A stretch of 64,000 nucleotides of DNA from Candidatus Heimdallarchaeota archaeon (GCA_016840095.1 JAEOSZ010000024.1:1-64000), one strand, 5' to 3'. Numbered from the stretch's first letter, positions 1 through 64,000 are shown. Notes: generated by a model from the sequence alone, not told the origin. Translations and numbers: made by a program.

Positions 1-1602
1 AGCAGCTGCAAACAGAAAACCAACTATATGTTTCAAGACTTTATACTCTTGATTAATCTCCTCTATAGCATATTTATTTTTGAGCTTACCAAACAATCTA
101 ATTTTGAATAACAATGTAGCTATCCCAATTAGTGGAAAAGAAGGAATAAAAGCCAAAACCATAAATAGAGTTGGATAGAAGATGGGGGAACCTATTAAGA
201 ATAACACTGAAATTAAAGCCGCGAATATAATTGTACTAAAGAAGTAAGGTAATTTTGCATTGAATTGCTGTCGAGGATCAATAGGTAAAGATGCTGTGAT
301 TGTTTCTCCTCCAGTTTCTATATTTGTTAGACTGACACACAGAATGTATGTGTTCATAACAACATACCCCATTAAAACTATAGACAAATCAGTTAAACCT
401 GTATTTCCCATAATTTCGGTAAAAGCTCCAGTAAATCCTAAAATAGCAACGTAAATTGGCATCATAATTGGCATAATTAGCATCATGATTTGTTGCGTTT
501 CTCTAGTTATAATGGAGATATCTCGTTTCATATAAGCTCTTGTTGGAGTTGAAGATTTTATAGAAATATCATCTACAACAGTCTTTTTCCTCTTAGGATC
601 AAACCTCTTTATATCTGGCGAAGAAATGTTTCTCAAATCCCTTAGAGCTTTTCTTACAACTATATAGATTATGAAAACGTAAAGAAAAGAACCTATTACT
701 GATCCTAGAATAACTAATTTTGGAATCGATGAAAAACCTAGAATAAACCCATTTAACAGATATGATAATGAGAAGGGAAAAGGTACAAATGACAAGACTA
801 TGTTCAACGTTGTTGAGGAAGCAGAACTAAGTGGATATATTTGAAAGAGAAGAGGAAGTTTTTGAATTCCAATTTGAAAAATTGTTACTACTAGCATTGA
901 AGCAATCAAATAGATCAGCATTGTAGAAATTCTAATGAAGTTAGCTTTTTTAGAATTGAAATCATATTCTTCCATTACTATTGCTAACCTGCGACTTAAA
1001 ATGACCAGAATTGCTAAATTAAACATGGTGTTTAGAAGTGAGATGATAATACTAACTAAAGAAATGAGTATTATTCTACCTACTCCTATATATGCTCCAA
1101 CAGCCATGCTTACAGCTGTTGTTACACCTACTGGAAGAACTAGGGACATAACAATTAATTGAACATTGATACTTCGTGCGAATGTAAAGAAACCAATCTT
1201 CTGTATATGTTTTCTATTAAAAGGTAAAGTGTGAATCCATTCGTATGGCCCCCCAGACATTATTCCCCAAGAGAGCATTAAAGCAAATACAATTAGGATT
1301 ACTATCTGTAAAACGAAGAAGATAGCCATTGATAAGCTTGATGCAAAGGTTATCCATTCTGGGTTTGTTCCATAATTAATATACGTTTGAAAGATTGAAA
1401 TCACAGGTAAGAAAGCTAAAGTGGCAATATATATTGCTGTCATGAATTTGAAGATCATATCCTGCGATCTAGCCATCTTATCTTTTTGTATTCTCTCAAG
1501 GAATCTCTGCTGGTTACTTCCTGCTGATTGTAGTTGAGCGTGAAGAATAGCTTCTCTATAAACTCTTTTGGAGACTTTATATAACTCTGTATTATTCATC
1601 AT
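1..1602 (-). CDS. ABC-2-type exporter permease, C-terminus beyond the window
   Basis: This is an open frame on the minus strand running off the left edge, so about 534 residues are visible and no stop is seen. It starts at tandem ATG codons at 1602/1599, 8 bases after the stop of the ABC ATPase gene upstream, so the two form an operon. The protein has a basic cytoplasmic N-terminus with an ERIQKDKMARSQD stretch, then many hydrophobic helices arranged in two blocks around a polar linker (KRFDPKRKKTV). This fits the membrane half of an ABC-2-type exporter that works with the neighbouring ATPase. The substrate cannot be told. Membrane role is well supported; the exact family is an inference from context. 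Confidence 0.75.
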   Translation of the reverse strand, partial: MMNNTELYKVSKRVYREAILHAQLQSAGSNQQRFLERIQKDKMARSQDMIFKFMTAIYIATLAFLPVISIFQTYINYGTNPEWITFASSLSMAIFFVLQIVILIVFALMLSWGIMSGGPYEWIHTLPFNRKHIQKIGFFTFARSINVQLIVMSLVLPVGVTTAVSMAVGAYIGVGRIILISLVSIIISLLNTMFNLAILVILSRRLAIVMEEYDFNSKKANFIRISTMLIYLIASMLVVTIFQIGIQKLPLLFQIYPLSSASSTTLNIVLSFVPFPFSLSYLLNGFILGFSSIPKLVILGSVIGSFLYVFIIYIVVRKALRDLRNISSPDIKRFDPKRKKTVVDDISIKSSTPTRAYMKRDISIITRETQQIMMLIMPIMMPIYVAILGFTGAFTEIMGNTGLTDLSIVLMGYVVMNTYILCVSLTNIETGGETITASLPIDPRQQFNAKLPYFFSTIIFAALISVLFLIGSPIFYPTLFMVLAFIPSFPLIGIATLLFKIRLFGKLKNKYAIEEINQEYKVLKHIVGFLFAAA

Positions 1603-1610
1603 GCATCAGC

Positions 1611-2444
1611 CTATTTTTTATTGTTGGAAAACATTTTTTTAAGATTTTGAATTATATGAGCTACAGATTCATCTTGACTTGTAAGTTTTAGAAAAATATC
1701 TTCTAAATCAGCACCTGCTTTATTAGCCATTAAAGATAACTCTTTTACTGTACCCATCGCAACTAATTTTCCTTTATCAATAATTGCAATTCTATCACAT
1801 ATTTCTTCAGCTACTTCAAGTATATGCGTGGAAAAAATAACAGCACCACCTCGTTCTGTGTGAAGCTCTAAAATTTCTTTGAGAACTTTAGCTGATTTAG
1901 CATCAAGTCCAGTGAGAGGTTCATCGACGATAAGCAAATCAGGATCATGAAGTAGAGACGCTATTACTTGCATCTTTTGTTTGTTCCCTCTTGATAAAGT
2001 TGCAATCAATTTATCATAATACTCAACCGCTTCGAAGCTATCAAAATAATAACGAAGTTTTTCAGTTGTCTCAGCTTCATTAAGATTCCTTATAGAAGAA
2101 ATAAAATTGAAAAGCATTCTTGGAGTCATTGATTTGTAAATAAGAGGGTCTTCAGATACATATCCTAAACGATTCTTAACCTTAACTTCATCCTTACTAG
2201 GATCCAAACCAAAAACTTCGATTTCTCCACTATCTTCTTCAATAAGCCCTAAAAGAATTTTAACTGTTGTCGTTTTACCTGCGCCGTTAGGACCAAGTAA
2301 ACCGAATATTTCTCCTGGTCTTACATCAAACGATAAATCATTCACTGCTATAACTTCACCAAAACTTTTTACTAAATTCTCTACTTTAACCATTACTCCA
2401 TTTTGTTTTCCATTTCTGATTTGTCTTAGTTCTTGTTCTGACAT
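1611..2444 (-). CDS. ABC transporter ATP-binding protein, exporter type
   Basis: A 277-residue nucleotide-binding subunit that would power the permease encoded just downstream. Visible motifs are Walker A (GPNGAGKTT, about residues 50-58), Walker B followed by the D-loop (LLIVDEPLTGLD), and the H-loop (FSTHILEV). The signature motif is LSRGN instead of the usual LSGGQ, a variant seen in ABC-2 exporters. The start at 2444 gives a polar leader of 17 residues before the core beginning MVKVENLVK, which could be an alternative start. The C-terminal 40 residues resemble the regulatory tail (DLEDIFLKLT) of drug and bacitracin exporter ATPases. The substrate is unknown. Confidence 0.9.
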   Translation of the reverse strand: MSEQELRQIRNGKQNGVMVKVENLVKSFGEVIAVNDLSFDVRPGEIFGLLGPNGAGKTTTVKILLGLIEEDSGEIEVFGLDPSKDEVKVKNRLGYVSEDPLIYKSMTPRMLFNFISSIRNLNEAETTEKLRYYFDSFEAVEYYDKLIATLSRGNKQKMQVIASLLHDPDLLIVDEPLTGLDAKSAKVLKEILELHTERGGAVIFSTHILEVAEEICDRIAIIDKGKLVAMGTVKELSLMANKAGADLEDIFLKLTSQDESVAHIIQNLKKMFSNNKK

Positions 2445-2649
2445 TAACTTAACTCCATACTACTTTTTATTACCCTAATTAATATATAATTTTGAAAAGA
2501 AAAATTGTCAATACTATTCAAGGAAATAAGATTTTCTAAATTCCAATAAGTCTCTTCACTCATCACTTATCCAACTTTGACAGCTGTGGAATAGCTCCCG
2601 ATGGATGATTGCTAATACACCTTTATATACCTTTATTTTCGAAAATTCA

Positions 2650-4059
2650 CTAAACAATCTTTGTTAACAGAGGATTTCTTTTCAAAGCTAATTCAGTTGC
2701 TTTGTTAACAAAACTTGCAGGAAATCCTGAATGCTCAAGCAAATTCTTGAACAAAACTTCAGCTTGCTCCTTATCATATAATGAAAACGAAGTAATAATA
2801 TATGACATTGAAACGAGTTTTCTTAATTCATTGAAAACTACAACGGATGCCTTCTCTAGTTGTTGATCTTTCTGTTTTTCGATAATTGATACAAAATGAT
2901 TACTTGTTTTAAATCCTTTAATATCCCCATCTATTAGGTTGATTATTGTTGCTTCTTTTACGAATTTTCCTTTAGATTTTAACTTCTCAAATTGAGATAG
3001 AGACATCCCATAAATGCCTGTATTAAGTATCTGATTATCACCTATAATGTCAAAATCTTCATCCGCCCATTGGATTATCTCTGAAACGATATGTTGATTG
3101 AATATTGATAATGTATCAATAACCAATCTTGTAGTCAGTTTATCCCCAATTACTAATACAGTTTCATTTACAATAACAGGATAGAGAATAGATTCAAGTT
3201 TGCCATCAACTGCATTATTGAGAAAAGCTAATGAAAGATCTTCAACTTCAACAGATGAAAAATAATTTCCAGAATCCTCAATGTTTTGAATTATGTCCAG
3301 AATTTCAAGCATTTCAAACTGAGAATCTTGCTCTGCTAGAATTTTGATTTTTTCAGAAATTAGTGGAAATATTCTAAACGCAATGTAATCAAGTTCTCTA
3401 GGAAACTTCAGAATGCCTAATATTGCTTGAGCTCCTTTTGAATCAATAACAACTAGTGCAGAGTGTTTTTTCTCTGGTGCTAGAAGAAGAATGCAAGCTA
3501 GCTTTTCCTGAAATTCTTGATTTAAATCATACTTCTGTAACATATTCAAAATTTCTACAGCATCCTCCTTTTTACCAACTGTTTCAATTATTTCGAAGTC
3601 AGATTCATCAAATCTGATAATACTAAAAATAAGAGGTTCAGCATCTCTTAGTGGATTCTTTGCAAAGAAAAGTGGAAGGTTGTAGATATCATGAAGTATG
3701 TGTTCCAAAATTAATTCAGCTTCACCTTCAGTGAGTAGATTTTCATCTTTCTCAAAGAGCATAGGTTCAGCACTCAAACGAATCTGTTCCATAATTTGTG
3801 TAAGCTGTTTATCTGAGAAGAGAGTCTCTTCAACTCTTGTTTCTATAATGAATATAAAATCTAAAACTTGCACAAATGAGATGTTTTTATCATGATAAGA
3901 TATAGATTGAAGTTCTTGTCTATGAACTTCTTTAGCAAAAGTAATGATGGCACTAATGAGACTTGTAGCAAGTATTTGCTGTGTTTCTGCATAAACCTCT
4001 GGTTTTGAAGCCAACAAGATTCCTGAAGAAGTTACCAAAGAAATTTGTAAGCTTCGCAT
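2650..4059 (-). CDS. longin-like N-terminus with DENN-like C-terminus, paralogue A
   Basis: A 469-residue protein, no signal peptide or membrane helix. It is a clear paralogue of the gene at 4913-6310. Residues 1-75 are the most conserved part and read as a longin/roadblock-type fold: strand ISLVTSSGILLASKP, a helix (ILATSLISAIITFAKEV), then strands around SISYHDKNISFVQVLDFIFIIET. Residues 143-240 could be a second alpha/beta sensor-like domain. Residues 278-330 (VIVNETVLVIGDKLTTRLV, then IDTLSIFNQH) resemble the cDENN core, where a strand 'GRPVVIVG' precedes a helix ending in an aromatic-Pro region. Longin plus DENN is the make-up of eukaryotic Rab/Arf/Rag regulators. The longin call is fairly sure; the DENN call is inference. 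An alternative is a Mon1-like tri-longin protein. It is probably transcribed alone. Confidence 0.6.
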   Translation of the reverse strand: MRSLQISLVTSSGILLASKPEVYAETQQILATSLISAIITFAKEVHRQELQSISYHDKNISFVQVLDFIFIIETRVEETLFSDKQLTQIMEQIRLSAEPMLFEKDENLLTEGEAELILEHILHDIYNLPLFFAKNPLRDAEPLIFSIIRFDESDFEIIETVGKKEDAVEILNMLQKYDLNQEFQEKLACILLLAPEKKHSALVVIDSKGAQAILGILKFPRELDYIAFRIFPLISEKIKILAEQDSQFEMLEILDIIQNIEDSGNYFSSVEVEDLSLAFLNNAVDGKLESILYPVIVNETVLVIGDKLTTRLVIDTLSIFNQHIVSEIIQWADEDFDIIGDNQILNTGIYGMSLSQFEKLKSKGKFVKEATIINLIDGDIKGFKTSNHFVSIIEKQKDQQLEKASVVVFNELRKLVSMSYIITSFSLYDKEQAEVLFKNLLEHSGFPASFVNKATELALKRNPLLTKIV

Positions 4060-4140
4060 ACTATAGAAAGAGTTTATCTCCCTTAAGTAAATTTCTTTAG
4101 TGGAAAAGGAATATTAATGTACGAAGAGTTGATTAAATAG

Positions 4141-4905
4141 ATGAAAGAAGAAATAATCCTTTACCAGAAATTAACTCATAGAGCTTGGGCTGCTAAAGAA
4201 ACCATCAATCACAATGGATGGTTAGTTAGATTATCAGAGGGAGTTACAAATCGTGTAAATAGCGTTCTTCCTCTTGTATATCATGGTCATGGGGATAATC
4301 TTGAATCAGATATCAATCTTGTTGAAAAAATGTATAAAGAAAATAACCTTCCTTTAGTGTTTCAAATTCCTGATTATGTTGAACCTTCAAACTTGGTTGA
4401 GTTTCTTGAGAATATTGGATTTGAGAGTTTTAGTGAAACTGCTGTTATGAGTAGAGAAGTTAATCAAGAACAAGATACATTAATCAATGATTCATTTGAT
4501 TACAAATTTGAAAAAGATGCTTCTGAACATTGGTTTAAAACTTTACAAAGAATAAACAAAATAGATAACTATAGACTTGAAGCTATAAGAAAAATCATTT
4601 CACGAACTTCAAATTCTAAAGTAACCTGCTCAGTCAATATCAATAATAGAACCACAGGAATAGTGTTAGGGGTTATTGAAAGACCATTCATGGGGATATA
4701 TGATTTATTAGTAGACCCAGATTATAGAAGAAAGGGAATAGGTGAATTCATCATGAAGAAAATGTTGCTTCACGCTTATGAAAGCAATTTGAGCACAATT
4801 TATCTTCAAGTTGAAGTAAAAAATCTTCCAGCTGTTAAATTGTACAAGAAACTTAATTTTCAAGAGCTGTTCAAGTATAGATATATGAAAAGAAAGAGAG
4901 AGTAA
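4141..4905 (+). CDS. GNAT family N-acetyltransferase
   Basis: A 254-residue protein with a C-terminal GNAT acetyl-CoA-binding core. Strand 4 (GIYDLLVDPDYRRKG) is followed by the pyrophosphate loop RRKGIG (residues 196-201) and the helix that starts at GEFIMKKML, and the family's NLPAVKLYKKLNF ending is intact. The N-terminal half (GWLVRLSEGVTNRVNSVLPL) resembles the first half of the tandem GNAT proteins that acetylate small substrates. It transfers acetyl from acetyl-CoA to an unidentified amine. It lies divergent from paralogue A on its left (81 bases apart) and convergent with paralogue B, whose stop is 7 bases away. Confidence 0.85.
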   Translation: MKEEIILYQKLTHRAWAAKETINHNGWLVRLSEGVTNRVNSVLPLVYHGHGDNLESDINLVEKMYKENNLPLVFQIPDYVEPSNLVEFLENIGFESFSETAVMSREVNQEQDTLINDSFDYKFEKDASEHWFKTLQRINKIDNYRLEAIRKIISRTSNSKVTCSVNINNRTTGIVLGVIERPFMGIYDLLVDPDYRRKGIGEFIMKKMLLHAYESNLSTIYLQVEVKNLPAVKLYKKLNFQELFKYRYMKRKRE

Positions 4906-4912
4906 CTCTATT

Positions 4913-6310
4913 CTAAACCAAGTAATCAATTAAAGGATTTATGTTTACTGCAAGTACAACAGCTTTCTTAAAGAAACTAGCTACATTGCCGCTTGCCGAT
5001 GAAAGACCCTTAAGTTTACTTTTGGCTTTTTCTTTATCAAAAAGAGCTAAAGAAGTTAATTCGAGACTTAGATTTACTAGTTTCTCTAAATCGTGTACGA
5101 TTTTGGTTACAACTTCAGCTATCGAAAGACGTTTGACCGTATCAAATAGTTTTTTGAAATGTGTGCTTGAATTTTCTCCATTCACTCTACTAGCTTCAAG
5201 ATTAATATTGGTTTCAGATGTGGATATTTGACCATCTTCTAACAGTTTGTTATATAATGAGGACGACATTCCACATAGTCTTGCATGTAACACACATTTA
5301 CCATTTTTTGACATGTCTTCTTCATTTATCCAAGGATTAACAGAAGTTTGTAAATGTTGAGTAAAAATGGATAACGAGTCAATAACTAATTTGACTGTAG
5401 GTTTATCTCCCACAATATAAATTGGTTCTCCAACAATTGCTGAATATATGGCTTTTTCAAAATTCTTACTGATTGTTCTATCCAAAAATGTAGGAGAGAG
5501 ATCTTCTAAATTCAATTTTGATAATCTATTACCTGGATCATCGAGTTCAATTAGACCATTAAGAATTTCCTGCATGTTTTTATCTTTTCCGAGATTCTCT
5601 AGTTCATTATTCAGAAGATTGTGAAGTCTAAACAATACTAGATTCATACTTTGAGGGAACTTTAAAACACCGACTTTGGATACATTTCCTAAAGATTCTA
5701 CAACAGTATATGCAATGCTTTTCTCATCTTCAAGAGAGGTTAGTAACCCACCAATTTTATCTTTATATCTTTCATTTGCCTTTAGATTATCTAACATCAG
5801 AGCAATCATTGGAATATGTGATCCTGAACCTACTTTGTCTTTTATTTCCCAGCCTTTATCTGAATGAATAATTGTGAAGTAAGAAATATCTGCAGTTTTC
5901 AATGGTTGTTCTGAAATGGATAGATTCAGAAGTTGTATATCTTGAAGACACCTATCTAGGATTATTGAAGCTTCACCTTCTGTTATAGCATTAGGATCAG
6001 CTCCATCCAAAAGAGGACCTGTACATGCTTTTAATTTTTCCAACAATTGATTCAAAAATTGCTCTGTTAAATTAGATTCTTCATCTATGGTTTCAAGTAT
6101 AAGAACAAAATCATGAACTCGAATAAAAGAAACTGTTCTGTCGTGATAAGATATCGATTGTAATTCTCTGTGATGTACCTCTTTTGAAAAAGAAATTAAA
6201 GCTGTCATTAAACCAGTAGCTAGAATCTGTCTTGTGTCGTCTACAGCTTCAGGTTTTGAAGCTAGTAGTATTCCAGTTGATGTTACAAGAGATATCTTAA
6301 TGTTTAGCAT
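4913..6310 (-). CDS. longin-like N-terminus with DENN-like C-terminus, paralogue B
   Basis: A 465-residue paralogue of the 2650-4059 product. The first 70 residues are more than half identical (shared ISLVTS-GILLASKPE, then SKEVHHRELQSISYHD), while the rest has drifted, so the N-terminal domain is under the tightest constraint. A middle segment holds GVLKFPQSMNLVLFRLHNLL, matching GILKFPRELDYIAFRIFPLI in paralogue A. The C-terminal part has AIVGEPIYIVGDKPTVKLV then IDSLSIFTQH, again like a cDENN strand-helix. The start at 6310 is a clean ATG. Function is unknown. Proximity to the Arf-like GTPase operon suggests, but does not prove, a GTPase-regulator role. Confidence 0.6.
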   Translation of the reverse strand: MLNIKISLVTSTGILLASKPEAVDDTRQILATGLMTALISFSKEVHHRELQSISYHDRTVSFIRVHDFVLILETIDEESNLTEQFLNQLLEKLKACTGPLLDGADPNAITEGEASIILDRCLQDIQLLNLSISEQPLKTADISYFTIIHSDKGWEIKDKVGSGSHIPMIALMLDNLKANERYKDKIGGLLTSLEDEKSIAYTVVESLGNVSKVGVLKFPQSMNLVLFRLHNLLNNELENLGKDKNMQEILNGLIELDDPGNRLSKLNLEDLSPTFLDRTISKNFEKAIYSAIVGEPIYIVGDKPTVKLVIDSLSIFTQHLQTSVNPWINEEDMSKNGKCVLHARLCGMSSSLYNKLLEDGQISTSETNINLEASRVNGENSSTHFKKLFDTVKRLSIAEVVTKIVHDLEKLVNLSLELTSLALFDKEKAKSKLKGLSSASGNVASFFKKAVVLAVNINPLIDYLV

Positions 6311-6391
6311 CTATTCATCCCTTCTAAAAGCTATATAAGAAAATTTCTTTTGGTCTATATTATGAAAAATGTGAAAAAAATTGAGATAAGG

Positions 6392-7249
6392 TTATCTCCT
6401 CTTCTCTTGATTTCTCTTATCTCTGATGATATCTAGAACTTCTGGTGTAATTGTTGAATATCCCATTTCTTTTGCTTGTTCGACTATTTGAGTCATAGCT
6501 CTTTTTAGAAATACTCTGGGTATAGCTACAATTCTCTCACAAGCTTCATCTGTCCAGAATACTTCAGGATCAAGTCTATCAGCTTGATATCTTACAGTAT
6601 CTATGTCAACACCTTTTCCTTTAGGTAGAGGTTCTTTATATGGTGCTTTATGTTCAGCGAACCAGAAATATTGATTATCTCTGTAACCATAATCTATTGG
6701 CAAACTTGGAAACTTTCCGTCTCCATTGACTAAAGACTTATACCAGTTAGGTTTTATCAAAATCTTATCAATTCTTAACAAGTAATGAGATTCGTCTTCT
6801 CTTCCTTTGTATCTAAAAATATCTTCATTGTCATCCCAAGTACAGACTATAGATTGAATAGATTCACCAATAATTGGAGGAACAACACCGTTCTCCTCAC
6901 CATCTACAGGTATTAAAGTAAAGATGCTATCATCAAGTTTCTCTTCTGCTGTTTGTCCTGGAAATCCTAAACGAACGGTATTTTTTAGAATCTTTTTGTT
7001 ATAAGGTATGAAATTTAGTACAGCCTTTTTGGTTCTCTGTATATTCATTGATGTATTACTGTCAACTCGAGATATAAGCATCATAGCATGTTTATCTGCT
7101 ATTCCAAACGGAAAAACTAGTGAGTACGGACCTATGTTTACTGCTCCAGATTCAGAATAAGTTGTTACTAATACAACTGGCATTGGATAAAAGGACGAGG
7201 TTTGATAGAAATTATCTAACACTCGTATTTCTTCGAATTTGTGTTTCAT
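6392..7249 (-). CDS. flavin-reductase-like split barrel fused to a PCP_red-like domain
   Basis: A 285-residue protein, last gene of a four-gene operon; its start is 5 bases after the 7TM gene's stop. Residues about 20-200 match FMN-binding split-barrel flavin reductases: PMPVVLVTTYSESGAVNIGPYS at the start of the fold, then an isoalloxazine-side segment (MLISRVDSNTSMNIQRTKKAVLNF). The last 54 residues (WTDEACERIVAIP, then KRAMTQIVEQAKEMGYSTIT) resemble the PCP_red domain found at the C-terminus of the ChlB subunit of dark protochlorophyllide reductase, where the pattern is W-pEA--RL--IP-FVR----R--E-yA---G---It. The reaction is unknown. The flavin fold is fairly sure; the PCP_red similarity was recognised by eye. 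Confidence 0.7.
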   Translation of the reverse strand: MKHKFEEIRVLDNFYQTSSFYPMPVVLVTTYSESGAVNIGPYSLVFPFGIADKHAMMLISRVDSNTSMNIQRTKKAVLNFIPYNKKILKNTVRLGFPGQTAEEKLDDSIFTLIPVDGEENGVVPPIIGESIQSIVCTWDDNEDIFRYKGREDESHYLLRIDKILIKPNWYKSLVNGDGKFPSLPIDYGYRDNQYFWFAEHKAPYKEPLPKGKGVDIDTVRYQADRLDPEVFWTDEACERIVAIPRVFLKRAMTQIVEQAKEMGYSTITPEVLDIIRDKRNQEKRR

Positions 7250-7254
7250 TATTT

Positions 7255-8118
7255 TCAGCTCTTAGCTATTTGTTGGTATTGTATCTCAAACCAAGATCTT
7301 TTTCGTATCATCTTCCTGAACCATGTTGGCATTATCCATCCTAAGTACATTAGAACATAAGCACCAGCAAAAGATAGGGCTCTTAATGCTGCAATAGTCA
7401 TCATCAAGGCAGGAATAGTTGCTAATTGTGCATCAAATGCAGATAACATTCCTCCAAGCAAATATAATATTGTTCCAAGCCCAATTGTTTGTAGTCCTCT
7501 TTTTCTTACTGGTTGATCAGATTTTCTGGATAATCTCCATGCTCTCCAACCAATTCTTCCTGTAACATAGATTGAAACAATTATCTGTACTAATTGAATA
7601 ACTAAGTAATAGGATACAGTAAATAGTTGAGGTGTAATACTAACTGCCTCTGAAAAGAACAGAGGATTAACATATAAGTCATCTAGCAACAACGAGTATA
7701 CTGGTGAAGATGCAAAAACATCGTACCCAACAAGTGCAGTTGCCATTCCAAAGAAGAACATTAAGAAAGCAAAAATGAAAATCCTAACAATCTCATTATC
7801 TTTCAAAATGTGTCTGCAAGCAAAAATATAGAGAAAGCCAAAAGCAGGAAGAAGCATCAATGGTCCTAATGCTGCAAGCAAATAAGTTAACTCATTAATT
7901 ACTGCTCCATTAAAAATGAATGATATCCTATATGCAATACTTACTGCTGAAGTCGCTGAAAAGAAGATATAGGCAAAAAGGAGCATGAAAGTTCCAATAG
8001 TTCTTTTCCTAAAGAAATTGACTAGTAAGAAAATCACCAAAGTAAAACTGAATAAGAAATTGATTATTGATGTAATCATGAGAAAATAAGTTGAAGTATC
8101 TAAAACTGGAATAGCCAC
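7255..8118 (-). CDS. seven-transmembrane-helix protein in a small-GTPase operon
   Basis: A 287-residue integral membrane protein with seven hydrophobic segments at about residues 11-35, 41-63, 75-100, 110-133, 163-186, 208-228 and 233-262. Loops are short except for an acidic one (DDLYVNPLFFSEAVS) between helices 4 and 5 and a strongly basic one (RIGWRAWRLSRKSDQPVRKR) between helices 5 and 6. The C-terminal tail is basic (RKMIRKRSW), and the positive-inside rule places it in the cytoplasm. The gene starts 5 bases after the Arf-like GTPase stop, so the two are co-expressed and probably co-translated. No family was recognised. A receptor or membrane anchor for the GTPase is a guess from context. 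Confidence 0.7.
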   Translation of the reverse strand: MAIPVLDTSTYFLMITSIINFLFSFTLVIFLLVNFFRKRTIGTFMLLFAYIFFSATSAVSIAYRISFIFNGAVINELTYLLAALGPLMLLPAFGFLYIFACRHILKDNEIVRIFIFAFLMFFFGMATALVGYDVFASSPVYSLLLDDLYVNPLFFSEAVSITPQLFTVSYYLVIQLVQIIVSIYVTGRIGWRAWRLSRKSDQPVRKRGLQTIGLGTILYLLGGMLSAFDAQLATIPALMMTIAALRALSFAGAYVLMYLGWIMPTWFRKMIRKRSWFEIQYQQIAKS

Positions 8119-8123
8119 TTATT

Positions 8124-8651
8124 TCACCCCATGAACTCTTCTACAAACCATTTGAAAGCGTCAAAAATCCCTTCTCCTGTCTTTGCAGATGTTTCGAAAA
8201 CTGCCCATTTAAATGGCAAATCTAGTAAGTTGAATTCTTCAATAAACTGAGTTTTTTCAATAACATCAGTAACATCACTTTTGTTAAGCAGTACTAAGAT
8301 ATTAAGCTCGTTTCCAAGCTGTGCACTTACTGTTTGTTGAAAGACATTTTTAGCTTCTTCGAATCTCATTGCATTGGATCTATCAACTACAAATACTATT
8401 CCATCAGATTTCTCATTTATGCTATGCCACATATTTCGGAAATCTTCCTGACCAGCTAAATCAAATACATTGATTTGTAGATTAGGTAAATGCAAAGTTT
8501 CTCTGTTAACACCCATAGTAGGTGTTGTTTCTACGAATTCTCCTGTTTCCAAGTATCGTAATATTGTTGTTTTTCCAGCATCATCTAAACCACATATGGT
8601 TATATCAGCATGCTTGGATTTGCTTTTGAATAAGTTACGTAAGAATGACAT
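8124..8651 (-). CDS. Arf-family small GTPase
   Basis: A 175-residue Ras-superfamily GTPase of the Arf/SRP-receptor-beta type. All G-motifs are present: G1 GLDDAGKTT (21-29), switch I threonine in PTMG (T45), G3 DLAGQ (64-68; the DxxGQ form is typical of Arf), G4 NKSD (123-126) and G5 TSAK (154-157). The N-terminus (MSFLRNLFKSKSK) is short, basic and amphipathic as in Arf proteins, but residue 2 is Ser, so there is no N-myristoylation signal. It would cycle between GTP and GDP states at a membrane. It sits between a longin gene (12 bases upstream) and a 7TM gene (5 bases downstream), suggesting those are its partners. Confidence 0.92.
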   Translation of the reverse strand: MSFLRNLFKSKSKHADITICGLDDAGKTTILRYLETGEFVETTPTMGVNRETLHLPNLQINVFDLAGQEDFRNMWHSINEKSDGIVFVVDRSNAMRFEEAKNVFQQTVSAQLGNELNILVLLNKSDVTDVIEKTQFIEEFNLLDLPFKWAVFETSAKTGEGIFDAFKWFVEEFMG

Positions 8652-8663
8652 CTCTTTCCCTCA

Positions 8664-9158
8664 TTAATCCCATAAGTCATCAGATAATTTTTCAATAGCA
8701 TTTCCATTTGGATCTTGACTCTGTTTTGGAAAATCAAATGTTATGGTTGAAGTCGAAGTAATTTCAATTTTGAAAGTACCTTTATTGAAGCCTTTGTATA
8801 GTTTCGGTAAAATCTCTTGAAGTGTTCCTGTTGAGAGAAGGTCTTTCTTCTCTAACTCTGTTATCACCCAAGAAAACACCTGCTTTATGGCGTTTGAGTC
8901 ATAATTGGTAGAGTCGAATACAGCTACTAAAGAGGCTAGATTATCTCTTTGCTCTGCAGAAGGAATTCTAAAGATGTAGCTAGTAAGATTCAGATTGTTG
9001 AAAGTTGTTGAAGCAAAATCCCCAGGACTTGATCCCATAGGAATGGTTTTGTAAACTAGCTGATTCATCGAATCAGCTGGTATGACATCGGGAAAAGTTT
9101 TGACTAATTCTAATCCCCTAGTGCCCATATTGATTAGACATAAACTTAACGGTTTCAT
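8664..9158 (-). CDS. longin-domain-like protein, first gene of the GTPase operon
   Basis: A 164-residue protein. The frame is open further upstream to 9254, but the ATG at 9158 is preferred because it has a good ribosome site (AAGGGG, 7 bases upstream) and starts directly at a beta strand (MKPLSLCLINMGTRGLELV). Predicted order is strand, strand, helix, three strands (LNLTSYIFRIPS and LASLVAVFDS visible), helix (AIKQVFSWVITELEKK), helix (LQEILPKLYKGF), which is the longin/roadblock arrangement. A Ser/Thr- and Asp-rich tail ends DDLWD. In Asgard archaea and eukaryotes such domains bind and regulate small GTPases, and an Arf-like GTPase follows 12 bases later. The fold call is an inference from pattern and context. 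Confidence 0.6.
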   Translation of the reverse strand: MKPLSLCLINMGTRGLELVKTFPDVIPADSMNQLVYKTIPMGSSPGDFASTTFNNLNLTSYIFRIPSAEQRDNLASLVAVFDSTNYDSNAIKQVFSWVITELEKKDLLSTGTLQEILPKLYKGFNKGTFKIEITSTSTITFDFPKQSQDPNGNAIEKLSDDLWD

Positions 9159-9190
9159 AAATATCCCCTTGTCTCTTACATTTGTTAGAA

Positions 9191-9306
9191 CTTTAAATAT
9201 GTTTTCAAAACTGCAAACTCCCGTTTCTAAAGGTTTTATCCGCGGATTATGCAAAATTTGATGTGTGTAAAAATATGCACACCGACAAATAACTGAACGG
9301 TGTTCA
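9191..9306 (-). promoter_or_regulatory. promoter with three dyads ahead of the GTPase operon
   Basis: On the minus strand a TATA-like CATATTTAAAG lies at 9191-9201, about 35 bases before the ATG at 9158, leaving a short leader that carries the AAGGGG ribosome site. Further upstream are three inverted repeats: the perfect 10-base ATCCGCGGAT (9238-9247, strikingly GC-rich for this DNA), GTGTG-N10-CACAC (9263-9282), and TGAAC-GGT-GTTCA (9294-9306). The rest of the spacer up to 9438 shows nothing clear. The dyads are directly seen; a regulatory role is inferred. Confidence 0.45.
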
Positions 9307-9438
9307 TTTTAAGAAGGATTCAATAAAAACATCCATATTTACTTAGTTAACATTCTAGTCAATTAACAATAAGATATAGAAATAGTTGCTTTCAAATTCA
9401 TTTTAGTTGAAAATATAAAAGAAAAAAAAAGAAAGATT

Positions 9439-10812
9439 TCACCCTGAAATTGTATGATTCATGAAAGTCATAGTCGGAGCATCTAGTGGATATCCTGATC
9501 TTTCTCTATCAGAACCAATTTCTTTGATTTCCATTAGAGTTTTCTTATGGTTTCCTGCAATACTTACTGCTTTCAATGGATGTGCTATCTCTCCGTTTAA
9601 GATCAGAAAAGAGTTAGTTGAAGAAACACTGAAATCCCCAGTAATTGGATTTTCGGTACCAAGACCAATGGGTGTATCTGTTACTAGTATTCCTTTCTCT
9701 AATTCTTCGATTTGCTCATCTAGGTTTTTACCTACGTTTTCGATAACCAGCTGATTCAGTCCTGAAATTGGGATGCTTTCAAAAGGAATTCCTCCAGGAG
9801 CTTGTCTCTGAGCATTACCTGTAGATTTTCCTCCTGCTGCTTGACCATACATTCTGTTAAACAAGAAAGATTTTAGAACTCCATTTTCTATCACAGTTGT
9901 TTTTCCTTTTGGTGTTCCTTCAGAATCTATTTTATGTGTACTGAAATGTTCAGGATTGACTGCATCATCAATCAGATTAAAATCTTTAATAGCTATCTGC
10001 TCATCTAATTTATCAATCCAAGGATTCCTCTTTTCTACATATGTTGTACCTGAAGTTCCTATCATAAATGGAAAGAACAGAAATGCAGCAGCAATACGAT
10101 TTTCCCAGATAGTTGGTAGTACTTCACTTCCCTCAAAAGCTTTTGAACCCAATCCAGCTATTGCTTTATCATATCCAAGTTTACCTATACTGCTAATATC
10201 GGGTATTTTTCTACCAGATTCTCCTTGACTGCCAGTTTTTCGATCTCCATCACCCATAGCAACTACATATGAGAATGCAGTATAGCCTGTAGCTAAAGTA
10301 GCAGCTAAACAACCTTCAGTAGTACCTACTGCATAACCAACAGAATTACGGTTAGCACCAACATAAGTTGATACAATTCGAGTATCCTCTCTATCAATTT
10401 GCTTAGAAATTTCATCACAATGTTCAGAAAGAGCAGTTGCATCTAGATTTAGAATTTCAGGATCAAGAATCCCTTCTTTTGAATATTCTCCACCTGTCGC
10501 AAAACCCATAAACATAGGATTTTCAGGACTCACTTTCGCCATGGTGTAAGCTTTACTTAAGGCATCTTTTATAGAATCATCTGCAAACCCAGTACAACTA
10601 GAGAAACCTAACTTTTTCCCATCTGCAACTTGTATTCCTACTCCTTGAACAACACCATCTCTGCTATCAATTTTGCCATTGTTATCAGACACATTTGTCA
10701 AAGCTTGATTATAGACATATACCTCAGCAGAAGGTATGCCAAGATCTCTAGAGAACTTAAGTGCAGAATCTGCAACTTGTAAAATTTTATCGCGTAAATC
10801 CTCAAATGACAT
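9439..10812 (-). CDS. tldE: TldE/PmbA-family subunit of the TldD/TldE metalloprotease
   Basis: A 457-residue member of the PmbA/TldE family, the non-catalytic partner that pairs with TldD in a heterodimeric zinc protease degrading or processing small unfolded peptides. Family landmarks are GVGIQVADGKKLGFSSCTG near the N-terminus, the central VGTTEGCLAATLATGYTAF region, and the C-terminal ISIAGNHKKTLMEIKEIG-type segment (here VSIAGNHKKTLMEIKEIGSD) with TMTFMNHTISG at the end. It lacks the HExxxH motif of TldD, as expected. Its ATG overlaps the tldD stop by one base (TAATG), so translation of the two subunits is coupled. Confidence 0.9.
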   Translation of the reverse strand: MSFEDLRDKILQVADSALKFSRDLGIPSAEVYVYNQALTNVSDNNGKIDSRDGVVQGVGIQVADGKKLGFSSCTGFADDSIKDALSKAYTMAKVSPENPMFMGFATGGEYSKEGILDPEILNLDATALSEHCDEISKQIDREDTRIVSTYVGANRNSVGYAVGTTEGCLAATLATGYTAFSYVVAMGDGDRKTGSQGESGRKIPDISSIGKLGYDKAIAGLGSKAFEGSEVLPTIWENRIAAAFLFFPFMIGTSGTTYVEKRNPWIDKLDEQIAIKDFNLIDDAVNPEHFSTHKIDSEGTPKGKTTVIENGVLKSFLFNRMYGQAAGGKSTGNAQRQAPGGIPFESIPISGLNQLVIENVGKNLDEQIEELEKGILVTDTPIGLGTENPITGDFSVSSTNSFLILNGEIAHPLKAVSIAGNHKKTLMEIKEIGSDRERSGYPLDAPTMTFMNHTISG

Positions 10813-12230
10813 TATTGAGCACCTCCAACTTGAACTTGATCCATAATCACCTCAGGACCACCAGTTCCAACAGGAAGGGGAAATTGTCCACCTTTGCCAC
10901 AACCACCAAAATAGTTTCCACGTAGTTGAATATTCTTTGTTGTACCTTCTACATATTTTAATAATTCAAGTATGTTTCCTGAAAGTGCAGTTGTTTTGAA
11001 TGGTTTTGTCAGTTCCCCATTTTCAATTAGATATCCTCTGTTACAGTTAAACATGAAATTACCATCCATTGTGACTTGTCCTCCAGACCAACTTACAGCA
11101 TAGATACCATTGTCAACTAACTCGATTGCTTCTTCCAAAGTTAAATCTCCTTTCTCAAAATACGTATTCTTCATCCTAGGAATGGGATTGTACATGAAGT
11201 TAATTCCTACACTGTTACCAGTTGTTTCAGCATTTAGCTTATTAGCAGTCCCTCTGTCATGTAGGTAACCTTTCAAAATGCCTTTTTCAACTAATACAGT
11301 TCTAGAAGTTTTAGTTCCTTGATCGTCATAAGGGAAATACCATCCTCCATAAGGTGTTATTCCTTCATCAATTATTGTTACATGCTCACTTCCTAACTCC
11401 TCACCAACTCTATCAGCAATTGGAGACATTCCTGAAACTACAAAATCTCCTTCAGATAAGTGGCCAAAAGATTCATGAACCACCACACCTCCCATACTAG
11501 GTGAAACTAGAGTTTTCACTTTTCCAGTAGGTGCATTTACAGCATCTAAAAGTTCTTTTGTCCATTTTCCAGCATTAGCTCCAACATTCTCAGGTGTCCA
11601 TCTCTCTTTATCGAAGAACTCTAATCCCATTGATTGTCCCATACCATCTGAAGCTGTAGCTTGTTTTCCATTCTCCATTACAACAGCATTTAATCTCATA
11701 TCCACAACCATAGGAGTCCAGAAAATCTCAGAACCATCTGAGTTTACAAAATATTTCTCACCATAAAATTCACCATATTGAGCTTGGGTACTACTAGCAT
11801 CAACATTTTCTTTAACTGCGGCTACACCTCGTTTCAGTAATTCTAGTTTATCGGTAAATTCGAAATCCTTTGGATGTTTCTTAACTTGTAAAATAGCTTT
11901 ATCCTTTATAGCAGGTCTCTTATCAAATTCTAATTTCATCTTGTTTCTAGGTTCTGTTGAAACAGCGAGTTTCACTGCACCTTGAGTAGCTTTTTTTACA
12001 GCATCAACTATTAATTCAGGAGTAAAAGAAAAACCAGGAGTACCTTTGTAATAAGCCATAACTCCTATTCCTCTTCTTCTTTTTGATGAAGATTCTTTTA
12101 CGATATCATTTGTCAAGTTTATACTTGTTAACTGATAATCATCATATCTAGCATCAATGAAGACTCCATCTGTTTTCTCACCTTCTTCTACAGCTTTTTG
12201 TAGAAGATCAAAAATAAATTCTTCACTCAT
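10812..12230 (-). CDS. tldD: TldD metalloprotease catalytic subunit
   Basis: A 472-residue TldD-family zinc protease subunit. The catalytic HExxxH motif is present as HESFGH (H252, E253, H257, followed by LSEGDF), and the third metal ligand expected near the C-terminus is seen as C444 in GGCGKGGQFPLP. The family's GIGVMAYYKGTPGFSFTP and GYLHDRGTANKL blocks are also clear. The product acts in the cytoplasm as a heterodimer with the TldE subunit encoded one base overlap downstream. In bacteria the complex matures microcins and degrades unfolded peptides; the archaeal substrate is not known. Confidence 0.93.
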   Translation of the reverse strand: MSEEFIFDLLQKAVEEGEKTDGVFIDARYDDYQLTSINLTNDIVKESSSKRRRGIGVMAYYKGTPGFSFTPELIVDAVKKATQGAVKLAVSTEPRNKMKLEFDKRPAIKDKAILQVKKHPKDFEFTDKLELLKRGVAAVKENVDASSTQAQYGEFYGEKYFVNSDGSEIFWTPMVVDMRLNAVVMENGKQATASDGMGQSMGLEFFDKERWTPENVGANAGKWTKELLDAVNAPTGKVKTLVSPSMGGVVVHESFGHLSEGDFVVSGMSPIADRVGEELGSEHVTIIDEGITPYGGWYFPYDDQGTKTSRTVLVEKGILKGYLHDRGTANKLNAETTGNSVGINFMYNPIPRMKNTYFEKGDLTLEEAIELVDNGIYAVSWSGGQVTMDGNFMFNCNRGYLIENGELTKPFKTTALSGNILELLKYVEGTTKNIQLRGNYFGGCGKGGQFPLPVGTGGPEVIMDQVQVGGAQ

Positions 12231-12423
12231 TTTATACCTCCAAATAGTTTAAATCTTGCTTTTGGAATTGGTTCAACTGAAGTAGGGGTATTTATAAAAT
12301 TATCTTAAACCCTCTAGTATTATGTTTTAACTATCTAAAGGTTTGAATGGCTATTTGCATGTGTTACAAAGTAAAAGTTCAAAAATCAACAATTTCTCCT
12401 TTTTATATCTGGCGGGGTTGCTA

Positions 12424-13329
12424 GTGAGTACTCAAACCGATTTATATAAAGAAACAATCACATATCAATGTAATAGTTGTGGAAAGAAAAGACTTGCTTT
12501 AATACCTCCAACTATGACCGTTAAATGTGATTCAAGAGGATTGTGTGAGTTTGTTGATGTGCATGTTTGTAAAGATGAAGAGTTGACTGCAAACATCTTA
12601 TTCATAGACACAAACAGAGCAGTTCGTTCTCAAGTTCCTGTTAGTAAAACTGAGCAATCTTCAACTGAAGGATTCGCTATACCAATGCCTTCAAAGACTG
12701 AGCATGCAACTTATCCAATAGTTCCTGAAGAGAACTATAGAGGTAAGGTTATTCGTGAACTTGAAGTAAAAGATGATTTTAGAAATCTGATTTACGTTCT
12801 AAAATCAGATAAAGCTCTAGACAAGATAAATTCAGAAGCTACTTCTAAGTTGGGTTTTATCTCAATTCAAGCAAATCTATCTCGAAATACTACAGACGAA
12901 AAGGCTAGTAAATGGTTGCAGAAATTAGCAGATCTACTAGAGAAAACTGCAAATCTAGATGAAGATATTTTTTCATACTTAGTTTATTTTCTTGATCACA
13001 AAATGTTAGAAGAACTCAATAATCAAAATTCTGCTGAGCTCGACATAATACTACAGTCTACAGTCTCAGTACCTACTGCAAATGAAGATGTTCTCAACGT
13101 CTATAATGAATTAAGAAAAACTATTTTCAAAGATTTGAACATTGTCGATAATATATTCTATACTAATTTGTTGAAATCTTGTATCAAAAATGACAACTTA
13201 ACAATATTAGGAGTTTACAATAGTATGGAACAAAAACTTCCACTATTCCTATATTTGGATGCTATATATAATTTAGAGAAGAACAATCTTATAGAAATAG
13301 AAAAAGTAGAGTTCTTAACAGTTGATTAA
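12424..13329 (+). CDS. unknown protein with an N-terminal zinc-binding beta domain
   Basis: About 301 residues from a GTG at 12424. The frame is open to 12343, but the GTG is preferred because GGCGGGG precedes it and a TATA-like TTTTTATATC lies at about 12399-12408, only 16 bases upstream of the GTG. The first 50 residues contain CNSC (16-19), C35, C41 and C49, suggesting a zinc-bound beta-ribbon. A Ser/Pro-rich linker follows, then a mostly helical domain of about 190 residues (DDFRNLIYVLKSDKALDKI onwards). No family was recognised. It is divergent from tldD and convergent with the RING-like gene, whose stop is 8 bases away. Confidence 0.6.
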   Translation: MSTQTDLYKETITYQCNSCGKKRLALIPPTMTVKCDSRGLCEFVDVHVCKDEELTANILFIDTNRAVRSQVPVSKTEQSSTEGFAIPMPSKTEHATYPIVPEENYRGKVIRELEVKDDFRNLIYVLKSDKALDKINSEATSKLGFISIQANLSRNTTDEKASKWLQKLADLLEKTANLDEDIFSYLVYFLDHKMLEELNNQNSAELDIILQSTVSVPTANEDVLNVYNELRKTIFKDLNIVDNIFYTNLLKSCIKNDNLTILGVYNSMEQKLPLFLYLDAIYNLEKNNLIEIEKVEFLTVD

Positions 13330-13337
13330 GAGCTTGA

Positions 13338-14390
13338 TTATTTCTCTTGCTTTAATTTCCTTAGCCATAGAAATTGATCAGATTTGCAATTTGGACATTT
13401 AGAATCTGTTTCTAGCCAAGCAATAATATGGTCTTTGTGAGTATAAACATCGCAACAAGGTGTTTGTACTACAATCTTTTTCTCAGATGGTTTTAAGTCC
13501 AAAAGGCAAACTATACAGATTGGTCTGGGAGATTTACAGCTAGTACAAATGTCTTCAGTTGTTTCAAACGGATCCCCACATTGGTAACAAACGAGTTCTT
13601 CTACTGCAACATCACCAAAGTCCTTTAACATTACGACATCATGTATTAAGTTTGAAAGTTGAAATAAACTAAGTAGTACTTCGGAACTATTGATTGTACC
13701 ATTTATGAAACGTCCATTGAATGAGATTAATTCTAAGTTTTCTTTCATCTCAACCAATAACTCATCAACCTGTTTCTTCTTCAATATTTCCTCATATAAT
13801 ATTGGGTGGTTTGAGAAAAAAGAGTAATAGTTTGAAGACTGAATTTCAGACAATATTTCACCAGAATCTTTCTTGATCATCACTTTCTTAATACTCAAAG
13901 ATATTGGATATTCAAACCTGAGAACTGCTCTTAAGATTATTTCTTCAGATGACTGTACTTCAAGAGAAACTTGATTTAAGAATGCAAATACATTTTCTTC
14001 ATTAAACCCGAAAATGACTCTAGGAAATAAATCATCAGTAATTCTGATATTAACAGCTTCAATAGTTGTAAGAATTGGGTTGAGTTTCTCTTCAATGAAC
14101 TTGATTTTCTCATTTACTAAATCATCTTTTCTTAAAGCTAATACCTTATAGATTCTAGAAGGAGAACCTCTATTTCGTCTTCGTTTAATCCACCAAAAAA
14201 GCTGTATTAAAATGTAGCTAGCAATTAAAGAAGCCAATATTAAAACTGTCAACATATAACCAATCAATTTTTGATGATCAAAATCATAAGAAGCAAAATA
14301 CAAACCAGTAATATAACCAGCAATAAGAAGAAGTAATCCAAAAGTCTTGAAAACTCCTTTCAACCCACTCCTATAGCTTGACCTGATCAT
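13338..14390 (-). CDS. membrane-anchored zinc-ribbon plus RING-like protein
   Basis: A 350-residue protein with two N-terminal membrane helices (about 16-34 and 43-66), a basic stop-transfer (RRRNR), a cytosolic alpha/beta region (85-255) and a Cys-rich C-terminus. C268, C271, C282 and C285 form a zinc ribbon. They are followed by an eight-ligand cross-brace pattern: C292-x2-C295, then C312-C313, H318-x2-H321, then C332-x2-C335. In position and flanking residues (PC...HKDHIIAWL...KCPNC) this matches RING-H2 fingers (PCGHxFHxxCIxxWL...CPxC), with Cys and His exchanged at two ligand positions. RING fingers recruit E2 enzymes in ubiquitin transfer. E3 activity here is inference; a purely structural zinc module is the alternative. 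Confidence 0.7.
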   Translation of the reverse strand: MIRSSYRSGLKGVFKTFGLLLLIAGYITGLYFASYDFDHQKLIGYMLTVLILASLIASYILIQLFWWIKRRRNRGSPSRIYKVLALRKDDLVNEKIKFIEEKLNPILTTIEAVNIRITDDLFPRVIFGFNEENVFAFLNQVSLEVQSSEEIILRAVLRFEYPISLSIKKVMIKKDSGEILSEIQSSNYYSFFSNHPILYEEILKKKQVDELLVEMKENLELISFNGRFINGTINSSEVLLSLFQLSNLIHDVVMLKDFGDVAVEELVCYQCGDPFETTEDICTSCKSPRPICIVCLLDLKPSEKKIVVQTPCCDVYTHKDHIIAWLETDSKCPNCKSDQFLWLRKLKQEK

Positions 14391-14491
14391 CTTTCAACAT
14401 ATAAATACAAAACAGTAGGTTAAATATATTTCTAATTATATCGATAATTTTGGAGAAACATTATTAATGAAGTACTAAAGACAAATTGAAC

Positions 14492-15739
14492 ATGAGCGAT
14501 ATATTCTCAGAAGAGTACTTGGAGAGGAATTGGAAAGAATGGTACTTGGCTCTTCAAGGTGTATTTTATTTTGCACAAGGAGTGGCTTTTGTAGCTATAC
14601 TTGTTTTACCTCTCTTCATGCAGAATGTCATGGGAATGTCTGCAGATCGAGCTTTAAGTTTATATGGAACAATCCTGTTGCCATGGGGAGTAAAGGTAAT
14701 CTATGGACTACTTTCTGATAATGTTTCTATAGGTAAATTTGGTCGAAGAAAACCATATTTAGTAATTGCAGGTGCACTAGGTGCTGTTGGATGGATTGCT
14801 CTGCCTTTCTTTGCCGATTCTTTTGGTTTATTTCTATTTGCAGCTTTAATAGTTTCTATTAGTACAGCTCTTGCAGATGCAACCCTAGATAGCTTGGCAG
14901 TTGATGTGACACCACAAAAACGGAGAGGAGCGATGCAAGCTGTAGGTTGGGGAATGAGAGGAGCAGGTATGGCTTTGTCAGGATTTGTTTTAGGTATATT
15001 CATGAACTTAGCTTATTGGAAAATCATCTATATCTTGCCTGGAAGTTTTATGATCGCAACTTGTTTCATTGTTCTGCTATTTCCAGAAAAGAGAATCACT
15101 AAAGAAGACAAGATAATTGCAACTGATTGGAGTATGTACAAAAATGCTCTAAAGAAAGGTAGTTTTTGGTGGGTTTCACTTTTTATGATTCTATCTGGAA
15201 CAGGGATTACTGTTGTGTCAGTCTTTACAACTTTTGTTAGTGTGGAGACAGCTCTAAGTTTACTTTATGTTGGGATTGGAGTTACTGTGTTTGCATTAGG
15301 TCAATTCTTTGGTGCAGGAGTTATTGGATTGCTTGGAGATTATTTACCTCTAGCTCCTGTTCTTATAGGTACTACAGTCGTTTATTCCGGATTAATCGGA
15401 ACTATGTTTCTTATATCTTCAAGTAGTATGGCTGTAATATATACTATTGTTGTCTTTATTGGTGCAATTAATGGTGGATACGAAGCCACACAGATGAGAA
15501 TAGGGATGGAGCATTCTGTTGGTCCTGTTGGAGGGACTCTCTACAATTGGTTCATGAGTCTTTCTAATCTAGGGCAACTAACCCTTGGAGCATGGTTTAT
15601 AGCTGATTTAGCAGAAGAAGGTACATTTAGTTATCCAGTTGCTATGCAATTTGCTATAATTTTCCTAGTGCTTGCATTGATTCCAGCTTGGTTTGCTATA
15701 AAAACAATAAAGAAAAAAACCACAGAATCAGAGAATTAA
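14492..15739 (+). CDS. MFS transporter, BT1/AmpG-like
   Basis: A 415-residue twelve-helix carrier of the major facilitator superfamily. The ATG at 14492 is chosen over an in-frame TTG two codons earlier. The loop between helices 2 and 3 carries the MFS motif A in the form GLLSDNVSIGKFGRRKPY, and helix 4-5 has ALADATLDSLAVDVTPQKRRGAMQ, which resembles BT1 folate/biopterin and AmpG-type carriers. Substrate is not readable from sequence. The gene is divergent from the RING-like gene (about 100 bases) and convergent with the acyltransferase gene. Confidence 0.85.
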   Translation: MSDIFSEEYLERNWKEWYLALQGVFYFAQGVAFVAILVLPLFMQNVMGMSADRALSLYGTILLPWGVKVIYGLLSDNVSIGKFGRRKPYLVIAGALGAVGWIALPFFADSFGLFLFAALIVSISTALADATLDSLAVDVTPQKRRGAMQAVGWGMRGAGMALSGFVLGIFMNLAYWKIIYILPGSFMIATCFIVLLFPEKRITKEDKIIATDWSMYKNALKKGSFWWVSLFMILSGTGITVVSVFTTFVSVETALSLLYVGIGVTVFALGQFFGAGVIGLLGDYLPLAPVLIGTTVVYSGLIGTMFLISSSSMAVIYTIVVFIGAINGGYEATQMRIGMEHSVGPVGGTLYNWFMSLSNLGQLTLGAWFIADLAEEGTFSYPVAMQFAIIFLVLALIPAWFAIKTIKKKTTESEN

Positions 15740-15752
15740 TTTCTCTTGTAAT

Positions 15753-16559
15753 TTATCTTTCTTTGCAAAATTCTTCTAGAAACTCAGCAGTTTGCAGAAA
15801 TTCAGAAAGTCTTCTAACAAATCTAGTAGCTGGAGCTCCATCAATTATAACATGATCTATTTTGATAGCAATATTTAGAAATTCTCTATTTTCAAGATTT
15901 CCGTTTACTATTCTTGGTTGCTCAGATATTCCTCCGATAATGATATTTAGTGGATGGTGGCCAAGATTTATTGCCCATCCATATAATCCCTTTGCAAACA
16001 TTCCTAAAGGATTAAGATGAACAGTTCCATTGAGTTTCTTCAAGAAGAAAGGGTTATTACGTAAGCGTCTCCAAAAAATTAATTTTCGAATGGGTTTTGG
16101 GAGACCAAATAACATTTTGAGAGTTTTTTGAGGTATTCCTGTGGTCATTTCTTTCTTTTCTGGATATTGAGCAGCTCTTATTTCTTCATGTAATTCTTTG
16201 AGACTCTTCTCATTTGCTTTCCTTACAACTAATAAAGACGGAAATGCTTTACCATCTATTATTTTCTCAATTGGTATAGAAAGATCTACATCTTCAAAGT
16301 AGATAAGGTTTTTTCCTTTTTTAGCTGATTGAGCCTCTTTGTTCTCTCCAACAGCTGTTGCGACACATTTTGCCACCCATGAAGTAAAGGATAGGCTTTC
16401 ACCCTCTCGATCTTTATAACAAGCGAAAATTCTTCTAGCTTCAGTTATATCTACATCAATTAAACCAGTCATATAGTATCTTTTTTTAGAAAACTTTGTT
16501 ACTTCTTCTTGGAATTTACGTTTAAATGGTTTAGTTGTGTAATTACCAATTTTATCCAT
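15753..16559 (-). CDS. stand-alone E2-type (2-oxoacid dehydrogenase) acyltransferase domain
   Basis: A 268-residue protein consisting only of the catalytic fold of dihydrolipoamide acyltransferases and chloramphenicol acetyltransferase. The catalytic signature HxxxDG is present as DHVIIDG near residue 240, followed by APATRFVRRLSEFL as in E2 enzymes. The N-terminus has KKRYYMTGLIDVDITEARR and SFTSWVAKCVA, matching the CAT/E2 core. There is no lipoyl domain or subunit-binding domain, and no E1/E3 genes are nearby, so it probably transfers an acyl group from CoA to a small unknown acceptor rather than working in a dehydrogenase complex. Confidence 0.8.
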   Translation of the reverse strand: MDKIGNYTTKPFKRKFQEEVTKFSKKRYYMTGLIDVDITEARRIFACYKDREGESLSFTSWVAKCVATAVGENKEAQSAKKGKNLIYFEDVDLSIPIEKIIDGKAFPSLLVVRKANEKSLKELHEEIRAAQYPEKKEMTTGIPQKTLKMLFGLPKPIRKLIFWRRLRNNPFFLKKLNGTVHLNPLGMFAKGLYGWAINLGHHPLNIIIGGISEQPRIVNGNLENREFLNIAIKIDHVIIDGAPATRFVRRLSEFLQTAEFLEEFCKER

Positions 16560-16657
16560 TTCTACTCAACTGAAATCCTTTTAGGTTATTTATTAAGTTT
16601 ATCAACTTGCAAAATTCAATAGATTCTATCTTTGAAGGTTTAAAATTAATAAGTAAC

Positions 16658-16993
16658 TTACCATTTTTCTTCAGGTCTTCTCTCAGGTAACATGTCAATT
16701 TCAGATGAGAAATCAAATTGAGAATCAAAGTATAGAGCACAATAACATCTTCCGAATTCTTCAATATCAGGTTGTGCATAATCACAAGGACAAATAATAT
16801 CTCTGTCAAACTCTCTATCTTCATAAGTATCTCTGCAAGGACAGTTAAAATAGCCTACTCGATTGAAGTATTCTTTCAAACCATCTACTAGCATGTCAAG
16901 AGTTCCATCATCATTTGGATGGAGAATCCATCCTCTTTTCTCTGCAACTTGTTTTACATACTTAGAAACATCTTCAGTTGTTTTCTCTTTCAT
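16658..16993 (-). CDS. ferredoxin-thioredoxin reductase catalytic-subunit-like protein
   Basis: A 111-residue protein with the three paired-cysteine motifs of the FTR catalytic chain: CPC (51-53), CPC (68-70) and CYC (83-85). In the plant enzyme these hold a [4Fe-4S] cluster next to a redox-active disulfide that passes electrons from ferredoxin to thioredoxin. Spacing here is 14 and 12 residues, against 16 and 8 in the plant form, and the third pair is CYC rather than CHC. The gene follows a glutaredoxin-like gene by 9 bases, so the two likely form a reductase and its substrate. No variable (alpha) subunit is seen. Confidence 0.85.
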   Translation of the reverse strand: MKEKTTEDVSKYVKQVAEKRGWILHPNDDGTLDMLVDGLKEYFNRVGYFNCPCRDTYEDREFDRDIICPCDYAQPDIEEFGRCYCALYFDSQFDFSSEIDMLPERRPEEKW

Positions 16994-17002
16994 AAGATCA
17001 TC

Positions 17003-17317
17003 CTATTCTAGAAACATTTCTTTCCAATTATCTATATTAAAACCAGCGTAGAATTTATCTCCATCAACTATCAAAAATGGATATCTAACCATTGTATTGA
17101 AAAACTTACTTACAGCTCTCTTGAACTCTCGTTTGTCATCAAAAGGAATTTTATCAACATCAATATATCTATATTTGTAATTATTTTCTTGTAACCATTT
17201 CTTCCCCTTATTACACCATTGACAAGTGCTAAGTGCTAACATGAATATATCACTTGTTTGTTTTTCACCTTCAACGATTGTTACTTCCCCAGGAACTTTG
17301 ATATCTTCGAATTTCAT
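17003..17317 (-). CDS. glutaredoxin-like thiol-disulfide protein
   Basis: A 104-residue protein. The ATG at 17317 is preferred over an upstream in-frame TTG. A thioredoxin-fold core holds the dithiol CQWC (32-35) after strand IFMLALST, then a helix (NKGKKWLQEN), a KYRYIDVDKIP strand and a YPFLIVDGDKFYAGFNIDNW segment, which corresponds to the cis-Pro/GGxxD end of glutaredoxins. The first 20 residues (IKVPGEVTIVEGE) are an extra strand pair. It is co-transcribed with the FTR-like gene and is the natural candidate for its reduction partner, an inference from context and chemistry. Confidence 0.8.
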   Translation of the reverse strand: MKFEDIKVPGEVTIVEGEKQTSDIFMLALSTCQWCNKGKKWLQENNYKYRYIDVDKIPFDDKREFKRAVSKFFNTMVRYPFLIVDGDKFYAGFNIDNWKEMFLE

Positions 17318-17444
17318 TGTACTATCCAATAAATGTTATATCAAGTGATTATAAATTTATTTCTTTTTCCAAGATTGGTCAACTATGTAAGAGAAATTTT
17401 TGGTATAAGTCAGCACTTTTATTCGTTTGAAGGTAATATTGATT

Positions 17445-18074
17445 ATGGAAATTACAAATCCTGAAGTAGAGAAGTATATGACTACTTTACTAGAAAATCG
17501 AGCGGTTATTTACAAAGAAATAGAGGATTATGCTGAAGGAATCAATTTCCCAATTATAGAACCATTAGTTGGAATATTATTGAACCAATATTCTAGATTA
17601 ATAGATGCAAAAAGAATCTTAGAATTAGGTTCAGGTTTTGGATATTCAGCCCTATGGTTTTCAGAAGGGATGAATGAAGAAACAGAGATAATATGTACAG
17701 ATTTCAAAGAAGAAAATAGAAAACTTGCTTTGGAGTTTTTTCGAAAAGCAAGAGTTAGAACAAGAATCGATTTTAGATTGGGAAATGCAATTGAGATATT
17801 AGATGAGCTAGAAGGGGAGTTTGATATAATCTTTAACGATGTAGAAAAAGAAGACTACCCTGAGGTTTACATAAAAGCAATTCCCAAATTGAGAAAAGGT
17901 GGATTATTAATTACTGATAACACTTTGTGGTATGGGAAAGTTGCTCAACAAGAGATAACTGACTATCAAACCAAAGGATCTAGAGAATACAATAAATTGG
18001 CATTTGAAGATAGTAGGGTTCTATCGGTCATTTTACCTCTAAGAGATGGACTTACTGTCTCAATGAAACTGTAA
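17445..18074 (+). CDS. SAM-dependent O-methyltransferase, COMT-like
   Basis: A 209-residue class I methyltransferase of the O-methyltransferase 3 family. The ATG at 17445 is chosen over upstream in-frame TTG codons; it is preceded by GAAGGT. SAM-binding motif I is LELGSGFGYSALWF, the acidic end of strand 2 is IICTDF, and the metal/catalytic region resembles the family's DADKxxY as NDVEKEDYPEVY, followed by DNTLWYGKVA (family DNVLWxGxV). The Asp of the first motif is replaced by Asn, which may affect metal binding. Substrate is likely a small catechol-like molecule or is unknown in archaea. It stands alone between divergent and convergent neighbours. Confidence 0.85.
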   Translation: MEITNPEVEKYMTTLLENRAVIYKEIEDYAEGINFPIIEPLVGILLNQYSRLIDAKRILELGSGFGYSALWFSEGMNEETEIICTDFKEENRKLALEFFRKARVRTRIDFRLGNAIEILDELEGEFDIIFNDVEKEDYPEVYIKAIPKLRKGGLLITDNTLWYGKVAQQEITDYQTKGSREYNKLAFEDSRVLSVILPLRDGLTVSMKL

Positions 18075-18159
18075 TCTTTCTTTAAAACCTTCTATTGATT
18101 ATCATGCTTCTATTTTTTTACAAAAACAAAAATAAGAAAAGGAGAGTTGAGTAAATTCA

Positions 18160-20073
18160 TTAATCTAAGTATTTAGACTTGAATTCTTCCCACCCTATCA
18201 TTTTTATTCCGAAACCGTCAGCTTGTTCTTGTCTTTTTTCTCCAGGATTTTCTGCTAGTACCAAATAATCCAAAGTTTTAGTAACACCATTAGCAAAATC
18301 TATTCCTTTATCTTCTAACATTGCTTTCAGTTCTGTTTTTGTAATTCCTTCAACTTTACCTGTAACATATATTTTCATTTGTTTTATCACCTTTGTTTTG
18401 TCTTGATCAGTGATTCTTGATTTTATCTCAGGATAGATGATTTTGACTCCATTCTTGAATAGGTTGCTATATCGTTCAGTTTCTCTAACTCCTTCATAAA
18501 TGAATTTTGCTGTAATATGAGAGATCCCTTCTAGTTCCTGCAATTTATCCATGGAAGCAGTTTTAAGTTCTTCAAAGTTTTTAAAAGAATTAGCAAGTTT
18601 TTTACCCATTGTAGTTCCTAACTTCTCAATACCCATAGCAGCTAGAAAAGTTCTGAAAGGAAGCTCTCGAGTAGAGTTGATTGAAGTAAATATCTTTTCT
18701 CCATTTCTCCCTAATAGGTTAACCAGTTGTTCTTCAGTAATAGCGTATAAATCTGAATAGTGTTTGATTAAATCTGCATCGAAGAGCTTCTCTAAACTTT
18801 TACCTCCGATACCATCTATTCCAGTTTTACGTATCCAAGCACCAATTTGCTGAATTGATCTATCTCTACAAAAATCGCCAGTACAAAGGAGATTAACTCC
18901 AGACTTAATTGTCTCTGAACCACATGAAGGACATTGTTTTGGAAGTCGTGATTTTCCTGTTGAATTCTTAGCTGTCACACTAATGATTTTAGGAATCACT
19001 TCTCCAGATCTCTCTACATATACAAAATCACCTGGTTTAGCATCTAAATCTAATAAGAAATCTGCATTGTGCATAGTTGCCCTGCTGATAACAGCTCCTG
19101 AAATTTCGACAGGTTCCAATTCAGCTACAGGAGTTAGAACGGAAGTTCTTCCAACTTGCCAAGTGATATCTTTTAGTTTTGTAGATTTACCTTTGCTTTC
19201 AAATTTCAAGGCAATTTGCCATCGAGGATGGTGATCTGTTGCTCCAACAGCTTCTCTATCAGCTACCAAATTATACTTGAAAACAACTCCATCTATTTCA
19301 TAATCTAAGTTATCTCTTTCTCCTTCAACTTTTCTGAAATGTTTGTCTACTATTTCGAAAGTTGGAGAATCAATACTAAGGAAATCTGATGTTTCAAAAC
19401 CCCATGATTTCAAAGTTTGTGCTTTTTCATTAATTGTTGAATCATCTTTCCAACCCAACAACTCAAAAGCCATAAAATTCAGGACACGATCTTCCATCAT
19501 TTTTGCATCTTTCTGTTTGGCTGTCCCAGCAGCTAAGTTTCTAGGGTTACTATATCGTTCATCTTCAGGAAGAGAATCATTAATTCGATTAAATTCGGAG
19601 ATTCTCATATAGAGTTCTCCTCGAATCTCAATACGATCTTCAAATGGAAGAGTTTTAGGAATTGCCTTGATTTTCATCACATTCAATGTTACGTCATCAC
19701 CATGAGTACCTGAACCTCTTGTAGCAGCTTGAATAAATTTAGTATTTTCGAATATCAGTTTAAGAGATATTCCATCGATCTTGTACCCCATCATCAAAGG
19801 ACGATTATCTGCCCAAGAAATGATTTTCTCAACAGTTTTAGCTTTTTGACAAGAAAGCATAGGAGGATTGTGAACTATATTTCCTCCAATAGGAGCACCT
19901 ACAATGAATAAAACAGGATTTTCTGGATCAATGACTCTTAATCTATCTTCCAAACTGTCATACTCTGCATCTGAAATCTCGGGTTGTCCATCATAATATT
20001 TTCTTTTATGATAGAGAATTAAATCCTCAAGTTGTTCTTTTTCCTCATCCAACAAATCAATCACTAATCTCAT
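18160..20073 (-). CDS. ligA: NAD-dependent DNA ligase LigA
   Basis: A complete 637-residue LigA. In order: domain Ia with the NMN-binding YHKRKYYDGQPEISDAEYDSL region (21-41), adenylation domain with the active-site lysine in KIDG (K98-G101), DGVVFKYN motif (261-268), OB fold (VGRTSVLTPVAELEPV), four-cysteine zinc finger (C381, C384, C397, C402), helix-hairpin-helix repeats (about 420-540), and a C-terminal BRCT domain (566-637). It seals nicks using NAD+ instead of ATP. Most archaea use an ATP-dependent ligase; NAD-dependent ligases are known in haloarchaea and scattered others, so this is probably an ancient transfer from bacteria. Base use is like its neighbours, so the acquisition is not recent. 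Confidence 0.96.
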   Translation of the reverse strand: MRLVIDLLDEEKEQLEDLILYHKRKYYDGQPEISDAEYDSLEDRLRVIDPENPVLFIVGAPIGGNIVHNPPMLSCQKAKTVEKIISWADNRPLMMGYKIDGISLKLIFENTKFIQAATRGSGTHGDDVTLNVMKIKAIPKTLPFEDRIEIRGELYMRISEFNRINDSLPEDERYSNPRNLAAGTAKQKDAKMMEDRVLNFMAFELLGWKDDSTINEKAQTLKSWGFETSDFLSIDSPTFEIVDKHFRKVEGERDNLDYEIDGVVFKYNLVADREAVGATDHHPRWQIALKFESKGKSTKLKDITWQVGRTSVLTPVAELEPVEISGAVISRATMHNADFLLDLDAKPGDFVYVERSGEVIPKIISVTAKNSTGKSRLPKQCPSCGSETIKSGVNLLCTGDFCRDRSIQQIGAWIRKTGIDGIGGKSLEKLFDADLIKHYSDLYAITEEQLVNLLGRNGEKIFTSINSTRELPFRTFLAAMGIEKLGTTMGKKLANSFKNFEELKTASMDKLQELEGISHITAKFIYEGVRETERYSNLFKNGVKIIYPEIKSRITDQDKTKVIKQMKIYVTGKVEGITKTELKAMLEDKGIDFANGVTKTLDYLVLAENPGEKRQEQADGFGIKMIGWEEFKSKYLD

Positions 20074-20183
20074 TTTTTTTGCAATTCACAGTTTAAATAG
20101 TTATAGGGGAGTGCTTTATAAAAGTAAAAAAAGTTAATTGTGGAAAAAATAAATTCAGAAGAATATTTCAATATTTTTGATGA

Positions 20184-21077
20184 TTAGCTTAAATCTGAAT
20201 CTGTACTAGTCTCAAGTACCTTAGATATCTTAATCTCCTCAGATAAAGGTTGAATTTGAGATCTTTCAACTTTTATTGATTTTATAATAATTCCTCCAAG
20301 AATAAGATGATTAAGTATTGGCACAAGTGTTAAAGCTGAAATTATGATTATAACTGATGGTATAGCCATAAAACCAACAGCTGGATTGTGAAATATATGC
20401 TTATATTGGGAAACCCTTCTAAGTCTATGATAATTAAGAAGAAGTAATTTGTAAGACATGTAAAAAGGAATAAAAGTGAATAATAAAGTTTTCACAATTC
20501 TTGTTTTAACATCTATCTCTTTAGGCGGTAGTCCCTTATATTTTATTATGTAAGCTTCTTTAATCTCGAAAAGCTTTCTGATTGTTCCTATATATAAAAT
20601 ATTCATTCTTAATTCGTCTTGTTCTGAAGAGGTAAATACTGATTTCCTTGAAGAATATTCAATATCAATGTCAATCAAAATCGAACAAGAATAAGTTATG
20701 AATTGTTGGACATACCAATAAATCATAACTCCAATAACCATCATTCCAACAAAACTATTAATGAACATAAAAAGGAATAAAACTAAAACTACAATCACAA
20801 AGAAGAATACAATCAATGCTCTAGCAACTTCATTCTGCAAATACAACAATATTCGAAAGGCTTTTTTTTCGATTTCATTTCCTTTTAACATAAAAGTTAG
20901 ATAATTCATATAAGCAACATAAAAGAGAACTAGAGACACATAAAGGGTCCATTCATAATATATTGTAAAGAACAAAGTAAAGAATATAGCTCCAATAAAA
21001 GTACACACCAACATTACTTGAAAATTGATATATTCGTTTATTCGAAATAACTTCTTCCCTTTACAATTAGACATCAT
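20184..21077 (-). CDS. polytopic membrane protein of unknown function
   Basis: About 297 residues from the first of two tandem ATG codons (21077, 21074); an in-frame TTG at 21128 is an alternative. Hydrophobic segments near the N-terminus (QVMLVCTFIGAIFFTLFFTI, TLYVSLVLFYVAYMNYLTF), two in the middle (ALIVFFFVIVVLVLFLFMFI, MVIGVMIYWYVQQFI) and two or three near the C-terminus (VKTLLFTFIPFYMSYKLLL, FMAIPSVIIIISALTLVPIL) surround a soluble loop of about 60 residues (DIEYSSRKSVFTSSEQDE onwards). No family or catalytic motif was recognised. The tail is polar and acidic. It sits alone between ligA and a hypothetical gene. Confidence 0.55.
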   Translation of the reverse strand: MMSNCKGKKLFRINEYINFQVMLVCTFIGAIFFTLFFTIYYEWTLYVSLVLFYVAYMNYLTFMLKGNEIEKKAFRILLYLQNEVARALIVFFFVIVVLVLFLFMFINSFVGMMVIGVMIYWYVQQFITYSCSILIDIDIEYSSRKSVFTSSEQDELRMNILYIGTIRKLFEIKEAYIIKYKGLPPKEIDVKTRIVKTLLFTFIPFYMSYKLLLLNYHRLRRVSQYKHIFHNPAVGFMAIPSVIIIISALTLVPILNHLILGGIIIKSIKVERSQIQPLSEEIKISKVLETSTDSDLS

Positions 21078-21185
21078 GGATTGAAAGATTAGGAAATTGT
21101 CTACTAGATAGACTTCTGGGGCAATCAAGATTCAAATTACATAAAATAAAATATAAAAACATTGCTCAAAACTTCTTTGAGTTCT

Positions 21186-21803
21186 TTAATGGTTGAATTC
21201 TGAATTAAGTAATTTCTTTGATACTACCTTTAATTTCTTATCAAAATGCTTAGGAGAGATATCTATTTTTGTAACTTTAGCATATCTCATAAGAACACCT
21301 ATGTTAAGTAATAACGAAAAATCAGCATCTGCTCTTTGATGCAGAAAATCTAAAGACTTCTTGAAACTATTGTTTACGAATTTTTCTTTCAAATCATCTC
21401 TGAGCATTTTTTGAACAGATTCTACAGTTCTTTTCTGGAAATACTCGATGATTACACTTAGAGCTACCATCAATTTGAAATTCTTATCTTGTTTTTGTAT
21501 GTCTTCCAAATTATTCATTTTGTGCTCATATCTTTCGAATATCTCTTTAGCTCTAATGTTGAATTTCTTTGCAAGTTGAGCGATAAACTCTTCATCCTTT
21601 CCCTTTTCATATGGTTCAATATTCTCTTTAACTATTATCACTAATCGCTCAATAATCTGACCACAATTTTTTACTTTAATTTTCTTAGATGCTCTTCTAT
21701 CAATAATGAAATGAGGTTCTTCGAAAAACTGCTGGGACATGATATAGTATACAATATCATAATATTGCCATTGTTTGATAGATCCCCCAGCTTGCGGTTC
21801 CAT
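21186..21803 (-). CDS. unknown protein downstream of an adenine methyltransferase
   Basis: About 205 residues from an ATG at 21803; the frame stays open to a TTG at 21830. It follows the methyltransferase gene by 35-60 bases on the same strand, so the two may be co-transcribed. The sequence is highly charged and helical with a basic middle (IIDRRASKKIKVKNCGQII) and a region KLMVALSVIIEYFQKRTVESVQK. No nuclease motif such as PD-(D/E)xK or HNH can be pointed to with confidence. Position makes it a candidate restriction or accessory subunit, but this is context only. Confidence 0.5.
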   Translation of the reverse strand: MEPQAGGSIKQWQYYDIVYYIMSQQFFEEPHFIIDRRASKKIKVKNCGQIIERLVIIVKENIEPYEKGKDEEFIAQLAKKFNIRAKEIFERYEHKMNNLEDIQKQDKNFKLMVALSVIIEYFQKRTVESVQKMLRDDLKEKFVNNSFKKSLDFLHQRADADFSLLLNIGVLMRYAKVTKIDISPKHFDKKLKVVSKKLLNSEFNH

Positions 21804-21865
21804 TATAGTCCCATAGTAATGAGATGGCAACCCTTTAAAAAACTTTAGTCTGAAATTTACACTCT

Positions 21866-23365
21866 TTATTTCATTGCAGATTTTATTACTTCATCTATTT
21901 CCTTTCTCTTTGACAAGTCTTTATTTTCAAAAACTCTCTTTGTTATGGTAGCAATCTTGTTTTCTATTTTTGAGTCAAAAACTGGTATTTTAACATTACT
22001 CATTATTCTTTGAGTATATGAGATTCGATGCCCTCTTCTTCCACCTTCTGATAGATAATATTCTCTAAAAAAATTGCTGTTCAGATAACCAAGAATGAAG
22101 TAAGGATCTTTCTTCTGTGGAATTATGGTAAGCACATCTCCTGAAGGAAGATAGGGTTTGTTTGATAAACTAAATCTGTTCTTGATACTGCGATCTAAGC
22201 TCGGAACGAATATTTTTGGTTCGAATAAAAGGGATTTTAGTTTTTCATAATTTCTCAAAGCTTGCCAATGAAACCACTTATTACTAGCTGGAAAATATCT
22301 AACTGTCATACTTTCCTTGAATGATAGTAATTTTTCGTATAAGTTTGGATAACTCTGCAGTTCCTTTTCCGAGTTAATTCTTTTATCTATGAGTAAATAG
22401 TTCTCATATCCTTCAGTCCAGAAACCTGTACAGTGCTTAGATTTGATTGCTTTAACTAAGAATTTCTTCTCATCTTCATTAAAATTTGAAATGTCTTCTT
22501 CATCAACAATAAAAGCATGTTCATAACCAGAAACTAGTCCTACACCAATCCAGCAAATATCTTTTAGAAGAATATAGTTTGAGATTATAGTCTCTGGATA
22601 AGTTGTCCAGACTTCATTTTCTTTTGTAAACATTTCCCTTTCATAGTATGTAAAGATATCATTTTCTAATGTTGTGGAAAATACTTCAATAGCTTTCTTG
22701 TAGATTATTCCAGGTTTTGTTTTTCTGTTTTTGATTCTTAAAATTCTAATTTTTTGATGCGGTTCTTTTGAACTTTTGGTAAACTTGAAAATCAATGTTT
22801 CAGGATTTTCTCCCTCAAATAATCTTGTTTCGTCCAGATCAATAATAATATCCAAACTTCCATTTTCAATTATTTTATCGCGAACAACTTTAGCATACGT
22901 GTTAAAGAAGAAACTATAAGGCACAATATAAATCAATTCCCCACCTTCCTTCAATAAGTCAATTGACTTTAGTATGAATGCATAGTAGATGTCTGATTCT
23001 TTATTCCCAACAATTCTAACTACTTTGGATCTTGTTGCTTTTGGTAGAGAATTATAATGTGTATATGGAGGATTACCTATAATTAAATCGTACTCCTTGA
23101 GATTCATCCAGTCTAAATAATCATCATTGTAAATTTTAACCTCTGGAAAATTTTCATAACAATAATCATAAAGTTCTTTGCTTAATTCAATACCTTCTAA
23201 ATTTGTGAACTTGGAGTTTAGAAGACTTTTAAGAAACATTCCCTTCCCACAACCAGAATCAAGGATATCTATAGATTTCTGTCTCTTCTTATCTTCAGAT
23301 ATTAATGATACCATTAGATTTACAATATCTTGAGGAGTCTGAACAAAAGCAATAGTATCATTCAT
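21866..23365 (-). CDS. N6-adenine DNA methyltransferase, TaqI-like
   Basis: A 499-residue gamma-class N6-adenine methyltransferase. The ATG at 23365 is preferred (GAGTGA upstream) over a GTG four codons earlier. SAM motif I reads DSGCGKGMFLKSLL, the catalytic motif IV is NPPYTHYN, and a C-terminal target-recognition part like that of M.TaqI (FEPKIFVPSLDRS, then SGDVLTIIP and a YLNSNFFREYYLS helix) follows. Such enzymes methylate adenine in a defined DNA site. A downstream gene of unknown function may be its partner; if not, this is an orphan methylase. Unlike type IIG fusions there is no nuclease domain in the same chain. Confidence 0.88.
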   Translation of the reverse strand: MNDTIAFVQTPQDIVNLMVSLISEDKKRQKSIDILDSGCGKGMFLKSLLNSKFTNLEGIELSKELYDYCYENFPEVKIYNDDYLDWMNLKEYDLIIGNPPYTHYNSLPKATRSKVVRIVGNKESDIYYAFILKSIDLLKEGGELIYIVPYSFFFNTYAKVVRDKIIENGSLDIIIDLDETRLFEGENPETLIFKFTKSSKEPHQKIRILRIKNRKTKPGIIYKKAIEVFSTTLENDIFTYYEREMFTKENEVWTTYPETIISNYILLKDICWIGVGLVSGYEHAFIVDEEDISNFNEDEKKFLVKAIKSKHCTGFWTEGYENYLLIDKRINSEKELQSYPNLYEKLLSFKESMTVRYFPASNKWFHWQALRNYEKLKSLLFEPKIFVPSLDRSIKNRFSLSNKPYLPSGDVLTIIPQKKDPYFILGYLNSNFFREYYLSEGGRRGHRISYTQRIMSNVKIPVFDSKIENKIATITKRVFENKDLSKRKEIDEVIKSAMK

Positions 23366-23515
23366 TAGAAGAGTCACTCACTAGTTTGCTATTGCTTTTC
23401 ATTTAAAAGTCAATTGGAAAAGAATACTAGTTAATCAACTAATTCTTGGAAAATGAAAAAGAATTTAAATTCAACTTAAAAAGGTTCATAATTAGAAACT
23501 ATTAGAGGAAAAAAT

Positions 23516-24562
23516 ATGTCTGTCGAAGAGCATAGAGAGATAGCAAAACAAAAAATGAAGGGAAAATGTGGTGTATATAGACTCTGTGATGGTGGAGATA
23601 ACAAAATCTGTCAAGGTCACAGCTATGGTTCACCAATTGGATTTGGAGGAGTAGGTTCAGGAGCAGCATTCAAGAATAATATTTCAGCTCTTGAAAAACT
23701 GAATCTTAAAATGAGAGTTATTGGGGAAAACTATACTCCAGATACAACCTATGATTTCTTTGGTCACAAAATAACAATGCCAATCATGGGAGCTTCTATA
23801 ACTGGCGTTAACTCTTTTGGAGGAGACGCTGCAATTACTGAACCAGAATTCTGCAAAGCAACTGTTTTAGGAGCAAAAGAAGCCGGAACCATTGGATGGC
23901 GTGGAGATACTTATACCTATGATTTTGATTTTATGCCTTGTTATGACGCAATCTGCAATGCCGCCTCAGGATGGGGTGTAAAAATCAGTAAACCCAGAGA
24001 TCAAGAAACATTGAAGAGAGTTTTCAAAATGTACGAAGAAGGTGGAGCTTTAGCAGTTGGAACTGACGTTGATGGCTGTGGAAGCACAATTATGGCAGCT
24101 CATAATAAACCCGTATTCAGAAAATCTATTGATGATATAAAAGAACTAGTTCAATCAACCAAGTTACCTTTCATAGTTAAAGGAATAATGTGTGCTGAAG
24201 ATGCTGTTGCTGCTGTAGAAGCAGGTGTATCAGCTGTAGTTGTTTCCAATCATGGAGGTAGAGTTCTAGACCATACAGTTGGAACTGCAGATGCTTTGTT
24301 TGATGTTGTTGACGCGGTAAAAGGAAAAGTCAAAATCATTGCTGACGGTGGTGTGAGGACAGGTTATGATGTTCTCAAAATGCTAGCAATTGGAGCTGAT
24401 TCTGTTCTATTTGGCAGAGACATTGTTCGAGCAGCTGTTGGTGGTGGTGTTGAAGGTGTAAAAGCTTTCTTCGAACTACAACAAAAAACATTAGTTAAAG
24501 CTATGAAAATGACTAACGTTGCCACATTAGAAGATATCTCAAGAGATATTATCTTCCATTAA
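23516..24562 (+). CDS. FMN-dependent alpha-hydroxyacid oxidase/dehydrogenase family protein
   Basis: A 348-residue TIM-barrel flavoprotein. Diagnostic features of the lactate/glycolate oxidase family are K222 in FIVKGIM, the catalytic pair in SNHGGR (H246, R249) followed by LD, the phosphate-binding DGGVRTGYDVLK (R281) and LFGRDI. It oxidises an alpha-hydroxy acid to the keto acid using FMN, passing electrons to oxygen or another acceptor. The N-terminal 40 residues have three Cys (C18, C24, C32) not typical of the oxidases. Related short archaeal/firmicute proteins are poorly characterised, so the substrate is open. It has its own promoter region; the downstream P1 peptidase gene is convergent. 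Confidence 0.85.
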   Translation: MSVEEHREIAKQKMKGKCGVYRLCDGGDNKICQGHSYGSPIGFGGVGSGAAFKNNISALEKLNLKMRVIGENYTPDTTYDFFGHKITMPIMGASITGVNSFGGDAAITEPEFCKATVLGAKEAGTIGWRGDTYTYDFDFMPCYDAICNAASGWGVKISKPRDQETLKRVFKMYEEGGALAVGTDVDGCGSTIMAAHNKPVFRKSIDDIKELVQSTKLPFIVKGIMCAEDAVAAVEAGVSAVVVSNHGGRVLDHTVGTADALFDVVDAVKGKVKIIADGGVRTGYDVLKMLAIGADSVLFGRDIVRAAVGGGVEGVKAFFELQQKTLVKAMKMTNVATLEDISRDIIFH

Positions 24563-24571
24563 TTCTTCCTG

Positions 24572-25666
24572 TCACTTTGACAGGATTTCTTTTACTTTTT
24601 CAATCGAAATTGCTTCTTTCTTATTATTGTCCCTACCAATGACTGTTGTTGCCATTAACAAGGAATTGAGAATAGCTTCTTCTGTGGACTCAATAACTGC
24701 ACGTAACAAATCTCTGAAAATTTTAGTATTCTCATTAACTGTTTCCATACTAATAGTTTGATCCGTACTATCGTGATCAATCTTATTTTCGGTAGAAAAT
24801 ATAATCACAACATCTCCAGATCCATGTGAACCATATGAGCCTGTTTTAGCTAATCCCATTGGTGCTCTTTTTGCTAATCTGTTTAGTTGTCTTGCATTCA
24901 ATGGAGCATTTGTTGCAATAACAATAATTATCGAACCATCATCTTTCTTTGGTTCTTCTTCAGTCTGTGTAATGAATTTCCGTCCTAAAATTGTTAAATC
25001 ATTTTTTCTTCCAAAGTTTGAAAGCACTAAAGTTCCTAAGACATATTCCCTGTCTTCTGTTTTAATTATTCTAGATGAACTCCCTATACCTCCCTTAAAA
25101 CCAAGAGCAGACATACCTGTTCCAGCTCCAATTGAACCCTCTTCAAAATCTGAAGTAGCACTCTCTATTGCTTCAAGAACATGTATTTTCTGAACATGTC
25201 TACCTTGAATATCATTGAGAAAACCGTCATGACATTCTCCCACAACGATGTTTATAGTTGATGTATCTACACCAATATCTTGATTCTCATCAACATGATA
25301 CTGTATAAGAGTTTCAGCAACTTTAGGTATATTCAAAGTATTTGTTAAACAAATGTAAGATTCGATATTTCCAAGTTCTTCAACTTGAACTAAACCTATA
25401 GTTTTTCCATAACCATTGAAAACATATGAACTAGCTCTAACTTTTCTGCGATACACATTTCCTGAATGAGGTTTAATTATTGTTACGCCAGTTCTGACAG
25501 GTCCAAAACCTGGTTTTAGTTCTCCTTCCCCTGCGATTATTGTACTGTGTCCAACTGTTACATCAGGAACATCTGCAATAGAATTTTTCTCTCCTCTTTC
25601 AAGGATTCCTACTTGGAAACCCAATTCATGAAGTTTGGATCTTTTAATAGTAACCTTTTCCTCCAT
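24572..25666 (-). CDS. P1 (S58) family peptidase, DmpA-like
   Basis: About 364 residues from the ATG at 25666. In-frame TTG/GTG starts at 25711/25708 overlap the upstream gene's stop and are possible. The protein matches the DmpA aminopeptidase/esterase family, an Ntn-like hydrolase that cleaves itself before a serine to make alpha and beta chains. Family marks are IADVPDVTVGHSTI near the start, GVTIIKPH, GSIGAGTGMSALGFKGGIGSSS (the self-cleavage region, G|S) and a C-terminal GSYGSHGSGDVVIIFST. It probably removes N-terminal amino acids from small peptides in the cytoplasm. Confidence 0.85.
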   Translation of the reverse strand: MEEKVTIKRSKLHELGFQVGILERGEKNSIADVPDVTVGHSTIIAGEGELKPGFGPVRTGVTIIKPHSGNVYRRKVRASSYVFNGYGKTIGLVQVEELGNIESYICLTNTLNIPKVAETLIQYHVDENQDIGVDTSTINIVVGECHDGFLNDIQGRHVQKIHVLEAIESATSDFEEGSIGAGTGMSALGFKGGIGSSSRIIKTEDREYVLGTLVLSNFGRKNDLTILGRKFITQTEEEPKKDDGSIIIVIATNAPLNARQLNRLAKRAPMGLAKTGSYGSHGSGDVVIIFSTENKIDHDSTDQTISMETVNENTKIFRDLLRAVIESTEEAILNSLLMATTVIGRDNNKKEAISIEKVKEILSK

Positions 25667-25704
25667 AACTTTTGTAAGTTTTAGTTTTACATTAAGTTTT
25701 TGCT

Positions 25705-27201
25705 TCACCAACCAGTTGCAAATTCAATAACAATACCAAAAAGTACTATGATTGTAATAGCTACAGCTGTAGAGACTATAATAATGGTTTTTTGTAGTAG
25801 GTTAAATTTTCGCCATCTATCGATCAATCTTATTTTTTCTCTTGGAGCTGGGGTTCCACATTTGGGACAAAATTTAATCTCCTGAGCAGTATAATTACAA
25901 TTAGTGCAAGAAACAGTCTTAGGTGCAAGCAATTCTTCTCTTCTTTTTGCGTTTCTAGCTCTTCTTTCCTTCATTCTTGGTATTATTTCAGCTTTAGTAA
26001 AAGGTATAATGTACTTTGGTGTTACAAACGACAAGACAATAACTGAAATACCTATAGGTAATAGAGTAGATAGTAACCTTACAGTTATAGGATTAGAACA
26101 TGAATCAGCACTATTTAGTGGATAGAGATCCTTAGATTTTGCTGGTCCTTCAATCAGATAAGTACATTTATCTCCCAGATCTTCCCAATAGTTCCCACTC
26201 TTTGTTTCTTTATCATACCACTCATTTTTGTTTCCTTCATCATATGCTTGAGAATCAAAACCAATCTTGTTATTGACTAGTATGTTGTGATAAATACGAT
26301 TATTATCTGAAACTGTATTCAATTCTATCCCATATTCATACGTATTAATGATAGAATTATTAACTATCAAACAATCATCTGTATTCCCTAAATTAATTCC
26401 TCGATTTTCATTATCGATGCAAGTATTATTCATAATGTTGCAAGAGGGAGAGCTAGTAAAACTGATTGCTCTACTGTTTGAATTGCATATGTTATCCTTC
26501 ACATGACAAGGATTGGCATTATCTATTTTGATACCTAATAACTCGTTGAAATTGCATGTATTATTTAGGACATTGCAGGTAGACCATGAGTCTACATAAA
26601 TTCCTGCTTCATTATAATTGCAGGTGTTATTAATAATATCAAAAGTTGTGCTTTGTAAAACATAAATACCTTTCCACTGATTAGATATTACATTGTCTTT
26701 TATGATTCCCGTTGATGTGGAACTACTTATGTAAATACCGTAATCACTAGAAACATTGCAAAGATTATTACTAATTTCAAGACAATTATCTGCCGCTTCA
26801 ATTTTTATATGCATGATTAAACCAGTAACAAAATTATTTCGAATAACAAAATAGCTGCTAGTGCCAGAAATATAAATACCATAATCATCTTCCATCACAT
26901 CTGCAACAATATGATAATTTTCAATGATGTACGGATTCACCTCAGTTCCATTACCAGGTAAACTATAGTAACTAAACATACCATCATGAGTAATTGTAAT
27001 TGGATCATGCATCGTTAGATTATCTAGGTTGAAAGATACGTCTGTAGGAGAACTATAAGAAGAACTAAGGTCCTCTAAGTTATAATCACATTCAAACTGA
27101 ACAATATCACAAGAATCTAAGTTACTTCTTGTGGAATGTATTAACCAGAAATTTAAGCAAAATAGAAATATAATCGAAACTAGAAGACATTTTTTTCTCA
27201 T
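25705..27201 (-). CDS. surface parallel beta-helix (NosD-like) protein with cytosolic zinc ribbon
   Basis: A 498-residue membrane protein. The N-terminus (MRKKCLLVSIIFLFCLNFWL) is a signal peptide or anchor. Residues about 100-350 are right-handed beta-helix repeats of about 22 residues, recognisable from recurring NN-C/N-N turns (IINNTCNYNEAGIYVD, VLNNTCNFNELLGI, IMNNTCIDNENRGI). A membrane helix (about 375-401) leads to a basic linker, a zinc ribbon (C432, C435, C445, C448), an IDRW motif and a second membrane helix (471-493). The outer repeat domain probably binds carbohydrate or another surface ligand. The ribbon-IDRW-helix tail is shared with the small genes at 27382-28107. Confidence 0.75.
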   Translation of the reverse strand: MRKKCLLVSIIFLFCLNFWLIHSTRSNLDSCDIVQFECDYNLEDLSSSYSSPTDVSFNLDNLTMHDPITITHDGMFSYYSLPGNGTEVNPYIIENYHIVADVMEDDYGIYISGTSSYFVIRNNFVTGLIMHIKIEAADNCLEISNNLCNVSSDYGIYISSSTSTGIIKDNVISNQWKGIYVLQSTTFDIINNTCNYNEAGIYVDSWSTCNVLNNTCNFNELLGIKIDNANPCHVKDNICNSNSRAISFTSSPSCNIMNNTCIDNENRGINLGNTDDCLIVNNSIINTYEYGIELNTVSDNNRIYHNILVNNKIGFDSQAYDEGNKNEWYDKETKSGNYWEDLGDKCTYLIEGPAKSKDLYPLNSADSCSNPITVRLLSTLLPIGISVIVLSFVTPKYIIPFTKAEIIPRMKERRARNAKRREELLAPKTVSCTNCNYTAQEIKFCPKCGTPAPREKIRLIDRWRKFNLLQKTIIIVSTAVAITIIVLFGIVIEFATGW

Positions 27202-27381
27202 GGACTATCACATTTGTGAAATTATGTACTTATAATTTTCAGCTTATTTAAACATTGAGCAGAAAAAAGAATGTCAGAGCTAATCTAGGAATAAAAAAAG
27301 GTTTCTAATCCCAGTTTCTCACAATTCTCTTCTCCATTAAACTTAGTTGAATCTGGATTTACAACAAGTTTTATTCTAAAT

Positions 27382-27671
27382 TTAAGTTGTTACCCAAATC
27401 GAAATTCCAAGGGATACAATAATCCAGACTATGAAGAATGTTAAAGTTGAAACTGTTATTTTTTGCTTGAGTGTTTTCATACGCCAATTATCAGTAAAAC
27501 TTAATTTCTTTATATTGTTTTAGGAAGAATGTTTCTACAAACTTTACATTTGTTACGATTTCTTAGACCAATTGTACTACTGAGATTGCAAGATGGACAA
27601 ATTACAGTTCTACCCTTAATCAATTCTTCTCTTCTTTTAGCTTTTTCTAGCTTTCTTTCACTCATATCCAT
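27382..27671 (-). pseudogene. frameshifted zinc-ribbon membrane protein
   Basis: A broken copy of the neighbouring gene at 27811-28107. The first frame starts at ATG 27671 (or 27665) and gives 53 residues with a zinc ribbon (CPSC and CKVC) ending at a TAA at 27510-27512 just after NILPKTI. The homologous second half (KKLSFTDNWRMKTLKQKI, then a membrane helix ending IWVTT) continues in another frame down to a TAA at 27382. The total is 290 bases, one short of a multiple of three, as expected from a single-base change. An alternative is that the 53-residue ribbon is still made alone. The sequence before the start matches that before the intact copy. Confidence 0.75.
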
Positions 27672-27720
27672 AACCTCTGAAAATATATAATTAAACTCAA
27701 AAAGATATTAAACTTTTTAG
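27672..27720 (-). promoter_or_regulatory. promoter copy shared with the zinc-ribbon paralogue
   Basis: The stretch from the start of the pseudogene back through a TATA-like element (ATATATAATTAAA on the plus strand, about 27683-27695) and TTAAACTCAAAAAGATATT is nearly the same as the region before the intact paralogue at 28108-28155. The duplication therefore took the promoter with it. The element sits about 23 bases before the inner ATG at 27665, fitting a leaderless archaeal transcript. Confidence 0.5.
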
Positions 27721-27810
27721 TAGAAAGAAAATAATCGATAAATATCTAGTACCTTTTATTGTCTATTTCTTCTACCATAATCAGAAATATGAGAATTTTT
27801 TCATTAAATT

Positions 27811-28107
27811 TTAGCTCGAAAGTTGATTCGCGACCCAAGTAGCAATACCAAAACTCACTATAACCCAAATTACAATTAATACTATAATCACAAAAGATAT
27901 TTTTTGATTTAGTGTCTTTATACGCCATCTATCAATTAGTTCCATCTTTTCTATTGTTGGTTTTGGTAGAATATTTCCACATGTTGGACATATGTCACGC
28001 TTTCTTAAACCTATTCTGTAGTTAACTTCACAAGTTGAGCAAAATACAGTTCTCCCAGCTGTTAAATCTTCCCTTATTTTAATTCTCCTTATCTTTCTGT
28101 CATTCAA
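27811..28107 (-). CDS. small zinc-ribbon protein with one membrane helix
   Basis: A 98-residue protein with a basic N-terminus, a four-cysteine ribbon (CSTC and CPTC), then ELIDRWRIKTLNQK and one C-terminal membrane helix (FVIIVLIVIWVIVSFGIAT). It is the intact sister of the pseudogene next door and of the tail of the beta-helix protein. The start appears to be TTG at 28107. The ATG seven bases upstream, which lines up with the sister's ATG, is out of frame here because of an extra base. A TATA element about 27 bases before the TTG supports leaderless use of it. Function unknown. Confidence 0.65.
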   Translation of the reverse strand: MNDRKIRRIKIREDLTAGRTVFCSTCEVNYRIGLRKRDICPTCGNILPKPTIEKMELIDRWRIKTLNQKISFVIIVLIVIWVIVSFGIATWVANQLSS

Positions 28108-28155
28108 GGTACATAACCTCAGAGAAATTATATAATTAAACTCAAATGGATATTT
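28108..28155 (-). promoter_or_regulatory. promoter of the zinc-ribbon membrane protein
   Basis: A TATA-like ATTATATAATTAAA (plus-strand reading, 28127-28140) lies about 27 bases upstream of the TTG at 28107, placing the transcript start at or next to the start codon. The surrounding sequence (ACATAACCTC before it and CTCAAATGGATATTTAA after it) is shared with the region before the frameshifted paralogue, showing a tandem duplication that included the promoter. Confidence 0.5.
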
Positions 28156-28189
28156 AAGGATTAAGGAGAAAGTGATATGTCAAAAATAT

Positions 28190-29899
28190 TTAAGAGTAGA
28201 GAAAAGTCTCCATAACCAATTTTTCATGAATTTCCTCATACATAGCTATGATTGTTTCTTTTGCCAGTTCCTTTGCAAATTTACGCTTAATTCTATCTTC
28301 CGGTTTTCTCTTTTTCCATAAGTTTGAAACAAGCTGATAAAATAATTTAACAAAATAGTAGAGACTCAATGGTAATGCAAGAATTACTTTGAATAAAAAC
28401 AATAAAGCTTTCCAAAGCATTCCTAAAGATTTCTTAGCTTCTTCTCTAGTTGCTTCATCTAATTCCTCATGAGGTTCATCTGCAAGGAGCATAGAATTCA
28501 AACCCTTTTGGATTTCGATAAATTTTGAACCGAGATAAACTCCAGATCTTTTAGTCCAATCTTTTGAAAACATTATCTTGAATCGACCTCCAATGTGTCG
28601 TCCATAATGATAAAAAATCAGGAAAAATTCTACAAAAGGCATGAAAAAGCCTACAACCATGTTTCTGAGTTTCTTAGCAGTTCGAACAAACCACTTTTCT
28701 TTTGCAAGATGATCTAGAAAATACCTTTGTCCTCCAAGAGCTATTGAAAATGCTAATTGATTATATTCCAAATCGCTAAAGGGAAGGTTAAACTTATTTT
28801 CAACCTTCATTATTCCTTTCAAAGCTCCAGTAAGCATGATTGAGCTGAAAAATTCTTTAGAAACAAATTCTTCATCTAATTTCTTTCTAACAAAATTAAA
28901 AGTTTGCTTAGCTTCTCTGTATTTCATGGAATTTCTTTCAGCAAAACTAGCTAAACCTGGTTCTTTTCTAAATGGAATAACGTATGTTTCTTTTTGCCAG
29001 AGAAGAAGAGAAAAAACTCTGGAAATAGAGTCTTCGATGTTATTCATATCAAGTCTTTCTTCAGTATCTGAGGAGAGAAACTCCTCATAAAGATTCTTTG
29101 TTTTTTCAGGTAAAGAAAACGTAGAAACACTAACTATATTCGTGAATCGTTCACGTAATGTTGTTAAATCACCTACAAGATCAAACTTGAATTCTTCATA
29201 AGTAGAAGCATCTACTGGTGGAGCTTCAAAAAAAGAAAAACTAGCTTTAGAAGCTAAATACGGAAGAGAAAAGAGGTTTTCTAATCTCTGGTAAAATGAT
29301 CCCCAACTATATGCCCCCATCTTGATTAACCTCATACTTGCATTATGGAAAATGGCATAAATTGGACCAAAAATAGTAGCAACAAAAGATAACATTCCCA
29401 TAACGGTAGAACAGATTACACCGATAAGAGTGATAACTATCCAGAGAGCCTTATCACCGAGACTAGTTAACCATTCGCTATTTTTGATTAACTCATCGAT
29501 AAGGGCATCAAAACTGATGGTTTGGCTGCCTATAAGGACAACAGAAGCTGCAATAATAAATACGATAATCAAGAGGTGATCGTAAGTTTCTCCAACACCT
29601 CTTTGAATAGGGTAAGCTTTATTGATTCTATCTTCCTTCATAACAACTTCATCAATCTCTTCTTCAAGCTTAACTAGTTCCATTTTTTCAGGGCTAGAGA
29701 AAAGATTAGAAATATAAAGTAGATACTTTCTCCAAAGATTGAGAATAGGTACTAGTTCACGAAGACCACGAGGGATTAGTAATTCGTAAATGAAAAAGAA
29801 TAATTTAGCAAGAACTACAGCAACATAGAGGATGACTCCAACTATCCAAAGGAAAGGAGTGGCAATTGCAGTAAGAATATTGCTAAGAAATTTTTTCAT
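28190..29899 (-). CDS. large membrane protein of the FF(D/E)APP family, member 1
   Basis: A 569-residue protein starting at ATG 29899 and paralogous to the genes at 44382 and 46559. It has an N-terminal membrane helix pair, the motif IPRGLRELVP (about 43-52), an acidic linker (KLEEEIDEVVMKED), two more membrane helices, then GAYSWGSFYQRLENLFSLPY and SFSFFEAPPV. A soluble helical domain of about 200 residues is followed by another membrane hairpin (VVGFFMPFVEFFLIFYHYG), a final membrane segment and a basic tail ending AMYEEIHEKLVME. No named family was recognised. Motif conservation among three diverged copies shows it is a real, maintained family, likely on the inner face of the membrane. Confidence 0.7.
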   Translation of the reverse strand: MKKFLSNILTAIATPFLWIVGVILYVAVVLAKLFFFIYELLIPRGLRELVPILNLWRKYLLYISNLFSSPEKMELVKLEEEIDEVVMKEDRINKAYPIQRGVGETYDHLLIIVFIIAASVVLIGSQTISFDALIDELIKNSEWLTSLGDKALWIVITLIGVICSTVMGMLSFVATIFGPIYAIFHNASMRLIKMGAYSWGSFYQRLENLFSLPYLASKASFSFFEAPPVDASTYEEFKFDLVGDLTTLRERFTNIVSVSTFSLPEKTKNLYEEFLSSDTEERLDMNNIEDSISRVFSLLLWQKETYVIPFRKEPGLASFAERNSMKYREAKQTFNFVRKKLDEEFVSKEFFSSIMLTGALKGIMKVENKFNLPFSDLEYNQLAFSIALGGQRYFLDHLAKEKWFVRTAKKLRNMVVGFFMPFVEFFLIFYHYGRHIGGRFKIMFSKDWTKRSGVYLGSKFIEIQKGLNSMLLADEPHEELDEATREEAKKSLGMLWKALLFLFKVILALPLSLYYFVKLFYQLVSNLWKKRKPEDRIKRKFAKELAKETIIAMYEEIHEKLVMETFLYS

Positions 29900-29978
29900 G
29901 TACAATACAAATCTACACTACTACGTTTTTAATTTTGTGATAGAAAAAAATCGAGTAAAAAGGAGAGAAAAAAGAAAA

Positions 29979-30986
29979 TTAGTACTTGATTCTAGGATCA
30001 ATAAACACATACGTGACATCCGTCAAAAGCCTTGCAACAAGGAAAAGAAATGGAAAGATCGTATTAGTAGCTAACATCATCGGATAGTCTCTGAAGAGAG
30101 CACCTTCCAGGAAATAAGTACCTAACCCTGGCCAACCAAAAACTGTCTCAATCATCACAGAACCTGATAACAAGCCTGGTAGTGAGTTTCCAACGATGGT
30201 AACGATTGGAAGTAAACCATTTCTGAATGCATGTTTATAAATTACTCCTCTATTCGATACTCCTTTTGCTTTTGCTGTTATCACATAATCTTGTCTTAGT
30301 ATTTCTAGCAGCTGTGACCTGATGAGTCTTGCCATGAATACTAGTCCACCTAGAGTCAACGCTAGTGTTGGTAATATCAGATACTTGTAAAAATTAGGGT
30401 TGAATACTAATGGTTTTATAAACGCATCTTTGTTTGTAACTCCTGTAAAATTAAATAGCTTAAATGACATATACATCAATAGTTTTGCTAGCCAAAACAG
30501 TGGCATTGAATATCCTAGTAGCATTGCAACTGTTAGAGACCTATCCCATATACTATTTCTTCTTGTTGCTGATACTACTCCTATTGCTGTTGATAATAAT
30601 AATGACAATACAAATGAAATTACATTCAAAATTATTGTATACGGTGCATGTTCTGCTATTATCTTAGCTATAGGTATTCCCACTCCTGCTTGAGTGTTAT
30701 ACCATGACCTCCCGAAATCAAACCTAAGTAAATCACTAACATAGTCTATATACCTTTTGAACCAAGGAATTGTGTACATGTCATCATTCATTAGCCCCAT
30801 TTCTATTGCTTCCCGGTTGTATGCATTATTATAGCATACATCGTTATCACAATGTATCAACCCCATTCTAACAATTACTGGATCTCCTGGACTTATGTTA
30901 ATAAGTGTAAAATTCATCAGAGTTATTCCTATCATTACTGGAACGATATATAGTACTCTTCTTATTATGAAACCTTTTAGCGACAA
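29979..30986 (-). CDS. orphan DppB/OppB-type ABC permease
   Basis: A 335-residue binding-protein-dependent transport permease. The start is TTG at 30986, since the next in-frame Met would cut into the first helix. The N-terminus IIRRVLYIVPVMIGITLMNF and ISPGDPV are classic for DppB/OppB, and the EAA loop towards the C-terminus reads AKAKGVSNRGVIYKHAFRNGLLP. The end (ARLLTDVTYVFIDPRIKY) is also typical, so the chain is full length. The usual partners (DppC, two ATPases, binding protein) are absent from both sides. They may lie elsewhere, or this may be a remnant of a larger operon. Confidence 0.85.
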   Translation of the reverse strand: MSLKGFIIRRVLYIVPVMIGITLMNFTLINISPGDPVIVRMGLIHCDNDVCYNNAYNREAIEMGLMNDDMYTIPWFKRYIDYVSDLLRFDFGRSWYNTQAGVGIPIAKIIAEHAPYTIILNVISFVLSLLLSTAIGVVSATRRNSIWDRSLTVAMLLGYSMPLFWLAKLLMYMSFKLFNFTGVTNKDAFIKPLVFNPNFYKYLILPTLALTLGGLVFMARLIRSQLLEILRQDYVITAKAKGVSNRGVIYKHAFRNGLLPIVTIVGNSLPGLLSGSVMIETVFGWPGLGTYFLEGALFRDYPMMLATNTIFPFLFLVARLLTDVTYVFIDPRIKY

Positions 30987-31077
30987 TTTATCACTTCAAC
31001 CCAATATGTTACAGAATTCTCATACATTTAAGTTTCTTTCTATCAAACAAGATGACAGATTATTTTCACATGAAGTC

Positions 31078-31113
31078 TATGAATATATATTCATACCTAA
31101 CAGTTTATATATT
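31078..31113 (+). promoter_or_regulatory. 18-base palindrome and TATA box ahead of the orp-like operon
   Basis: A perfect palindrome TATGAATATATATTCATA lies at 31078-31095, followed by a TATA box (GTTTATATATTC, 31102-31113) about 26 bases before the ATG at 31134, which implies a leaderless mRNA. A palindrome directly upstream of TATA is a usual place for a regulator that controls promoter access; the DUF134 HTH protein encoded by the first gene is the obvious candidate. The palindrome is directly visible, the binding is inferred. Confidence 0.5.
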
Positions 31114-31133
31114 CAATTAGAGATTCTTTTAAC

Positions 31134-31430
31134 ATGGTTCAGAATCGTAAAATAGAGAGACGTTGTATTAGTTATGAAGGCCATGTCTTTAAACCAGTAG
31201 CAATTCCTTTGAAGGATTTAGAGCAAGTCATTTTGACAAAGGAAGAAATTACTGCACTATACTATGCAGATTTTCTTGCTAAGAAACAACAAGATGCAGC
31301 AAAAAAAATGGGTATTTCTCAACCTTCATTCAGTCGAGAGTTGGATTCTGCACACTCTAAAATTGCAGATGCCTTTTTCCGTACTAAATCTATTTTATTC
31401 GAGGAACCTGAATCAACTGAAGATGTCTAA
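31134..31430 (+). CDS. DUF134 helix-turn-helix protein
   Basis: A 98-residue DNA-binding protein of the DUF134 family, which resembles sigma-70 region 4. The family pattern is easy to follow: RRCISYEGHVFKPVAIPLKDLEQV, then LTKEEITALYYADF, then the HTH QQDAAKKMGISQPSFSRELD with the recognition helix at about residues 61-72. DUF134 genes are commonly found beside NifX/ORP-like genes, exactly as here; the next gene begins one base after its stop. It probably regulates this operon, perhaps through the palindrome just upstream. Confidence 0.88.
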   Translation: MVQNRKIERRCISYEGHVFKPVAIPLKDLEQVILTKEEITALYYADFLAKKQQDAAKKMGISQPSFSRELDSAHSKIADAFFRTKSILFEEPESTEDV

Positions 31431-31431
31431 T

Positions 31432-31761
31432 ATGAAAATTTGTATACCAGTATCAGGAATAAACGAAAATCCAACTATGGATAATAGGTTTGGTAGAGCT
31501 AGTTACTTCTGTATTTATGAGACAGAAGATGATTCATCTGTTGTGATTCAAAATCCAGCAGTTGAAGCAAGGGGAGGTGCAGGTCTAAGAGCTGTTGAGT
31601 TCCTTGTAGAAAAACAGATTAAAGCAGTTATTGTTCCCCAATTGGGCCCAAATGCTGATCGAGCTCTTAGAGCAGCACAAATCTTGATTTTTCAAGGGGA
31701 ATCTATTCCTGTGAAAAATTTGATTGTTAAATGGAGAAATGAAGATTTAAGAGAAATTTAG
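31432..31761 (+). CDS. NifX/ORP-like iron-molybdenum-cofactor-binding domain protein 1
   Basis: A 109-residue protein of the dinitrogenase iron-molybdenum cofactor (NifB/NifX/NifY) family. The ATG at 31432 is used; an ATG at 31423 overlaps the DUF134 stop. Typical features are the first strand KICIPVSG, then NPTMDNRFGRASYFCIYE, a Gly-rich turn (EARGGAGLRAVEFL) and PQLGPNADRALRAAQI. In orange protein (ORP) from Desulfovibrio this fold carries a Mo-Cu cluster. With no nitrogenase genes here, an ORP-type role alongside the two MinD-like ATPases is more likely than nitrogen fixation. Confidence 0.85.
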   Translation: MKICIPVSGINENPTMDNRFGRASYFCIYETEDDSSVVIQNPAVEARGGAGLRAVEFLVEKQIKAVIVPQLGPNADRALRAAQILIFQGESIPVKNLIVKWRNEDLREI

Positions 31762-31765
31762 GTGA

Positions 31766-32119
31766 ATGAAAATGAAATACGCAGTACCTTTAGATAATAG
31801 AGATGGGTGGAATTCTGTTGTTGGTCAACATTTTGGCAGAGTTCCCTATTATGCCATTTGGGATGAAACTGATGATGCTCTAGATATCATTGATAATGGG
31901 AGTAATCACAGAGGTGGAGTTGGTATGCCTATGGAATTCCTTGCTAAATATTGTGATGGTGTTATATGTAAAGGAGTAGGAGCCAGAGCAGTTCAGCTTG
32001 GAAACCAACTTGGTTTGAGAGTATACATGGGTGCAGTAGACTCTCTTCAAGAAACTATCAACAGTTACAAAGAAGGCAGATTAGCTTTAGCCACAAAAGA
32101 TGATGGATGCAAACATTAA
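31766..32119 (+). CDS. NifX/ORP-like domain protein 2
   Basis: A 117-residue second member of the NifX/ORP family, four bases after the first. It has KYAVPLDNRDGWNSVVGQHFGRVPYYAIWDE, the Gly-rich HRGGVGMPMEFL, and CDGVICKGVGARAVQLGNQLG, which corresponds to the cluster-binding loop region of the fold. The two copies are quite different from each other, so they probably have separate tasks, such as cluster carrier and acceptor. The His-rich/Cys tail (DDGCKH) could add a metal ligand. Confidence 0.85.
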   Translation: MKMKYAVPLDNRDGWNSVVGQHFGRVPYYAIWDETDDALDIIDNGSNHRGGVGMPMEFLAKYCDGVICKGVGARAVQLGNQLGLRVYMGAVDSLQETINSYKEGRLALATKDDGCKH

Positions 32120-32135
32120 CTGAAGGAAACAGGAA

Positions 32136-32972
32136 ATGGAAATAGCAATAGTTTCTGGAAAAGGAGGTACGGGAAAAACCTCTCTGGCAATTAGTTTAGC
32201 TAGTATACTTGATGATGTTCAGCTTATTGATGCGGATGTTGATGAACCTAATTGTTCACTCTTTCTAGATTTGAAAATGAAACATAAAGCTGATGCTGAA
32301 ATTCTTGTGCCTGAAATCAACTATGATAAATGCACCTTGTGTGGAATCTGTAGCAAAAATTGTGAATATAACGCTTTAATGAAAGTACCTGATCAGATTC
32401 TCCTGTTTGAGAAGATGTGTCACGGATGTGGTTTATGTAGCAAAATCTGTCCTGAAAAGGCAATTCAGGAGATACCTCGAACTATAGGTAAAGTTCTTCA
32501 AGGAGAGAATGAAAGTTTGCTCTTCAACTATGGAGTGATAAATGTAGGAGAGGAATTAAGTACTCCAGTTATAGCTCAATTAAAACAACACATCTCAAAA
32601 ACCAAAGAGATAGTAATTATAGATTCTCCTCCTGGTTCTGCTTGTCCAATGGTAGAAACAGTAGCTGATGTGGACTATGTCATTGTAGTTGCAGAGCCTA
32701 CACCCTTTGGATTATCAGATATGAAGATTGTTGTAAAGACCTTGAATATTCTGAAGAAAAAATTTGGTGTAATTATCAATAAAGATGGAATAGGAGATGA
32801 AGAATTAGAGAATTTCTGTATCAATGAAAAGATTCCTATTCTTCTCAAGATTCCCTTTAGTTTGGAAATAGCTAGGAAATATTCAGAAGGATTACCTTTC
32901 ATCAAAGTACTTCCTCAAATGAAAACAGATCTTGAAACTATGATGATCATAATACAGGAGAAGATCTTATGA
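32136..32972 (+). CDS. MinD/Mrp-type ATPase with 2[4Fe-4S] ferredoxin insert, copy 1
   Basis: A 278-residue P-loop ATPase of the MinD/NBP35 superfamily. The deviant Walker A is GKGGTGKTS (residues 9-17) and the switch region reads LIDADVDEPN. Between about residues 60 and 115 a ferredoxin domain is inserted with two four-cysteine groups (CTLCGICSKNC and CHGCGLCSKIC). Walker B is IVIIDSPPGSACP. Paired proteins of this kind accompany ORP/NifX proteins in anaerobes and are thought to handle metal-sulfur clusters or cell-division positioning. Its end overlaps the next gene by four bases (ATGA). Confidence 0.9.
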   Translation: MEIAIVSGKGGTGKTSLAISLASILDDVQLIDADVDEPNCSLFLDLKMKHKADAEILVPEINYDKCTLCGICSKNCEYNALMKVPDQILLFEKMCHGCGLCSKICPEKAIQEIPRTIGKVLQGENESLLFNYGVINVGEELSTPVIAQLKQHISKTKEIVIIDSPPGSACPMVETVADVDYVIVVAEPTPFGLSDMKIVVKTLNILKKKFGVIINKDGIGDEELENFCINEKIPILLKIPFSLEIARKYSEGLPFIKVLPQMKTDLETMMIIIQEKIL

Positions 32973-33874
32973 GTTATAAGAATATCAAACAGATAACTGT
33001 CATATCTGGAAAAGGAGGAACAGGAAAGAGTTCCATTATTGCAGCTTTAGCAGCTTATCTAAAAAATGAAGCAATTCTTGCTGATGCAGATGTTGATGCA
33101 GCTGATCTCTATCTTATATTTGAACCTGAAGAAAGTGAAGAGTTTGATTTTTATGGATTAAGAAAAGCTGAAGTCAATAAAGAGTTGTGTATAGAGTGTG
33201 GAACATGCAGAGAAAATTGTAGATTCGAAGCTATATCTTCCAAATTAGAAGTCATACCCACAAGATGTGAAGGTTGTGCCACATGCTATCATCTCTGTCC
33301 AACTTCAGCAATAGAAATGTTGGACAATATATCTGGCAAGTATTTTGTATCTGATACTAGAATTGGAAAAATGATCCATGCTAAACTCCATCCAGGAGAA
33401 GAAAGCTCTGGATTGCTAGTTGCACAAGTAAGAAAAACAGCTAAAAAAGCTGCTGAAACTGAAAAAAAGGATTTAGTGCTAATAGATGGTTCTCCAGGAA
33501 TAGGTTGTCCAGTTATTAGTTCTTTGGTTGGAGTCGATATGGCTTTGGTTGTTACTGAACCAACCCTTTCAGGATATCACGATTTGGATAGAGTTTTACA
33601 GTTGTTAGAGCAATTTAAAATACCGGGGTATATTATTGTTAATAGATTTGATATTAACATAGAAATTACTCAAAAAATAGAAAAAGAATTTGCTAAGACT
33701 TTTCCTGTAATCTCAAAGATTCCTTATAATCCGATTTTTGTTCAAGCTATGTTAGAGAAAAAATCAGTTCTAGAAGTTGATCAAGAAGAGACAGAAATAA
33801 TAAATATCAAAGATCAGTTGATAGATATTGGAAATTTCATCATAGAAAAAATGGATTTGGAGAAACAGATATAA
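32969..33874 (+). CDS. MinD/Mrp-type ATPase with 2[4Fe-4S] ferredoxin insert, copy 2
   Basis: A 301-residue partner of the previous gene, overlapping it by four bases. Deviant Walker A is GKGGTGKSS (about 13-21), followed by LADADVDAADL. The ferredoxin insert has CIECGTCRENC and CEGCATCYHLC, each completing a [4Fe-4S] set with the Pro or Phe downstream. Walker B is LVLIDGSPGIGCP. It matches the second of the two ATPases found in Desulfovibrio orp operons. The two copies probably form a heterodimer that couples ATP use to loading or moving a cluster on the NifX/ORP-like proteins encoded upstream. Confidence 0.9.
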   Translation: MSYKNIKQITVISGKGGTGKSSIIAALAAYLKNEAILADADVDAADLYLIFEPEESEEFDFYGLRKAEVNKELCIECGTCRENCRFEAISSKLEVIPTRCEGCATCYHLCPTSAIEMLDNISGKYFVSDTRIGKMIHAKLHPGEESSGLLVAQVRKTAKKAAETEKKDLVLIDGSPGIGCPVISSLVGVDMALVVTEPTLSGYHDLDRVLQLLEQFKIPGYIIVNRFDINIEITQKIEKEFAKTFPVISKIPYNPIFVQAMLEKKSVLEVDQEETEIINIKDQLIDIGNFIIEKMDLEKQI

Positions 33875-33897
33875 AGCTAAGTGATTTGGTACTGATT

Positions 33898-34728
33898 ATG
33901 AATCATACAGAAGACTACTTTGAAGGTGGAAAAGGATACAAAATCTTCTATCAATCATGGATTCCTGAAAATCCAAAAGGAATAATACAGATAATTCATG
34001 GGGGAGTTGAGCATGTTGGCAGATACAAACATCTAGTAAAATACCTAACAGAAAATAACTTTGCTGTTTATGGAAATGATCATCGAGGTCATGGAAAAAG
34101 TGAGGGAAGACGAAATCACATTATGAATCATGAAGAATTCGTTGATGATTGTTATAAACTATCAGAAATTATCAAAGGAAAATATAAAGATTTACCATTT
34201 TTTATTGTTGGACATTCAATGGGTTCTTTTATTGCTCAACGTTACGTGATAAAACATCCTAATAACATGAATGGATTAGTTCTGTCAGGTTCTGGAATCA
34301 GAATGCCACCATTGCCTAAAGCTCTCCAAGTTCTAGCTAGAATCATGTATAAAATATTCCCTATCTTTGTAGCAGCTTCTGGAATAAATCCAAATGATTT
34401 ATCAACAGATCCTGAATCAGTTGAAGATTATATTAATGATCCACTCATAAATTACCAAAAAGCAACTGCTGGTTATGGAATTTGCATGATTGATCATCCA
34501 AAATATGTTAAGGATAAACTAGGTTTATTCACCAAACCTGTTCTAATTCAAAAAGGAAGTCTAGATACAATGATAACAGGAATTGATGAACTTGTTAATG
34601 AATTCAAAGGAACCGAAGTAACTGTTAAAATTTATGAGAATTACATGCATGAAGTTTACACAGAAACTAAGGAGAAACGAGATCAAGCCTTCAGTGATTT
34701 AGTCCTCTGGTTGAATTCTCTTATCTAA
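33898..34728 (+). CDS. alpha/beta hydrolase, monoacylglycerol-lipase-like
   Basis: A 276-residue serine hydrolase of the lysophospholipase/monoglyceride lipase group. The ATG at 33898 is used rather than upstream GTG/TTG codons. The oxyanion HGGVEHVGRY block, the NDHRGHGKSEG block and the nucleophile elbow GHSMGS (Ser at about 108) are all present, and the catalytic His is probably in YENYMHEVYTE near residue 250. It likely cleaves ester bonds of small lipids. It follows the orp-like operon by 23 bases, so it may be co-transcribed, although a functional link is not obvious. Confidence 0.88.
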   Translation: MNHTEDYFEGGKGYKIFYQSWIPENPKGIIQIIHGGVEHVGRYKHLVKYLTENNFAVYGNDHRGHGKSEGRRNHIMNHEEFVDDCYKLSEIIKGKYKDLPFFIVGHSMGSFIAQRYVIKHPNNMNGLVLSGSGIRMPPLPKALQVLARIMYKIFPIFVAASGINPNDLSTDPESVEDYINDPLINYQKATAGYGICMIDHPKYVKDKLGLFTKPVLIQKGSLDTMITGIDELVNEFKGTEVTVKIYENYMHEVYTETKEKRDQAFSDLVLWLNSLI

Positions 34729-34730
34729 CT

Positions 34731-35903
34731 TTATTCATCATCAGGACTCGAATATTCCTTTATTAGGAGTGCATCTCCTTGATGTATCTTTGCTTCATCT
34801 TTTGGAAAGAAGAAGTATTTTCCTTTTTTTCTTACTGCAAGAATCTGAAAGAAATCATCTGTTAACTCTGCTTCACGTACAGTCATCCCAATGTAGGGTG
34901 AATCTTTAGCTACGTGGATATAATCCAAAGCTTCAGAGGAATCATCTATAACATCTTCAAGAAGGGAGTAAGGTTTATGTCTTATTGTTACCCCAAAAGC
35001 AATTTTTGTTGCTGCATCAGCAATTTCTTCAAATGAATCAGCCATCCTTAAATATGCTATTAATGTCTTATTATCAATCATCTCTTGCTTGTAAAGACGC
35101 AAAACCTCTTCAATTAGCTCAAATTGGAGCTTGTCAATTTTTTCCTCAGTTTGAATAATCAGATTCTTTACCTTTGGTAAGTCTTCTAAAGCATAGAGGT
35201 AAGATAGGTCTACAATTAATTCTGCTGATTCTTTCATTGTTACTAATAAATCTTGATGGTAACTTAGTTCATCTCTAGGATGTTCTATATCTTCAGAAAT
35301 TATCCTCTCTCTTGCTTCTTCAACTGAACTTACTACCCCATTAGCCAAGTATATGAATTGGTTAACATTCTCTAATTGTCCTCTGAAGATGAGAAAATCA
35401 CCTGCAAGCATTACTTCATCGTAATCAAGTAACATTTCGTTATCTGATCGTATTATACCTATTACATCAATACCTATAAGATCATGTAAATTAGCTGTCA
35501 CTTCAGATTTTCCACATAAACATGATTTCTCATCTAATTTCACTAGATCTACAATTTGGTCCATATGATGTTGAATTTGTTTGAGTTCTTCTGAGATATC
35601 GTAGTCCATCAGTACTAAAGTAGCCATATCTGCTGCAGAATCTGAAATAAGATTATTAGCCTCTCCAATAATATAATAAATTCTTAAATGCTCAGCTTGA
35701 TTTAAACTCTTTATGGAAACAGATAATCGATCTAGTAAGTTCTGATATAAACCATCAATTTTCTCTTCCAGAACTAGTACTTGTTCCGCTACAAGTTTAT
35801 CAGAATAAAGTAACGATGCAAATGCTAAATCTACGCATATTTCAGCAAGCGTTTTAATTTCAATTAGAATATCCTTAACACTTATTGGTTCATGATCACT
35901 CAT
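34731..35903 (-). CDS. soluble PhoU/RCK_C tandem protein
   Basis: A 390-residue cytoplasmic protein built from two similar halves, each with a PhoU-like helical bundle followed by a TrkA-C (RCK_C) domain. The first bundle is at about 8-110 and its RCK_C at 115-190 (LIGIDVIGIIRSDNEML and GDFLIFRGQLENVN), and the second bundle is at 208-310 (DLLVTMKESAELIVDLSYL) with RCK_C at 325-388 (SPYIGMTVREAEL and GDALLIKEYS). Such proteins regulate ion transporters or bind nucleotides such as c-di-AMP. No channel gene is next to it. The gene is convergent with the hydrolase (2 bases apart). Confidence 0.8.
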   Translation of the reverse strand: MSDHEPISVKDILIEIKTLAEICVDLAFASLLYSDKLVAEQVLVLEEKIDGLYQNLLDRLSVSIKSLNQAEHLRIYYIIGEANNLISDSAADMATLVLMDYDISEELKQIQHHMDQIVDLVKLDEKSCLCGKSEVTANLHDLIGIDVIGIIRSDNEMLLDYDEVMLAGDFLIFRGQLENVNQFIYLANGVVSSVEEARERIISEDIEHPRDELSYHQDLLVTMKESAELIVDLSYLYALEDLPKVKNLIIQTEEKIDKLQFELIEEVLRLYKQEMIDNKTLIAYLRMADSFEEIADAATKIAFGVTIRHKPYSLLEDVIDDSSEALDYIHVAKDSPYIGMTVREAELTDDFFQILAVRKKGKYFFFPKDEAKIHQGDALLIKEYSSPDDE

Positions 35904-35997
35904 TGCTAGTCGAACACTCTTTCATAAAAATTATATCTGATAAGAATATCAATTTTTCGCTTTGAAAGTTAAGAAAAAAACTTTATAAGATACAAAT

Positions 35998-37365
35998 ATG
36001 TTTGAATTTGTGAATTCTGGAGACATTAAGAAGAAGTTTTTCTTTTTCGAGAAAAATGAATTACTCATTCTTTCAGGAATATTCTTTCTTGGTATGTCTA
36101 CTGCTATGTTTTCACCATATGCACCAATTTGGTTATCGAAAATTTTTGATGTTGAAAATCAATATTTTATTTTAGGATTTGCAGCGATAATTCCAAATTT
36201 CATTATTGTTATTGGAACTACTTTCTGGGGGATTATGAGTGATAAATTTGGAAATAAGAAATTTGTATTAATGGGATTTGTGGCAGCAGGTTTAATGTAT
36301 TTCACATTGATGTTCATAAATAATCCATACATCTTTCTGGTTGTGATGCTGATCGGATATATTTTCATTTCAGGTCAAACATCAAATATCTATTCATTTG
36401 CTACTCTTACTTCTTCTAAAAGAAAAGAAACGATATTAGGGGAAATAGCAGCAACATTCAGTTTAGCTTGGCTAATTGCTAGTCCAATTGCTGCAACAAT
36501 ACACGATAATGCTGCAACGTTCAGTTTAAACTGGTACACAAATTCTCAAATCAGTTCATTGGTTGCTATAAATTCTCAATCACCAACAAATGGTATTCTT
36601 AATTTTGCAATGAAGCTATCCAATGTTTTTTCAGAAGAAATTGCTAATAATCCCGCTCAGGGAGTTCAATTATTTATTGCTATTATTTGCTGTACAATTG
36701 CATCATTTATTATCATATTTACCAAAGATAAGAGATTAGAAGATAAACAAACAGAAGGGGATCAAAAAGTTAAATTGGGAAAGTTAACAACCTTCGTGCT
36801 CGTATTTTCTGTATTAATGGTAATTGCTTTCTTTCAAAATGCAACGTCAGGAGGTTTCTGGGCTTACGCTTCATTATATTTCATTGAGTATTTGAATGCT
36901 CCAGCGATTTATTTTAGCTATTTTCTAATAGCAACAACTACTGTAGGTTTTGTTTTATCGTTACTTTTAGGAAGAATTACCAAAATCCGTCGTACAACTA
37001 TAGCTGTTATTGTAATGACTTTTGTTGAATTCTTGATTTATCTTATTCTATTCCTATTTCCACATAACATAACACTTGGATTAATTGTATATAGTTTTCC
37101 AATGTATATTGTCTCTTCAATAGTCCTCACTAGTCTAGTAGGTTCTTTTTCTAATAAACTGAGAAGAGCTACAGCTTTTGGTATCTTTAATACACTTGGT
37201 TTTGCAGGTTCAATTTCGGCAACACTAATAATGGGTTATACAGCTGACAAAGCTGCAAAAGGTTTAGTAGCGATATTAGGATTTTCTCTTGGATTTTCAA
37301 TATTTGCTTTTGTTCTAGCGATTATTCTTGCTGTTATTATTGAAAAAAGGAAACATTTAGTCTGA
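35998..37365 (+). CDS. MFS transporter
   Basis: A 455-residue twelve-helix major facilitator. The signature loop between helices 2 and 3 is GTTFWGIMSDKFGNKKFVL, and the mirrored loop of the second half has LLGRITKIRRTT. Between helices 5 and 7 there is a larger than usual polar insert (HDNAATFSLNWYTNSQISS onwards, about 60 residues) that would face outside, followed by a charged cytosolic central loop (KDKRLEDKQTEGDQKVK). Substrate is unknown; a drug or metabolite exporter is the usual role. The ATG is at 35998. Confidence 0.85.
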   Translation: MFEFVNSGDIKKKFFFFEKNELLILSGIFFLGMSTAMFSPYAPIWLSKIFDVENQYFILGFAAIIPNFIIVIGTTFWGIMSDKFGNKKFVLMGFVAAGLMYFTLMFINNPYIFLVVMLIGYIFISGQTSNIYSFATLTSSKRKETILGEIAATFSLAWLIASPIAATIHDNAATFSLNWYTNSQISSLVAINSQSPTNGILNFAMKLSNVFSEEIANNPAQGVQLFIAIICCTIASFIIIFTKDKRLEDKQTEGDQKVKLGKLTTFVLVFSVLMVIAFFQNATSGGFWAYASLYFIEYLNAPAIYFSYFLIATTTVGFVLSLLLGRITKIRRTTIAVIVMTFVEFLIYLILFLFPHNITLGLIVYSFPMYIVSSIVLTSLVGSFSNKLRRATAFGIFNTLGFAGSISATLIMGYTADKAAKGLVAILGFSLGFSIFAFVLAIILAVIIEKRKHLV

Positions 37366-37390
37366 AAAACTTAAAAATGTCGATAGGGAA

Positions 37391-37439
37391 TGGTCAATAG
37401 TGACCAGCAGCTTAAAAATGTGTGACCAATCAATAGTCA
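37391..37439 (+). promoter_or_regulatory. operator-like dyads ahead of a three-gene operon
   Basis: The perfect inverted repeat TGGTCA-ATAG-TGACCA lies at 37391-37406, and a related TGACCAATCAATAGTCA follows at 37423-37439. Both contain TCAATAGT, and the short repeat CTTAAAAATGT occurs before each (37370-37380 and 37411-37421). They sit 25-70 bases before the ATG at 37464, where a repressor would act. The operon's last gene encodes a winged-helix protein that could bind here; this link is inferred. Confidence 0.5.
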
Positions 37440-37463
37440 TATACAAATGTTAAGGTGAAATAA

Positions 37464-37808
37464 ATGAACTTTGAAGAACTAGGGGAAAAACTAGGTGAAG
37501 AAATAGAGAAAAAAGTTAAGTCAAAAAGCAAATCAAAAAGCATAGAAAGTCCTGAAGAAATTAAGGAAGTGCTACAAGCTGTTTCTAGTGAAATTCCTTC
37601 TTTGATTAAGAATATATTCTCCGCAATATTCGATCCAGATATTGCAGCAAATTTTGGAAAAGGAATTGTTGCTTTGCATGAAGAACTTTCTAATCAAGGT
37701 TTGCCAGAAAGTATGATTAATGAAATTGTAATGAATTTCTCTAAATCTTTCAATATTTTAGGCAATGCAATGCGGTCTAATATCAATATCAATAAAGACG
37801 ACGATTAA
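37464..37808 (+). CDS. small helical protein of unknown function
   Basis: A 114-residue charged helical protein with a good ribosome site (AAGGTG) ahead of its ATG. A Lys/Ser stretch (KKVKSKSKSKSIE) follows the first helix; the rest (LIKNIFSAIFDPDIAANFG and LHEELSNQGLPESMINEIVM) looks like a compact bundle. No family was recognised. It is the first gene of a set of three closely spaced genes with operator-like repeats in front, ending in a DNA-binding protein. Confidence 0.6.
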   Translation: MNFEELGEKLGEEIEKKVKSKSKSKSIESPEEIKEVLQAVSSEIPSLIKNIFSAIFDPDIAANFGKGIVALHEELSNQGLPESMINEIVMNFSKSFNILGNAMRSNININKDDD

Positions 37809-37827
37809 TGGTAGAACTGGTGAGAAT

Positions 37828-38094
37828 ATGTCAGGTAAGTTTTACTCTATAGTGATGTCAATCAACTATGTAGCTTATCTAATATTAGTTCTCCCATTTC
37901 TTGTTCTTTATTATTTTATGACAAATCCTATACGAAGAAAAAATAATAAAAGAAAATTGAATAATATTCTCAAGAATGGGGGAATCCCAAGAGAACTGAG
38001 AAAAGAAGTTATTGGTCACTATACTGAATTTACAAAAATTATAAGTTTTAGCACTATTGCAAAGCAGAGAAAAAAGCCAAAAGAAGAAAACTAA
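37828..38094 (+). CDS. small single-helix membrane protein
   Basis: An 88-residue protein starting at the ATG at 37828, with GGTGAGA just upstream. One membrane helix near the N-terminus (YVAYLILVLPFLVLYYFM) is followed by a strongly basic cytosolic part (NPIRRKNNKRKLNNIL) and a helical stretch (PRELRKEVIGHYTEFTKII). Function is unknown. It is the middle gene of a three-gene operon, 19 bases after the first stop and 15 bases before the winged-helix gene. Confidence 0.6.
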   Translation: MSGKFYSIVMSINYVAYLILVLPFLVLYYFMTNPIRRKNNKRKLNNILKNGGIPRELRKEVIGHYTEFTKIISFSTIAKQRKKPKEEN

Positions 38095-38109
38095 TAAGAG
38101 GTTTCAAAC

Positions 38110-38598
38110 ATGTCAGAAAATGATGAATCTCTCAAGAAAAGAATAGCAGATATAGAGGTGAAATTAGATTCTTATCACGAAAAATTAGATCATCTCATTC
38201 TCCAAAATAATAATTTGAAACATCAGTTATCTGATAGTGATCCAGAACTAAAACAAGTTGTTGAGATTCAAACTAAACTGCTAAATTCTCTTCTTAATGC
38301 AGCTAAAATGCCGAATTTTGTTTCCGAAGAATCTTCTATAGCTGATAAATATTTAGAGAAATTTCCCTATCTAAAATACGATTCTATCTCTAAAGCTATC
38401 ATTATTGCATTAGAGAGGAAAGAGAGATTAAACATATCACAATTAACTGAAGAAGTTAGAAAAGAAAGAGGTTCTGCTTCTAGAAGAATTGTTCGTGAGA
38501 GAGTTGACGTGCTTATCGAGAAAGGAATCATAGATGAAATTGATTCAGGTTATGGGAGACAACTTGAATTAATACATCCAGAAGAAGATAAAGAATAA
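38110..38598 (+). CDS. winged-helix protein with N-terminal coiled coil
   Basis: A 162-residue protein. The first 50 residues form a coiled coil (KKRIADIEVKLDSYHEKLDHL), suited to dimer formation. Residues about 92-155 look like a winged helix: DSISKAIIIALERKERLNIS, then the helices LTEEVRKERGSASRRIVRERVDVLIEKGII with the recognition helix around 117-130, and a wing near EIDSGYGRQLELI. It probably binds DNA and may control its own operon through the dyads at 37391-37439. Target genes beyond that are unknown. Confidence 0.65.
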   Translation: MSENDESLKKRIADIEVKLDSYHEKLDHLILQNNNLKHQLSDSDPELKQVVEIQTKLLNSLLNAAKMPNFVSEESSIADKYLEKFPYLKYDSISKAIIIALERKERLNISQLTEEVRKERGSASRRIVRERVDVLIEKGIIDEIDSGYGRQLELIHPEEDKE

Positions 38599-38601
38599 AA
38601 A

Positions 38602-39552
38602 TTACTTCCATACTTCTTTCATAACCCTCATGAAATTTTCTGACTTAATTTTATCTAAATCTTTATTGTCATATCCATTTTTTTCTAAAGACTCAACTAG
38701 AATAGGAAAATGACTCACATCTTTTATTATATCAGGTACAATTGCACCATCATAGTCAGAACCAAAACTGACATGGTTTATCCCAACTAGCTTTACAATA
38801 TAATCAATATGCTTTCTTATATCCTCTAGCTGAATCTGGTCTTTCTTCTTTTCGCTAGACAAAAACGATGCGCAAAAATTAATTCCTATAGTCCCGTTTG
38901 TTTCAGCGATGGCTTTTATCTGTTCATCCTTCAGATTTCTTGGATGATTACAAATAGAATATGCATTACTGTGTGAAGCTATTATTGGCTTATTTGTTTG
39001 TTCAATGACATCCCAGAAGGATCTTTCATTCAAATGACTAACATCAACTATAATCCCAATTTTGTTCAATTCATTTACTAGTTCTTTTCCAGTTTCTGTC
39101 AAACCTCTATCTTGATTGTAACTTTCTCCGGTTAGCATATTGAAGGTAACACCAGTAGCAAATCTGTTAAGGTTAGACCAGCTTAAACCAATGCTCCTAA
39201 GGCCTAATCTATAATAGTTTCTTAATGAGAGGAACTCACTATCTATCCCTCCAGAACCTTCGAAATGTAAAACAGCTCCAATTTTGTTTTCATTTTTACA
39301 CTTTTCTAAATCTTCTATTGATTTAACTTGTTTCAATTGATTTTCTTCTTGTTCAAGCAGAGAAAACCAATAGTCTACTCCTCTATAGATATCAAAGTCA
39401 CTCCGAGCAGGAAAAACTGCAAAGAAGGCAGCTATAACATTACCCTTTCTCAATCTTGGAAGATCCACATGACCTATCTCAGATTCTTCAGAAAATTTTC
39501 TCCTCTCTCTTGCTAAAGCCCAGATTACATCAGTGTGTCCATCAACAATCAT
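38602..39552 (-). CDS. membrane dipeptidase family (M19) zinc hydrolase
   Basis: A 316-residue enzyme of the renal dipeptidase family. The zinc ligands are in place: H6 and D8 in DGHTDVIWAL, bridging E98 in HFEGSGG, H173 in VDVSHLN and H194 in IASHSNAY. FGSDYDGA near residue 270 matches the substrate-binding end of the barrel. It hydrolyses dipeptides, including ones with D-amino acids in bacteria. No signal peptide is present, so it works in the cytoplasm. It converges on the winged-helix gene with a 3-base gap. Confidence 0.92.
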   Translation of the reverse strand: MIVDGHTDVIWALARERRKFSEESEIGHVDLPRLRKGNVIAAFFAVFPARSDFDIYRGVDYWFSLLEQEENQLKQVKSIEDLEKCKNENKIGAVLHFEGSGGIDSEFLSLRNYYRLGLRSIGLSWSNLNRFATGVTFNMLTGESYNQDRGLTETGKELVNELNKIGIIVDVSHLNERSFWDVIEQTNKPIIASHSNAYSICNHPRNLKDEQIKAIAETNGTIGINFCASFLSSEKKKDQIQLEDIRKHIDYIVKLVGINHVSFGSDYDGAIVPDIIKDVSHFPILVESLEKNGYDNKDLDKIKSENFMRVMKEVWK

Positions 39553-39603
39553 ATTGTGATTAAATCAATATAGCAGATAAAAGTTTTTTCTCCAAAAGAA
39601 GGT

Positions 39604-40434
39604 TTAGATATATTTTAGTTTCTTTAAAACGAGAAGTACAGTTAAAGTTGTAGTTGCATCAAAATCTTCTCCATCTTCTGATTCCCATTTTCCATCAAGT
39701 GTTTGTCTAGTAATCAGTACATTAACTAATCGAGTAACAAAACTGTGGTTTTCCAATCCTGCATTGATGAAGCTTTCAATCATCCAGACCAATGAAGAAG
39801 AAGGATAATTATCTAGATTGAATGTTTGAAGCATTTCCAGTCCTCTTCGAGATATCGAATCATCTTCTCCTTTAATCGCAATAAAAGATGGAACAGCATT
39901 CCATAAAGCATGAGGATAGCTCTTCAATCCAGCATCATCTCTCCAATTCCTTGATAAATAGTCAATTCCTTTCAACAAGAAATCTCTGTAAGAATCATCA
40001 CCCATTCCTAATAAAAAGTTGATTACTATTGCTGTACAGTAAATCCTGTTAGGATCAGTCCCTGGAGTTTCCCATATTGAAGGTTCAAAATTCTTAATGC
40101 TTTGGGGTTCTTCAAAGAATCCATCTTCATGTTGATTCATCAAAAGAAAATTAACAACACTATATAGATAGTCCTTAATTTCTTCTTTCATATCTAAGAT
40201 AAGAAAATCTTTGAAAAAAGTTATAGATGGACCAATAGTACTAAGAGATCCTATTCTCATTCTAAAAGGGATACCTCCATCTGAGTTCTGAAGTTCAAGA
40301 TGTTCAAGTAAAAGATCCTGTGTGTCAGAATTTTCTCCAAGCATTAAAGCTAATTTTAGTAGATCTCCATCTTTCCCTTTGTTTCGAATAAACTCTATTG
40401 CTTTTGAAGAATCAATCTGTAGATCACTCATCAC
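39604..40434 (-). CDS. alpha/alpha-toroid (prenyltransferase/squalene-cyclase-like) protein
   Basis: A 276-residue protein made of helical repeats with the QNSDGGIPF/QHEDGFFEEP/QTLDGKWES type of turn (three visible), the hallmark of terpenoid-cyclase and prenyltransferase alpha/alpha barrels. Here the barrel is short, perhaps five or six helix pairs, and lacks the DxDD motif of squalene cyclases, so cyclase activity is not supported. Such short forms are known in archaea without defined roles. It starts at tandem ATG codons (40434/40431). The divergent-looking gap to the RNase III gene is 39 bases, both on the minus strand. Confidence 0.7.
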   Translation of the reverse strand: MMSDLQIDSSKAIEFIRNKGKDGDLLKLALMLGENSDTQDLLLEHLELQNSDGGIPFRMRIGSLSTIGPSITFFKDFLILDMKEEIKDYLYSVVNFLLMNQHEDGFFEEPQSIKNFEPSIWETPGTDPNRIYCTAIVINFLLGMGDDSYRDFLLKGIDYLSRNWRDDAGLKSYPHALWNAVPSFIAIKGEDDSISRRGLEMLQTFNLDNYPSSSLVWMIESFINAGLENHSFVTRLVNVLITRQTLDGKWESEDGEDFDATTTLTVLLVLKKLKYI

Positions 40435-40473
40435 TAGTTAATAGATAAACTGATACTTAAACCTAATGAGAAA

Positions 40474-41211
40474 TCATCTTTCTTCTTTTATTTTTAATTT
40501 TTTAATCATTTTATCTGCAGCTGCACGTTTAGCTGATTTCCTATTTGACCCTTTTCCTGAACTTAAATACTCTTTATCTCCAATTTTTGCTTTACATTGC
40601 ATTAGGAATTTTGGTTCATGGTCTTCACCTTCTCTTGCTATGAGAGAGTACTCTGGAAGAGCTAATCCCTCTTTTTGGAAAAATTCTTGGAGTTGATTAA
40701 TTGGGTTAAGTTCACAAACTGTTAGTTTTAGTATTCTTTCTCTTCCTTTTTCATCATTGATTTCATTCTTGAAATGTTTTAATCTTTGGAGGAAGAGTTC
40801 GTAGAAGAAATCTCTTGTAATATCAACACCTTTTGAAAGATAAAATGCACCAAAAATAGCTTCTAAACTATCTTCAAGATCTGTTTCAACTATTCTATAA
40901 TTTGGTTCAGTTCTAAGTTTTTTAGCAATTCCCAATTCTTTCCCTACTTCAGCCAAAGTATTTGTTCTAACTAATAGAGAACGGAGTTGTGAAAGAATTC
41001 CTACATCTTCATCAGTTTCATTATAGAGCCATTCAGCAGTTAAAGTATCAAGTATAGAATCACCTAGAAATTCCAGTCTTTCGAAGTTCTTAACAGGTTC
41101 AGGCTGTTGATGATAATTGGGATGAGTCAAAGCTTCCAATAAAAGAGCTGTATCTATATTCCAATCTAGAATTTTGCTATTTTCTAAATCTATTTTCTTA
41201 GATTTATTCAT
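40474..41211 (-). CDS. rnc: ribonuclease III
   Basis: A complete 245-residue RNase III. The signature is ERLEFLGDS (44-52) with E44, E47 and D51, and the second catalytic pair is D114 and E117 in EDSLEAIFGAFYL, so all metal-binding acids are kept. A double-stranded RNA-binding domain fills residues 168-241 (NPINQLQEFFQKEGLALPEY and GSNRKSAKRAAADKMIKKL). It cleaves double-stranded RNA such as rRNA precursors. RNase III is uncommon in archaea, where bulge-helix-bulge endonuclease normally does pre-rRNA cutting, so this gene is notable. Confidence 0.95.
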   Translation of the reverse strand: MNKSKKIDLENSKILDWNIDTALLLEALTHPNYHQQPEPVKNFERLEFLGDSILDTLTAEWLYNETDEDVGILSQLRSLLVRTNTLAEVGKELGIAKKLRTEPNYRIVETDLEDSLEAIFGAFYLSKGVDITRDFFYELFLQRLKHFKNEINDEKGRERILKLTVCELNPINQLQEFFQKEGLALPEYSLIAREGEDHEPKFLMQCKAKIGDKEYLSSGKGSNRKSAKRAAADKMIKKLKIKEER

Positions 41212-41261
41212 TAAGATTCATAAATAATAGAGTTTTTAAATTCACTCCTTCGTTTATAAAT

Positions 41262-41720
41262 ATGGATTTTGCAAATCCCATAGATGAGTTAGAGTGGATC
41301 TATGGTTTATGGAAGGGTACTCTTCTGTCAGGTAAAGATGAATTTGAGTCTTATCTTACATGCAGGAGGATTGGTTCGGACATTATTGAACTTGCTCAAG
41401 TAAAGATTTTTGAAAATAAAGAAGAATTGATTTCCAGAAACTTTTTGTTTTTTGACAAAACAAAAGAACAAATAAAGTTTATTAGTTTCAACTCAGAAGG
41501 TTATATAGAAACCTCAAATATGATTCTGAATTCAAGGAATAAATATGCACATCTTAAAGGTAAATTTGAATCAGGATATAACTTACCTCCTAATATGAAT
41601 ATTATCAAGGAAATAAACTATACGCAAAACCCAAAACAGATTGAGTTCTTTATAAAAATGGGTTTAAATGAAGAAATAGTTGCTCATGGGACATACAACT
41701 TCTCAAAAAAACTACGTTAA
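41262..41720 (+). CDS. small beta-rich protein, possibly lipocalin/nitrobindin-like
   Basis: A 152-residue soluble protein, mostly alternating beta strands, beginning DELEWIYGLWKGTLL. The WxxGLWKGT start, the strands SYLTCRRIGSDIIELAQVKIF and the ending VAHGTYNFSKK look like ten-stranded lipid/haem-binding barrels (nitrobindin or lipocalin type), but the similarity is weak and no haem ligand stands out. It is divergent from the RNase III gene, whose start is 50 bases away. A TTTATAAAT sequence just before the ATG is too close to be its TATA box. Confidence 0.5.
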   Translation: MDFANPIDELEWIYGLWKGTLLSGKDEFESYLTCRRIGSDIIELAQVKIFENKEELISRNFLFFDKTKEQIKFISFNSEGYIETSNMILNSRNKYAHLKGKFESGYNLPPNMNIIKEINYTQNPKQIEFFIKMGLNEEIVAHGTYNFSKKLR

Positions 41721-41803
41721 TAGCAATCTCTTTGTTCTTTTAATTTCAATGAGAGTATCATAAATATTATTAGTCAAAAACACCTATTTGTTTACTGATA
41801 GTC

Positions 41804-42295
41804 TTGCCTAGGTATTTCAAAGTTTACTACTGTGAAAGAATAGCTGACGAAGTCTCAGAACATGTTGAGAATTTCCTAAATGATGTCTTTCAGATGCAAT
41901 TCAGATCAGTAGGTGTAAGAATCCCTCGACAAGTTGCTTGGAATAGTGAAAGAAACGCTTTTGATGCAAAAATATTACTAGAAAATGCCAAATCAGAAGG
42001 TCTTTCGTTCTTCTTATGGCTTATAGAAAAAACTCTAGTTTTGGATGGTCGATATGTCTTTGGTTATGCTGAAGCTATAAAAGGAACAATAGTTTCAACT
42101 TCTAGAATGGCTACTAGAACTCTAGTTGCGAAAGAAGTTGCATTTCATGTTGGGAAAGTCTTAGGTCTTCAACAATGTAAAGATAATTGTCTAATGAAAG
42201 AAACAACAAGTTTTGAAACACTTATTCAGAAACCTTCTGCTTTGTGTAATTCATGTATTGCTAAATTTAATCGAGTTAAGATAAGATATATCTGA
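41804..42295 (+). CDS. archaemetzincin-like protein lacking the catalytic motif
   Basis: A 163-residue protein (TTG start at 41804; no upstream ATG fits). It follows archaemetzincin (peptidase M54) through RQVAWNSERNAFDAKILLE, DGRYVFGYAEAIKGTIVSTSRM and VLGLQQC-x3-C-x-M-x16-CNSC, which keeps the four structural Cys (125, 129, 148, 151). The family active site HExxHxxG should be at 114-121 but reads FHVGKVLG, so both zinc-binding His and the catalytic Glu are lost. The gene is otherwise intact, suggesting a maintained pseudoenzyme that binds rather than cuts. A TTG start and a sequencing error were considered; three separate residue losses make an error unlikely. Confidence 0.75.
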   Translation: MPRYFKVYYCERIADEVSEHVENFLNDVFQMQFRSVGVRIPRQVAWNSERNAFDAKILLENAKSEGLSFFLWLIEKTLVLDGRYVFGYAEAIKGTIVSTSRMATRTLVAKEVAFHVGKVLGLQQCKDNCLMKETTSFETLIQKPSALCNSCIAKFNRVKIRYI

Positions 42296-42372
42296 ATTAG
42301 TCAGCAGCTTTACTCAGAAAACTTTTAGTATGAATCAGTCATCCTTTTCATAAAACCACGTAGGAAATTCTA

Positions 42373-44328
42373 ATGGGTTCAGTCAATTTTCTAGAAGAAA
42401 TGTTGTTTCAAATAGATAATCAGATTCTTGAAAGAGATATCCTTGGAAGCAATGATATCTTACATAGTTTTAAGATTCTTGGCGGACTATATCTTGTTCA
42501 TTGTTTAGAAAATTATAAAGTAATTGAACCAGCTTTATCCTTCAAAGAAAAAATCTTGAAAGCTTCTGATATACTTCCATCAATAATTGATACAAGTATA
42601 CTAGAAGATTACTCCAAAATTTATCAAACCATTAATAACACCAAAAAGAGATTTGGAGCGGAAACTAGTGTAGATCCGCTTGGAGAGATCTATCAAGGTA
42701 TATTGACTAAGACAGATAAACAAGGACAAGGAATTATATTTACTCCTATTTCAGTAATCAAATATATTCTCCATCAATTAGGATACCCAAATAAATCTAC
42801 AATAGAAAACAATCAGAATATCATTGACCTATCATCAGGGTCAGGTTTGTTTCTTGCTCAAGCTGTTAAATTGATAATGAAAGATAATCTTGAAACTAAA
42901 TCTATTGTTGATATAATCAAATATATTCAAGAAAATGTTGTTGGATTTGATGTTGATCCTATTGCAGTTTTTATTTCAAAATTTAATTTAGCTCTAACAA
43001 TAATTAATGAAGCTGAAGGTAAAATTGGTAGTGGTTCATCCTTTATTCCAAATATTCATCACACAAATTCATTGAACACGAAAGCCAAAAAGGAAATTTC
43101 TGATGTTAAAACAGCTAAACTGCAACTTTATGATTTTGTTGTTGGTAATCCACCATATATTGAAGCTAAACGGATGGATCCCAAAACAAAGAATCTTTGC
43201 TTACAAAATTTTCCCAAAGCTGCAAGAGCTCATTTTGATGTTTATTCTTGCTTTGTAGAACTGGGAATAGATATGTTAAAAGCTAAAGGAAAACTAGGAT
43301 ATATAATTCCTAGTAAATTTCTTAGTTCAAGATATTCAAAAGAAATGAGAAGATATCTACTTGAGAATCACCTTATATCTGAAATCGTAGATTTGACTCA
43401 TCAAAAAGTGTTCCAACCAGCTGTTTACCCGATTATTCTCCTATTAGATAAGAGTAATCAAGAGAAAAATACAATCAAACTGGCGCACAATGTTACCTAT
43501 GACGAGTTACTTACCGAGAACATTCATTCAAAAATTATGAGCATTGATTCTACAGTTTTCAGTAAAACCACGAATAAAACAATCTTTCTTCCAGATTTTA
43601 TCTCTCTCTCAATCATTGAAAAAATATTAAGCAGAGCTGATTTTACTCTAGGAGACTTGATAAAGTTTAGATGGTCAATATCTTTTCATAGAAAGGGATT
43701 AAGAGAGCATTTTGTTTTTGATAAACCCATAAGTGACAAATCTAAGAAATTTCTTGGGGGAAAACCATTTGGTGGAAACAGAGAAGTAGAAAGGTACGGT
43801 ATAAATTGGAAAGGATTTTACCTTGAATATGACCATGACAAAGCCAAAGGAATGAAAAACAATTTTCCTAAAATTGAAATCTTTACTTCGAAAAAGATAA
43901 TCATTTGCCAACATGCCTTGAGAATGAGAGCAACTTTAGATGAGACAGGCTTTGTTTGTAAAGATATCTTCCTGTTAGGTCATTTAAAGCAAGAAGCTAG
44001 AGATTTAGGAATTAGTCTTGAATTTATTTTGTCATTATTAAATTCAGAACTATTCAGTTATCTTTATTCGATCATGTACTCTAGTACTGAAATAACTGGA
44101 AAATACCTTCATTACCTACCAATGTATCTGCATGATTTACCTTTCATTTTCCCAGAGAATAATCTGAAAGAAGAGCTCCACGATAAAGTAAAGATATTGC
44201 TTGAAGAAAAGCATCTAATTCCTTCAATTGATTCAGAAATTGATAATCTTGTTTACGTTTTATTTCAATTAGATGAAAAAGAGAGAAAATGTGTAAAAAG
44301 ACATATAAGTCAATATCTTGTGAAATAA
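42373..44328 (+). CDS. large N6-adenine DNA methyltransferase
   Basis: A 651-residue gamma-class adenine methyltransferase. An N-terminal helical part (1-100) leads to LGEIYQGILTKTDKQGQGIIFTP, the usual lead-in of type I/IIG methylases, then SAM motif I DLSSGSGLFLAQA, an acidic VGFDVDPIAV and the catalytic NPPYIEAKR. After about residue 400 comes a TaqI-C-like recognition domain (SISFHRKGLREHFVFD to KIEIFTSKKIIICQHALRMRA, and YLHYLPMYLHDLPF). No nuclease motif or neighbouring restriction subunit is seen, so it looks like an orphan methylase. It is only distantly related to the one at 21866. Confidence 0.88.
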   Translation: MGSVNFLEEMLFQIDNQILERDILGSNDILHSFKILGGLYLVHCLENYKVIEPALSFKEKILKASDILPSIIDTSILEDYSKIYQTINNTKKRFGAETSVDPLGEIYQGILTKTDKQGQGIIFTPISVIKYILHQLGYPNKSTIENNQNIIDLSSGSGLFLAQAVKLIMKDNLETKSIVDIIKYIQENVVGFDVDPIAVFISKFNLALTIINEAEGKIGSGSSFIPNIHHTNSLNTKAKKEISDVKTAKLQLYDFVVGNPPYIEAKRMDPKTKNLCLQNFPKAARAHFDVYSCFVELGIDMLKAKGKLGYIIPSKFLSSRYSKEMRRYLLENHLISEIVDLTHQKVFQPAVYPIILLLDKSNQEKNTIKLAHNVTYDELLTENIHSKIMSIDSTVFSKTTNKTIFLPDFISLSIIEKILSRADFTLGDLIKFRWSISFHRKGLREHFVFDKPISDKSKKFLGGKPFGGNREVERYGINWKGFYLEYDHDKAKGMKNNFPKIEIFTSKKIIICQHALRMRATLDETGFVCKDIFLLGHLKQEARDLGISLEFILSLLNSELFSYLYSIMYSSTEITGKYLHYLPMYLHDLPFIFPENNLKEELHDKVKILLEEKHLIPSIDSEIDNLVYVLFQLDEKERKCVKRHISQYLVK

Positions 44329-44381
44329 CTTAAGTTATCATTTGAGCCAGAAAATAATCCATTGACTAAATAGGGATTAAA

Positions 44382-46502
44382 ATGTCAAATAAAGAAAAAC
44401 CACCTGAAAAAAATGAGTTGAATACAAAAAATGGTTTTTCTAAAAGAATGAAAGAATTTGGTTCTAAACAGATTGAAAAGATAAAAGAAACTTCAAATCA
44501 TCTTCAAGAAAAAATTCTAAAGGGATTGGGGAAGTTTTGGGTGTGGTTTAAGGCAAAAAGCAAAGAAGCTTGGGAATTCTTAAATGAATATGTTTTTCAT
44601 TATTACACTCCCTTAGGTTTTATATTACTGTTTGAATACTACATATTCATTTGGCCAATTTTGAAATTTTTCAAATATTTCTTTCTCATCCTTTATCCAC
44701 CTAGATTAAGGAGATTTACAAAAGAGAAACTTAAAGCTTTGTGGCATAAATTGCAAACTAAAGTGTTCCCACTTTTAATGAGAGCTTCTTTCATTATTCT
44801 ATCTGTACTATTTACTATAGTTTCCGCAGTAGGAAAGTTTAGCTTGACTGTTTTTGATATATTTGTCCCAAGAGGTTTAAGAGAGTTGGTTCCCTTACTA
44901 CAAATGTATAGAAAATATCTTCTTACTGCAGCAAATTTTCTTTCAGGTCAAAAATCCAAAGAAATTCTGGAAGTCTCTCAGGAGCTTGATGAGATAGTTA
45001 AGAAAGAGAGACAAATGATGAAAGCTTACCCTATGAGACGAGCTTTTGGAGAAGTCATCAATGTAGCTATTGGTACTCCATTGATTATTATAGCTATCCC
45101 AACAATAATTGTAAGAATATTCAAAATAGGATATGCAGTCTTCTTTTTCTCTTTCCCCCATTTATCAACACTAGGACCTTTGGGTGCCCCCAATTTATTC
45201 AAAAATCTTGATCTAATTTATATTTTCGAACATTGGTTTAATCTCAAACCTATATGGACAATAACTCTCTTTGGTACTGGTCTTCTTGTTGTTTCTTGGA
45301 TAGCAACAATTTTTGGTCCAATTTATGCATTATTTCATCAGTGTAGTCTATATCTTATGAGATGGGGAGCTTATAGATGGGCAAACATATACAGAAGTCT
45401 TGAAAACTTCTTTTCTCTGCCATATCATGCAGCTAAATCTTCTTTTAGCTTTTTTGATGCACCACCTGTTTCTACGGAAACAATGGTTGACTTTAGATTA
45501 GAAATCACGGAGGAAGTAACCGCTATGAAAGAGAAAGTTCAACAACTGCTTACTCTTGATTCAAGAAAAGTTCCAGATAGATCTAAAGGGAATCTTGAAA
45601 GTTTGTTAAACGAAGCGGAACTCTCACTAAACGAATTAGATATATCCAAAATTACTAGCCAAACTGGAAGAATCTTTGCTCTATTAATTTGGGATAATGA
45701 ATCCTCTGCTATACCTTGGATCAGACAAGAAGCAAAAATTAGATTTGCCAAGAAAAATGATATGAGCAGAAAAGAAGTTAATAAAGCTTTCAAAGTTATT
45801 CTCAAAAAAATAGATGAAGGATATATTAGTGAAGATCTCTTCTCCTCAGTTCTTATAACTGGAGCCCTCAAAGGAGTAGCTAAGCAACAGACAAAATATG
45901 AGCAGATCATGCCAGATGTAGAATATCACAAACTTGCTATCTCTTTAGCTCTTGGTGCTCAACAATACATCAAAGATGAATTTACAGGTATTCCATGGTA
46001 TATTAAATATGGTAAAAAACTAGCTGTGTTGATTGTTGCACCTTTAATGCCTTTTGTGATGTTGTTTTACATCTTCTACAGATATATTAGACATATTCTA
46101 GTTTCATTCTTCACAACTATTCTATCAATAGGTACAAGAAAAACTATTAGATTTTTCTCACACAGATTTAAAGAAATATCTGAAACTCTTACTACAACTT
46201 ATGATTCTGTTAGACAAAGGGGGAGATCCTTTAGTTTCAAGGAAGATCTTAACATTGATTTTGTTTCAATTTTCAAGACTGGTTTAATCTTTCTCATCAA
46301 ACTTATTCCAATGATAATATGGTTATTCTTTAAGGGAATCTATAATTTCATAAGTCCAATCTGGACAAGAAGAAGTTTAGAAGAAAAACAACAAAGATCC
46401 TTTGAAAGAGATTTAACTACAGAATCTCTAATTGCAATGTACGAAGAAATATATGACAAATTATTGATAACAGATTTACTTCTAACTCGTGAAACTGTTT
46501 GA
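44382..46502 (+). CDS. large membrane protein of the FF(D/E)APP family, member 2
   Basis: A 706-residue member with an N-terminal extension of about 130 residues (charged helix, one membrane helix YTPLGFILLFEYYIFIW) not found in the other two copies. It then follows the family plan: membrane helix, VPRGLRELVP, acidic-basic linker, two membrane helices, GAYRWANIYRSLENFFSLPY and SFSFFDAPPV, a soluble helical domain with KVPDRSKGNLESLLNEAEL and LITGALKGV, a membrane hairpin, a GRSFSFKEDLN motif, a last membrane segment and the tail ESLIAMYEEIYDKLL. No known family was recognised. It is followed 56 bases later by member 3. Confidence 0.7.
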   Translation: MSNKEKPPEKNELNTKNGFSKRMKEFGSKQIEKIKETSNHLQEKILKGLGKFWVWFKAKSKEAWEFLNEYVFHYYTPLGFILLFEYYIFIWPILKFFKYFFLILYPPRLRRFTKEKLKALWHKLQTKVFPLLMRASFIILSVLFTIVSAVGKFSLTVFDIFVPRGLRELVPLLQMYRKYLLTAANFLSGQKSKEILEVSQELDEIVKKERQMMKAYPMRRAFGEVINVAIGTPLIIIAIPTIIVRIFKIGYAVFFFSFPHLSTLGPLGAPNLFKNLDLIYIFEHWFNLKPIWTITLFGTGLLVVSWIATIFGPIYALFHQCSLYLMRWGAYRWANIYRSLENFFSLPYHAAKSSFSFFDAPPVSTETMVDFRLEITEEVTAMKEKVQQLLTLDSRKVPDRSKGNLESLLNEAELSLNELDISKITSQTGRIFALLIWDNESSAIPWIRQEAKIRFAKKNDMSRKEVNKAFKVILKKIDEGYISEDLFSSVLITGALKGVAKQQTKYEQIMPDVEYHKLAISLALGAQQYIKDEFTGIPWYIKYGKKLAVLIVAPLMPFVMLFYIFYRYIRHILVSFFTTILSIGTRKTIRFFSHRFKEISETLTTTYDSVRQRGRSFSFKEDLNIDFVSIFKTGLIFLIKLIPMIIWLFFKGIYNFISPIWTRRSLEEKQQRSFERDLTTESLIAMYEEIYDKLLITDLLLTRETV

Positions 46503-46558
46503 TTTTCCCTTTTGATAGTTACGCAACTTTAAAATTTACCTTTGATATTGTTTATGTA

Positions 46559-48295
46559 ATGGCTTTTTCAGAGAGTGAGAACAAGTCTAAGAAAGTAGAT
46601 GAAGAAGTGGATGAAGAAACCACAGAAGAAACTCCTGAATCCAAAGAAAAGGATAAAAACGAGAAATCTAAGGATAGGAAAATATCATTCACTATTTTAT
46701 CAATTCTAATCACCATAATTTCAGTAAGTGCAAAATTTGCATTGGTAATTTTTGATATCTTTATCCCAAAAGCTTTGCGTGAATATGTTCCGTTCTTTAA
46801 TATGATTAGAAAAATAACTCTTCCAGTCTCTGAAATAATGGCAGGAAAGAAATCAAAAGAAATTTCTGAAGTTGCAAATGAGTTAGACGAACTATCTCTG
46901 AGAGAGAACAAAGTCATGAAAAACTATCCATTAAGAAGAACAATTGGTCAAGCAATGAGTATGGGAATTTCACCCATAATCTTGGTATTAATTCCAACAA
47001 TAATTTGGGGGGAGGGAATTGTGAACATGGTTAAAGCACAATGGCCAGCTTTGCCAACAGCTATCATAATTATTGGAATGGGAACTATAATGTTACTTAT
47101 ATCATGGCTAGTAACTTTATTTGGTCCTCTCTATGTAGTATTTCATAATTCTAGTAAATATTTACTTAAGATGGGAGCTTATAGATGGGCTTCTATCTAT
47201 CAAGACTTAGAAAATTTCTTTGCTATACCCTATTATGCTGCAAAGTCATCATTTTCGTTCTTTGACGCACCTCCAATTTCTAGTGAAACTCTAGAGGAAT
47301 TCAAGCTGGATATAAAGGAGGAAATAGATACTGTAAAAGAGAAAGTTGAAGGCTTATTAGCTTTGGATACTAAAAATGTCCCAGAAAGATCAAAACAGGA
47401 ACTAGAAAAACTTCTCAAGAAAATCGATATACCTATAACAGAATTTGATTTAGCTAAAGTTAAGGATTCTACTTCTAGAACATTTGCACTATTAATCTGG
47501 AGTAAGGAACAGTCTATTCTTCCTTGGAGAAGAAAAGAAGCTTTAGAACGATTTGCTGTAAGAAATCAGTTGACTCCAGAAAAAGCTGAAGAAGCATTCT
47601 ATACCTTAAATAGAAAAAGGAAAGAAGAAGGAATAGAAGAAGAAACAATCAAGTCAATTTTAATTACAGGTGCTTTGAAAGGAATTGAAAAACAAGAGGA
47701 GAAATACAAACAAATCATTACTGATATAGAAATTAACAAGCTAGCAATATCACTTGCTTTGGGTACAGAACAGTATTTGGAAGACATTTATCGTACTTTA
47801 CCAAAATTCGTTGTTGTTTTGAAAGCAATTGGAGTTTCAATACTAGCCATTTTGATGCCATTTCTATTAATTGTACTAGCAATCTTACTATATATAAAAC
47901 ACATAATATTTACTTTAGTCAAAACTATTTTCTCAAGAGGTACCATACAAATACACAAGTATATTGGTAAGAGATTTTCAGAAATCAAAGGTAATCTGAT
48001 CGAAACTTATCAATCAGTTAAGAAGAAAGGTAAAGAATTCAGTTTCAAAGAAGATTTGAATTTCAATTTCAAAAATTCTTTCATAATTTTTAGTAAATTT
48101 TTCCTTAAATTCTTATTAGCATTGATCAAATTAGTAACTTTATGGCCATTCTGGAAAGCTCTCTATATCCGAATTGTCAAACTTATTCAAAGAAGAAGAC
48201 CTGAGAATAAAATGAGAAAAATGTTTGAAAAAGAACTTACAACAGAATCTCTAGTTTTTATGTATCAGGAGATTTATGAGAAGTTTATTGTTTAA
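46559..48295 (+). CDS. large membrane protein of the FF(D/E)APP family, member 3
   Basis: A 578-residue member starting at ATG 46559; the frame is open back to the stop of member 2 but the ATG begins the natural acidic leader. The first 40 residues are a run of Glu/Lys (EEVDEETTEETPESKEKDK). It then has IPKALREYVP, GAYRWASIYQDLENFFAIPY, SFSFFDAPPI, NVPERSKQELEKLLKK, LITGALKGIEKQEEKY, GKEFSFKEDLN and a tail ESLVFMYQEIYEKF. It is closer to member 2 than to member 1, pointing to a tandem duplication here. Function unknown. Confidence 0.7.
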   Translation: MAFSESENKSKKVDEEVDEETTEETPESKEKDKNEKSKDRKISFTILSILITIISVSAKFALVIFDIFIPKALREYVPFFNMIRKITLPVSEIMAGKKSKEISEVANELDELSLRENKVMKNYPLRRTIGQAMSMGISPIILVLIPTIIWGEGIVNMVKAQWPALPTAIIIIGMGTIMLLISWLVTLFGPLYVVFHNSSKYLLKMGAYRWASIYQDLENFFAIPYYAAKSSFSFFDAPPISSETLEEFKLDIKEEIDTVKEKVEGLLALDTKNVPERSKQELEKLLKKIDIPITEFDLAKVKDSTSRTFALLIWSKEQSILPWRRKEALERFAVRNQLTPEKAEEAFYTLNRKRKEEGIEEETIKSILITGALKGIEKQEEKYKQIITDIEINKLAISLALGTEQYLEDIYRTLPKFVVVLKAIGVSILAILMPFLLIVLAILLYIKHIIFTLVKTIFSRGTIQIHKYIGKRFSEIKGNLIETYQSVKKKGKEFSFKEDLNFNFKNSFIIFSKFFLKFLLALIKLVTLWPFWKALYIRIVKLIQRRRPENKMRKMFEKELTTESLVFMYQEIYEKFIV

Positions 48296-48400
48296 TAGAA
48301 AATAAGACACATACTCACTTCTGGGTAGCAAAACTTAAAAACGTGACACAATCTAATTTTCTTGCTCCTAAGAACATAGATTCAATAGAGAGGTAGAATT

Positions 48401-49465
48401 ATGACAAAAACTGATGAACCAGCTCTTAAAAAATTTGGACCTGCTTTGGTTTCTCTAGCTAACGCAGCACGAGCCTTCGATGCACCTGTGAGATATCCAG
48501 TTTTATTTAGTGCACCATTTCTAGGAAGTGGTGGATTCAAAGGAACAATGGCTTTTCCAAGAATGTCTTCATTTGTTACTTTGATTGAACATTTCTTTGG
48601 TTTAATCATCCTCTTTCCAATACTATTATTTGCAAGGGGATTTAGTAAACTGAAAGAAGCTATGAAAAGTTTTACTAAACTTGAATGGTTTGCAGTTATC
48701 TTCATCTCAGTAGGAGGGTCTGCTCTAGGATTATTTTTCTTCCTGGTCTCCTTCGCATTAGGTAATCCAACTATTGCTATTCTTTTGCAAAAAGCTCAAC
48801 CTCTAATTACATTTATTTTTGCTTTTTTTATTCTGAAGGAGAGACCTACTAAATGGTTTTGGGGTGCTTTAGCTCTATCATTAATTGGAATTGGGCTTAT
48901 AGTTACACCTGATATTATCGCAAGCTCACAGACATTCGATTATTCAGGATTAGTTGCAATATTATGTTCATTAATTGCAGCAACTTTGTGGGGAGGTTCT
49001 ACAGTATTTGGAAGAATATTAACTAAAAAAGTCGATTACTGGGATCTTACTTTACTACGATATGTTGGAGGTTTTCTTTTCTTACTAATTTTCAACATTA
49101 TTCTCTTTACTTATACTAAAGATTATTATGGGATGCTTGGTCAATCAGTTAGCGTATTTGGGCCATTTAACTGGAACTGGCCAATAATTGTATGTATTTT
49201 ATTCTCAACAATTTTTACAGGAGGTATTCTACCTCTTGCTCTATATTATTTTGGTCTAAAAAGATCTAAAGCTTCAGTAGCAGGTTTAGCAGAATTAGCT
49301 TTTCCTCTACTAGCAATTGTTGTGAATTATTACTTCTTAGGATTCGGACTTGATTGGTTTCAAGGAGCTGGAGCAATAATACTTCTCATAACGATTTCAG
49401 CATTATCATTTATTAATGCTAAAGAAATGGAGAAAAAACCAAATAATCTGAAAGAAACAAAGTAA
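48401..49465 (+). CDS. EamA/DMT-family transporter
   Basis: A 354-residue carrier with ten hydrophobic helices in two EamA repeats. The first repeat ends with the typical NPTIAILLQKAQPLITFIFAFFILKERPT, and the second with SKASVAGLAELAFPLLAIVVNYYFLG. The N-terminal helix is preceded by a long polar leader (about 50 residues: KTDEPALKKFGPALVSLANAA) that is unusual for the family; it may be an extra amphipathic segment or a misplaced start. Substrate is unknown, often amino acids or nucleotide sugars. Its 3' end converges on the next gene, 3 bases apart. Confidence 0.85.
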   Translation: MTKTDEPALKKFGPALVSLANAARAFDAPVRYPVLFSAPFLGSGGFKGTMAFPRMSSFVTLIEHFFGLIILFPILLFARGFSKLKEAMKSFTKLEWFAVIFISVGGSALGLFFFLVSFALGNPTIAILLQKAQPLITFIFAFFILKERPTKWFWGALALSLIGIGLIVTPDIIASSQTFDYSGLVAILCSLIAATLWGGSTVFGRILTKKVDYWDLTLLRYVGGFLFLLIFNIILFTYTKDYYGMLGQSVSVFGPFNWNWPIIVCILFSTIFTGGILPLALYYFGLKRSKASVAGLAELAFPLLAIVVNYYFLGFGLDWFQGAGAIILLITISALSFINAKEMEKKPNNLKETK

Positions 49466-49467
49466 AG

Positions 49468-50031
49468 TTACCAATCGATTCCAAAGGTTATTTCCAGAAT
49501 ATTAGGTCCCAGAACTTTACCTTGATTGAAGTTAAGCAGAGTAATTCTATTCTTAAGATAAGAGCGAACATCATTTAACAAAATTTCATAACTGGTACTA
49601 TCTATTTCTTTTTCAAGATGAAGAGTTACTCCAAACATTTTCATTGCACTGTCATATTCGATATCGACTTCTGTAAAAGTGTGTTTGAAAAATTTAGATG
49701 AAAACATTTCTTGAATTTCTGTATATCTTTCAGTCAAGAACCATTCTGGTACAAGTTCAGCTTCTTCTTCAGTAACTTCTTTGTATGCTTCCTTCTTCTT
49801 ATCGTGGTAATCACCTAAAAGCTTGAAGATTAGTTCATTAACTCTTAAGAGAAGATAATCATTTAAACTATCACCTGGAAGAATTCTCCTCTTAACATGT
49901 TCATAGTAATCACTAAACATCTCATCACTATAATGAATCATTTTAGATTCAAACCATTTTCCCACTATATCTAATACATTGCTTATATCGAATTCAAATA
50001 TAATCTTGTTTGTTTTTTCTTCTTCAGTCAT
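49468..50031 (-). CDS. unknown soluble protein
   Basis: A 187-residue protein from the ATG at 50031 (the frame is open to 50046). An acidic N-terminus, then helices (NVLDIVGKWFESKMIHYSDEM, VNELIFKLLGDYHDKKKEAY) and a C-terminal alpha/beta part with strands FTEVDIEYDSAMKMFGVTLHLEK and ILEITFGIDW. No membrane helix, metal motif or known family was recognised. The region before it shows a run of TATA-like sequence (TATAGTATATATG, about 50054-50066), consistent with its own promoter. Confidence 0.55.
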   Translation of the reverse strand: MTEEEKTNKIIFEFDISNVLDIVGKWFESKMIHYSDEMFSDYYEHVKRRILPGDSLNDYLLLRVNELIFKLLGDYHDKKKEAYKEVTEEEAELVPEWFLTERYTEIQEMFSSKFFKHTFTEVDIEYDSAMKMFGVTLHLEKEIDSTSYEILLNDVRSYLKNRITLLNFNQGKVLGPNILEITFGIDW

Positions 50032-50169
50032 CTGAAGCACTCCCAAGTGAATATTATAGTATATATGTAACTTCTTGCTTATATATTATTCTGATATTCC
50101 AAAAAGATTCAAAGACAGGTCGAAAAAAATAAAGAAAAGGAAGATATAGTTAAAGTAAATTCTCTTTCA

Positions 50170-50319
50170 CTAGTATCTTTTTCTATGTTTTTGATGACAT
50201 TCCCTGCAATAAACTGGTCTTTCTCCATCAGGTTTGAATGGTACTTCTGCTTCTTGTCCACAGTCAGAACAGTTGATTTTGTGCATCTCTCTGGGTTCAT
50301 CATTACGTCTATATCCCAT
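50170..50319 (-). CDS. 49-residue CxxC-CxxC zinc protein
   Basis: A short gene found by reading the minus strand: ATG at 50319, TAG at 50172-50170, with a good ribosome site (AGGTGA, 6 bases upstream). The product starts MGYRRNDEPREMHK and has CSDC (17-20), a VPFKPDGERPVYC hairpin and CREC (38-41), ending HQKHRKRY. This is the well-known small archaeal/bacterial CxxC-x17-CxxC zinc-binding family (often named CxxC-x17-CxxC domain protein), probably nucleic-acid binding given its basic ends. An overlapping longer frame on the same strand has no such pattern and is rejected. Confidence 0.85.
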   Translation of the reverse strand: MGYRRNDEPREMHKINCSDCGQEAEVPFKPDGERPVYCRECHQKHRKRY

Positions 50320-50471
50320 TTAATTCACCTATGTTTTGCATTATAATACCTCAGACCAAAGAAAGAAGAAGAAACTAATTTACTTATACTACTACTCAAT
50401 TTAGAAACTCACTATTATATGCTTTGCTTTGGTTAATTGATTGGTATTAAAACTTATTCATGAATAGAATT

Positions 50472-51695
50472 TTACAACTCATAATCGAATATTACTTTTA
50501 TTGCTTGATTTTTCCGTTTATTAAAGGCTAAACTTATAGCACTTTTATAATCTGATAGAGGGAATCTATGAGTAATAATTTCAGAAATAGTAGAAGGAAT
50601 TTTCTTAGTTTTTAGCAAATCAATTACAATCTCAAAAGTTGATTTTTTCTCTCCATTCCAATCTTCAATTCCATGAATAAGTGATCCTAGTAAATCAACT
50701 TCCTGATACCATACAGGGGAGAAATCAAATTTACCTTGCTTAAGATCAATTCCTAAAACCATAACCTTTCCTTTACCTTTTGCCCATCTTAAAGAATTGT
50801 GTATAGTTGATGGATTTCCTACACAGTCAAAAATCAGATCAAATCCTCCAATGTAGGTTCTATTACCAAAGTATCCTTTGTACTGGACAGCTCTAGTTTT
50901 GTTTATTAGAAAATCATCTATTTCCTTGATTCCTAAAGTTTCATTTGCTCCAAGTTTTTTAGCAATTTCAGCTTGAAAACCATATTTAGCCATAACAACT
51001 ATGTTAGCGTTTGGTTGGATAGCTTTTAAACTTGCCAAAGTACATAATCCGATAGTTCCTGCACCGATTATGAGAATGTTAGTATCAACAACAGGTTTAG
51101 CTCTAAGCACACCTCTCAGAGAACAAGATAAAGGTTCAATCAAGATCGCTTGATCATTAGTAATTTCTTCAGGTAGAACCACAAGCTGATTTTCATGATA
51201 TTTGAAAGCTGTACTCCATCCTCCAGCTGCATCATATTCTGTGAATTCTGCAAATTGACCTGCTTTCTCACATAACCAAAAATCACCTTCTTCACATCTG
51301 GGACAGATTTCTTCTTCCTGATGCAAAATACAACATGGACCTTTCTGTACAACTGTTCTATCCCCTTTCTTCAATTTTGACACACTTTCTCCTAATTCTA
51401 CAATTTCTCCTACACATTCATGTCCCATGTGTCTTGGGGATGGAGAAGGAACTATAGTTGGTGCTACATCTAAATCAAAATCTAGATCAATAAGATGTAA
51501 ATCTGACCCACAAATACCACCTCTAAGTGTCTTTGTTAGAACCTCATTAGATTTCTCTATTTCAAAGGTGTGGTTCTTCTTATGGACAATAGGTCCAACT
51601 TTGGAGAAAATGACTTTGCTCCAAAATGGTTTCAAAGCTTTTGATAAAAGAACTTTAGGAATTGATGGATCAAAATAAACAACTTCAGCATCCAT
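50472..51695 (-). CDS. zinc-dependent medium-chain alcohol dehydrogenase
   Basis: A 407-residue member of the MDR family. Catalytic zinc ligands are in GGICGSDLHLID (Cys) and MGHECVGE (His-Glu). The structural-zinc lobe is odd: CCILHQEEEICPRCEEGDFWLC supplies more cysteines than the usual four. The NAD(P) fold starts at ILIIGAGTIGLCTL and DCVGNPSTIHNSL follows. It oxidises an alcohol or polyol, as do sorbitol, threonine and glucose dehydrogenases. It is the last gene after the thiamine transport genes (32 bases after the kinase) and may be co-transcribed, although a role in thiamine use is not evident. Confidence 0.88.
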   Translation of the reverse strand: MDAEVVYFDPSIPKVLLSKALKPFWSKVIFSKVGPIVHKKNHTFEIEKSNEVLTKTLRGGICGSDLHLIDLDFDLDVAPTIVPSPSPRHMGHECVGEIVELGESVSKLKKGDRTVVQKGPCCILHQEEEICPRCEEGDFWLCEKAGQFAEFTEYDAAGGWSTAFKYHENQLVVLPEEITNDQAILIEPLSCSLRGVLRAKPVVDTNILIIGAGTIGLCTLASLKAIQPNANIVVMAKYGFQAEIAKKLGANETLGIKEIDDFLINKTRAVQYKGYFGNRTYIGGFDLIFDCVGNPSTIHNSLRWAKGKGKVMVLGIDLKQGKFDFSPVWYQEVDLLGSLIHGIEDWNGEKKSTFEIVIDLLKTKKIPSTISEIITHRFPLSDYKSAISLAFNKRKNQAIKVIFDYEL

Positions 51696-51727
51696 ACAAG
51701 AATGTAGAATAACTTGTTTTTATAGAT

Positions 51728-52579
51728 TTAGGGTTTCTCTATATCATAGAATATTTCTTTGTTTTTCTTCAGATATCCATGTCTCCATAATCTTTCTAAT
51801 ATATCTACTAAATCGTGGTAGAATTTTTCAAGATTTCCAGGTATCGAAAGTTGTATTGGGATCCCATGAGCTTTTGCATAATAGTTAAAATACTGAAAAT
51901 CAAAAAATGGAAGTTCTGTTCTAGAAAATTCCCAGTCTAGAAGTTTGACATCACCATCATTAATAATGAAATTTGGAGGTATCAAATCTCCATGAACATG
52001 AGTAATGTATTTAGAATGATCATCTAGTATTTCAGATTGTCTTATTGTTAATTTCCTTAGTTTGTCTATCAGTTTCTTCGGATATTCATCTGTTGAAGAG
52101 GAAACCAACTCAAGTATTGATGAATAGTATTTGAGTACATCATCTTTCAAAGACTTTGACTCTTTTCTTGTTTTCTTGTGAACTTTCTTAATTAGCTCAG
52201 TTATGAGAGCTGGATTCAGATTATTATAATCTACTAAGTGGAGCTCTACTCCTACTAAGTATTCATAAACAATGATACCTGATTTACTTGACCAGATCAG
52301 TTGAGGTGCTATATCTCCTCCGAATAGTTCGAGTGAATGTTTTTCTCTTTCAAATCTTAATTCAGATTTATAGATTTCATTTTTTGAGAATATTTTGCAA
52401 ACAGCTAATGGATTATTCTTCTTTCCAGAAATTAGATACTTTTGATTAGTATAGCCTTTCTCAATAGGTTGCCAACTAAACTCTTGATAATCTTTAAAAG
52501 ATTCAATTATAGCTATTTCTATTTTAGTTTTTAACTCCTCAGAAATCAGATTAGAACGACCTCCGATGAAGAAACACAA
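51728..52579 (-). CDS. APH/choline-kinase-fold phosphotransferase, candidate thiamine kinase
   Basis: A protein of up to 283 residues with the aminoglycoside/choline kinase fold: nucleotide-binding TNQKYLISGKKNNPLAVCKIF, catalytic loop HGDLIPPNF (H196, D198, N203) and metal-binding DWEFSR (D215). It sits between a thiamine-type ABC transporter and an alcohol dehydrogenase. Bacterial ThiK, which phosphorylates thiamine, belongs to this fold, so thiamine salvage is a reasonable inference. The start is unclear: TTG at 52579 gives the longest frame, but a strong GGAGGT (52564-52559) points to a CTG at 52549 that overlaps the upstream TGA. Confidence 0.75.
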   Translation of the reverse strand: MCFFIGGRSNLISEELKTKIEIAIIESFKDYQEFSWQPIEKGYTNQKYLISGKKNNPLAVCKIFSKNEIYKSELRFEREKHSLELFGGDIAPQLIWSSKSGIIVYEYLVGVELHLVDYNNLNPALITELIKKVHKKTRKESKSLKDDVLKYYSSILELVSSSTDEYPKKLIDKLRKLTIRQSEILDDHSKYITHVHGDLIPPNFIINDGDVKLLDWEFSRTELPFFDFQYFNYYAKAHGIPIQLSIPGNLEKFYHDLVDILERLWRHGYLKKNKEIFYDIEKP

Positions 52580-53616
52580 ATCTTCAATATTTTATTGGAA
52601 GCAGTGTCAATATTAAATGTTGCTTTCTTACAATCAGCCTTAATATATTCGTGATTAGTGTCTTCCAAATCTATAACAAGACGATAATATTCTTCATCTT
52701 TCTCGATGATTGATTTTACTCTCCCATGAAGTTCTAGATTATCTTCAAGTGCACAGTCATTTTGTGTTATTTTGATTGAGGTAGGTGGAACTCTAATACC
52801 TGTTATTTTTCTATCAATTTTAAAAGGTAAATTAAAGGTACCTATAGAGGTTGATAGTTTAGTTCCTTCATCTTTAGAATTAATGTAATCTACCGACCAG
52901 ATATTTGGAGTGCCCATGATTTTTGCTATTAGGTAATTTTTAGGAATTTTGTCAACTTCTATTACACTACCAATTTGTTGGATTTTGCCATCGTACATTA
53001 CAGCTACTCTGTCACTGATTAGTCTGCTTTCCTCTTGGTTGTGTGTAACATAAAGAGTAGTAATTTCTGTTTCCTTTTGAATTCGTCTTATTGTTAAAGC
53101 TAAAGATTCCCTACTAGAAGCATCGATGCTTGAAAGAGGTTCATCGAGCAGTAGTAGATTGGGTTTTATAGCTAGTGCTCGAGCTAGCGCTACTCGCTGT
53201 TTTTGCCCCCCACTGATTTCACTTGGTAATCGTTCTAATAATTCCTGAATTTGAGTAATTTCAGAAATCCACTTTATTCTCTCTTCAACTTCTTCTTTAG
53301 GTAATTTATGAGCTTCTAATCCAAAAGCAATATTCCGTTTTATGTTCATGTGTGGAAATAGCACTTGAGCTTGAGGAACATACCCAACTTTCCTTCTTTG
53401 AGGTTTAAAGTCAGTTATATCTTCCTGATCAAATAGAATTTCTCCCTCTTCAGGTTGTATGATTCCAGCTATTATCTTCAGAAGACTTGTCTTTCCACAT
53501 CCACTCTCTCCAAGAAGAACTAATAATTCACCATCAAGGATTTCCAAATCAAAATTGTCTATTATCAGTTTTTTTTCATATTTCATTGATAAACTCTTTA
53601 TGTTAACATTAACCAT
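52546..53616 (-). CDS. ABC transporter ATPase, thiamine-type
   Basis: A 356-residue importer ATPase. The ATG at 53616 is preferred; a GTG two codons earlier overlaps the permease stop. Walker A is GESGCGKTS (about 37-45), signature SEISGGQKQRVALARAL, Walker B LLLLDEPLSSID and H-loop YVTHNQ. After about residue 230 there is a TOBE-like beta-rich extension (GRVKSIIEKDEEYYRLVIDL) common in the iron/spermidine/thiamine subfamily. It powers the permease and binding protein encoded just upstream; the stop of the permease lies 3 bases before its ATG, so translation is coupled. Confidence 0.92.
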   Translation of the reverse strand: MVNVNIKSLSMKYEKKLIIDNFDLEILDGELLVLLGESGCGKTSLLKIIAGIIQPEEGEILFDQEDITDFKPQRRKVGYVPQAQVLFPHMNIKRNIAFGLEAHKLPKEEVEERIKWISEITQIQELLERLPSEISGGQKQRVALARALAIKPNLLLLDEPLSSIDASSRESLALTIRRIQKETEITTLYVTHNQEESRLISDRVAVMYDGKIQQIGSVIEVDKIPKNYLIAKIMGTPNIWSVDYINSKDEGTKLSTSIGTFNLPFKIDRKITGIRVPPTSIKITQNDCALEDNLELHGRVKSIIEKDEEYYRLVIDLEDTNHEYIKADCKKATFNIDTASNKILKICVSSSEVVLI

Positions 53617-53618
53617 TT

Positions 53619-55364
53619 TCACACCTTCAACTCAATATCTCCTAATTTGTTAATCAGATAGAAACATAATGCTGTGATTATCACCAATATACTTGCCATT
53701 GCTGTTGAAATCTGTAATGTTTGGGACTTCAGAAGCTTGTATATACCAATTGATAATGTCTCAAAATTTGCTCTTGCCAACAGATATGTTGCACCAAATT
53801 CTCCTAAACTTATTGCAAAGGAAAAAATTCCACCAACTATTATTCCTCTTTTAATCAAAGGAAACTCTATCTTCCTAAAAATTGTGAATCTTGACGCCCC
53901 CAATGAAGATGCAACATTTAGTAGTTCTACGTCAATTCTGCTATATGCTACTAATATTGATCTCGTTACAAAAGGTATACTGATTAAAACATGAGACATA
54001 ATTATGAAAATCCACACAGCATTATAGTATGAACTTAAGTTCCCAAAATTCAGATACAATCCTAGACCTAGTGTTATTGATGAGGTTGCCATCGGGAGAA
54101 TTACTAGATAGGATACTAAACTCTCAGAAATTGATTTTTCGTATTTCTTTATTCTCTGATATCTATTTCTTAAGATAAAGACTATTAGAACTGAAAGCAA
54201 CAGGCTAATAGCTGATGCAATTAATGCAAAGAGAAATGTATTTCCGAACAGTCTTAATGTAGTTGTACTTAGAGGTGTAATTTTCTGTTGAGTGAATATT
54301 TGAGAATATCCCCACAAAGGAGATACAATAGTATTGTCTGGAATAAATGATTTAACTATTATTGCAATTATTGGAGCAAAAGAGAATATTAGAACAATTA
54401 TGATGAATAAAAGATAAGAAATCAATGCCATTCGGGATTTCCAATTTCTAGCTTTCAGAGATAATTTCTCAGTTTTTAGTCCTTTTTCCTTTCCTTCTGC
54501 CATTTTTCTAGATTTTCGTTCAACAGCTAGATAGAGAATAATAATCAAACTATTAATGATAAGCTGTACAATTGCTAGCGATGCTCCTGCTGAGAAATTT
54601 AGTGTGTCAAAAGATTCATAAATCAAAACTTCAAGAGTATAAAAATTAAAATTACCAAGTTTCATAACAATTGCAAAACTATTGAAAGTATAGATAAAAA
54701 CTAGCAATGAGGAAGAAATTATTGCATTTTTTATTTGAGGAAGAGTAACTTTCCTGAATATTCTATTTCTCTTTGCACCTAAAGTTGAAGAAACCTCTAT
54801 TTGTTCATAATCTATGCTCTGCCAAGCAGGTATTGTTAGACGAATTATAACTGATAGATTATAGAATACATGTGCAAGGACTATTCCTTGAACCGTTCCA
54901 TCTATAGTAATCAAAGCACTACTTGAATTAGAAATATTTTGCCAAAGAAGATTTACCCAGCCTCCTTGACCATAAGTAACAGTAAATCCAATCAAAACTA
55001 TAACTGGTGGTAGAACAAAAGGGATAGTTAGTAGATTAATTATCAGTTTTTTTCCTCTAAACTCATATTTTGCAAAGAAATAACCAACAGGCAATCCAAA
55101 TAGGAGACATAAAATGGTTGAGAGAAAAGCTTGTAGGAAGGTAAAACCCATGAATTTAAGGTTAAACGGATCACTAATAGTTTCCCAAAAAACCTGAAAA
55201 CTGTTTCCTGTTTCAGAGCTAAAAGCTGTCTGAAATATCCTAACTATTGGAACATAGAAAAAAGCTAAGAGGAATGATATTAGTGCTATAACTGACAGAC
55301 CTATTATGAATTTATTAGATAAACCACCCATATCAGTTTTCTTTTTCTGAATAGATCTATGCAT
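53619..55364 (-). CDS. ABC permease with two fused transport domains, ThiP-like
   Basis: A 581-residue membrane protein with twelve helices in two halves, each carrying the binding-protein-dependent permease EAA loop: EVSSTLGAKRNRIFRKVTLPQIKNAI in the first half and NVASSLGASRFTIFRKIEFPLIKRGI in the second. Fused permeases of this shape transport thiamine (ThiP) or iron (FbpB). The first extracellular loop (SSETGNSFQVFWETISDPF) precedes a typical entry helix. Thiamine is favoured because the ThiR regulator gene adjoins the operon. It lies 15 bases after the binding-protein gene. Confidence 0.9.
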   Translation of the reverse strand: MHRSIQKKKTDMGGLSNKFIIGLSVIALISFLLAFFYVPIVRIFQTAFSSETGNSFQVFWETISDPFNLKFMGFTFLQAFLSTILCLLFGLPVGYFFAKYEFRGKKLIINLLTIPFVLPPVIVLIGFTVTYGQGGWVNLLWQNISNSSSALITIDGTVQGIVLAHVFYNLSVIIRLTIPAWQSIDYEQIEVSSTLGAKRNRIFRKVTLPQIKNAIISSSLLVFIYTFNSFAIVMKLGNFNFYTLEVLIYESFDTLNFSAGASLAIVQLIINSLIIILYLAVERKSRKMAEGKEKGLKTEKLSLKARNWKSRMALISYLLFIIIVLIFSFAPIIAIIVKSFIPDNTIVSPLWGYSQIFTQQKITPLSTTTLRLFGNTFLFALIASAISLLLSVLIVFILRNRYQRIKKYEKSISESLVSYLVILPMATSSITLGLGLYLNFGNLSSYYNAVWIFIIMSHVLISIPFVTRSILVAYSRIDVELLNVASSLGASRFTIFRKIEFPLIKRGIIVGGIFSFAISLGEFGATYLLARANFETLSIGIYKLLKSQTLQISTAMASILVIITALCFYLINKLGDIELKV

Positions 55365-55379
55365 AGTTATTTTACCTAC

Positions 55380-56597
55380 TTAGTTTCTGCGATTCTTCAA
55401 GATAATATAAGCTATAGTTAAGGTCAAAAAGGAAAATATAATTCCTGTGAAATTGCTGAATGGAGCTACTTCTGTTTTCCAATCACTTTTCCACTTCTCA
55501 AGATTGTCATTCAACACCTCAGGTGATATTAGATCATTCAAGATATCTACATCATTGGGATTGATTGAATTGTCTATAAAGCAACTGGAGATAGTAGCGT
55601 TATTATGAACTGGATACATCCAATTATTGAGAGCAATATTATCCTGCAACTCTTTGCTTAGAAACCAATCAATAAATTGCTTGCCATTGTCAGGATGATT
55701 TGCATTTTTCACCAAACCAATACCTTCTATTTGTAACCATGCATTATCAAAATCTAATTCATGAGATAATAAAGCAGCTGAAGGAGGAGGATTACCTTCT
55801 CCTACACCATATAGAGGATGGCAAACATCATAAGCAGGACTAGTACCATAAGAAACCATCATTGGTCTATTTTCTTCCTCAGTATAGTAGATACTGAATG
55901 CATCTCCCCAACTTGAAGCTATGCGTAAGTCTTTCTTTGCTTCTTTCCACCAATTTCTCCAATCCTGACCTAACAACCCTTCAAACTCAATTTGAGGGTC
56001 ACCATATACTGCTATAGTCCATAGCAAGAAACCTAATCCTGGAGAACTGAAATTTGGGTTTTCAACTACTAGTTTTTTATCTAAATCATAATCTAGAATA
56101 TCTTGCAATTCTAGTCCATCTAATTCAGGATTTGTAGATGTATTAAGTCTGCTAAGTGAGTGCCATAAAGCAATTACTCCCATATCATATGGAATAACAT
56201 ACTTTTCAGGATCCAAATTGTCTACTATGCTTTGAGATATATTAACCAAAGCTGGTGAATTATATGTCTGTAAAATTTCTTGTTCCTTTGCTGTGTGAAT
56301 TAGAACGTTATCTATTCCAATTAACACATCTGCGACTGGATTATTTTTTTCTAACGCAGCTTGAGTAACTACAGAGTTAGCATCATCTAGAAGAATAACT
56401 TGTATCTCTTCTTCAGGTATTCCACTATAGTTCGAAAATCCTGAGATATAGTCATAACCTGGATCTGCAAGAAGAGATTCATATGTGTAAATTACCAAAG
56501 AATAATCTTCTACTGCATAGTTGTAACCTTCAGATTTCATCCCAATAGGTAATAGAATCATTAAAACAATTAAACTTAGCAAAATGCTTTTTTTCAT
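55380..56597 (-). CDS. thiamine-type ABC substrate-binding protein
   Basis: A 405-residue extracellular binding protein of the ThiB/iron-binding group. A signal peptide (residues 1-22) is followed by the family opening DYSLVIYTYESL, a central PYDMGVIALWHSL, a WTIAVYGDP region and GTSPAYDVCHP, where aromatic and acidic residues hold the ligand in ThiB. The last 20 residues (FTGIIFSFLTLTIAYIIL) form a membrane helix with a basic end (KNRRN), anchoring the protein on the outside as is usual in archaea. First gene of the transporter operon; the operator at 56644-56662 is 47 bases upstream. Confidence 0.88.
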   Translation of the reverse strand: MKKSILLSLIVLMILLPIGMKSEGYNYAVEDYSLVIYTYESLLADPGYDYISGFSNYSGIPEEEIQVILLDDANSVVTQAALEKNNPVADVLIGIDNVLIHTAKEQEILQTYNSPALVNISQSIVDNLDPEKYVIPYDMGVIALWHSLSRLNTSTNPELDGLELQDILDYDLDKKLVVENPNFSSPGLGFLLWTIAVYGDPQIEFEGLLGQDWRNWWKEAKKDLRIASSWGDAFSIYYTEEENRPMMVSYGTSPAYDVCHPLYGVGEGNPPPSAALLSHELDFDNAWLQIEGIGLVKNANHPDNGKQFIDWFLSKELQDNIALNNWMYPVHNNATISSCFIDNSINPNDVDILNDLISPEVLNDNLEKWKSDWKTEVAPFSNFTGIIFSFLTLTIAYIILKNRRN

Positions 56598-56643
56598 AGT
56601 ATCATGCTAACTCAATGTATTTAGGTTTTAAATATTAGGTTCA

Positions 56644-56662
56644 CTATATAGGTGACCTATAG
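56644..56662. promoter_or_regulatory. operator-like dyad before thiB
   Basis: CTATATAGGTGACCTATAG at 56644-56662 holds the perfect inverted repeat TATAGGT-G-ACCTATA (56647-56661). It lies between the stop of thiR and the thiB start. It shares the 11-mer ATATAGGTGAC with the dyad before thiR. The nearby minus-strand TATA-like AATATTTAAAA (about 56624-56634) is close to the start codon, so the dyad sits just upstream of the promoter. A ThiR-binding role is inferred. Confidence 0.6.
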
Positions 56663-56664
56663 AA

Positions 56665-57573
56665 TTACAAGAGAATAGCAATAATATCTAGGATGTTCTT
56701 TTTTTCTTTTGCAAATATATACGAAATTGATTCAAATCCAGGACTTGCCTTATCAATAAGAACTCTTATATCTATTATTCGATTTCCTTTTTCAATATCT
56801 GATAGAATCTGGTTTTTTTCCAGATCTAAATGCTCTGTTTCAATATATTTAATTTTGTTAGTTTGAAGAATTTTTTTCAGTTCTTCCTTAGTTTTCAAGC
56901 TTAAAATCCATTGAATATCTGGATTATTTTTTTTCATCCACAATAAGAGAAGTGAAGAAGTTTTGGAGCAACCAAATTCAGGAGAACTAACATTAGTAAT
57001 TTGATCTTTTACTTTAATTATTCTACCAGGAAAGCTAGCTACATCATCTAAATCTTTTGCATCAGTTCCACAATGAGCTAGTTGAGCACCAATTTCAGGG
57101 ATCCATTGGTAGATATTCTCATTCCTTTTCATTTCTTCAAGAGCATCATTTAGATTCTGAATAATTTCAGATCTTGTTGTTAATGAAGGAATGGTGTCAA
57201 ATCCTGAACAAATACTGCAATTTTTGATATCTTTTATCTCTGGAAGCATTTGCTTATGAACTGAACAAATCGGACCACTCACCCTTAATGATTTACATTT
57301 AGTGCAAATTGTTCTCATAACAAATTCAAGTGATTCCTTTGAGTTGAGCATATCCGAAATAATTGTCGAAAGAGACTCTAAATGAGGATTAACTCGTTTA
57401 TCTCCAATTTCATTCAATTTTTTCTGCAAATAAGAAACAATTACAGGTTGTTTCACACCCAAAATTTCAGCTATATTGTTTTGAGACATTCCTCTATCTC
57501 TTAATTCATGAGCAACTCTAATTCTCAAATTAGGCAAAAATGATGAAGCAATAAATTCACAAGGAAAGCGCAT
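56665..57573 (-). CDS. thiR: ThiR thiamine repressor (HTH plus ThiN domain)
   Basis: A 302-residue regulator. Residues 14-55 are an XRE-like helix-turn-helix (RVAHELRDRGMSQNNIAEILGVKQPVIVSYLQ). A Cys-rich middle follows (C90, C93, C103, C119, C122), possibly a zinc site. From about 150 to the end comes a ThiN domain with the ligand-site pattern IPEIGAQLAHCGTDAKDLDDVASFPGRII and EFGCSKTSSLLLLWM. Archaeal ThiR has this HTH-ThiN order; ThiN binds thiamine phosphate and the protein represses thiamine genes when it is abundant. The thiB operon starts downstream, with a matching dyad at each promoter. Confidence 0.85.
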   Translation of the reverse strand: MRFPCEFIASSFLPNLRIRVAHELRDRGMSQNNIAEILGVKQPVIVSYLQKKLNEIGDKRVNPHLESLSTIISDMLNSKESLEFVMRTICTKCKSLRVSGPICSVHKQMLPEIKDIKNCSICSGFDTIPSLTTRSEIIQNLNDALEEMKRNENIYQWIPEIGAQLAHCGTDAKDLDDVASFPGRIIKVKDQITNVSSPEFGCSKTSSLLLLWMKKNNPDIQWILSLKTKEELKKILQTNKIKYIETEHLDLEKNQILSDIEKGNRIIDIRVLIDKASPGFESISYIFAKEKKNILDIIAILL

Positions 57574-57576
57574 TTC

Positions 57577-57600
57577 GTCACCTATATGGCCACTATAGAG
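57577..57600. promoter_or_regulatory. operator-like dyad before thiR
   Basis: CTATATGGCCACTATAG (57582-57598) is an imperfect inverted repeat located between a minus-strand TATA-like CTTTAAATAG (about 57608-57617) and the thiR ATG at 57573, where a repressor would block transcription. Its flank GTCACCTATAT is the reverse complement of the 11-mer in the dyad before thiB. The same stretch also supplies the ribosome site GGTGA. Self-regulation by ThiR is inferred. Confidence 0.55.
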
Positions 57601-57676
57601 CCCCCCTATTTAAAGATTTCAAGACAAAAGAATTATTGCTCATCGACAAAACAGATATAAGCATCTAGTATTTCTT

Positions 57677-57823
57677 ATGTTTGTAATAAAAATGGTAAAC
57701 GTCTTAAATTCAATTCTGGGTACAGTTGTTTTTCTTGCAATAAGTATAGTAATATCTTTCGCAGTATATATTATGTTCAAATATGCAGCTAAGGAAGAAA
57801 CGATTGGTACTGAAGGAAAGTAA
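57677..57823 (+). CDS. micro-protein with one membrane helix
   Basis: A 48-residue frame from ATG 57677, or 43 residues from ATG 57692, ending at TAA 57821. One membrane helix fills most of it (LGTVVFLAISIVISFAVYIMF) and a short charged tail follows (KYAAKEETIGTEGK). A GATATAAG sequence about 25 bases upstream could serve as TATA box, giving a leaderless mRNA. No family was recognised. Because it is short the evidence is the clean start-helix-tail pattern and promoter spacing only. Confidence 0.5.
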   Translation: MFVIKMVNVLNSILGTVVFLAISIVISFAVYIMFKYAAKEETIGTEGK

Positions 57824-57958
57824 CAAGAATATAAACCATTAATTCAATTGAAATCAAACAAAGATACGGTCTAAATAACCTTAATAAAGGCATCAGCAAT
57901 AAAATAATACGCAACTCTAATAATTAGAATTGGGTATTTGAGCAGAAGGTAAGAAAAA

Positions 57959-58861
57959 ATGGCAATCGATGAGAATTATGATACAACTGGGACTCCTTAT
58001 CTTGAACAAATTTTCAAGATAGCTCAAGATAGAAGATATTCTACTGCCATTGATGTCTGGGCCATTATCCTTGATGCTGAATTTTCAAATAGACGATATG
58101 AGAGTCTAGATGGAAAATCAATAATGGGGATTACTGCATCAGACATTGCATCTAGCCTAAATATGCATCTAAGCTCAGTTTATCACAATCTGAAAATACT
58201 TCAATCTGAAGAATTAGAACTTTTAGAAACTGATGATTTACTAATCTACAACGAAAAAGGAAGAAGAGTCAAACAGAAGGTTTATCGAATCCCTAGAATC
58301 TATTATGATGAATTTAGACAGATTCTTGGAGAGCTGCATCATGAAGGATTTAGAGCTCCACATAGAAAATTCACCTTTTTCAATCTTTTAAAAATCAAAG
58401 GAATTTTATCTCATTATGCTGCACTACTTCACAAGGATAGAGTACTTGTCGATAATGAAACTGAAGAAGTTGACAATTGGTATCTAGATTGGATGAATCC
58501 AATTAATTTACGAAATAATGTTGTTACACCTGGTGTTCTCTATAAATTCGCAAAAGAAGATATGAATAAAATTTTAAATAGTATAATTGATATTCTTGAA
58601 GATTATAAAGAAAGTTATAGTGAAGAACATGAAGCAAAAGGGATATTACCAATTTCTTTTACTTACTTGGTTTTAGTTCCTTACACTCAAAAAATGAGAG
58701 AAGGAGAATGGATGAATAGAGAAGAATACGAGGAAAGAATTGCTGAATCTTTAGCTAAAACTGCAAAAGACGACTTGCTTGAATGTAGAAAAGATCATGA
58801 TACCTTTTTCAGATATGGACTCGCATGTCCGGTTTGTGGAGAGAAACCGAAAAAGACCTAA
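57959..58861 (+). CDS. winged-helix transcription regulator with C-terminal zinc pair
   Basis: A 300-residue DNA-binding protein. Residues about 24-90 look like an ArsR/MarR-type winged helix: a helix YSTAIDVWAIILDAEFSNR, then ITASDIASSLNMHLSSVYHNLKILQSEELE with the recognition helix around 72-83, and a wing near LLIYNEKGRRVKQKVYRI. A long helical middle part follows. The C-terminus has CPVCGEK, with C at 275 (LECRKDHD) perhaps completing a zinc site. Target genes are unknown. It is convergent with the SDR gene, 7 bases apart. Confidence 0.75.
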   Translation: MAIDENYDTTGTPYLEQIFKIAQDRRYSTAIDVWAIILDAEFSNRRYESLDGKSIMGITASDIASSLNMHLSSVYHNLKILQSEELELLETDDLLIYNEKGRRVKQKVYRIPRIYYDEFRQILGELHHEGFRAPHRKFTFFNLLKIKGILSHYAALLHKDRVLVDNETEEVDNWYLDWMNPINLRNNVVTPGVLYKFAKEDMNKILNSIIDILEDYKESYSEEHEAKGILPISFTYLVLVPYTQKMREGEWMNREEYEERIAESLAKTAKDDLLECRKDHDTFFRYGLACPVCGEKPKKT

Positions 58862-58868
58862 GAGTGTA

Positions 58869-59639
58869 TTATCCTAATATTTGACCAGAATCTATTCTAA
58901 TAACTTGACCATGGATATGACTTGTGGTCAATAGCAATTTTATCAGAGGATAAATATCTTCAGGATCCAAAGATTGCTTCATTGGATTTTTACTTTTGAT
59001 TTTATTCACAATATTTTCATAAGTATCTTCAGATTCTGTTGCTTTATATTTAAGCTCATCAACATGCCGATCAGTCATAACATACCCAGGAGCAATAGTG
59101 TTTGTAATGATATTATATTCAGCTCCTTCCAGAGCAAAAGATAAAGTTAGATTATGAATTGCAGCTTTAGCAACGCCATAAGGCATTTTTTTCATAGAAG
59201 GTCTTAATCCAGTAGTTGAACCAAAGAAGACTATATTTCCTCCGTTGTGCTCTTTCATCCAGATATATCCTTCTCTACCTATAAGGAAAGTTGAATCAAG
59301 ATTAACTGCTAAAACTTGTCTAAAGTCAGTATAGCTGATATCTTCTATAGTTTTGCTAAATAAACTTCCTCCTACAAAAATTAATAGTCCGTCTATCTTT
59401 GGTGTGAGTAGTTTGACTTCATTGAACGCTTCTATGACACTACTTTCGGAAGTATAATCGCATTCTACAAAATCAATTGAATATCCGTTTTGATTTAGTA
59501 CATCAACAAATTCCTTACTATTTTTTCCACCTATACCAATAACCCTGAAGTAATCTTTTATTAGTCTCTCTGTAACGATTTTTCCAATTCCACTTCCAGG
59601 AGCAGCAATTAAAACAGTTTTTTGATATTCTTGTGCCAT
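58869..59639 (-). CDS. short-chain dehydrogenase/reductase
   Basis: A 256-residue SDR enzyme; the ATG at 59639 is preferred over an upstream in-frame TTG. The nucleotide-binding loop is APGSGIGK (family TGxxxGIG, here with Ala-Pro in the first positions), followed by a Ser-Tyr-Lys catalytic set: FFGSTTGLRPSMKKMPYGVAKAAI with Tyr and Lys four apart. NTIAPGYVMTDR matches the end of the family pattern. It reduces or oxidises an unknown substrate with NAD(P). It stands between convergent and divergent neighbours, so no pathway hint is available. Confidence 0.88.
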   Translation of the reverse strand: MAQEYQKTVLIAAPGSGIGKIVTERLIKDYFRVIGIGGKNSKEFVDVLNQNGYSIDFVECDYTSESSVIEAFNEVKLLTPKIDGLLIFVGGSLFSKTIEDISYTDFRQVLAVNLDSTFLIGREGYIWMKEHNGGNIVFFGSTTGLRPSMKKMPYGVAKAAIHNLTLSFALEGAEYNIITNTIAPGYVMTDRHVDELKYKATESEDTYENIVNKIKSKNPMKQSLDPEDIYPLIKLLLTTSHIHGQVIRIDSGQILG

Positions 59640-59753
59640 TTTATCCAACTATACTAGATTTTCAAGATGTTAAGTTTTTTTATGATTCAAATTTGAGGGC
59701 AATATTTAAGGAGAAGGAAAAATTATGTAAACTCAAATCTTGAGTGATTAATA

Positions 59754-60404
59754 ATGGAAACAGAAATATTTTCAGTAAATATTGACCAACTTAACTTGAA
59801 TAAGATTCGAGAGGTAGCTAATGCGATTTCAGATGGACATATTGTTGCATTTCCAACTGACACCTTATATGGTATGGGGTGTGATGTTTTCAATGAAGAA
59901 GCTGTAAGAACTTTGTATGAAATCAAAGGGAGACCAACAAATAAGCCAATTAATGTGTTGATCTCGAGTGTAGACCAAGTATATGATGTCGCAAAGAATA
60001 TTAAACCCTTGTTCTTCAATTTAGCTGAGAAATTTTGGCCAGGAGCTTTAACTCTAGTAGTTGAAAAAAACACACAAGTTAGTAACGTTGTAACTTCAGG
60101 ACTAGCTTCTGTTGGTGTTCGTTTTCCAGATAATAAAATAGTACAAGAGCTAATCAATATAACTCACACACCTTTAGCTACTACTAGTGCTAACATTGCT
60201 GAAGAACCAAGCGCAACTAAAGCTAAAGAGGTACTCGAATATTTCAATGGAAAGATACCATATATTATTGATGGAGGTACTGTTGAAATAGGACAAGCTT
60301 CTACAATTGTAGATATTTCTTCTAAACCTCCCAAAGTAGTAAGACACGGTGCTATACCTTATGCTGAATTAAAACCTCATATCCGAGGATTAAGAAAGGA
60401 ATAG
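59754..60404 (+). CDS. tsaC: threonylcarbamoyl-AMP synthase (Sua5/TsaC)
   Basis: A 216-residue YrdC-domain enzyme, which makes threonylcarbamoyl-AMP from threonine, bicarbonate and ATP for the tRNA modification t6A. Diagnostic parts are VAFPTDTLYGMGCDVFNEEAV, the K-R-K basic set in YEIKGRPTNKPINVLI, FWPGALTLVV, SVGVRFPDN and TSANIAEEPSATKAKEV. It ends shortly after RHGAIPYAEL, so the extra C-terminal Sua5 domain is missing, as in the short TsaC form. The ATG at 59754 fits the usual first strand. Confidence 0.93.
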   Translation: METEIFSVNIDQLNLNKIREVANAISDGHIVAFPTDTLYGMGCDVFNEEAVRTLYEIKGRPTNKPINVLISSVDQVYDVAKNIKPLFFNLAEKFWPGALTLVVEKNTQVSNVVTSGLASVGVRFPDNKIVQELINITHTPLATTSANIAEEPSATKAKEVLEYFNGKIPYIIDGGTVEIGQASTIVDISSKPPKVVRHGAIPYAELKPHIRGLRKE

Positions 60405-60465
60405 GTAAAAAAGTACCAAATATAATCTTTTTAAAGAGGGAGAAAAATATACTAGGTTGATTTAA

Positions 60466-61104
60466 ATGACAACAGAAGTTGTATTCTGGGATGTAGATAC
60501 TCAAGTAGATTTCATGAATTCAGAAGGAAAACTGTATGTACCTGGTGCTGAAAATCTGAAAGGAAATCTAGAGAAACTCACTCAATTTGCTAGAATGAAC
60601 AACATTCGTATTCTTGGTTCAGTAGATTTTCATTCTGACACCGATCCTGAAATCGAGAAAGAGAATCCAGATTTTGAAGAGACTTTCCCCCCTCATTGCA
60701 TGCAAAATGATCCAGGTCAAGAGAAGATAATTGAAACAAGATCTGATTTAACTCAATGGATTGATCCTGTTACATATCCAGATGAAAAACTAGAAAGAAT
60801 CATCGCATCTAAAGGACCAATTATCATAAGAAAAACAGCACTAAGCGCTTTTTCAAATCCAAATTTAATGCCGTTAATTGGATTAATCAAACCTCAAAAA
60901 ATAGTTATTTATGGAGTAGCAATTGACTTCTGTGTTAAAACAGCAATTGAGGGATTTCTCAACTTTGGAAATTTAGAGATTTATCTTGTTATAGATGCAA
61001 TTGAAGGGATAAATGAAGAAGAATCAAGAAGATTAATAGAAGAGTGGATACAAAAAGGGGTTCATACTGTTACAACGGAAGCAGTTCTTCAGGGATATAT
61101 TTGA
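60466..61104 (+). CDS. nicotinamidase-like cysteine hydrolase
   Basis: A 212-residue member of the isochorismatase/nicotinamidase family. The catalytic triad is D11 (DVDTQVDFM), K123 (IIRKTALSAF) and C156 (GVAIDFCVKTA). Metal ligands typical of nicotinamidases are present as D54 and H56 (SVDFHSDTD) and H77 (FPPHCMQ), which makes nicotinamidase (nicotinamide to nicotinate in NAD salvage) the favoured activity over isochorismatase. It lies 61 bases after tsaC on the same strand, perhaps with its own promoter (CTTTTTAAAGAGG just upstream). Confidence 0.85.
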   Translation: MTTEVVFWDVDTQVDFMNSEGKLYVPGAENLKGNLEKLTQFARMNNIRILGSVDFHSDTDPEIEKENPDFEETFPPHCMQNDPGQEKIIETRSDLTQWIDPVTYPDEKLERIIASKGPIIIRKTALSAFSNPNLMPLIGLIKPQKIVIYGVAIDFCVKTAIEGFLNFGNLEIYLVIDAIEGINEEESRRLIEEWIQKGVHTVTTEAVLQGYI

Positions 61105-61111
61105 AAATATT

Positions 61112-61447
61112 CTAGAATGTAAGTTGATACCATCCTTCTTTCAACATTTCAGTTACAAATGTTCCAACATACCGGACATCTATGCCGATTTTTTCAAGTT
61201 CATCGCTGACTCCAAAATTATCACTACAAGCTTTACAAGCATAAACTTCTACACCTGCAACTTGCCAAGCTTTTATCAACTCTTGAAATTTTCTATCTTC
61301 AGCAGCCATCTTTTCTGTAGGTCCCCATAATATCACGCGAACCTGATCCATCCAACCTTGTTTTTTTGAGTTGAACGCATAAGGAAAACTTAATTCTTCA
61401 TGCACTACTTTATCAGCTGAACTTAGAATCATAAACACTCTATCCAT
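61112..61447 (-). CDS. DsrE-family small protein
   Basis: A 111-residue protein with the DsrE/F-like fold: first strand RVFMILSSADK, a helix (HEELSFPYAFNSKKQGW), strand QVRVILWGPTEKM, a helix and the strand EVYACKACSDNFG carrying two Cys, one at the position of the sulfur-carrying Cys in DsrE/TusD. Such proteins pass sulfur in persulfide form or have redox roles. It stands alone here, convergent with the hydrolase gene (7 bases apart), so no sulfur pathway can be assigned. Confidence 0.75.
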   Translation of the reverse strand: MDRVFMILSSADKVVHEELSFPYAFNSKKQGWMDQVRVILWGPTEKMAAEDRKFQELIKAWQVAGVEVYACKACSDNFGVSDELEKIGIDVRYVGTFVTEMLKEGWYQLTF

Positions 61448-61542
61448 AAATTTTCAAATCTTCTTCAATTTAAAACAATTGAGTTTTTACAATTTTGTAA
61501 GTTGTTAATATTTATATGTCGACATTGAGAATTTGCTTAACT

Positions 61543-61986
61543 ATGAAGAAAAGAATAATTGTGTTACTGATACTCAGCTTAACGATTTACTTTGCAGGTT
61601 CAAGCAGGGCTCATTCACCCACTAGTATAGAAATAGATTATGATTTTGAAACAAGCATACTCACAGTTACGGTTTATCACTCAGTTACTGAGCCAGATAT
61701 TCACTATATCAATCAAATAGATGTATGGGTTAATGATATTCTAAATACAACAGAATACTATTCTAGACAATTTGAAACTACTTATCAATATGATACATTT
61801 AATATTACGGCAAATCATAGTGACACTATCAAAATCAAGGCTCATTGCAATGTTTCTGGAAGTCTAATTGATGAATTTATATTACAAGATCCTGTAATTC
61901 CTGAATTTGGAATTATTATTCCATTAATACTATTCACACTACTGAGTGCACTTCTAGGATTAAAAATTAGTAAGAAGAATAGTTAA
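61543..61986 (+). CDS. secreted beta-sandwich protein with PEF-like C-terminal anchor
   Basis: A 147-residue secreted protein from the ATG at 61543. A signal peptide (MKKRIIVLLILSLTIYFAG) precedes a beta-rich domain (TSILTVTVYHSVTEPDIHYINQIDVWVND) that resembles desulfoferrodoxin-type sandwich domains in the HxxxDIHYINxI stretch, although iron ligands are not certain. The tail is IPEFGIIIPLILFTLLSALLG and KISKK: the Pro-Glu-Phe, hydrophobic helix and basic end have the form of PEF-CTERM sorting signals read by archaeosortases. A simple tail anchor is the alternative. Confidence 0.65.
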   Translation: MKKRIIVLLILSLTIYFAGSSRAHSPTSIEIDYDFETSILTVTVYHSVTEPDIHYINQIDVWVNDILNTTEYYSRQFETTYQYDTFNITANHSDTIKIKAHCNVSGSLIDEFILQDPVIPEFGIIIPLILFTLLSALLGLKISKKNS

Positions 61987-62098
61987 TTTCATTTTTTTCA
62001 TCTTCATTTAGAATTTATTTAAATGTATTATTCACTAAATAATTGATTTAGTTGCACCTATTAGAGCTAAGTGTTTCAAATTTACAATTAAAACCTTT

Positions 62099-62269
62099 TT
62101 ACTCTCTTTTTTTTATTTCAAAAGAATATTTTTCCTTATCAATAATATGACAAACTGCACAGTTACTACAAGAACTACTGCAACTTCCTTGTGACAAAAA
62201 AATCTTTGCTAATCTTCTCCTAGCTTTCATCCAGAATGAAATTTCGGTAGTATTTTCTTTATCAGTCAT
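62099..62269 (-). CDS. small Cys-rich FeoB-associated protein
   Basis: A 56-residue gene found on the minus strand: ATG at 62269 (with AGGTGATA just upstream), TAA at 62101-62099. It starts 8 bases after the feoB stop. The product has a basic helix (FWMKARRRLAKIFLSQ) and the cluster CSSSCSNCAVC (C30, C34, C37, C40), like the small Cys-rich proteins often encoded downstream of feoB. These may bind an iron-sulfur cluster or Fe(II) and assist the transporter. The spacer 61987-62098 shows no other gene. Confidence 0.8.
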   Translation of the reverse strand: MTDKENTTEISFWMKARRRLAKIFLSQGSCSSSCSNCAVCHIIDKEKYSFEIKKRE

Positions 62270-62277
62270 ATTATCAC

Positions 62278-64000
62278 CTATAATATTGCAGTAAATATCT
62301 GAAACACTATCACTGTTAGAATAATCGTAACTATCAATGGATAGAAGAAACCAAGTGCTGTCATCTTCCAGCTTTTTGTTTCTGATTTAATTGTAGCCAT
62401 GGTTGCAAAACATGGTGCATATGTTAGCTGAAACAATAGGAAGGATATTGCTTGAGGTATTGACCAGCTAGCTTTCAAAGCTGTCACAACACTTCCACCT
62501 CCTGAATAGAGGATACTAAGAGCAGAGATAATAGCTTCTTTGGCAGGAATTCCAAAAAGTAAAGGGACAACCATTTTCCAGTCAAATCCAAATAAAGGTT
62601 TAGTGATTACTGATAATCCTCTTCCAATGTATCCTGCAATTGTATATTCAGGAGCAACTCCAAATGGTATATTACTTATGAACCAAATTAAAATTGATGC
62701 AAGAAAAATGAAAGTTCCAGCTTTCTTTAGAAAAACACCTGCTTTTTCCCAAGTTAAGTGTAAAACATTTCGTATTCTGGGACGTCTATATTCAGGTAGC
62801 TCCATTATCAATGGAAGCGGATCTTCTTTCCTATAAAAGATTTTGAATAGAAATCCAGTGAATAAAACTAGAAGAATACTTACTCCATATAATGAAAGCA
62901 TAATAAGAGCTGCTAACCAAGGTTGAAAGAAAATACCTGTTATAAAAGCTATAACTCCTAATCTAGCAGCACAAGGAATGAAGGAATTTGCTATTATCAT
63001 TGCAGTTCGATCCCGCTGATTCTTTACTGTTCTTGTAGCCATAATACCAGCTACATTACATCCAAATCCCATAATTAGACTTAGAAAAGATGATCCTTGC
63101 ATTCCAAATTTACCCATGACTCTGTCCATCAAATAGGCTGAACGAGCAAGATAGCCAGAGTCTTCTAAAAGTGCTATTAGAGCATAGAAAATCAAAATTA
63201 TAGGGATAAAAAGAATAACTGCTGCTATACCTGCTATTACACCATCAACTAACAAACTATTCAAAAATGCAGGACTATTAGCACTTTCAAGAGAAGTCAT
63301 AACCCAAGTGGAAAATTGTACAACTACCCAATCAATTCCATCAATAATTGGAGATGAAGCATAGAAAGTCAATAAGAAGAATGCTGCAAAAATAGCTATT
63401 AGGATTGGATAACCCCAGATTTTGTGGAGAAGAACTCTATCAAATTTATCACTTACTGTTTCTTTGAAATCTTCATAACCTTGAAGTGCATCATGAACAA
63501 TATGATGTAAAGCACTATATTTCCTCTTAGAAATTTCAGTTGCAGGATCAAACTTTTCTTCTTTTGCAAGTTGAGCAATTTTAGTTTCCATGTCTTCTAA
63601 ATCATATTCTTTCGCTAATTCATCCTTAACTAAAGAATCACCCTCCAAAACTCTAAAAGCAATCCATCGAGTTGGATACTTTGTCATTGTTTCTCTATCT
63701 TCAATCTGAGTTGAGATATTTTGAATCATGTACTCAATTTTGGGAGAATAGACCACCATAGCGGGATTGAAAAGATATTTCTTCGTGTGTAATGCATCAT
63801 AGATGAATTTTTTGATACGAATTATACTATCATCCTCATATGCACAAACATAGACTATAGGTACTCCAAGTTTTTTCTCTAAAAGCTGAGTATCTATATC
63901 AATGCATTCTTTCTCAGCTATGTCTTTCATATTAATTATAATTGCTACATTATCTGTTAGCTCCATAGCTTGAAGAGCAATAAAGAGTGTTCTCTCCAAT
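62278..64000 (-). CDS. feoB: FeoB ferrous iron transporter, N-terminus beyond the window
   Basis: The last 574 residues of FeoB; the true start lies past the right edge. The visible end of the G-domain has the G4 motif NMKD (about residue 24 of the visible part) and the regulatory spacer domain. Then comes a membrane part with two Gate repeats: the signature GFGCNVAGIMATRTV, and GIPAKEAIISALSILY in the second half, and YAPCFATMATIKSE near the end. It imports Fe(II) across the cell membrane. No feoA is seen on this side. A small Cys-rich gene follows after 8 bases. Confidence 0.95.
   Translation of the reverse strand, partial: LERTLFIALQAMELTDNVAIIINMKDIAEKECIDIDTQLLEKKLGVPIVYVCAYEDDSIIRIKKFIYDALHTKKYLFNPAMVVYSPKIEYMIQNISTQIEDRETMTKYPTRWIAFRVLEGDSLVKDELAKEYDLEDMETKIAQLAKEEKFDPATEISKRKYSALHHIVHDALQGYEDFKETVSDKFDRVLLHKIWGYPILIAIFAAFFLLTFYASSPIIDGIDWVVVQFSTWVMTSLESANSPAFLNSLLVDGVIAGIAAVILFIPIILIFYALIALLEDSGYLARSAYLMDRVMGKFGMQGSSFLSLIMGFGCNVAGIMATRTVKNQRDRTAMIIANSFIPCAARLGVIAFITGIFFQPWLAALIMLSLYGVSILLVLFTGFLFKIFYRKEDPLPLIMELPEYRRPRIRNVLHLTWEKAGVFLKKAGTFIFLASILIWFISNIPFGVAPEYTIAGYIGRGLSVITKPLFGFDWKMVVPLLFGIPAKEAIISALSILYSGGGSVVTALKASWSIPQAISFLLFQLTYAPCFATMATIKSETKSWKMTALGFFYPLIVTIILTVIVFQIFTAIL

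Follow-up and report, generated by a model that had tools for sequence, protein, structure and literature searches.

A longin-fold protein, an Arf-family GTPase and a seven-helix membrane protein (7TM protein) are encoded side by side in a Heimdall-type Asgard archaeon, and these three genes form a conserved core that recurs in related genomes. We read the trio, with moderate confidence, as a membrane GTPase switch cassette, in which the 7TM protein would provide the input, the Arf would be the switch, and the longin would be the dedicated regulator of the Arf, most likely a GAP.

The analyzed DNA (the window) is a stretch of 64 kb and is part of a 3.4-Mb MAG of the archaeon. On the minus strand, between positions 9158 and 6392, four co-directional genes were identified from the ORFs and the sequence in the order longin, Arf, 7TM protein, and flavoprotein. 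They are separated by exactly 12, 5, and 5 bases. The single tight unit described in the sequence-only reading was thus borne out. Of the four products that it had named, the first three are each supported: the longin by AlphaFold2, the complete Arf by PF00025, and the seven-helix protein by helix prediction with positive charges inside. The features of the unit and its upstream and downstream regions are as follows.

8664-9158, minus strand: longin-fold protein of 164 aa, first gene of the unit (ORF with ATG start; AlphaFold2 topology; family alignment)
8124-8651, minus strand: Arf-family GTPase of 175 aa (PF00025; clade; alignment)
7255-8118, minus strand: seven-helix membrane protein of 287 aa, GTG start (AlphaFold2; positive-inside pattern; conservation)
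6392-7249, minus strand: flavin-reductase-like (FMN-binding) protein of 285 aa (weak PF01613 match; 1eje; distribution and remnant)
9191-9200, minus strand: TATA-like element ATATTTAAAG preceding the longin gene (sequence read by eye)
6331-6338: TATA-like element of the gene for a 465-aa neighbour (read by eye)
4913-6310, minus strand: 465-aa protein with an N-terminal INTU/CCZ1-type longin domain (PF19031, E = 0.001, below the cut-off)

Since the TATA-like element lies at 9200-9191, a TTG start of the longin at position 9254 is less likely. Judging from the TATA-like elements in front of the longin gene and in front of the gene for the 465-aa longin-type neighbour, the four genes probably share a single transcript, and the neighbour probably has its own.

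To follow the unit in other genomes, profile searches were performed on 228 genomes of the phylum. Twenty-eight close copies of the 7TM gene were detected, all within two lineages, namely the genus of the window's archaeon and another family of the class. The longin gene is directly upstream, on the same strand, of all 28 copies. The Arf gene is between the two in 20 loci (one with a broken Arf frame), and the other eight are longin-7TM pairs without Arf. This recurrence of the three-gene order in 20 loci and of the pair in eight more is far beyond chance. Therefore, the order that the sequence-only reading had asked to be checked in Asgard relatives is conserved for the trio, and its idea of a conserved module acting as a membrane-linked GTPase switch gains support as probable from this conservation. 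The cassette is present in only 5 of the 21 genomes of its own genus; thus, it is not essential there, which counts against the cassette reading. The second family carries several copies per genome (six each in G043 and G041, five in G037). Within one triad of G041, the Arf contains in-frame stops (G041:C60:42311-42802), indicating decay.

The gene order is kept down to 20-35% identity of the 7TM proteins. In a comparison of 18 triads, longin, Arf, and 7TM distances agree with each other (r = 0.90, 0.85, and 0.93), and none of 2,000 permutations gave values as high. The agreement also held when only the second family, which contains many paralogous copies, was considered. Thus, the trio was duplicated and inherited as a unit.

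Diverged members of the 7TM family are spread through the phylum and carry the marker YLGxxMPxW at the end of helix 7. At the 19 loci that were read, a small GTPase was found close to the 7TM relative in six, and 13 have no GTPase neighbour. In family f20, the diverged 7TM gene is near an Arf with an N-terminal extension. In family f28, a Ras-type GTPase is directly upstream of the diverged 7TM gene, with a protein of ~85 aa between them. As a control, twenty stretches (387 kb in total), taken from some of these genomes as well as from other Asgard genomes, were searched, and one Arf match was obtained. Even against a denser background of one GTPase per 60 kb, the number of GTPase-7TM neighbours corresponds to a Poisson p of 5e-4. 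In three loci (L177:4835-6402, L185:949-2546, and L189:414-1947), the Ras-type GTPase, an ~85-aa cysteine-containing protein and the 7TM relative form a parallel trio.

These data bear on the alternative that the genes are only co-expressed housekeeping neighbours and that the 7TM protein is a transporter or an enzyme without direct contact with the GTPase. The lack of a recognised family for the 7TM protein and the 13 loci without a GTPase neighbour point in this direction. However, mere co-expression would have to account for an order kept at such low 7TM identity, for the co-duplication and the congruent distances, and for the Arf and Ras genes that independently neighbour members of the 7TM family in other Asgard families. 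We regard it as very unlikely.

The fourth gene behaves differently. The flavoprotein matched PF01613 with an E of 6e-5, which is under the curated cut-off, and an FMN-binding protein in the PDB (1eje) with an E of 9e-6. It stands beside the trio in only part of the genus. It is absent from the triads of the second family; in G037, it is encoded on another contig, apart from the triads. In G001, only a remnant with a stop was found (G001:C11:94309-94488). The flavoprotein is a lineage-specific passenger outside the conserved core. The flavin or redox output suggested in the sequence-only reading was dropped on this distribution.

The Arf matched PF00025 with an E of 6e-42 and a score of 143.5 bits (cut-off, 22.3 bits) and possesses a complete G domain. 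Its best matches in the PDB and in Foldseek are Arfs and ArfRs. The N-terminal sequence MSFLxxLF, an amphipathic-type helix, is conserved in the triad Arfs and appears as a short helix in the model. Gln68, at the catalytic position, is invariant in all aligned triad Arfs. The protein resembles the Asgard ArfRs (GerdArfR1 and HodArfR1; PDB 8oum, 8oun, and 8ouk) in family, N-terminal helix and catalytic-position glutamine, and the window Arf is ~35% identical to GerdArfR1 in the fold match. Unlike those ArfRs, the triad Arfs form a single clade of their own (support 100/99) and are accompanied by longin and 7TM genes.

The structure of the longin was predicted by AlphaFold2 with 58 sequences. 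The input was an in-frame read-through longin-Arf construct from the window DNA, in which stop codons were read as residues, and it served for modelling only. The predicted topology, b1-b2-a1-b3-b4-b5-a2-a3, is the canonical one, with pLDDT mostly above 90; the longin fold, for which the sequence-only reading had called for structure prediction, is therefore confidently predicted. In Pfam (53 members) and PDB profile searches, no sequence-level match was obtained for the longin. The family alignment revealed a conserved C-terminal DDLW motif. The 164-aa protein contains no DENN domain, and further longin-type proteins are encoded beside the unit. One residue of the longin, Arg71, deserves a separate entry.

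8946-8948, minus strand: codon of Arg71 of the longin, candidate arginine finger (loop position in the model; conservation)

In the model, Arg71 is in the loop between b4 (56-65) and b5 (73-81). We compared module longins, encoded as part of a triad, of a longin-7TM pair or of a distant Arf module, with orphan longins, which stand alone. All 41 module longins have Arg71, compared with 6 of the 12 orphan longins (Fisher p = 4e-5, a value that is not free of shared ancestry, which weakens the p-value but not the pattern). In the tree, the arginine was lost about four separate times, and every loss is in orphan longins. Three orphan longins without Arg71 in the second lineage (L116, L117, and L118) lie in the vicinity of other conserved genes. 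One such neighbour in L116 and in L118 starts with MTLDKLEDKFVAVVEDVLPSVVSVYTT and MFQGLEKNLVEVVDDILPCVVSVSTT, respectively, and by eye the product is possibly a trypsin-like protease.

In published longin/DENN GAPs, the catalytic arginine is in the b4-b5 loop (PMC12803157). In the ARF1-C9orf72-SMCR8 structure, Arg147 of SMCR8 points to the phosphate mimic in the ARF1 active site (PMC8213707). Since Arg71 is invariant at the longin-GAP position and the Arf glutamine is invariant as well, the longin would be a regulator of the Arf, with GAP as its likeliest role. The multimeric longin GAPs described so far work with a pair of longin domains. A single small longin would thus need to form a homodimer or to borrow a partner, which speaks against the GAP reading. 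Furthermore, the eight longin-7TM pairs without Arf keep Arg71, so that the longin may serve other GTPases or have another role. The fused longin-Arf model had a pTM of 0.52, with good domains but no confident relative placement and no confident interface, and it was made with a shallow alignment and a short linker; this counts against the cassette reading.

The longin might instead be an exchange factor, a scaffold or an effector of the Arf. Longin heterodimers serve as such in TRAPP and Mon1-Ccz1, and the SRP receptor contacts its Arf-like partner through a longin domain. Longin and roadblock platforms are mainly GEFs and only sometimes GAPs (PMC10933270). The sole PDB sequence match of the longin to a longin protein, MON1, points the same way but is weak and not significant (E = 1.7). 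In addition, the C-terminal extension of the distant Arfs described below looks longin-like by eye (Pfam support of only E = 0.11, in one of five), and together with a free longin it would suit a two-longin platform. However, none of these roles needs an invariant arginine in the GAP loop, and the arginine is lost only in longins without a module. Thus, we consider an exchange factor, scaffold or effector role only a tentative alternative to the GAP.

The longin profile also reaches the Asgard families f18, f19, and f20, with E values of about 1e-12 to 1e-19. In these families, the longin gene is mostly beside or near an Arf of 300 aa with a C-terminal extension, and a pair of small multi-pass membrane proteins is usually encoded there as well. 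Of three genomes checked, two (G146 and G089) have the longin-linked Arfs as their best Arf matches. These Arfs form their own clade, and a sister relation with the triad Arfs was not found in the tree, a result against the cassette reading. Thus, longin and Arf either became linked early and diverged later, or became linked on more than one occasion. The pair of membrane proteins was considered as a source of 7TM homologues, and no such homology was detectable; hhalign did relate the two to each other (probability 95).

Flavoproteins also lie near some of the longin loci. In L122:1644-6906, and similarly in L126-L132, the distant longin-Arf module is preceded by a longin-like protein of 250 aa and an FAD oxidoreductase. 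In L103 and L106, a ferredoxin-nitroreductase precedes the longin-7TM pair. Flavoproteins of three different families are therefore found near such modules, perhaps by chance.

The AlphaFold2 model of the 7TM protein shows seven helices, with a pLDDT of 90.3 and a pTM of 0.85. Judging from the charges, the N-terminus is outside and the C-terminus is inside, with the positive charges inside. Two further elements were assigned by DSSP on the model.

7609-7653, minus strand: beta hairpin in the outer loop between helices 4 and 5, residues 156-170
7261-7326, minus strand: basic helix after helix 7, residues 265-286, at the place of GPCR helix 8

Conservation of the 7TM family is one-sided. The mean relative entropy is 2.14 inside versus 1.36 outside (p = 4e-9), and all 15 of the most conserved positions are on the inner half. 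This fits what is expected of a sensor, with a variable input and a fixed coupling face.

In the Foldseek search against the PDB, which is rich in GPCRs, the top 50 matches were all GPCRs of classes A, B, and C. These fold matches are weak (E = 3e-4 to 1e-2; TM by query length, about 0.40-0.54; rmsd, 6-11 A). No Pfam GPCR family was found in any member of the 7TM family and no PDB sequence match was obtained; the window protein had no Pfam match at all. The GPCR motifs DRY, NPxxY, and the disulfide between helix 3 and the outer loop were looked for and not found, and the window protein has a single cysteine, located where helix 3 ends on the inner side. Since the PDB is rich in GPCRs and neither a sequence match nor a motif was detected, the likeness of the 7TM protein to GPCRs is a resemblance, not membership. 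It is improbable, in our estimate, that the 7TM protein is a GPCR-like receptor acting as the Arf exchange factor with the longin as the built-in GAP.

The mechanism proposed here for the cassette starts from the computed gene order, conservation, co-inheritance, longin and 7TM models, invariant Arg71 and one-sided 7TM conservation. The 7TM protein would be the membrane part, and its variable outer side would sense something. The conserved inner side would hold the GTPase or act on it, as an exchange factor or an anchor. The Arf would cycle between GDP and GTP and dock on the membrane via its N-terminal helix. The longin would insert Arg71 into the Arf active site and switch the Arf off, as SMCR8 does for ARF1. 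We infer here physical contact of the longin, Arf, and 7TM proteins, GAP activity and receptor function, together with the direction of the 7TM action and any ligand.

A membrane-remodelling or vesicle unit was also considered, in which the Arf would deform the membrane under control of the longin, and the 7TM protein would be a cargo, a scramblase or an anchor. Its model is haloarchaeal ArvABC, likewise an archaeal small-GTPase operon with two partners, in which ArvA drives vesicle formation (PMC10927574). GTP-bound Asgard ArfRs also move to membranes (reviewed in PMC12554972). However, the GTPase of ArvABC belongs to another family, and its partners ArvB (DUF2073) and ArvC (DUF2072) have no counterpart in the unit. 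Moreover, the variable outside and conserved inside of the 7TM protein fit a sensor better, and the presence of as many as six diverged copies in one genome points to different inputs. A remodelling unit is thus an unlikely explanation.

Several other genes of the window were noted. The proteins encoded at 2650-4059 and 4913-6310 (minus strand) are paralogues with 38% identity and an N-terminal INTU/CCZ1-type longin. A later stretch, IVGDKPTVKLVIDSLSIF, resembles a DENN domain by eye only. Related genomes likewise have these paralogues after the unit, and a second longin could come from them. Two large membrane proteins without Pfam matches (44382-46502 and 46499-48295, plus strand) are tandem paralogues with 44% identity; another one without a Pfam match (28190-29905, minus strand) looks related to this pair by eye. 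A complete NAD-dependent DNA ligase of the LigA type with BRCT, mainly a bacterial enzyme, is encoded at 18160-20073 (minus strand), and a ribonuclease III with a double-stranded RNA binding domain, which is unusual for archaea, at 40474-41211 (minus strand). Two Eco57I-type DNA methylase genes (21866-23377, minus strand; 42373-44328, plus strand) are possible remains of restriction-modification.

We compared the cassette with known systems. The eukaryotic longin GAPs (SMCR8-C9orf72 for ARF1; FLCN-FNIP and NPRL2/GATOR1 for Rags; Avl9/DENND6 for Arf/Arl) share with it the longin fold, the invariant arginine of the b4-b5 loop and, judged by gene order, an Arf as the partner. In contrast to them, the archaeal longin is a free 164-aa protein without DENN and without a sequence-level match, a putative GAP, and its gene shares one operon with those of its GTPase and a 7TM protein. 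With GPCR - G-alpha - RGS systems, the cassette has in common the layout of a 7TM protein with an outside N-terminus, a GTPase and a candidate GAP, and the likeness extends to the hairpin between helices 4 and 5, the helix after helix 7 and the top 50 fold matches. However, the fold match is weak, GPCR sequence families and motifs are lacking, and an Arf replaces the heterotrimeric G protein. MglA-MglB and TRAPP / Mon1-Ccz1 also pair a small GTPase with a roadblock or longin regulator, but they have no 7TM partner, and the longin described here has a candidate catalytic arginine. The unit differs from SRP receptor alpha/beta in that the 164-aa longin has no NG domain and the Arf lacks a membrane-spanning helix.

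Arf- and Ras-like GTPases number in the dozens in Asgard archaea, and the Heimdall-type members of this group are the archaea closest to eukaryotes. According to a structural survey, Asgard GTPase genes are generally not in operons with longin or roadblock genes, and consequently GTPases cannot be matched to their regulators from the genome layout (PMC10933270). The trio is a clear exception, because it names a GTPase, its likely regulator, a membrane partner and one testable catalytic residue. Its parts are of known kinds (an ArfR GTPase and a longin), and the longin-Arf-7TM operon is apparently unreported; this novelty is provisional, as no report was found in the open literature searched and recent papers were possibly missed. 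With three small proteins, the origin of longin-type GAPs and the control of Arf-family GTPases by membrane receptors would become testable in vitro. If the reading as receptor, GTPase, and GAP is true, the cassette would correspond, in a prokaryote, to GPCR - G protein - RGS signalling and might even be related to it; the eukaryotic longin-DENN GAPs would then have developed from the simple form seen in the single-longin GAP.
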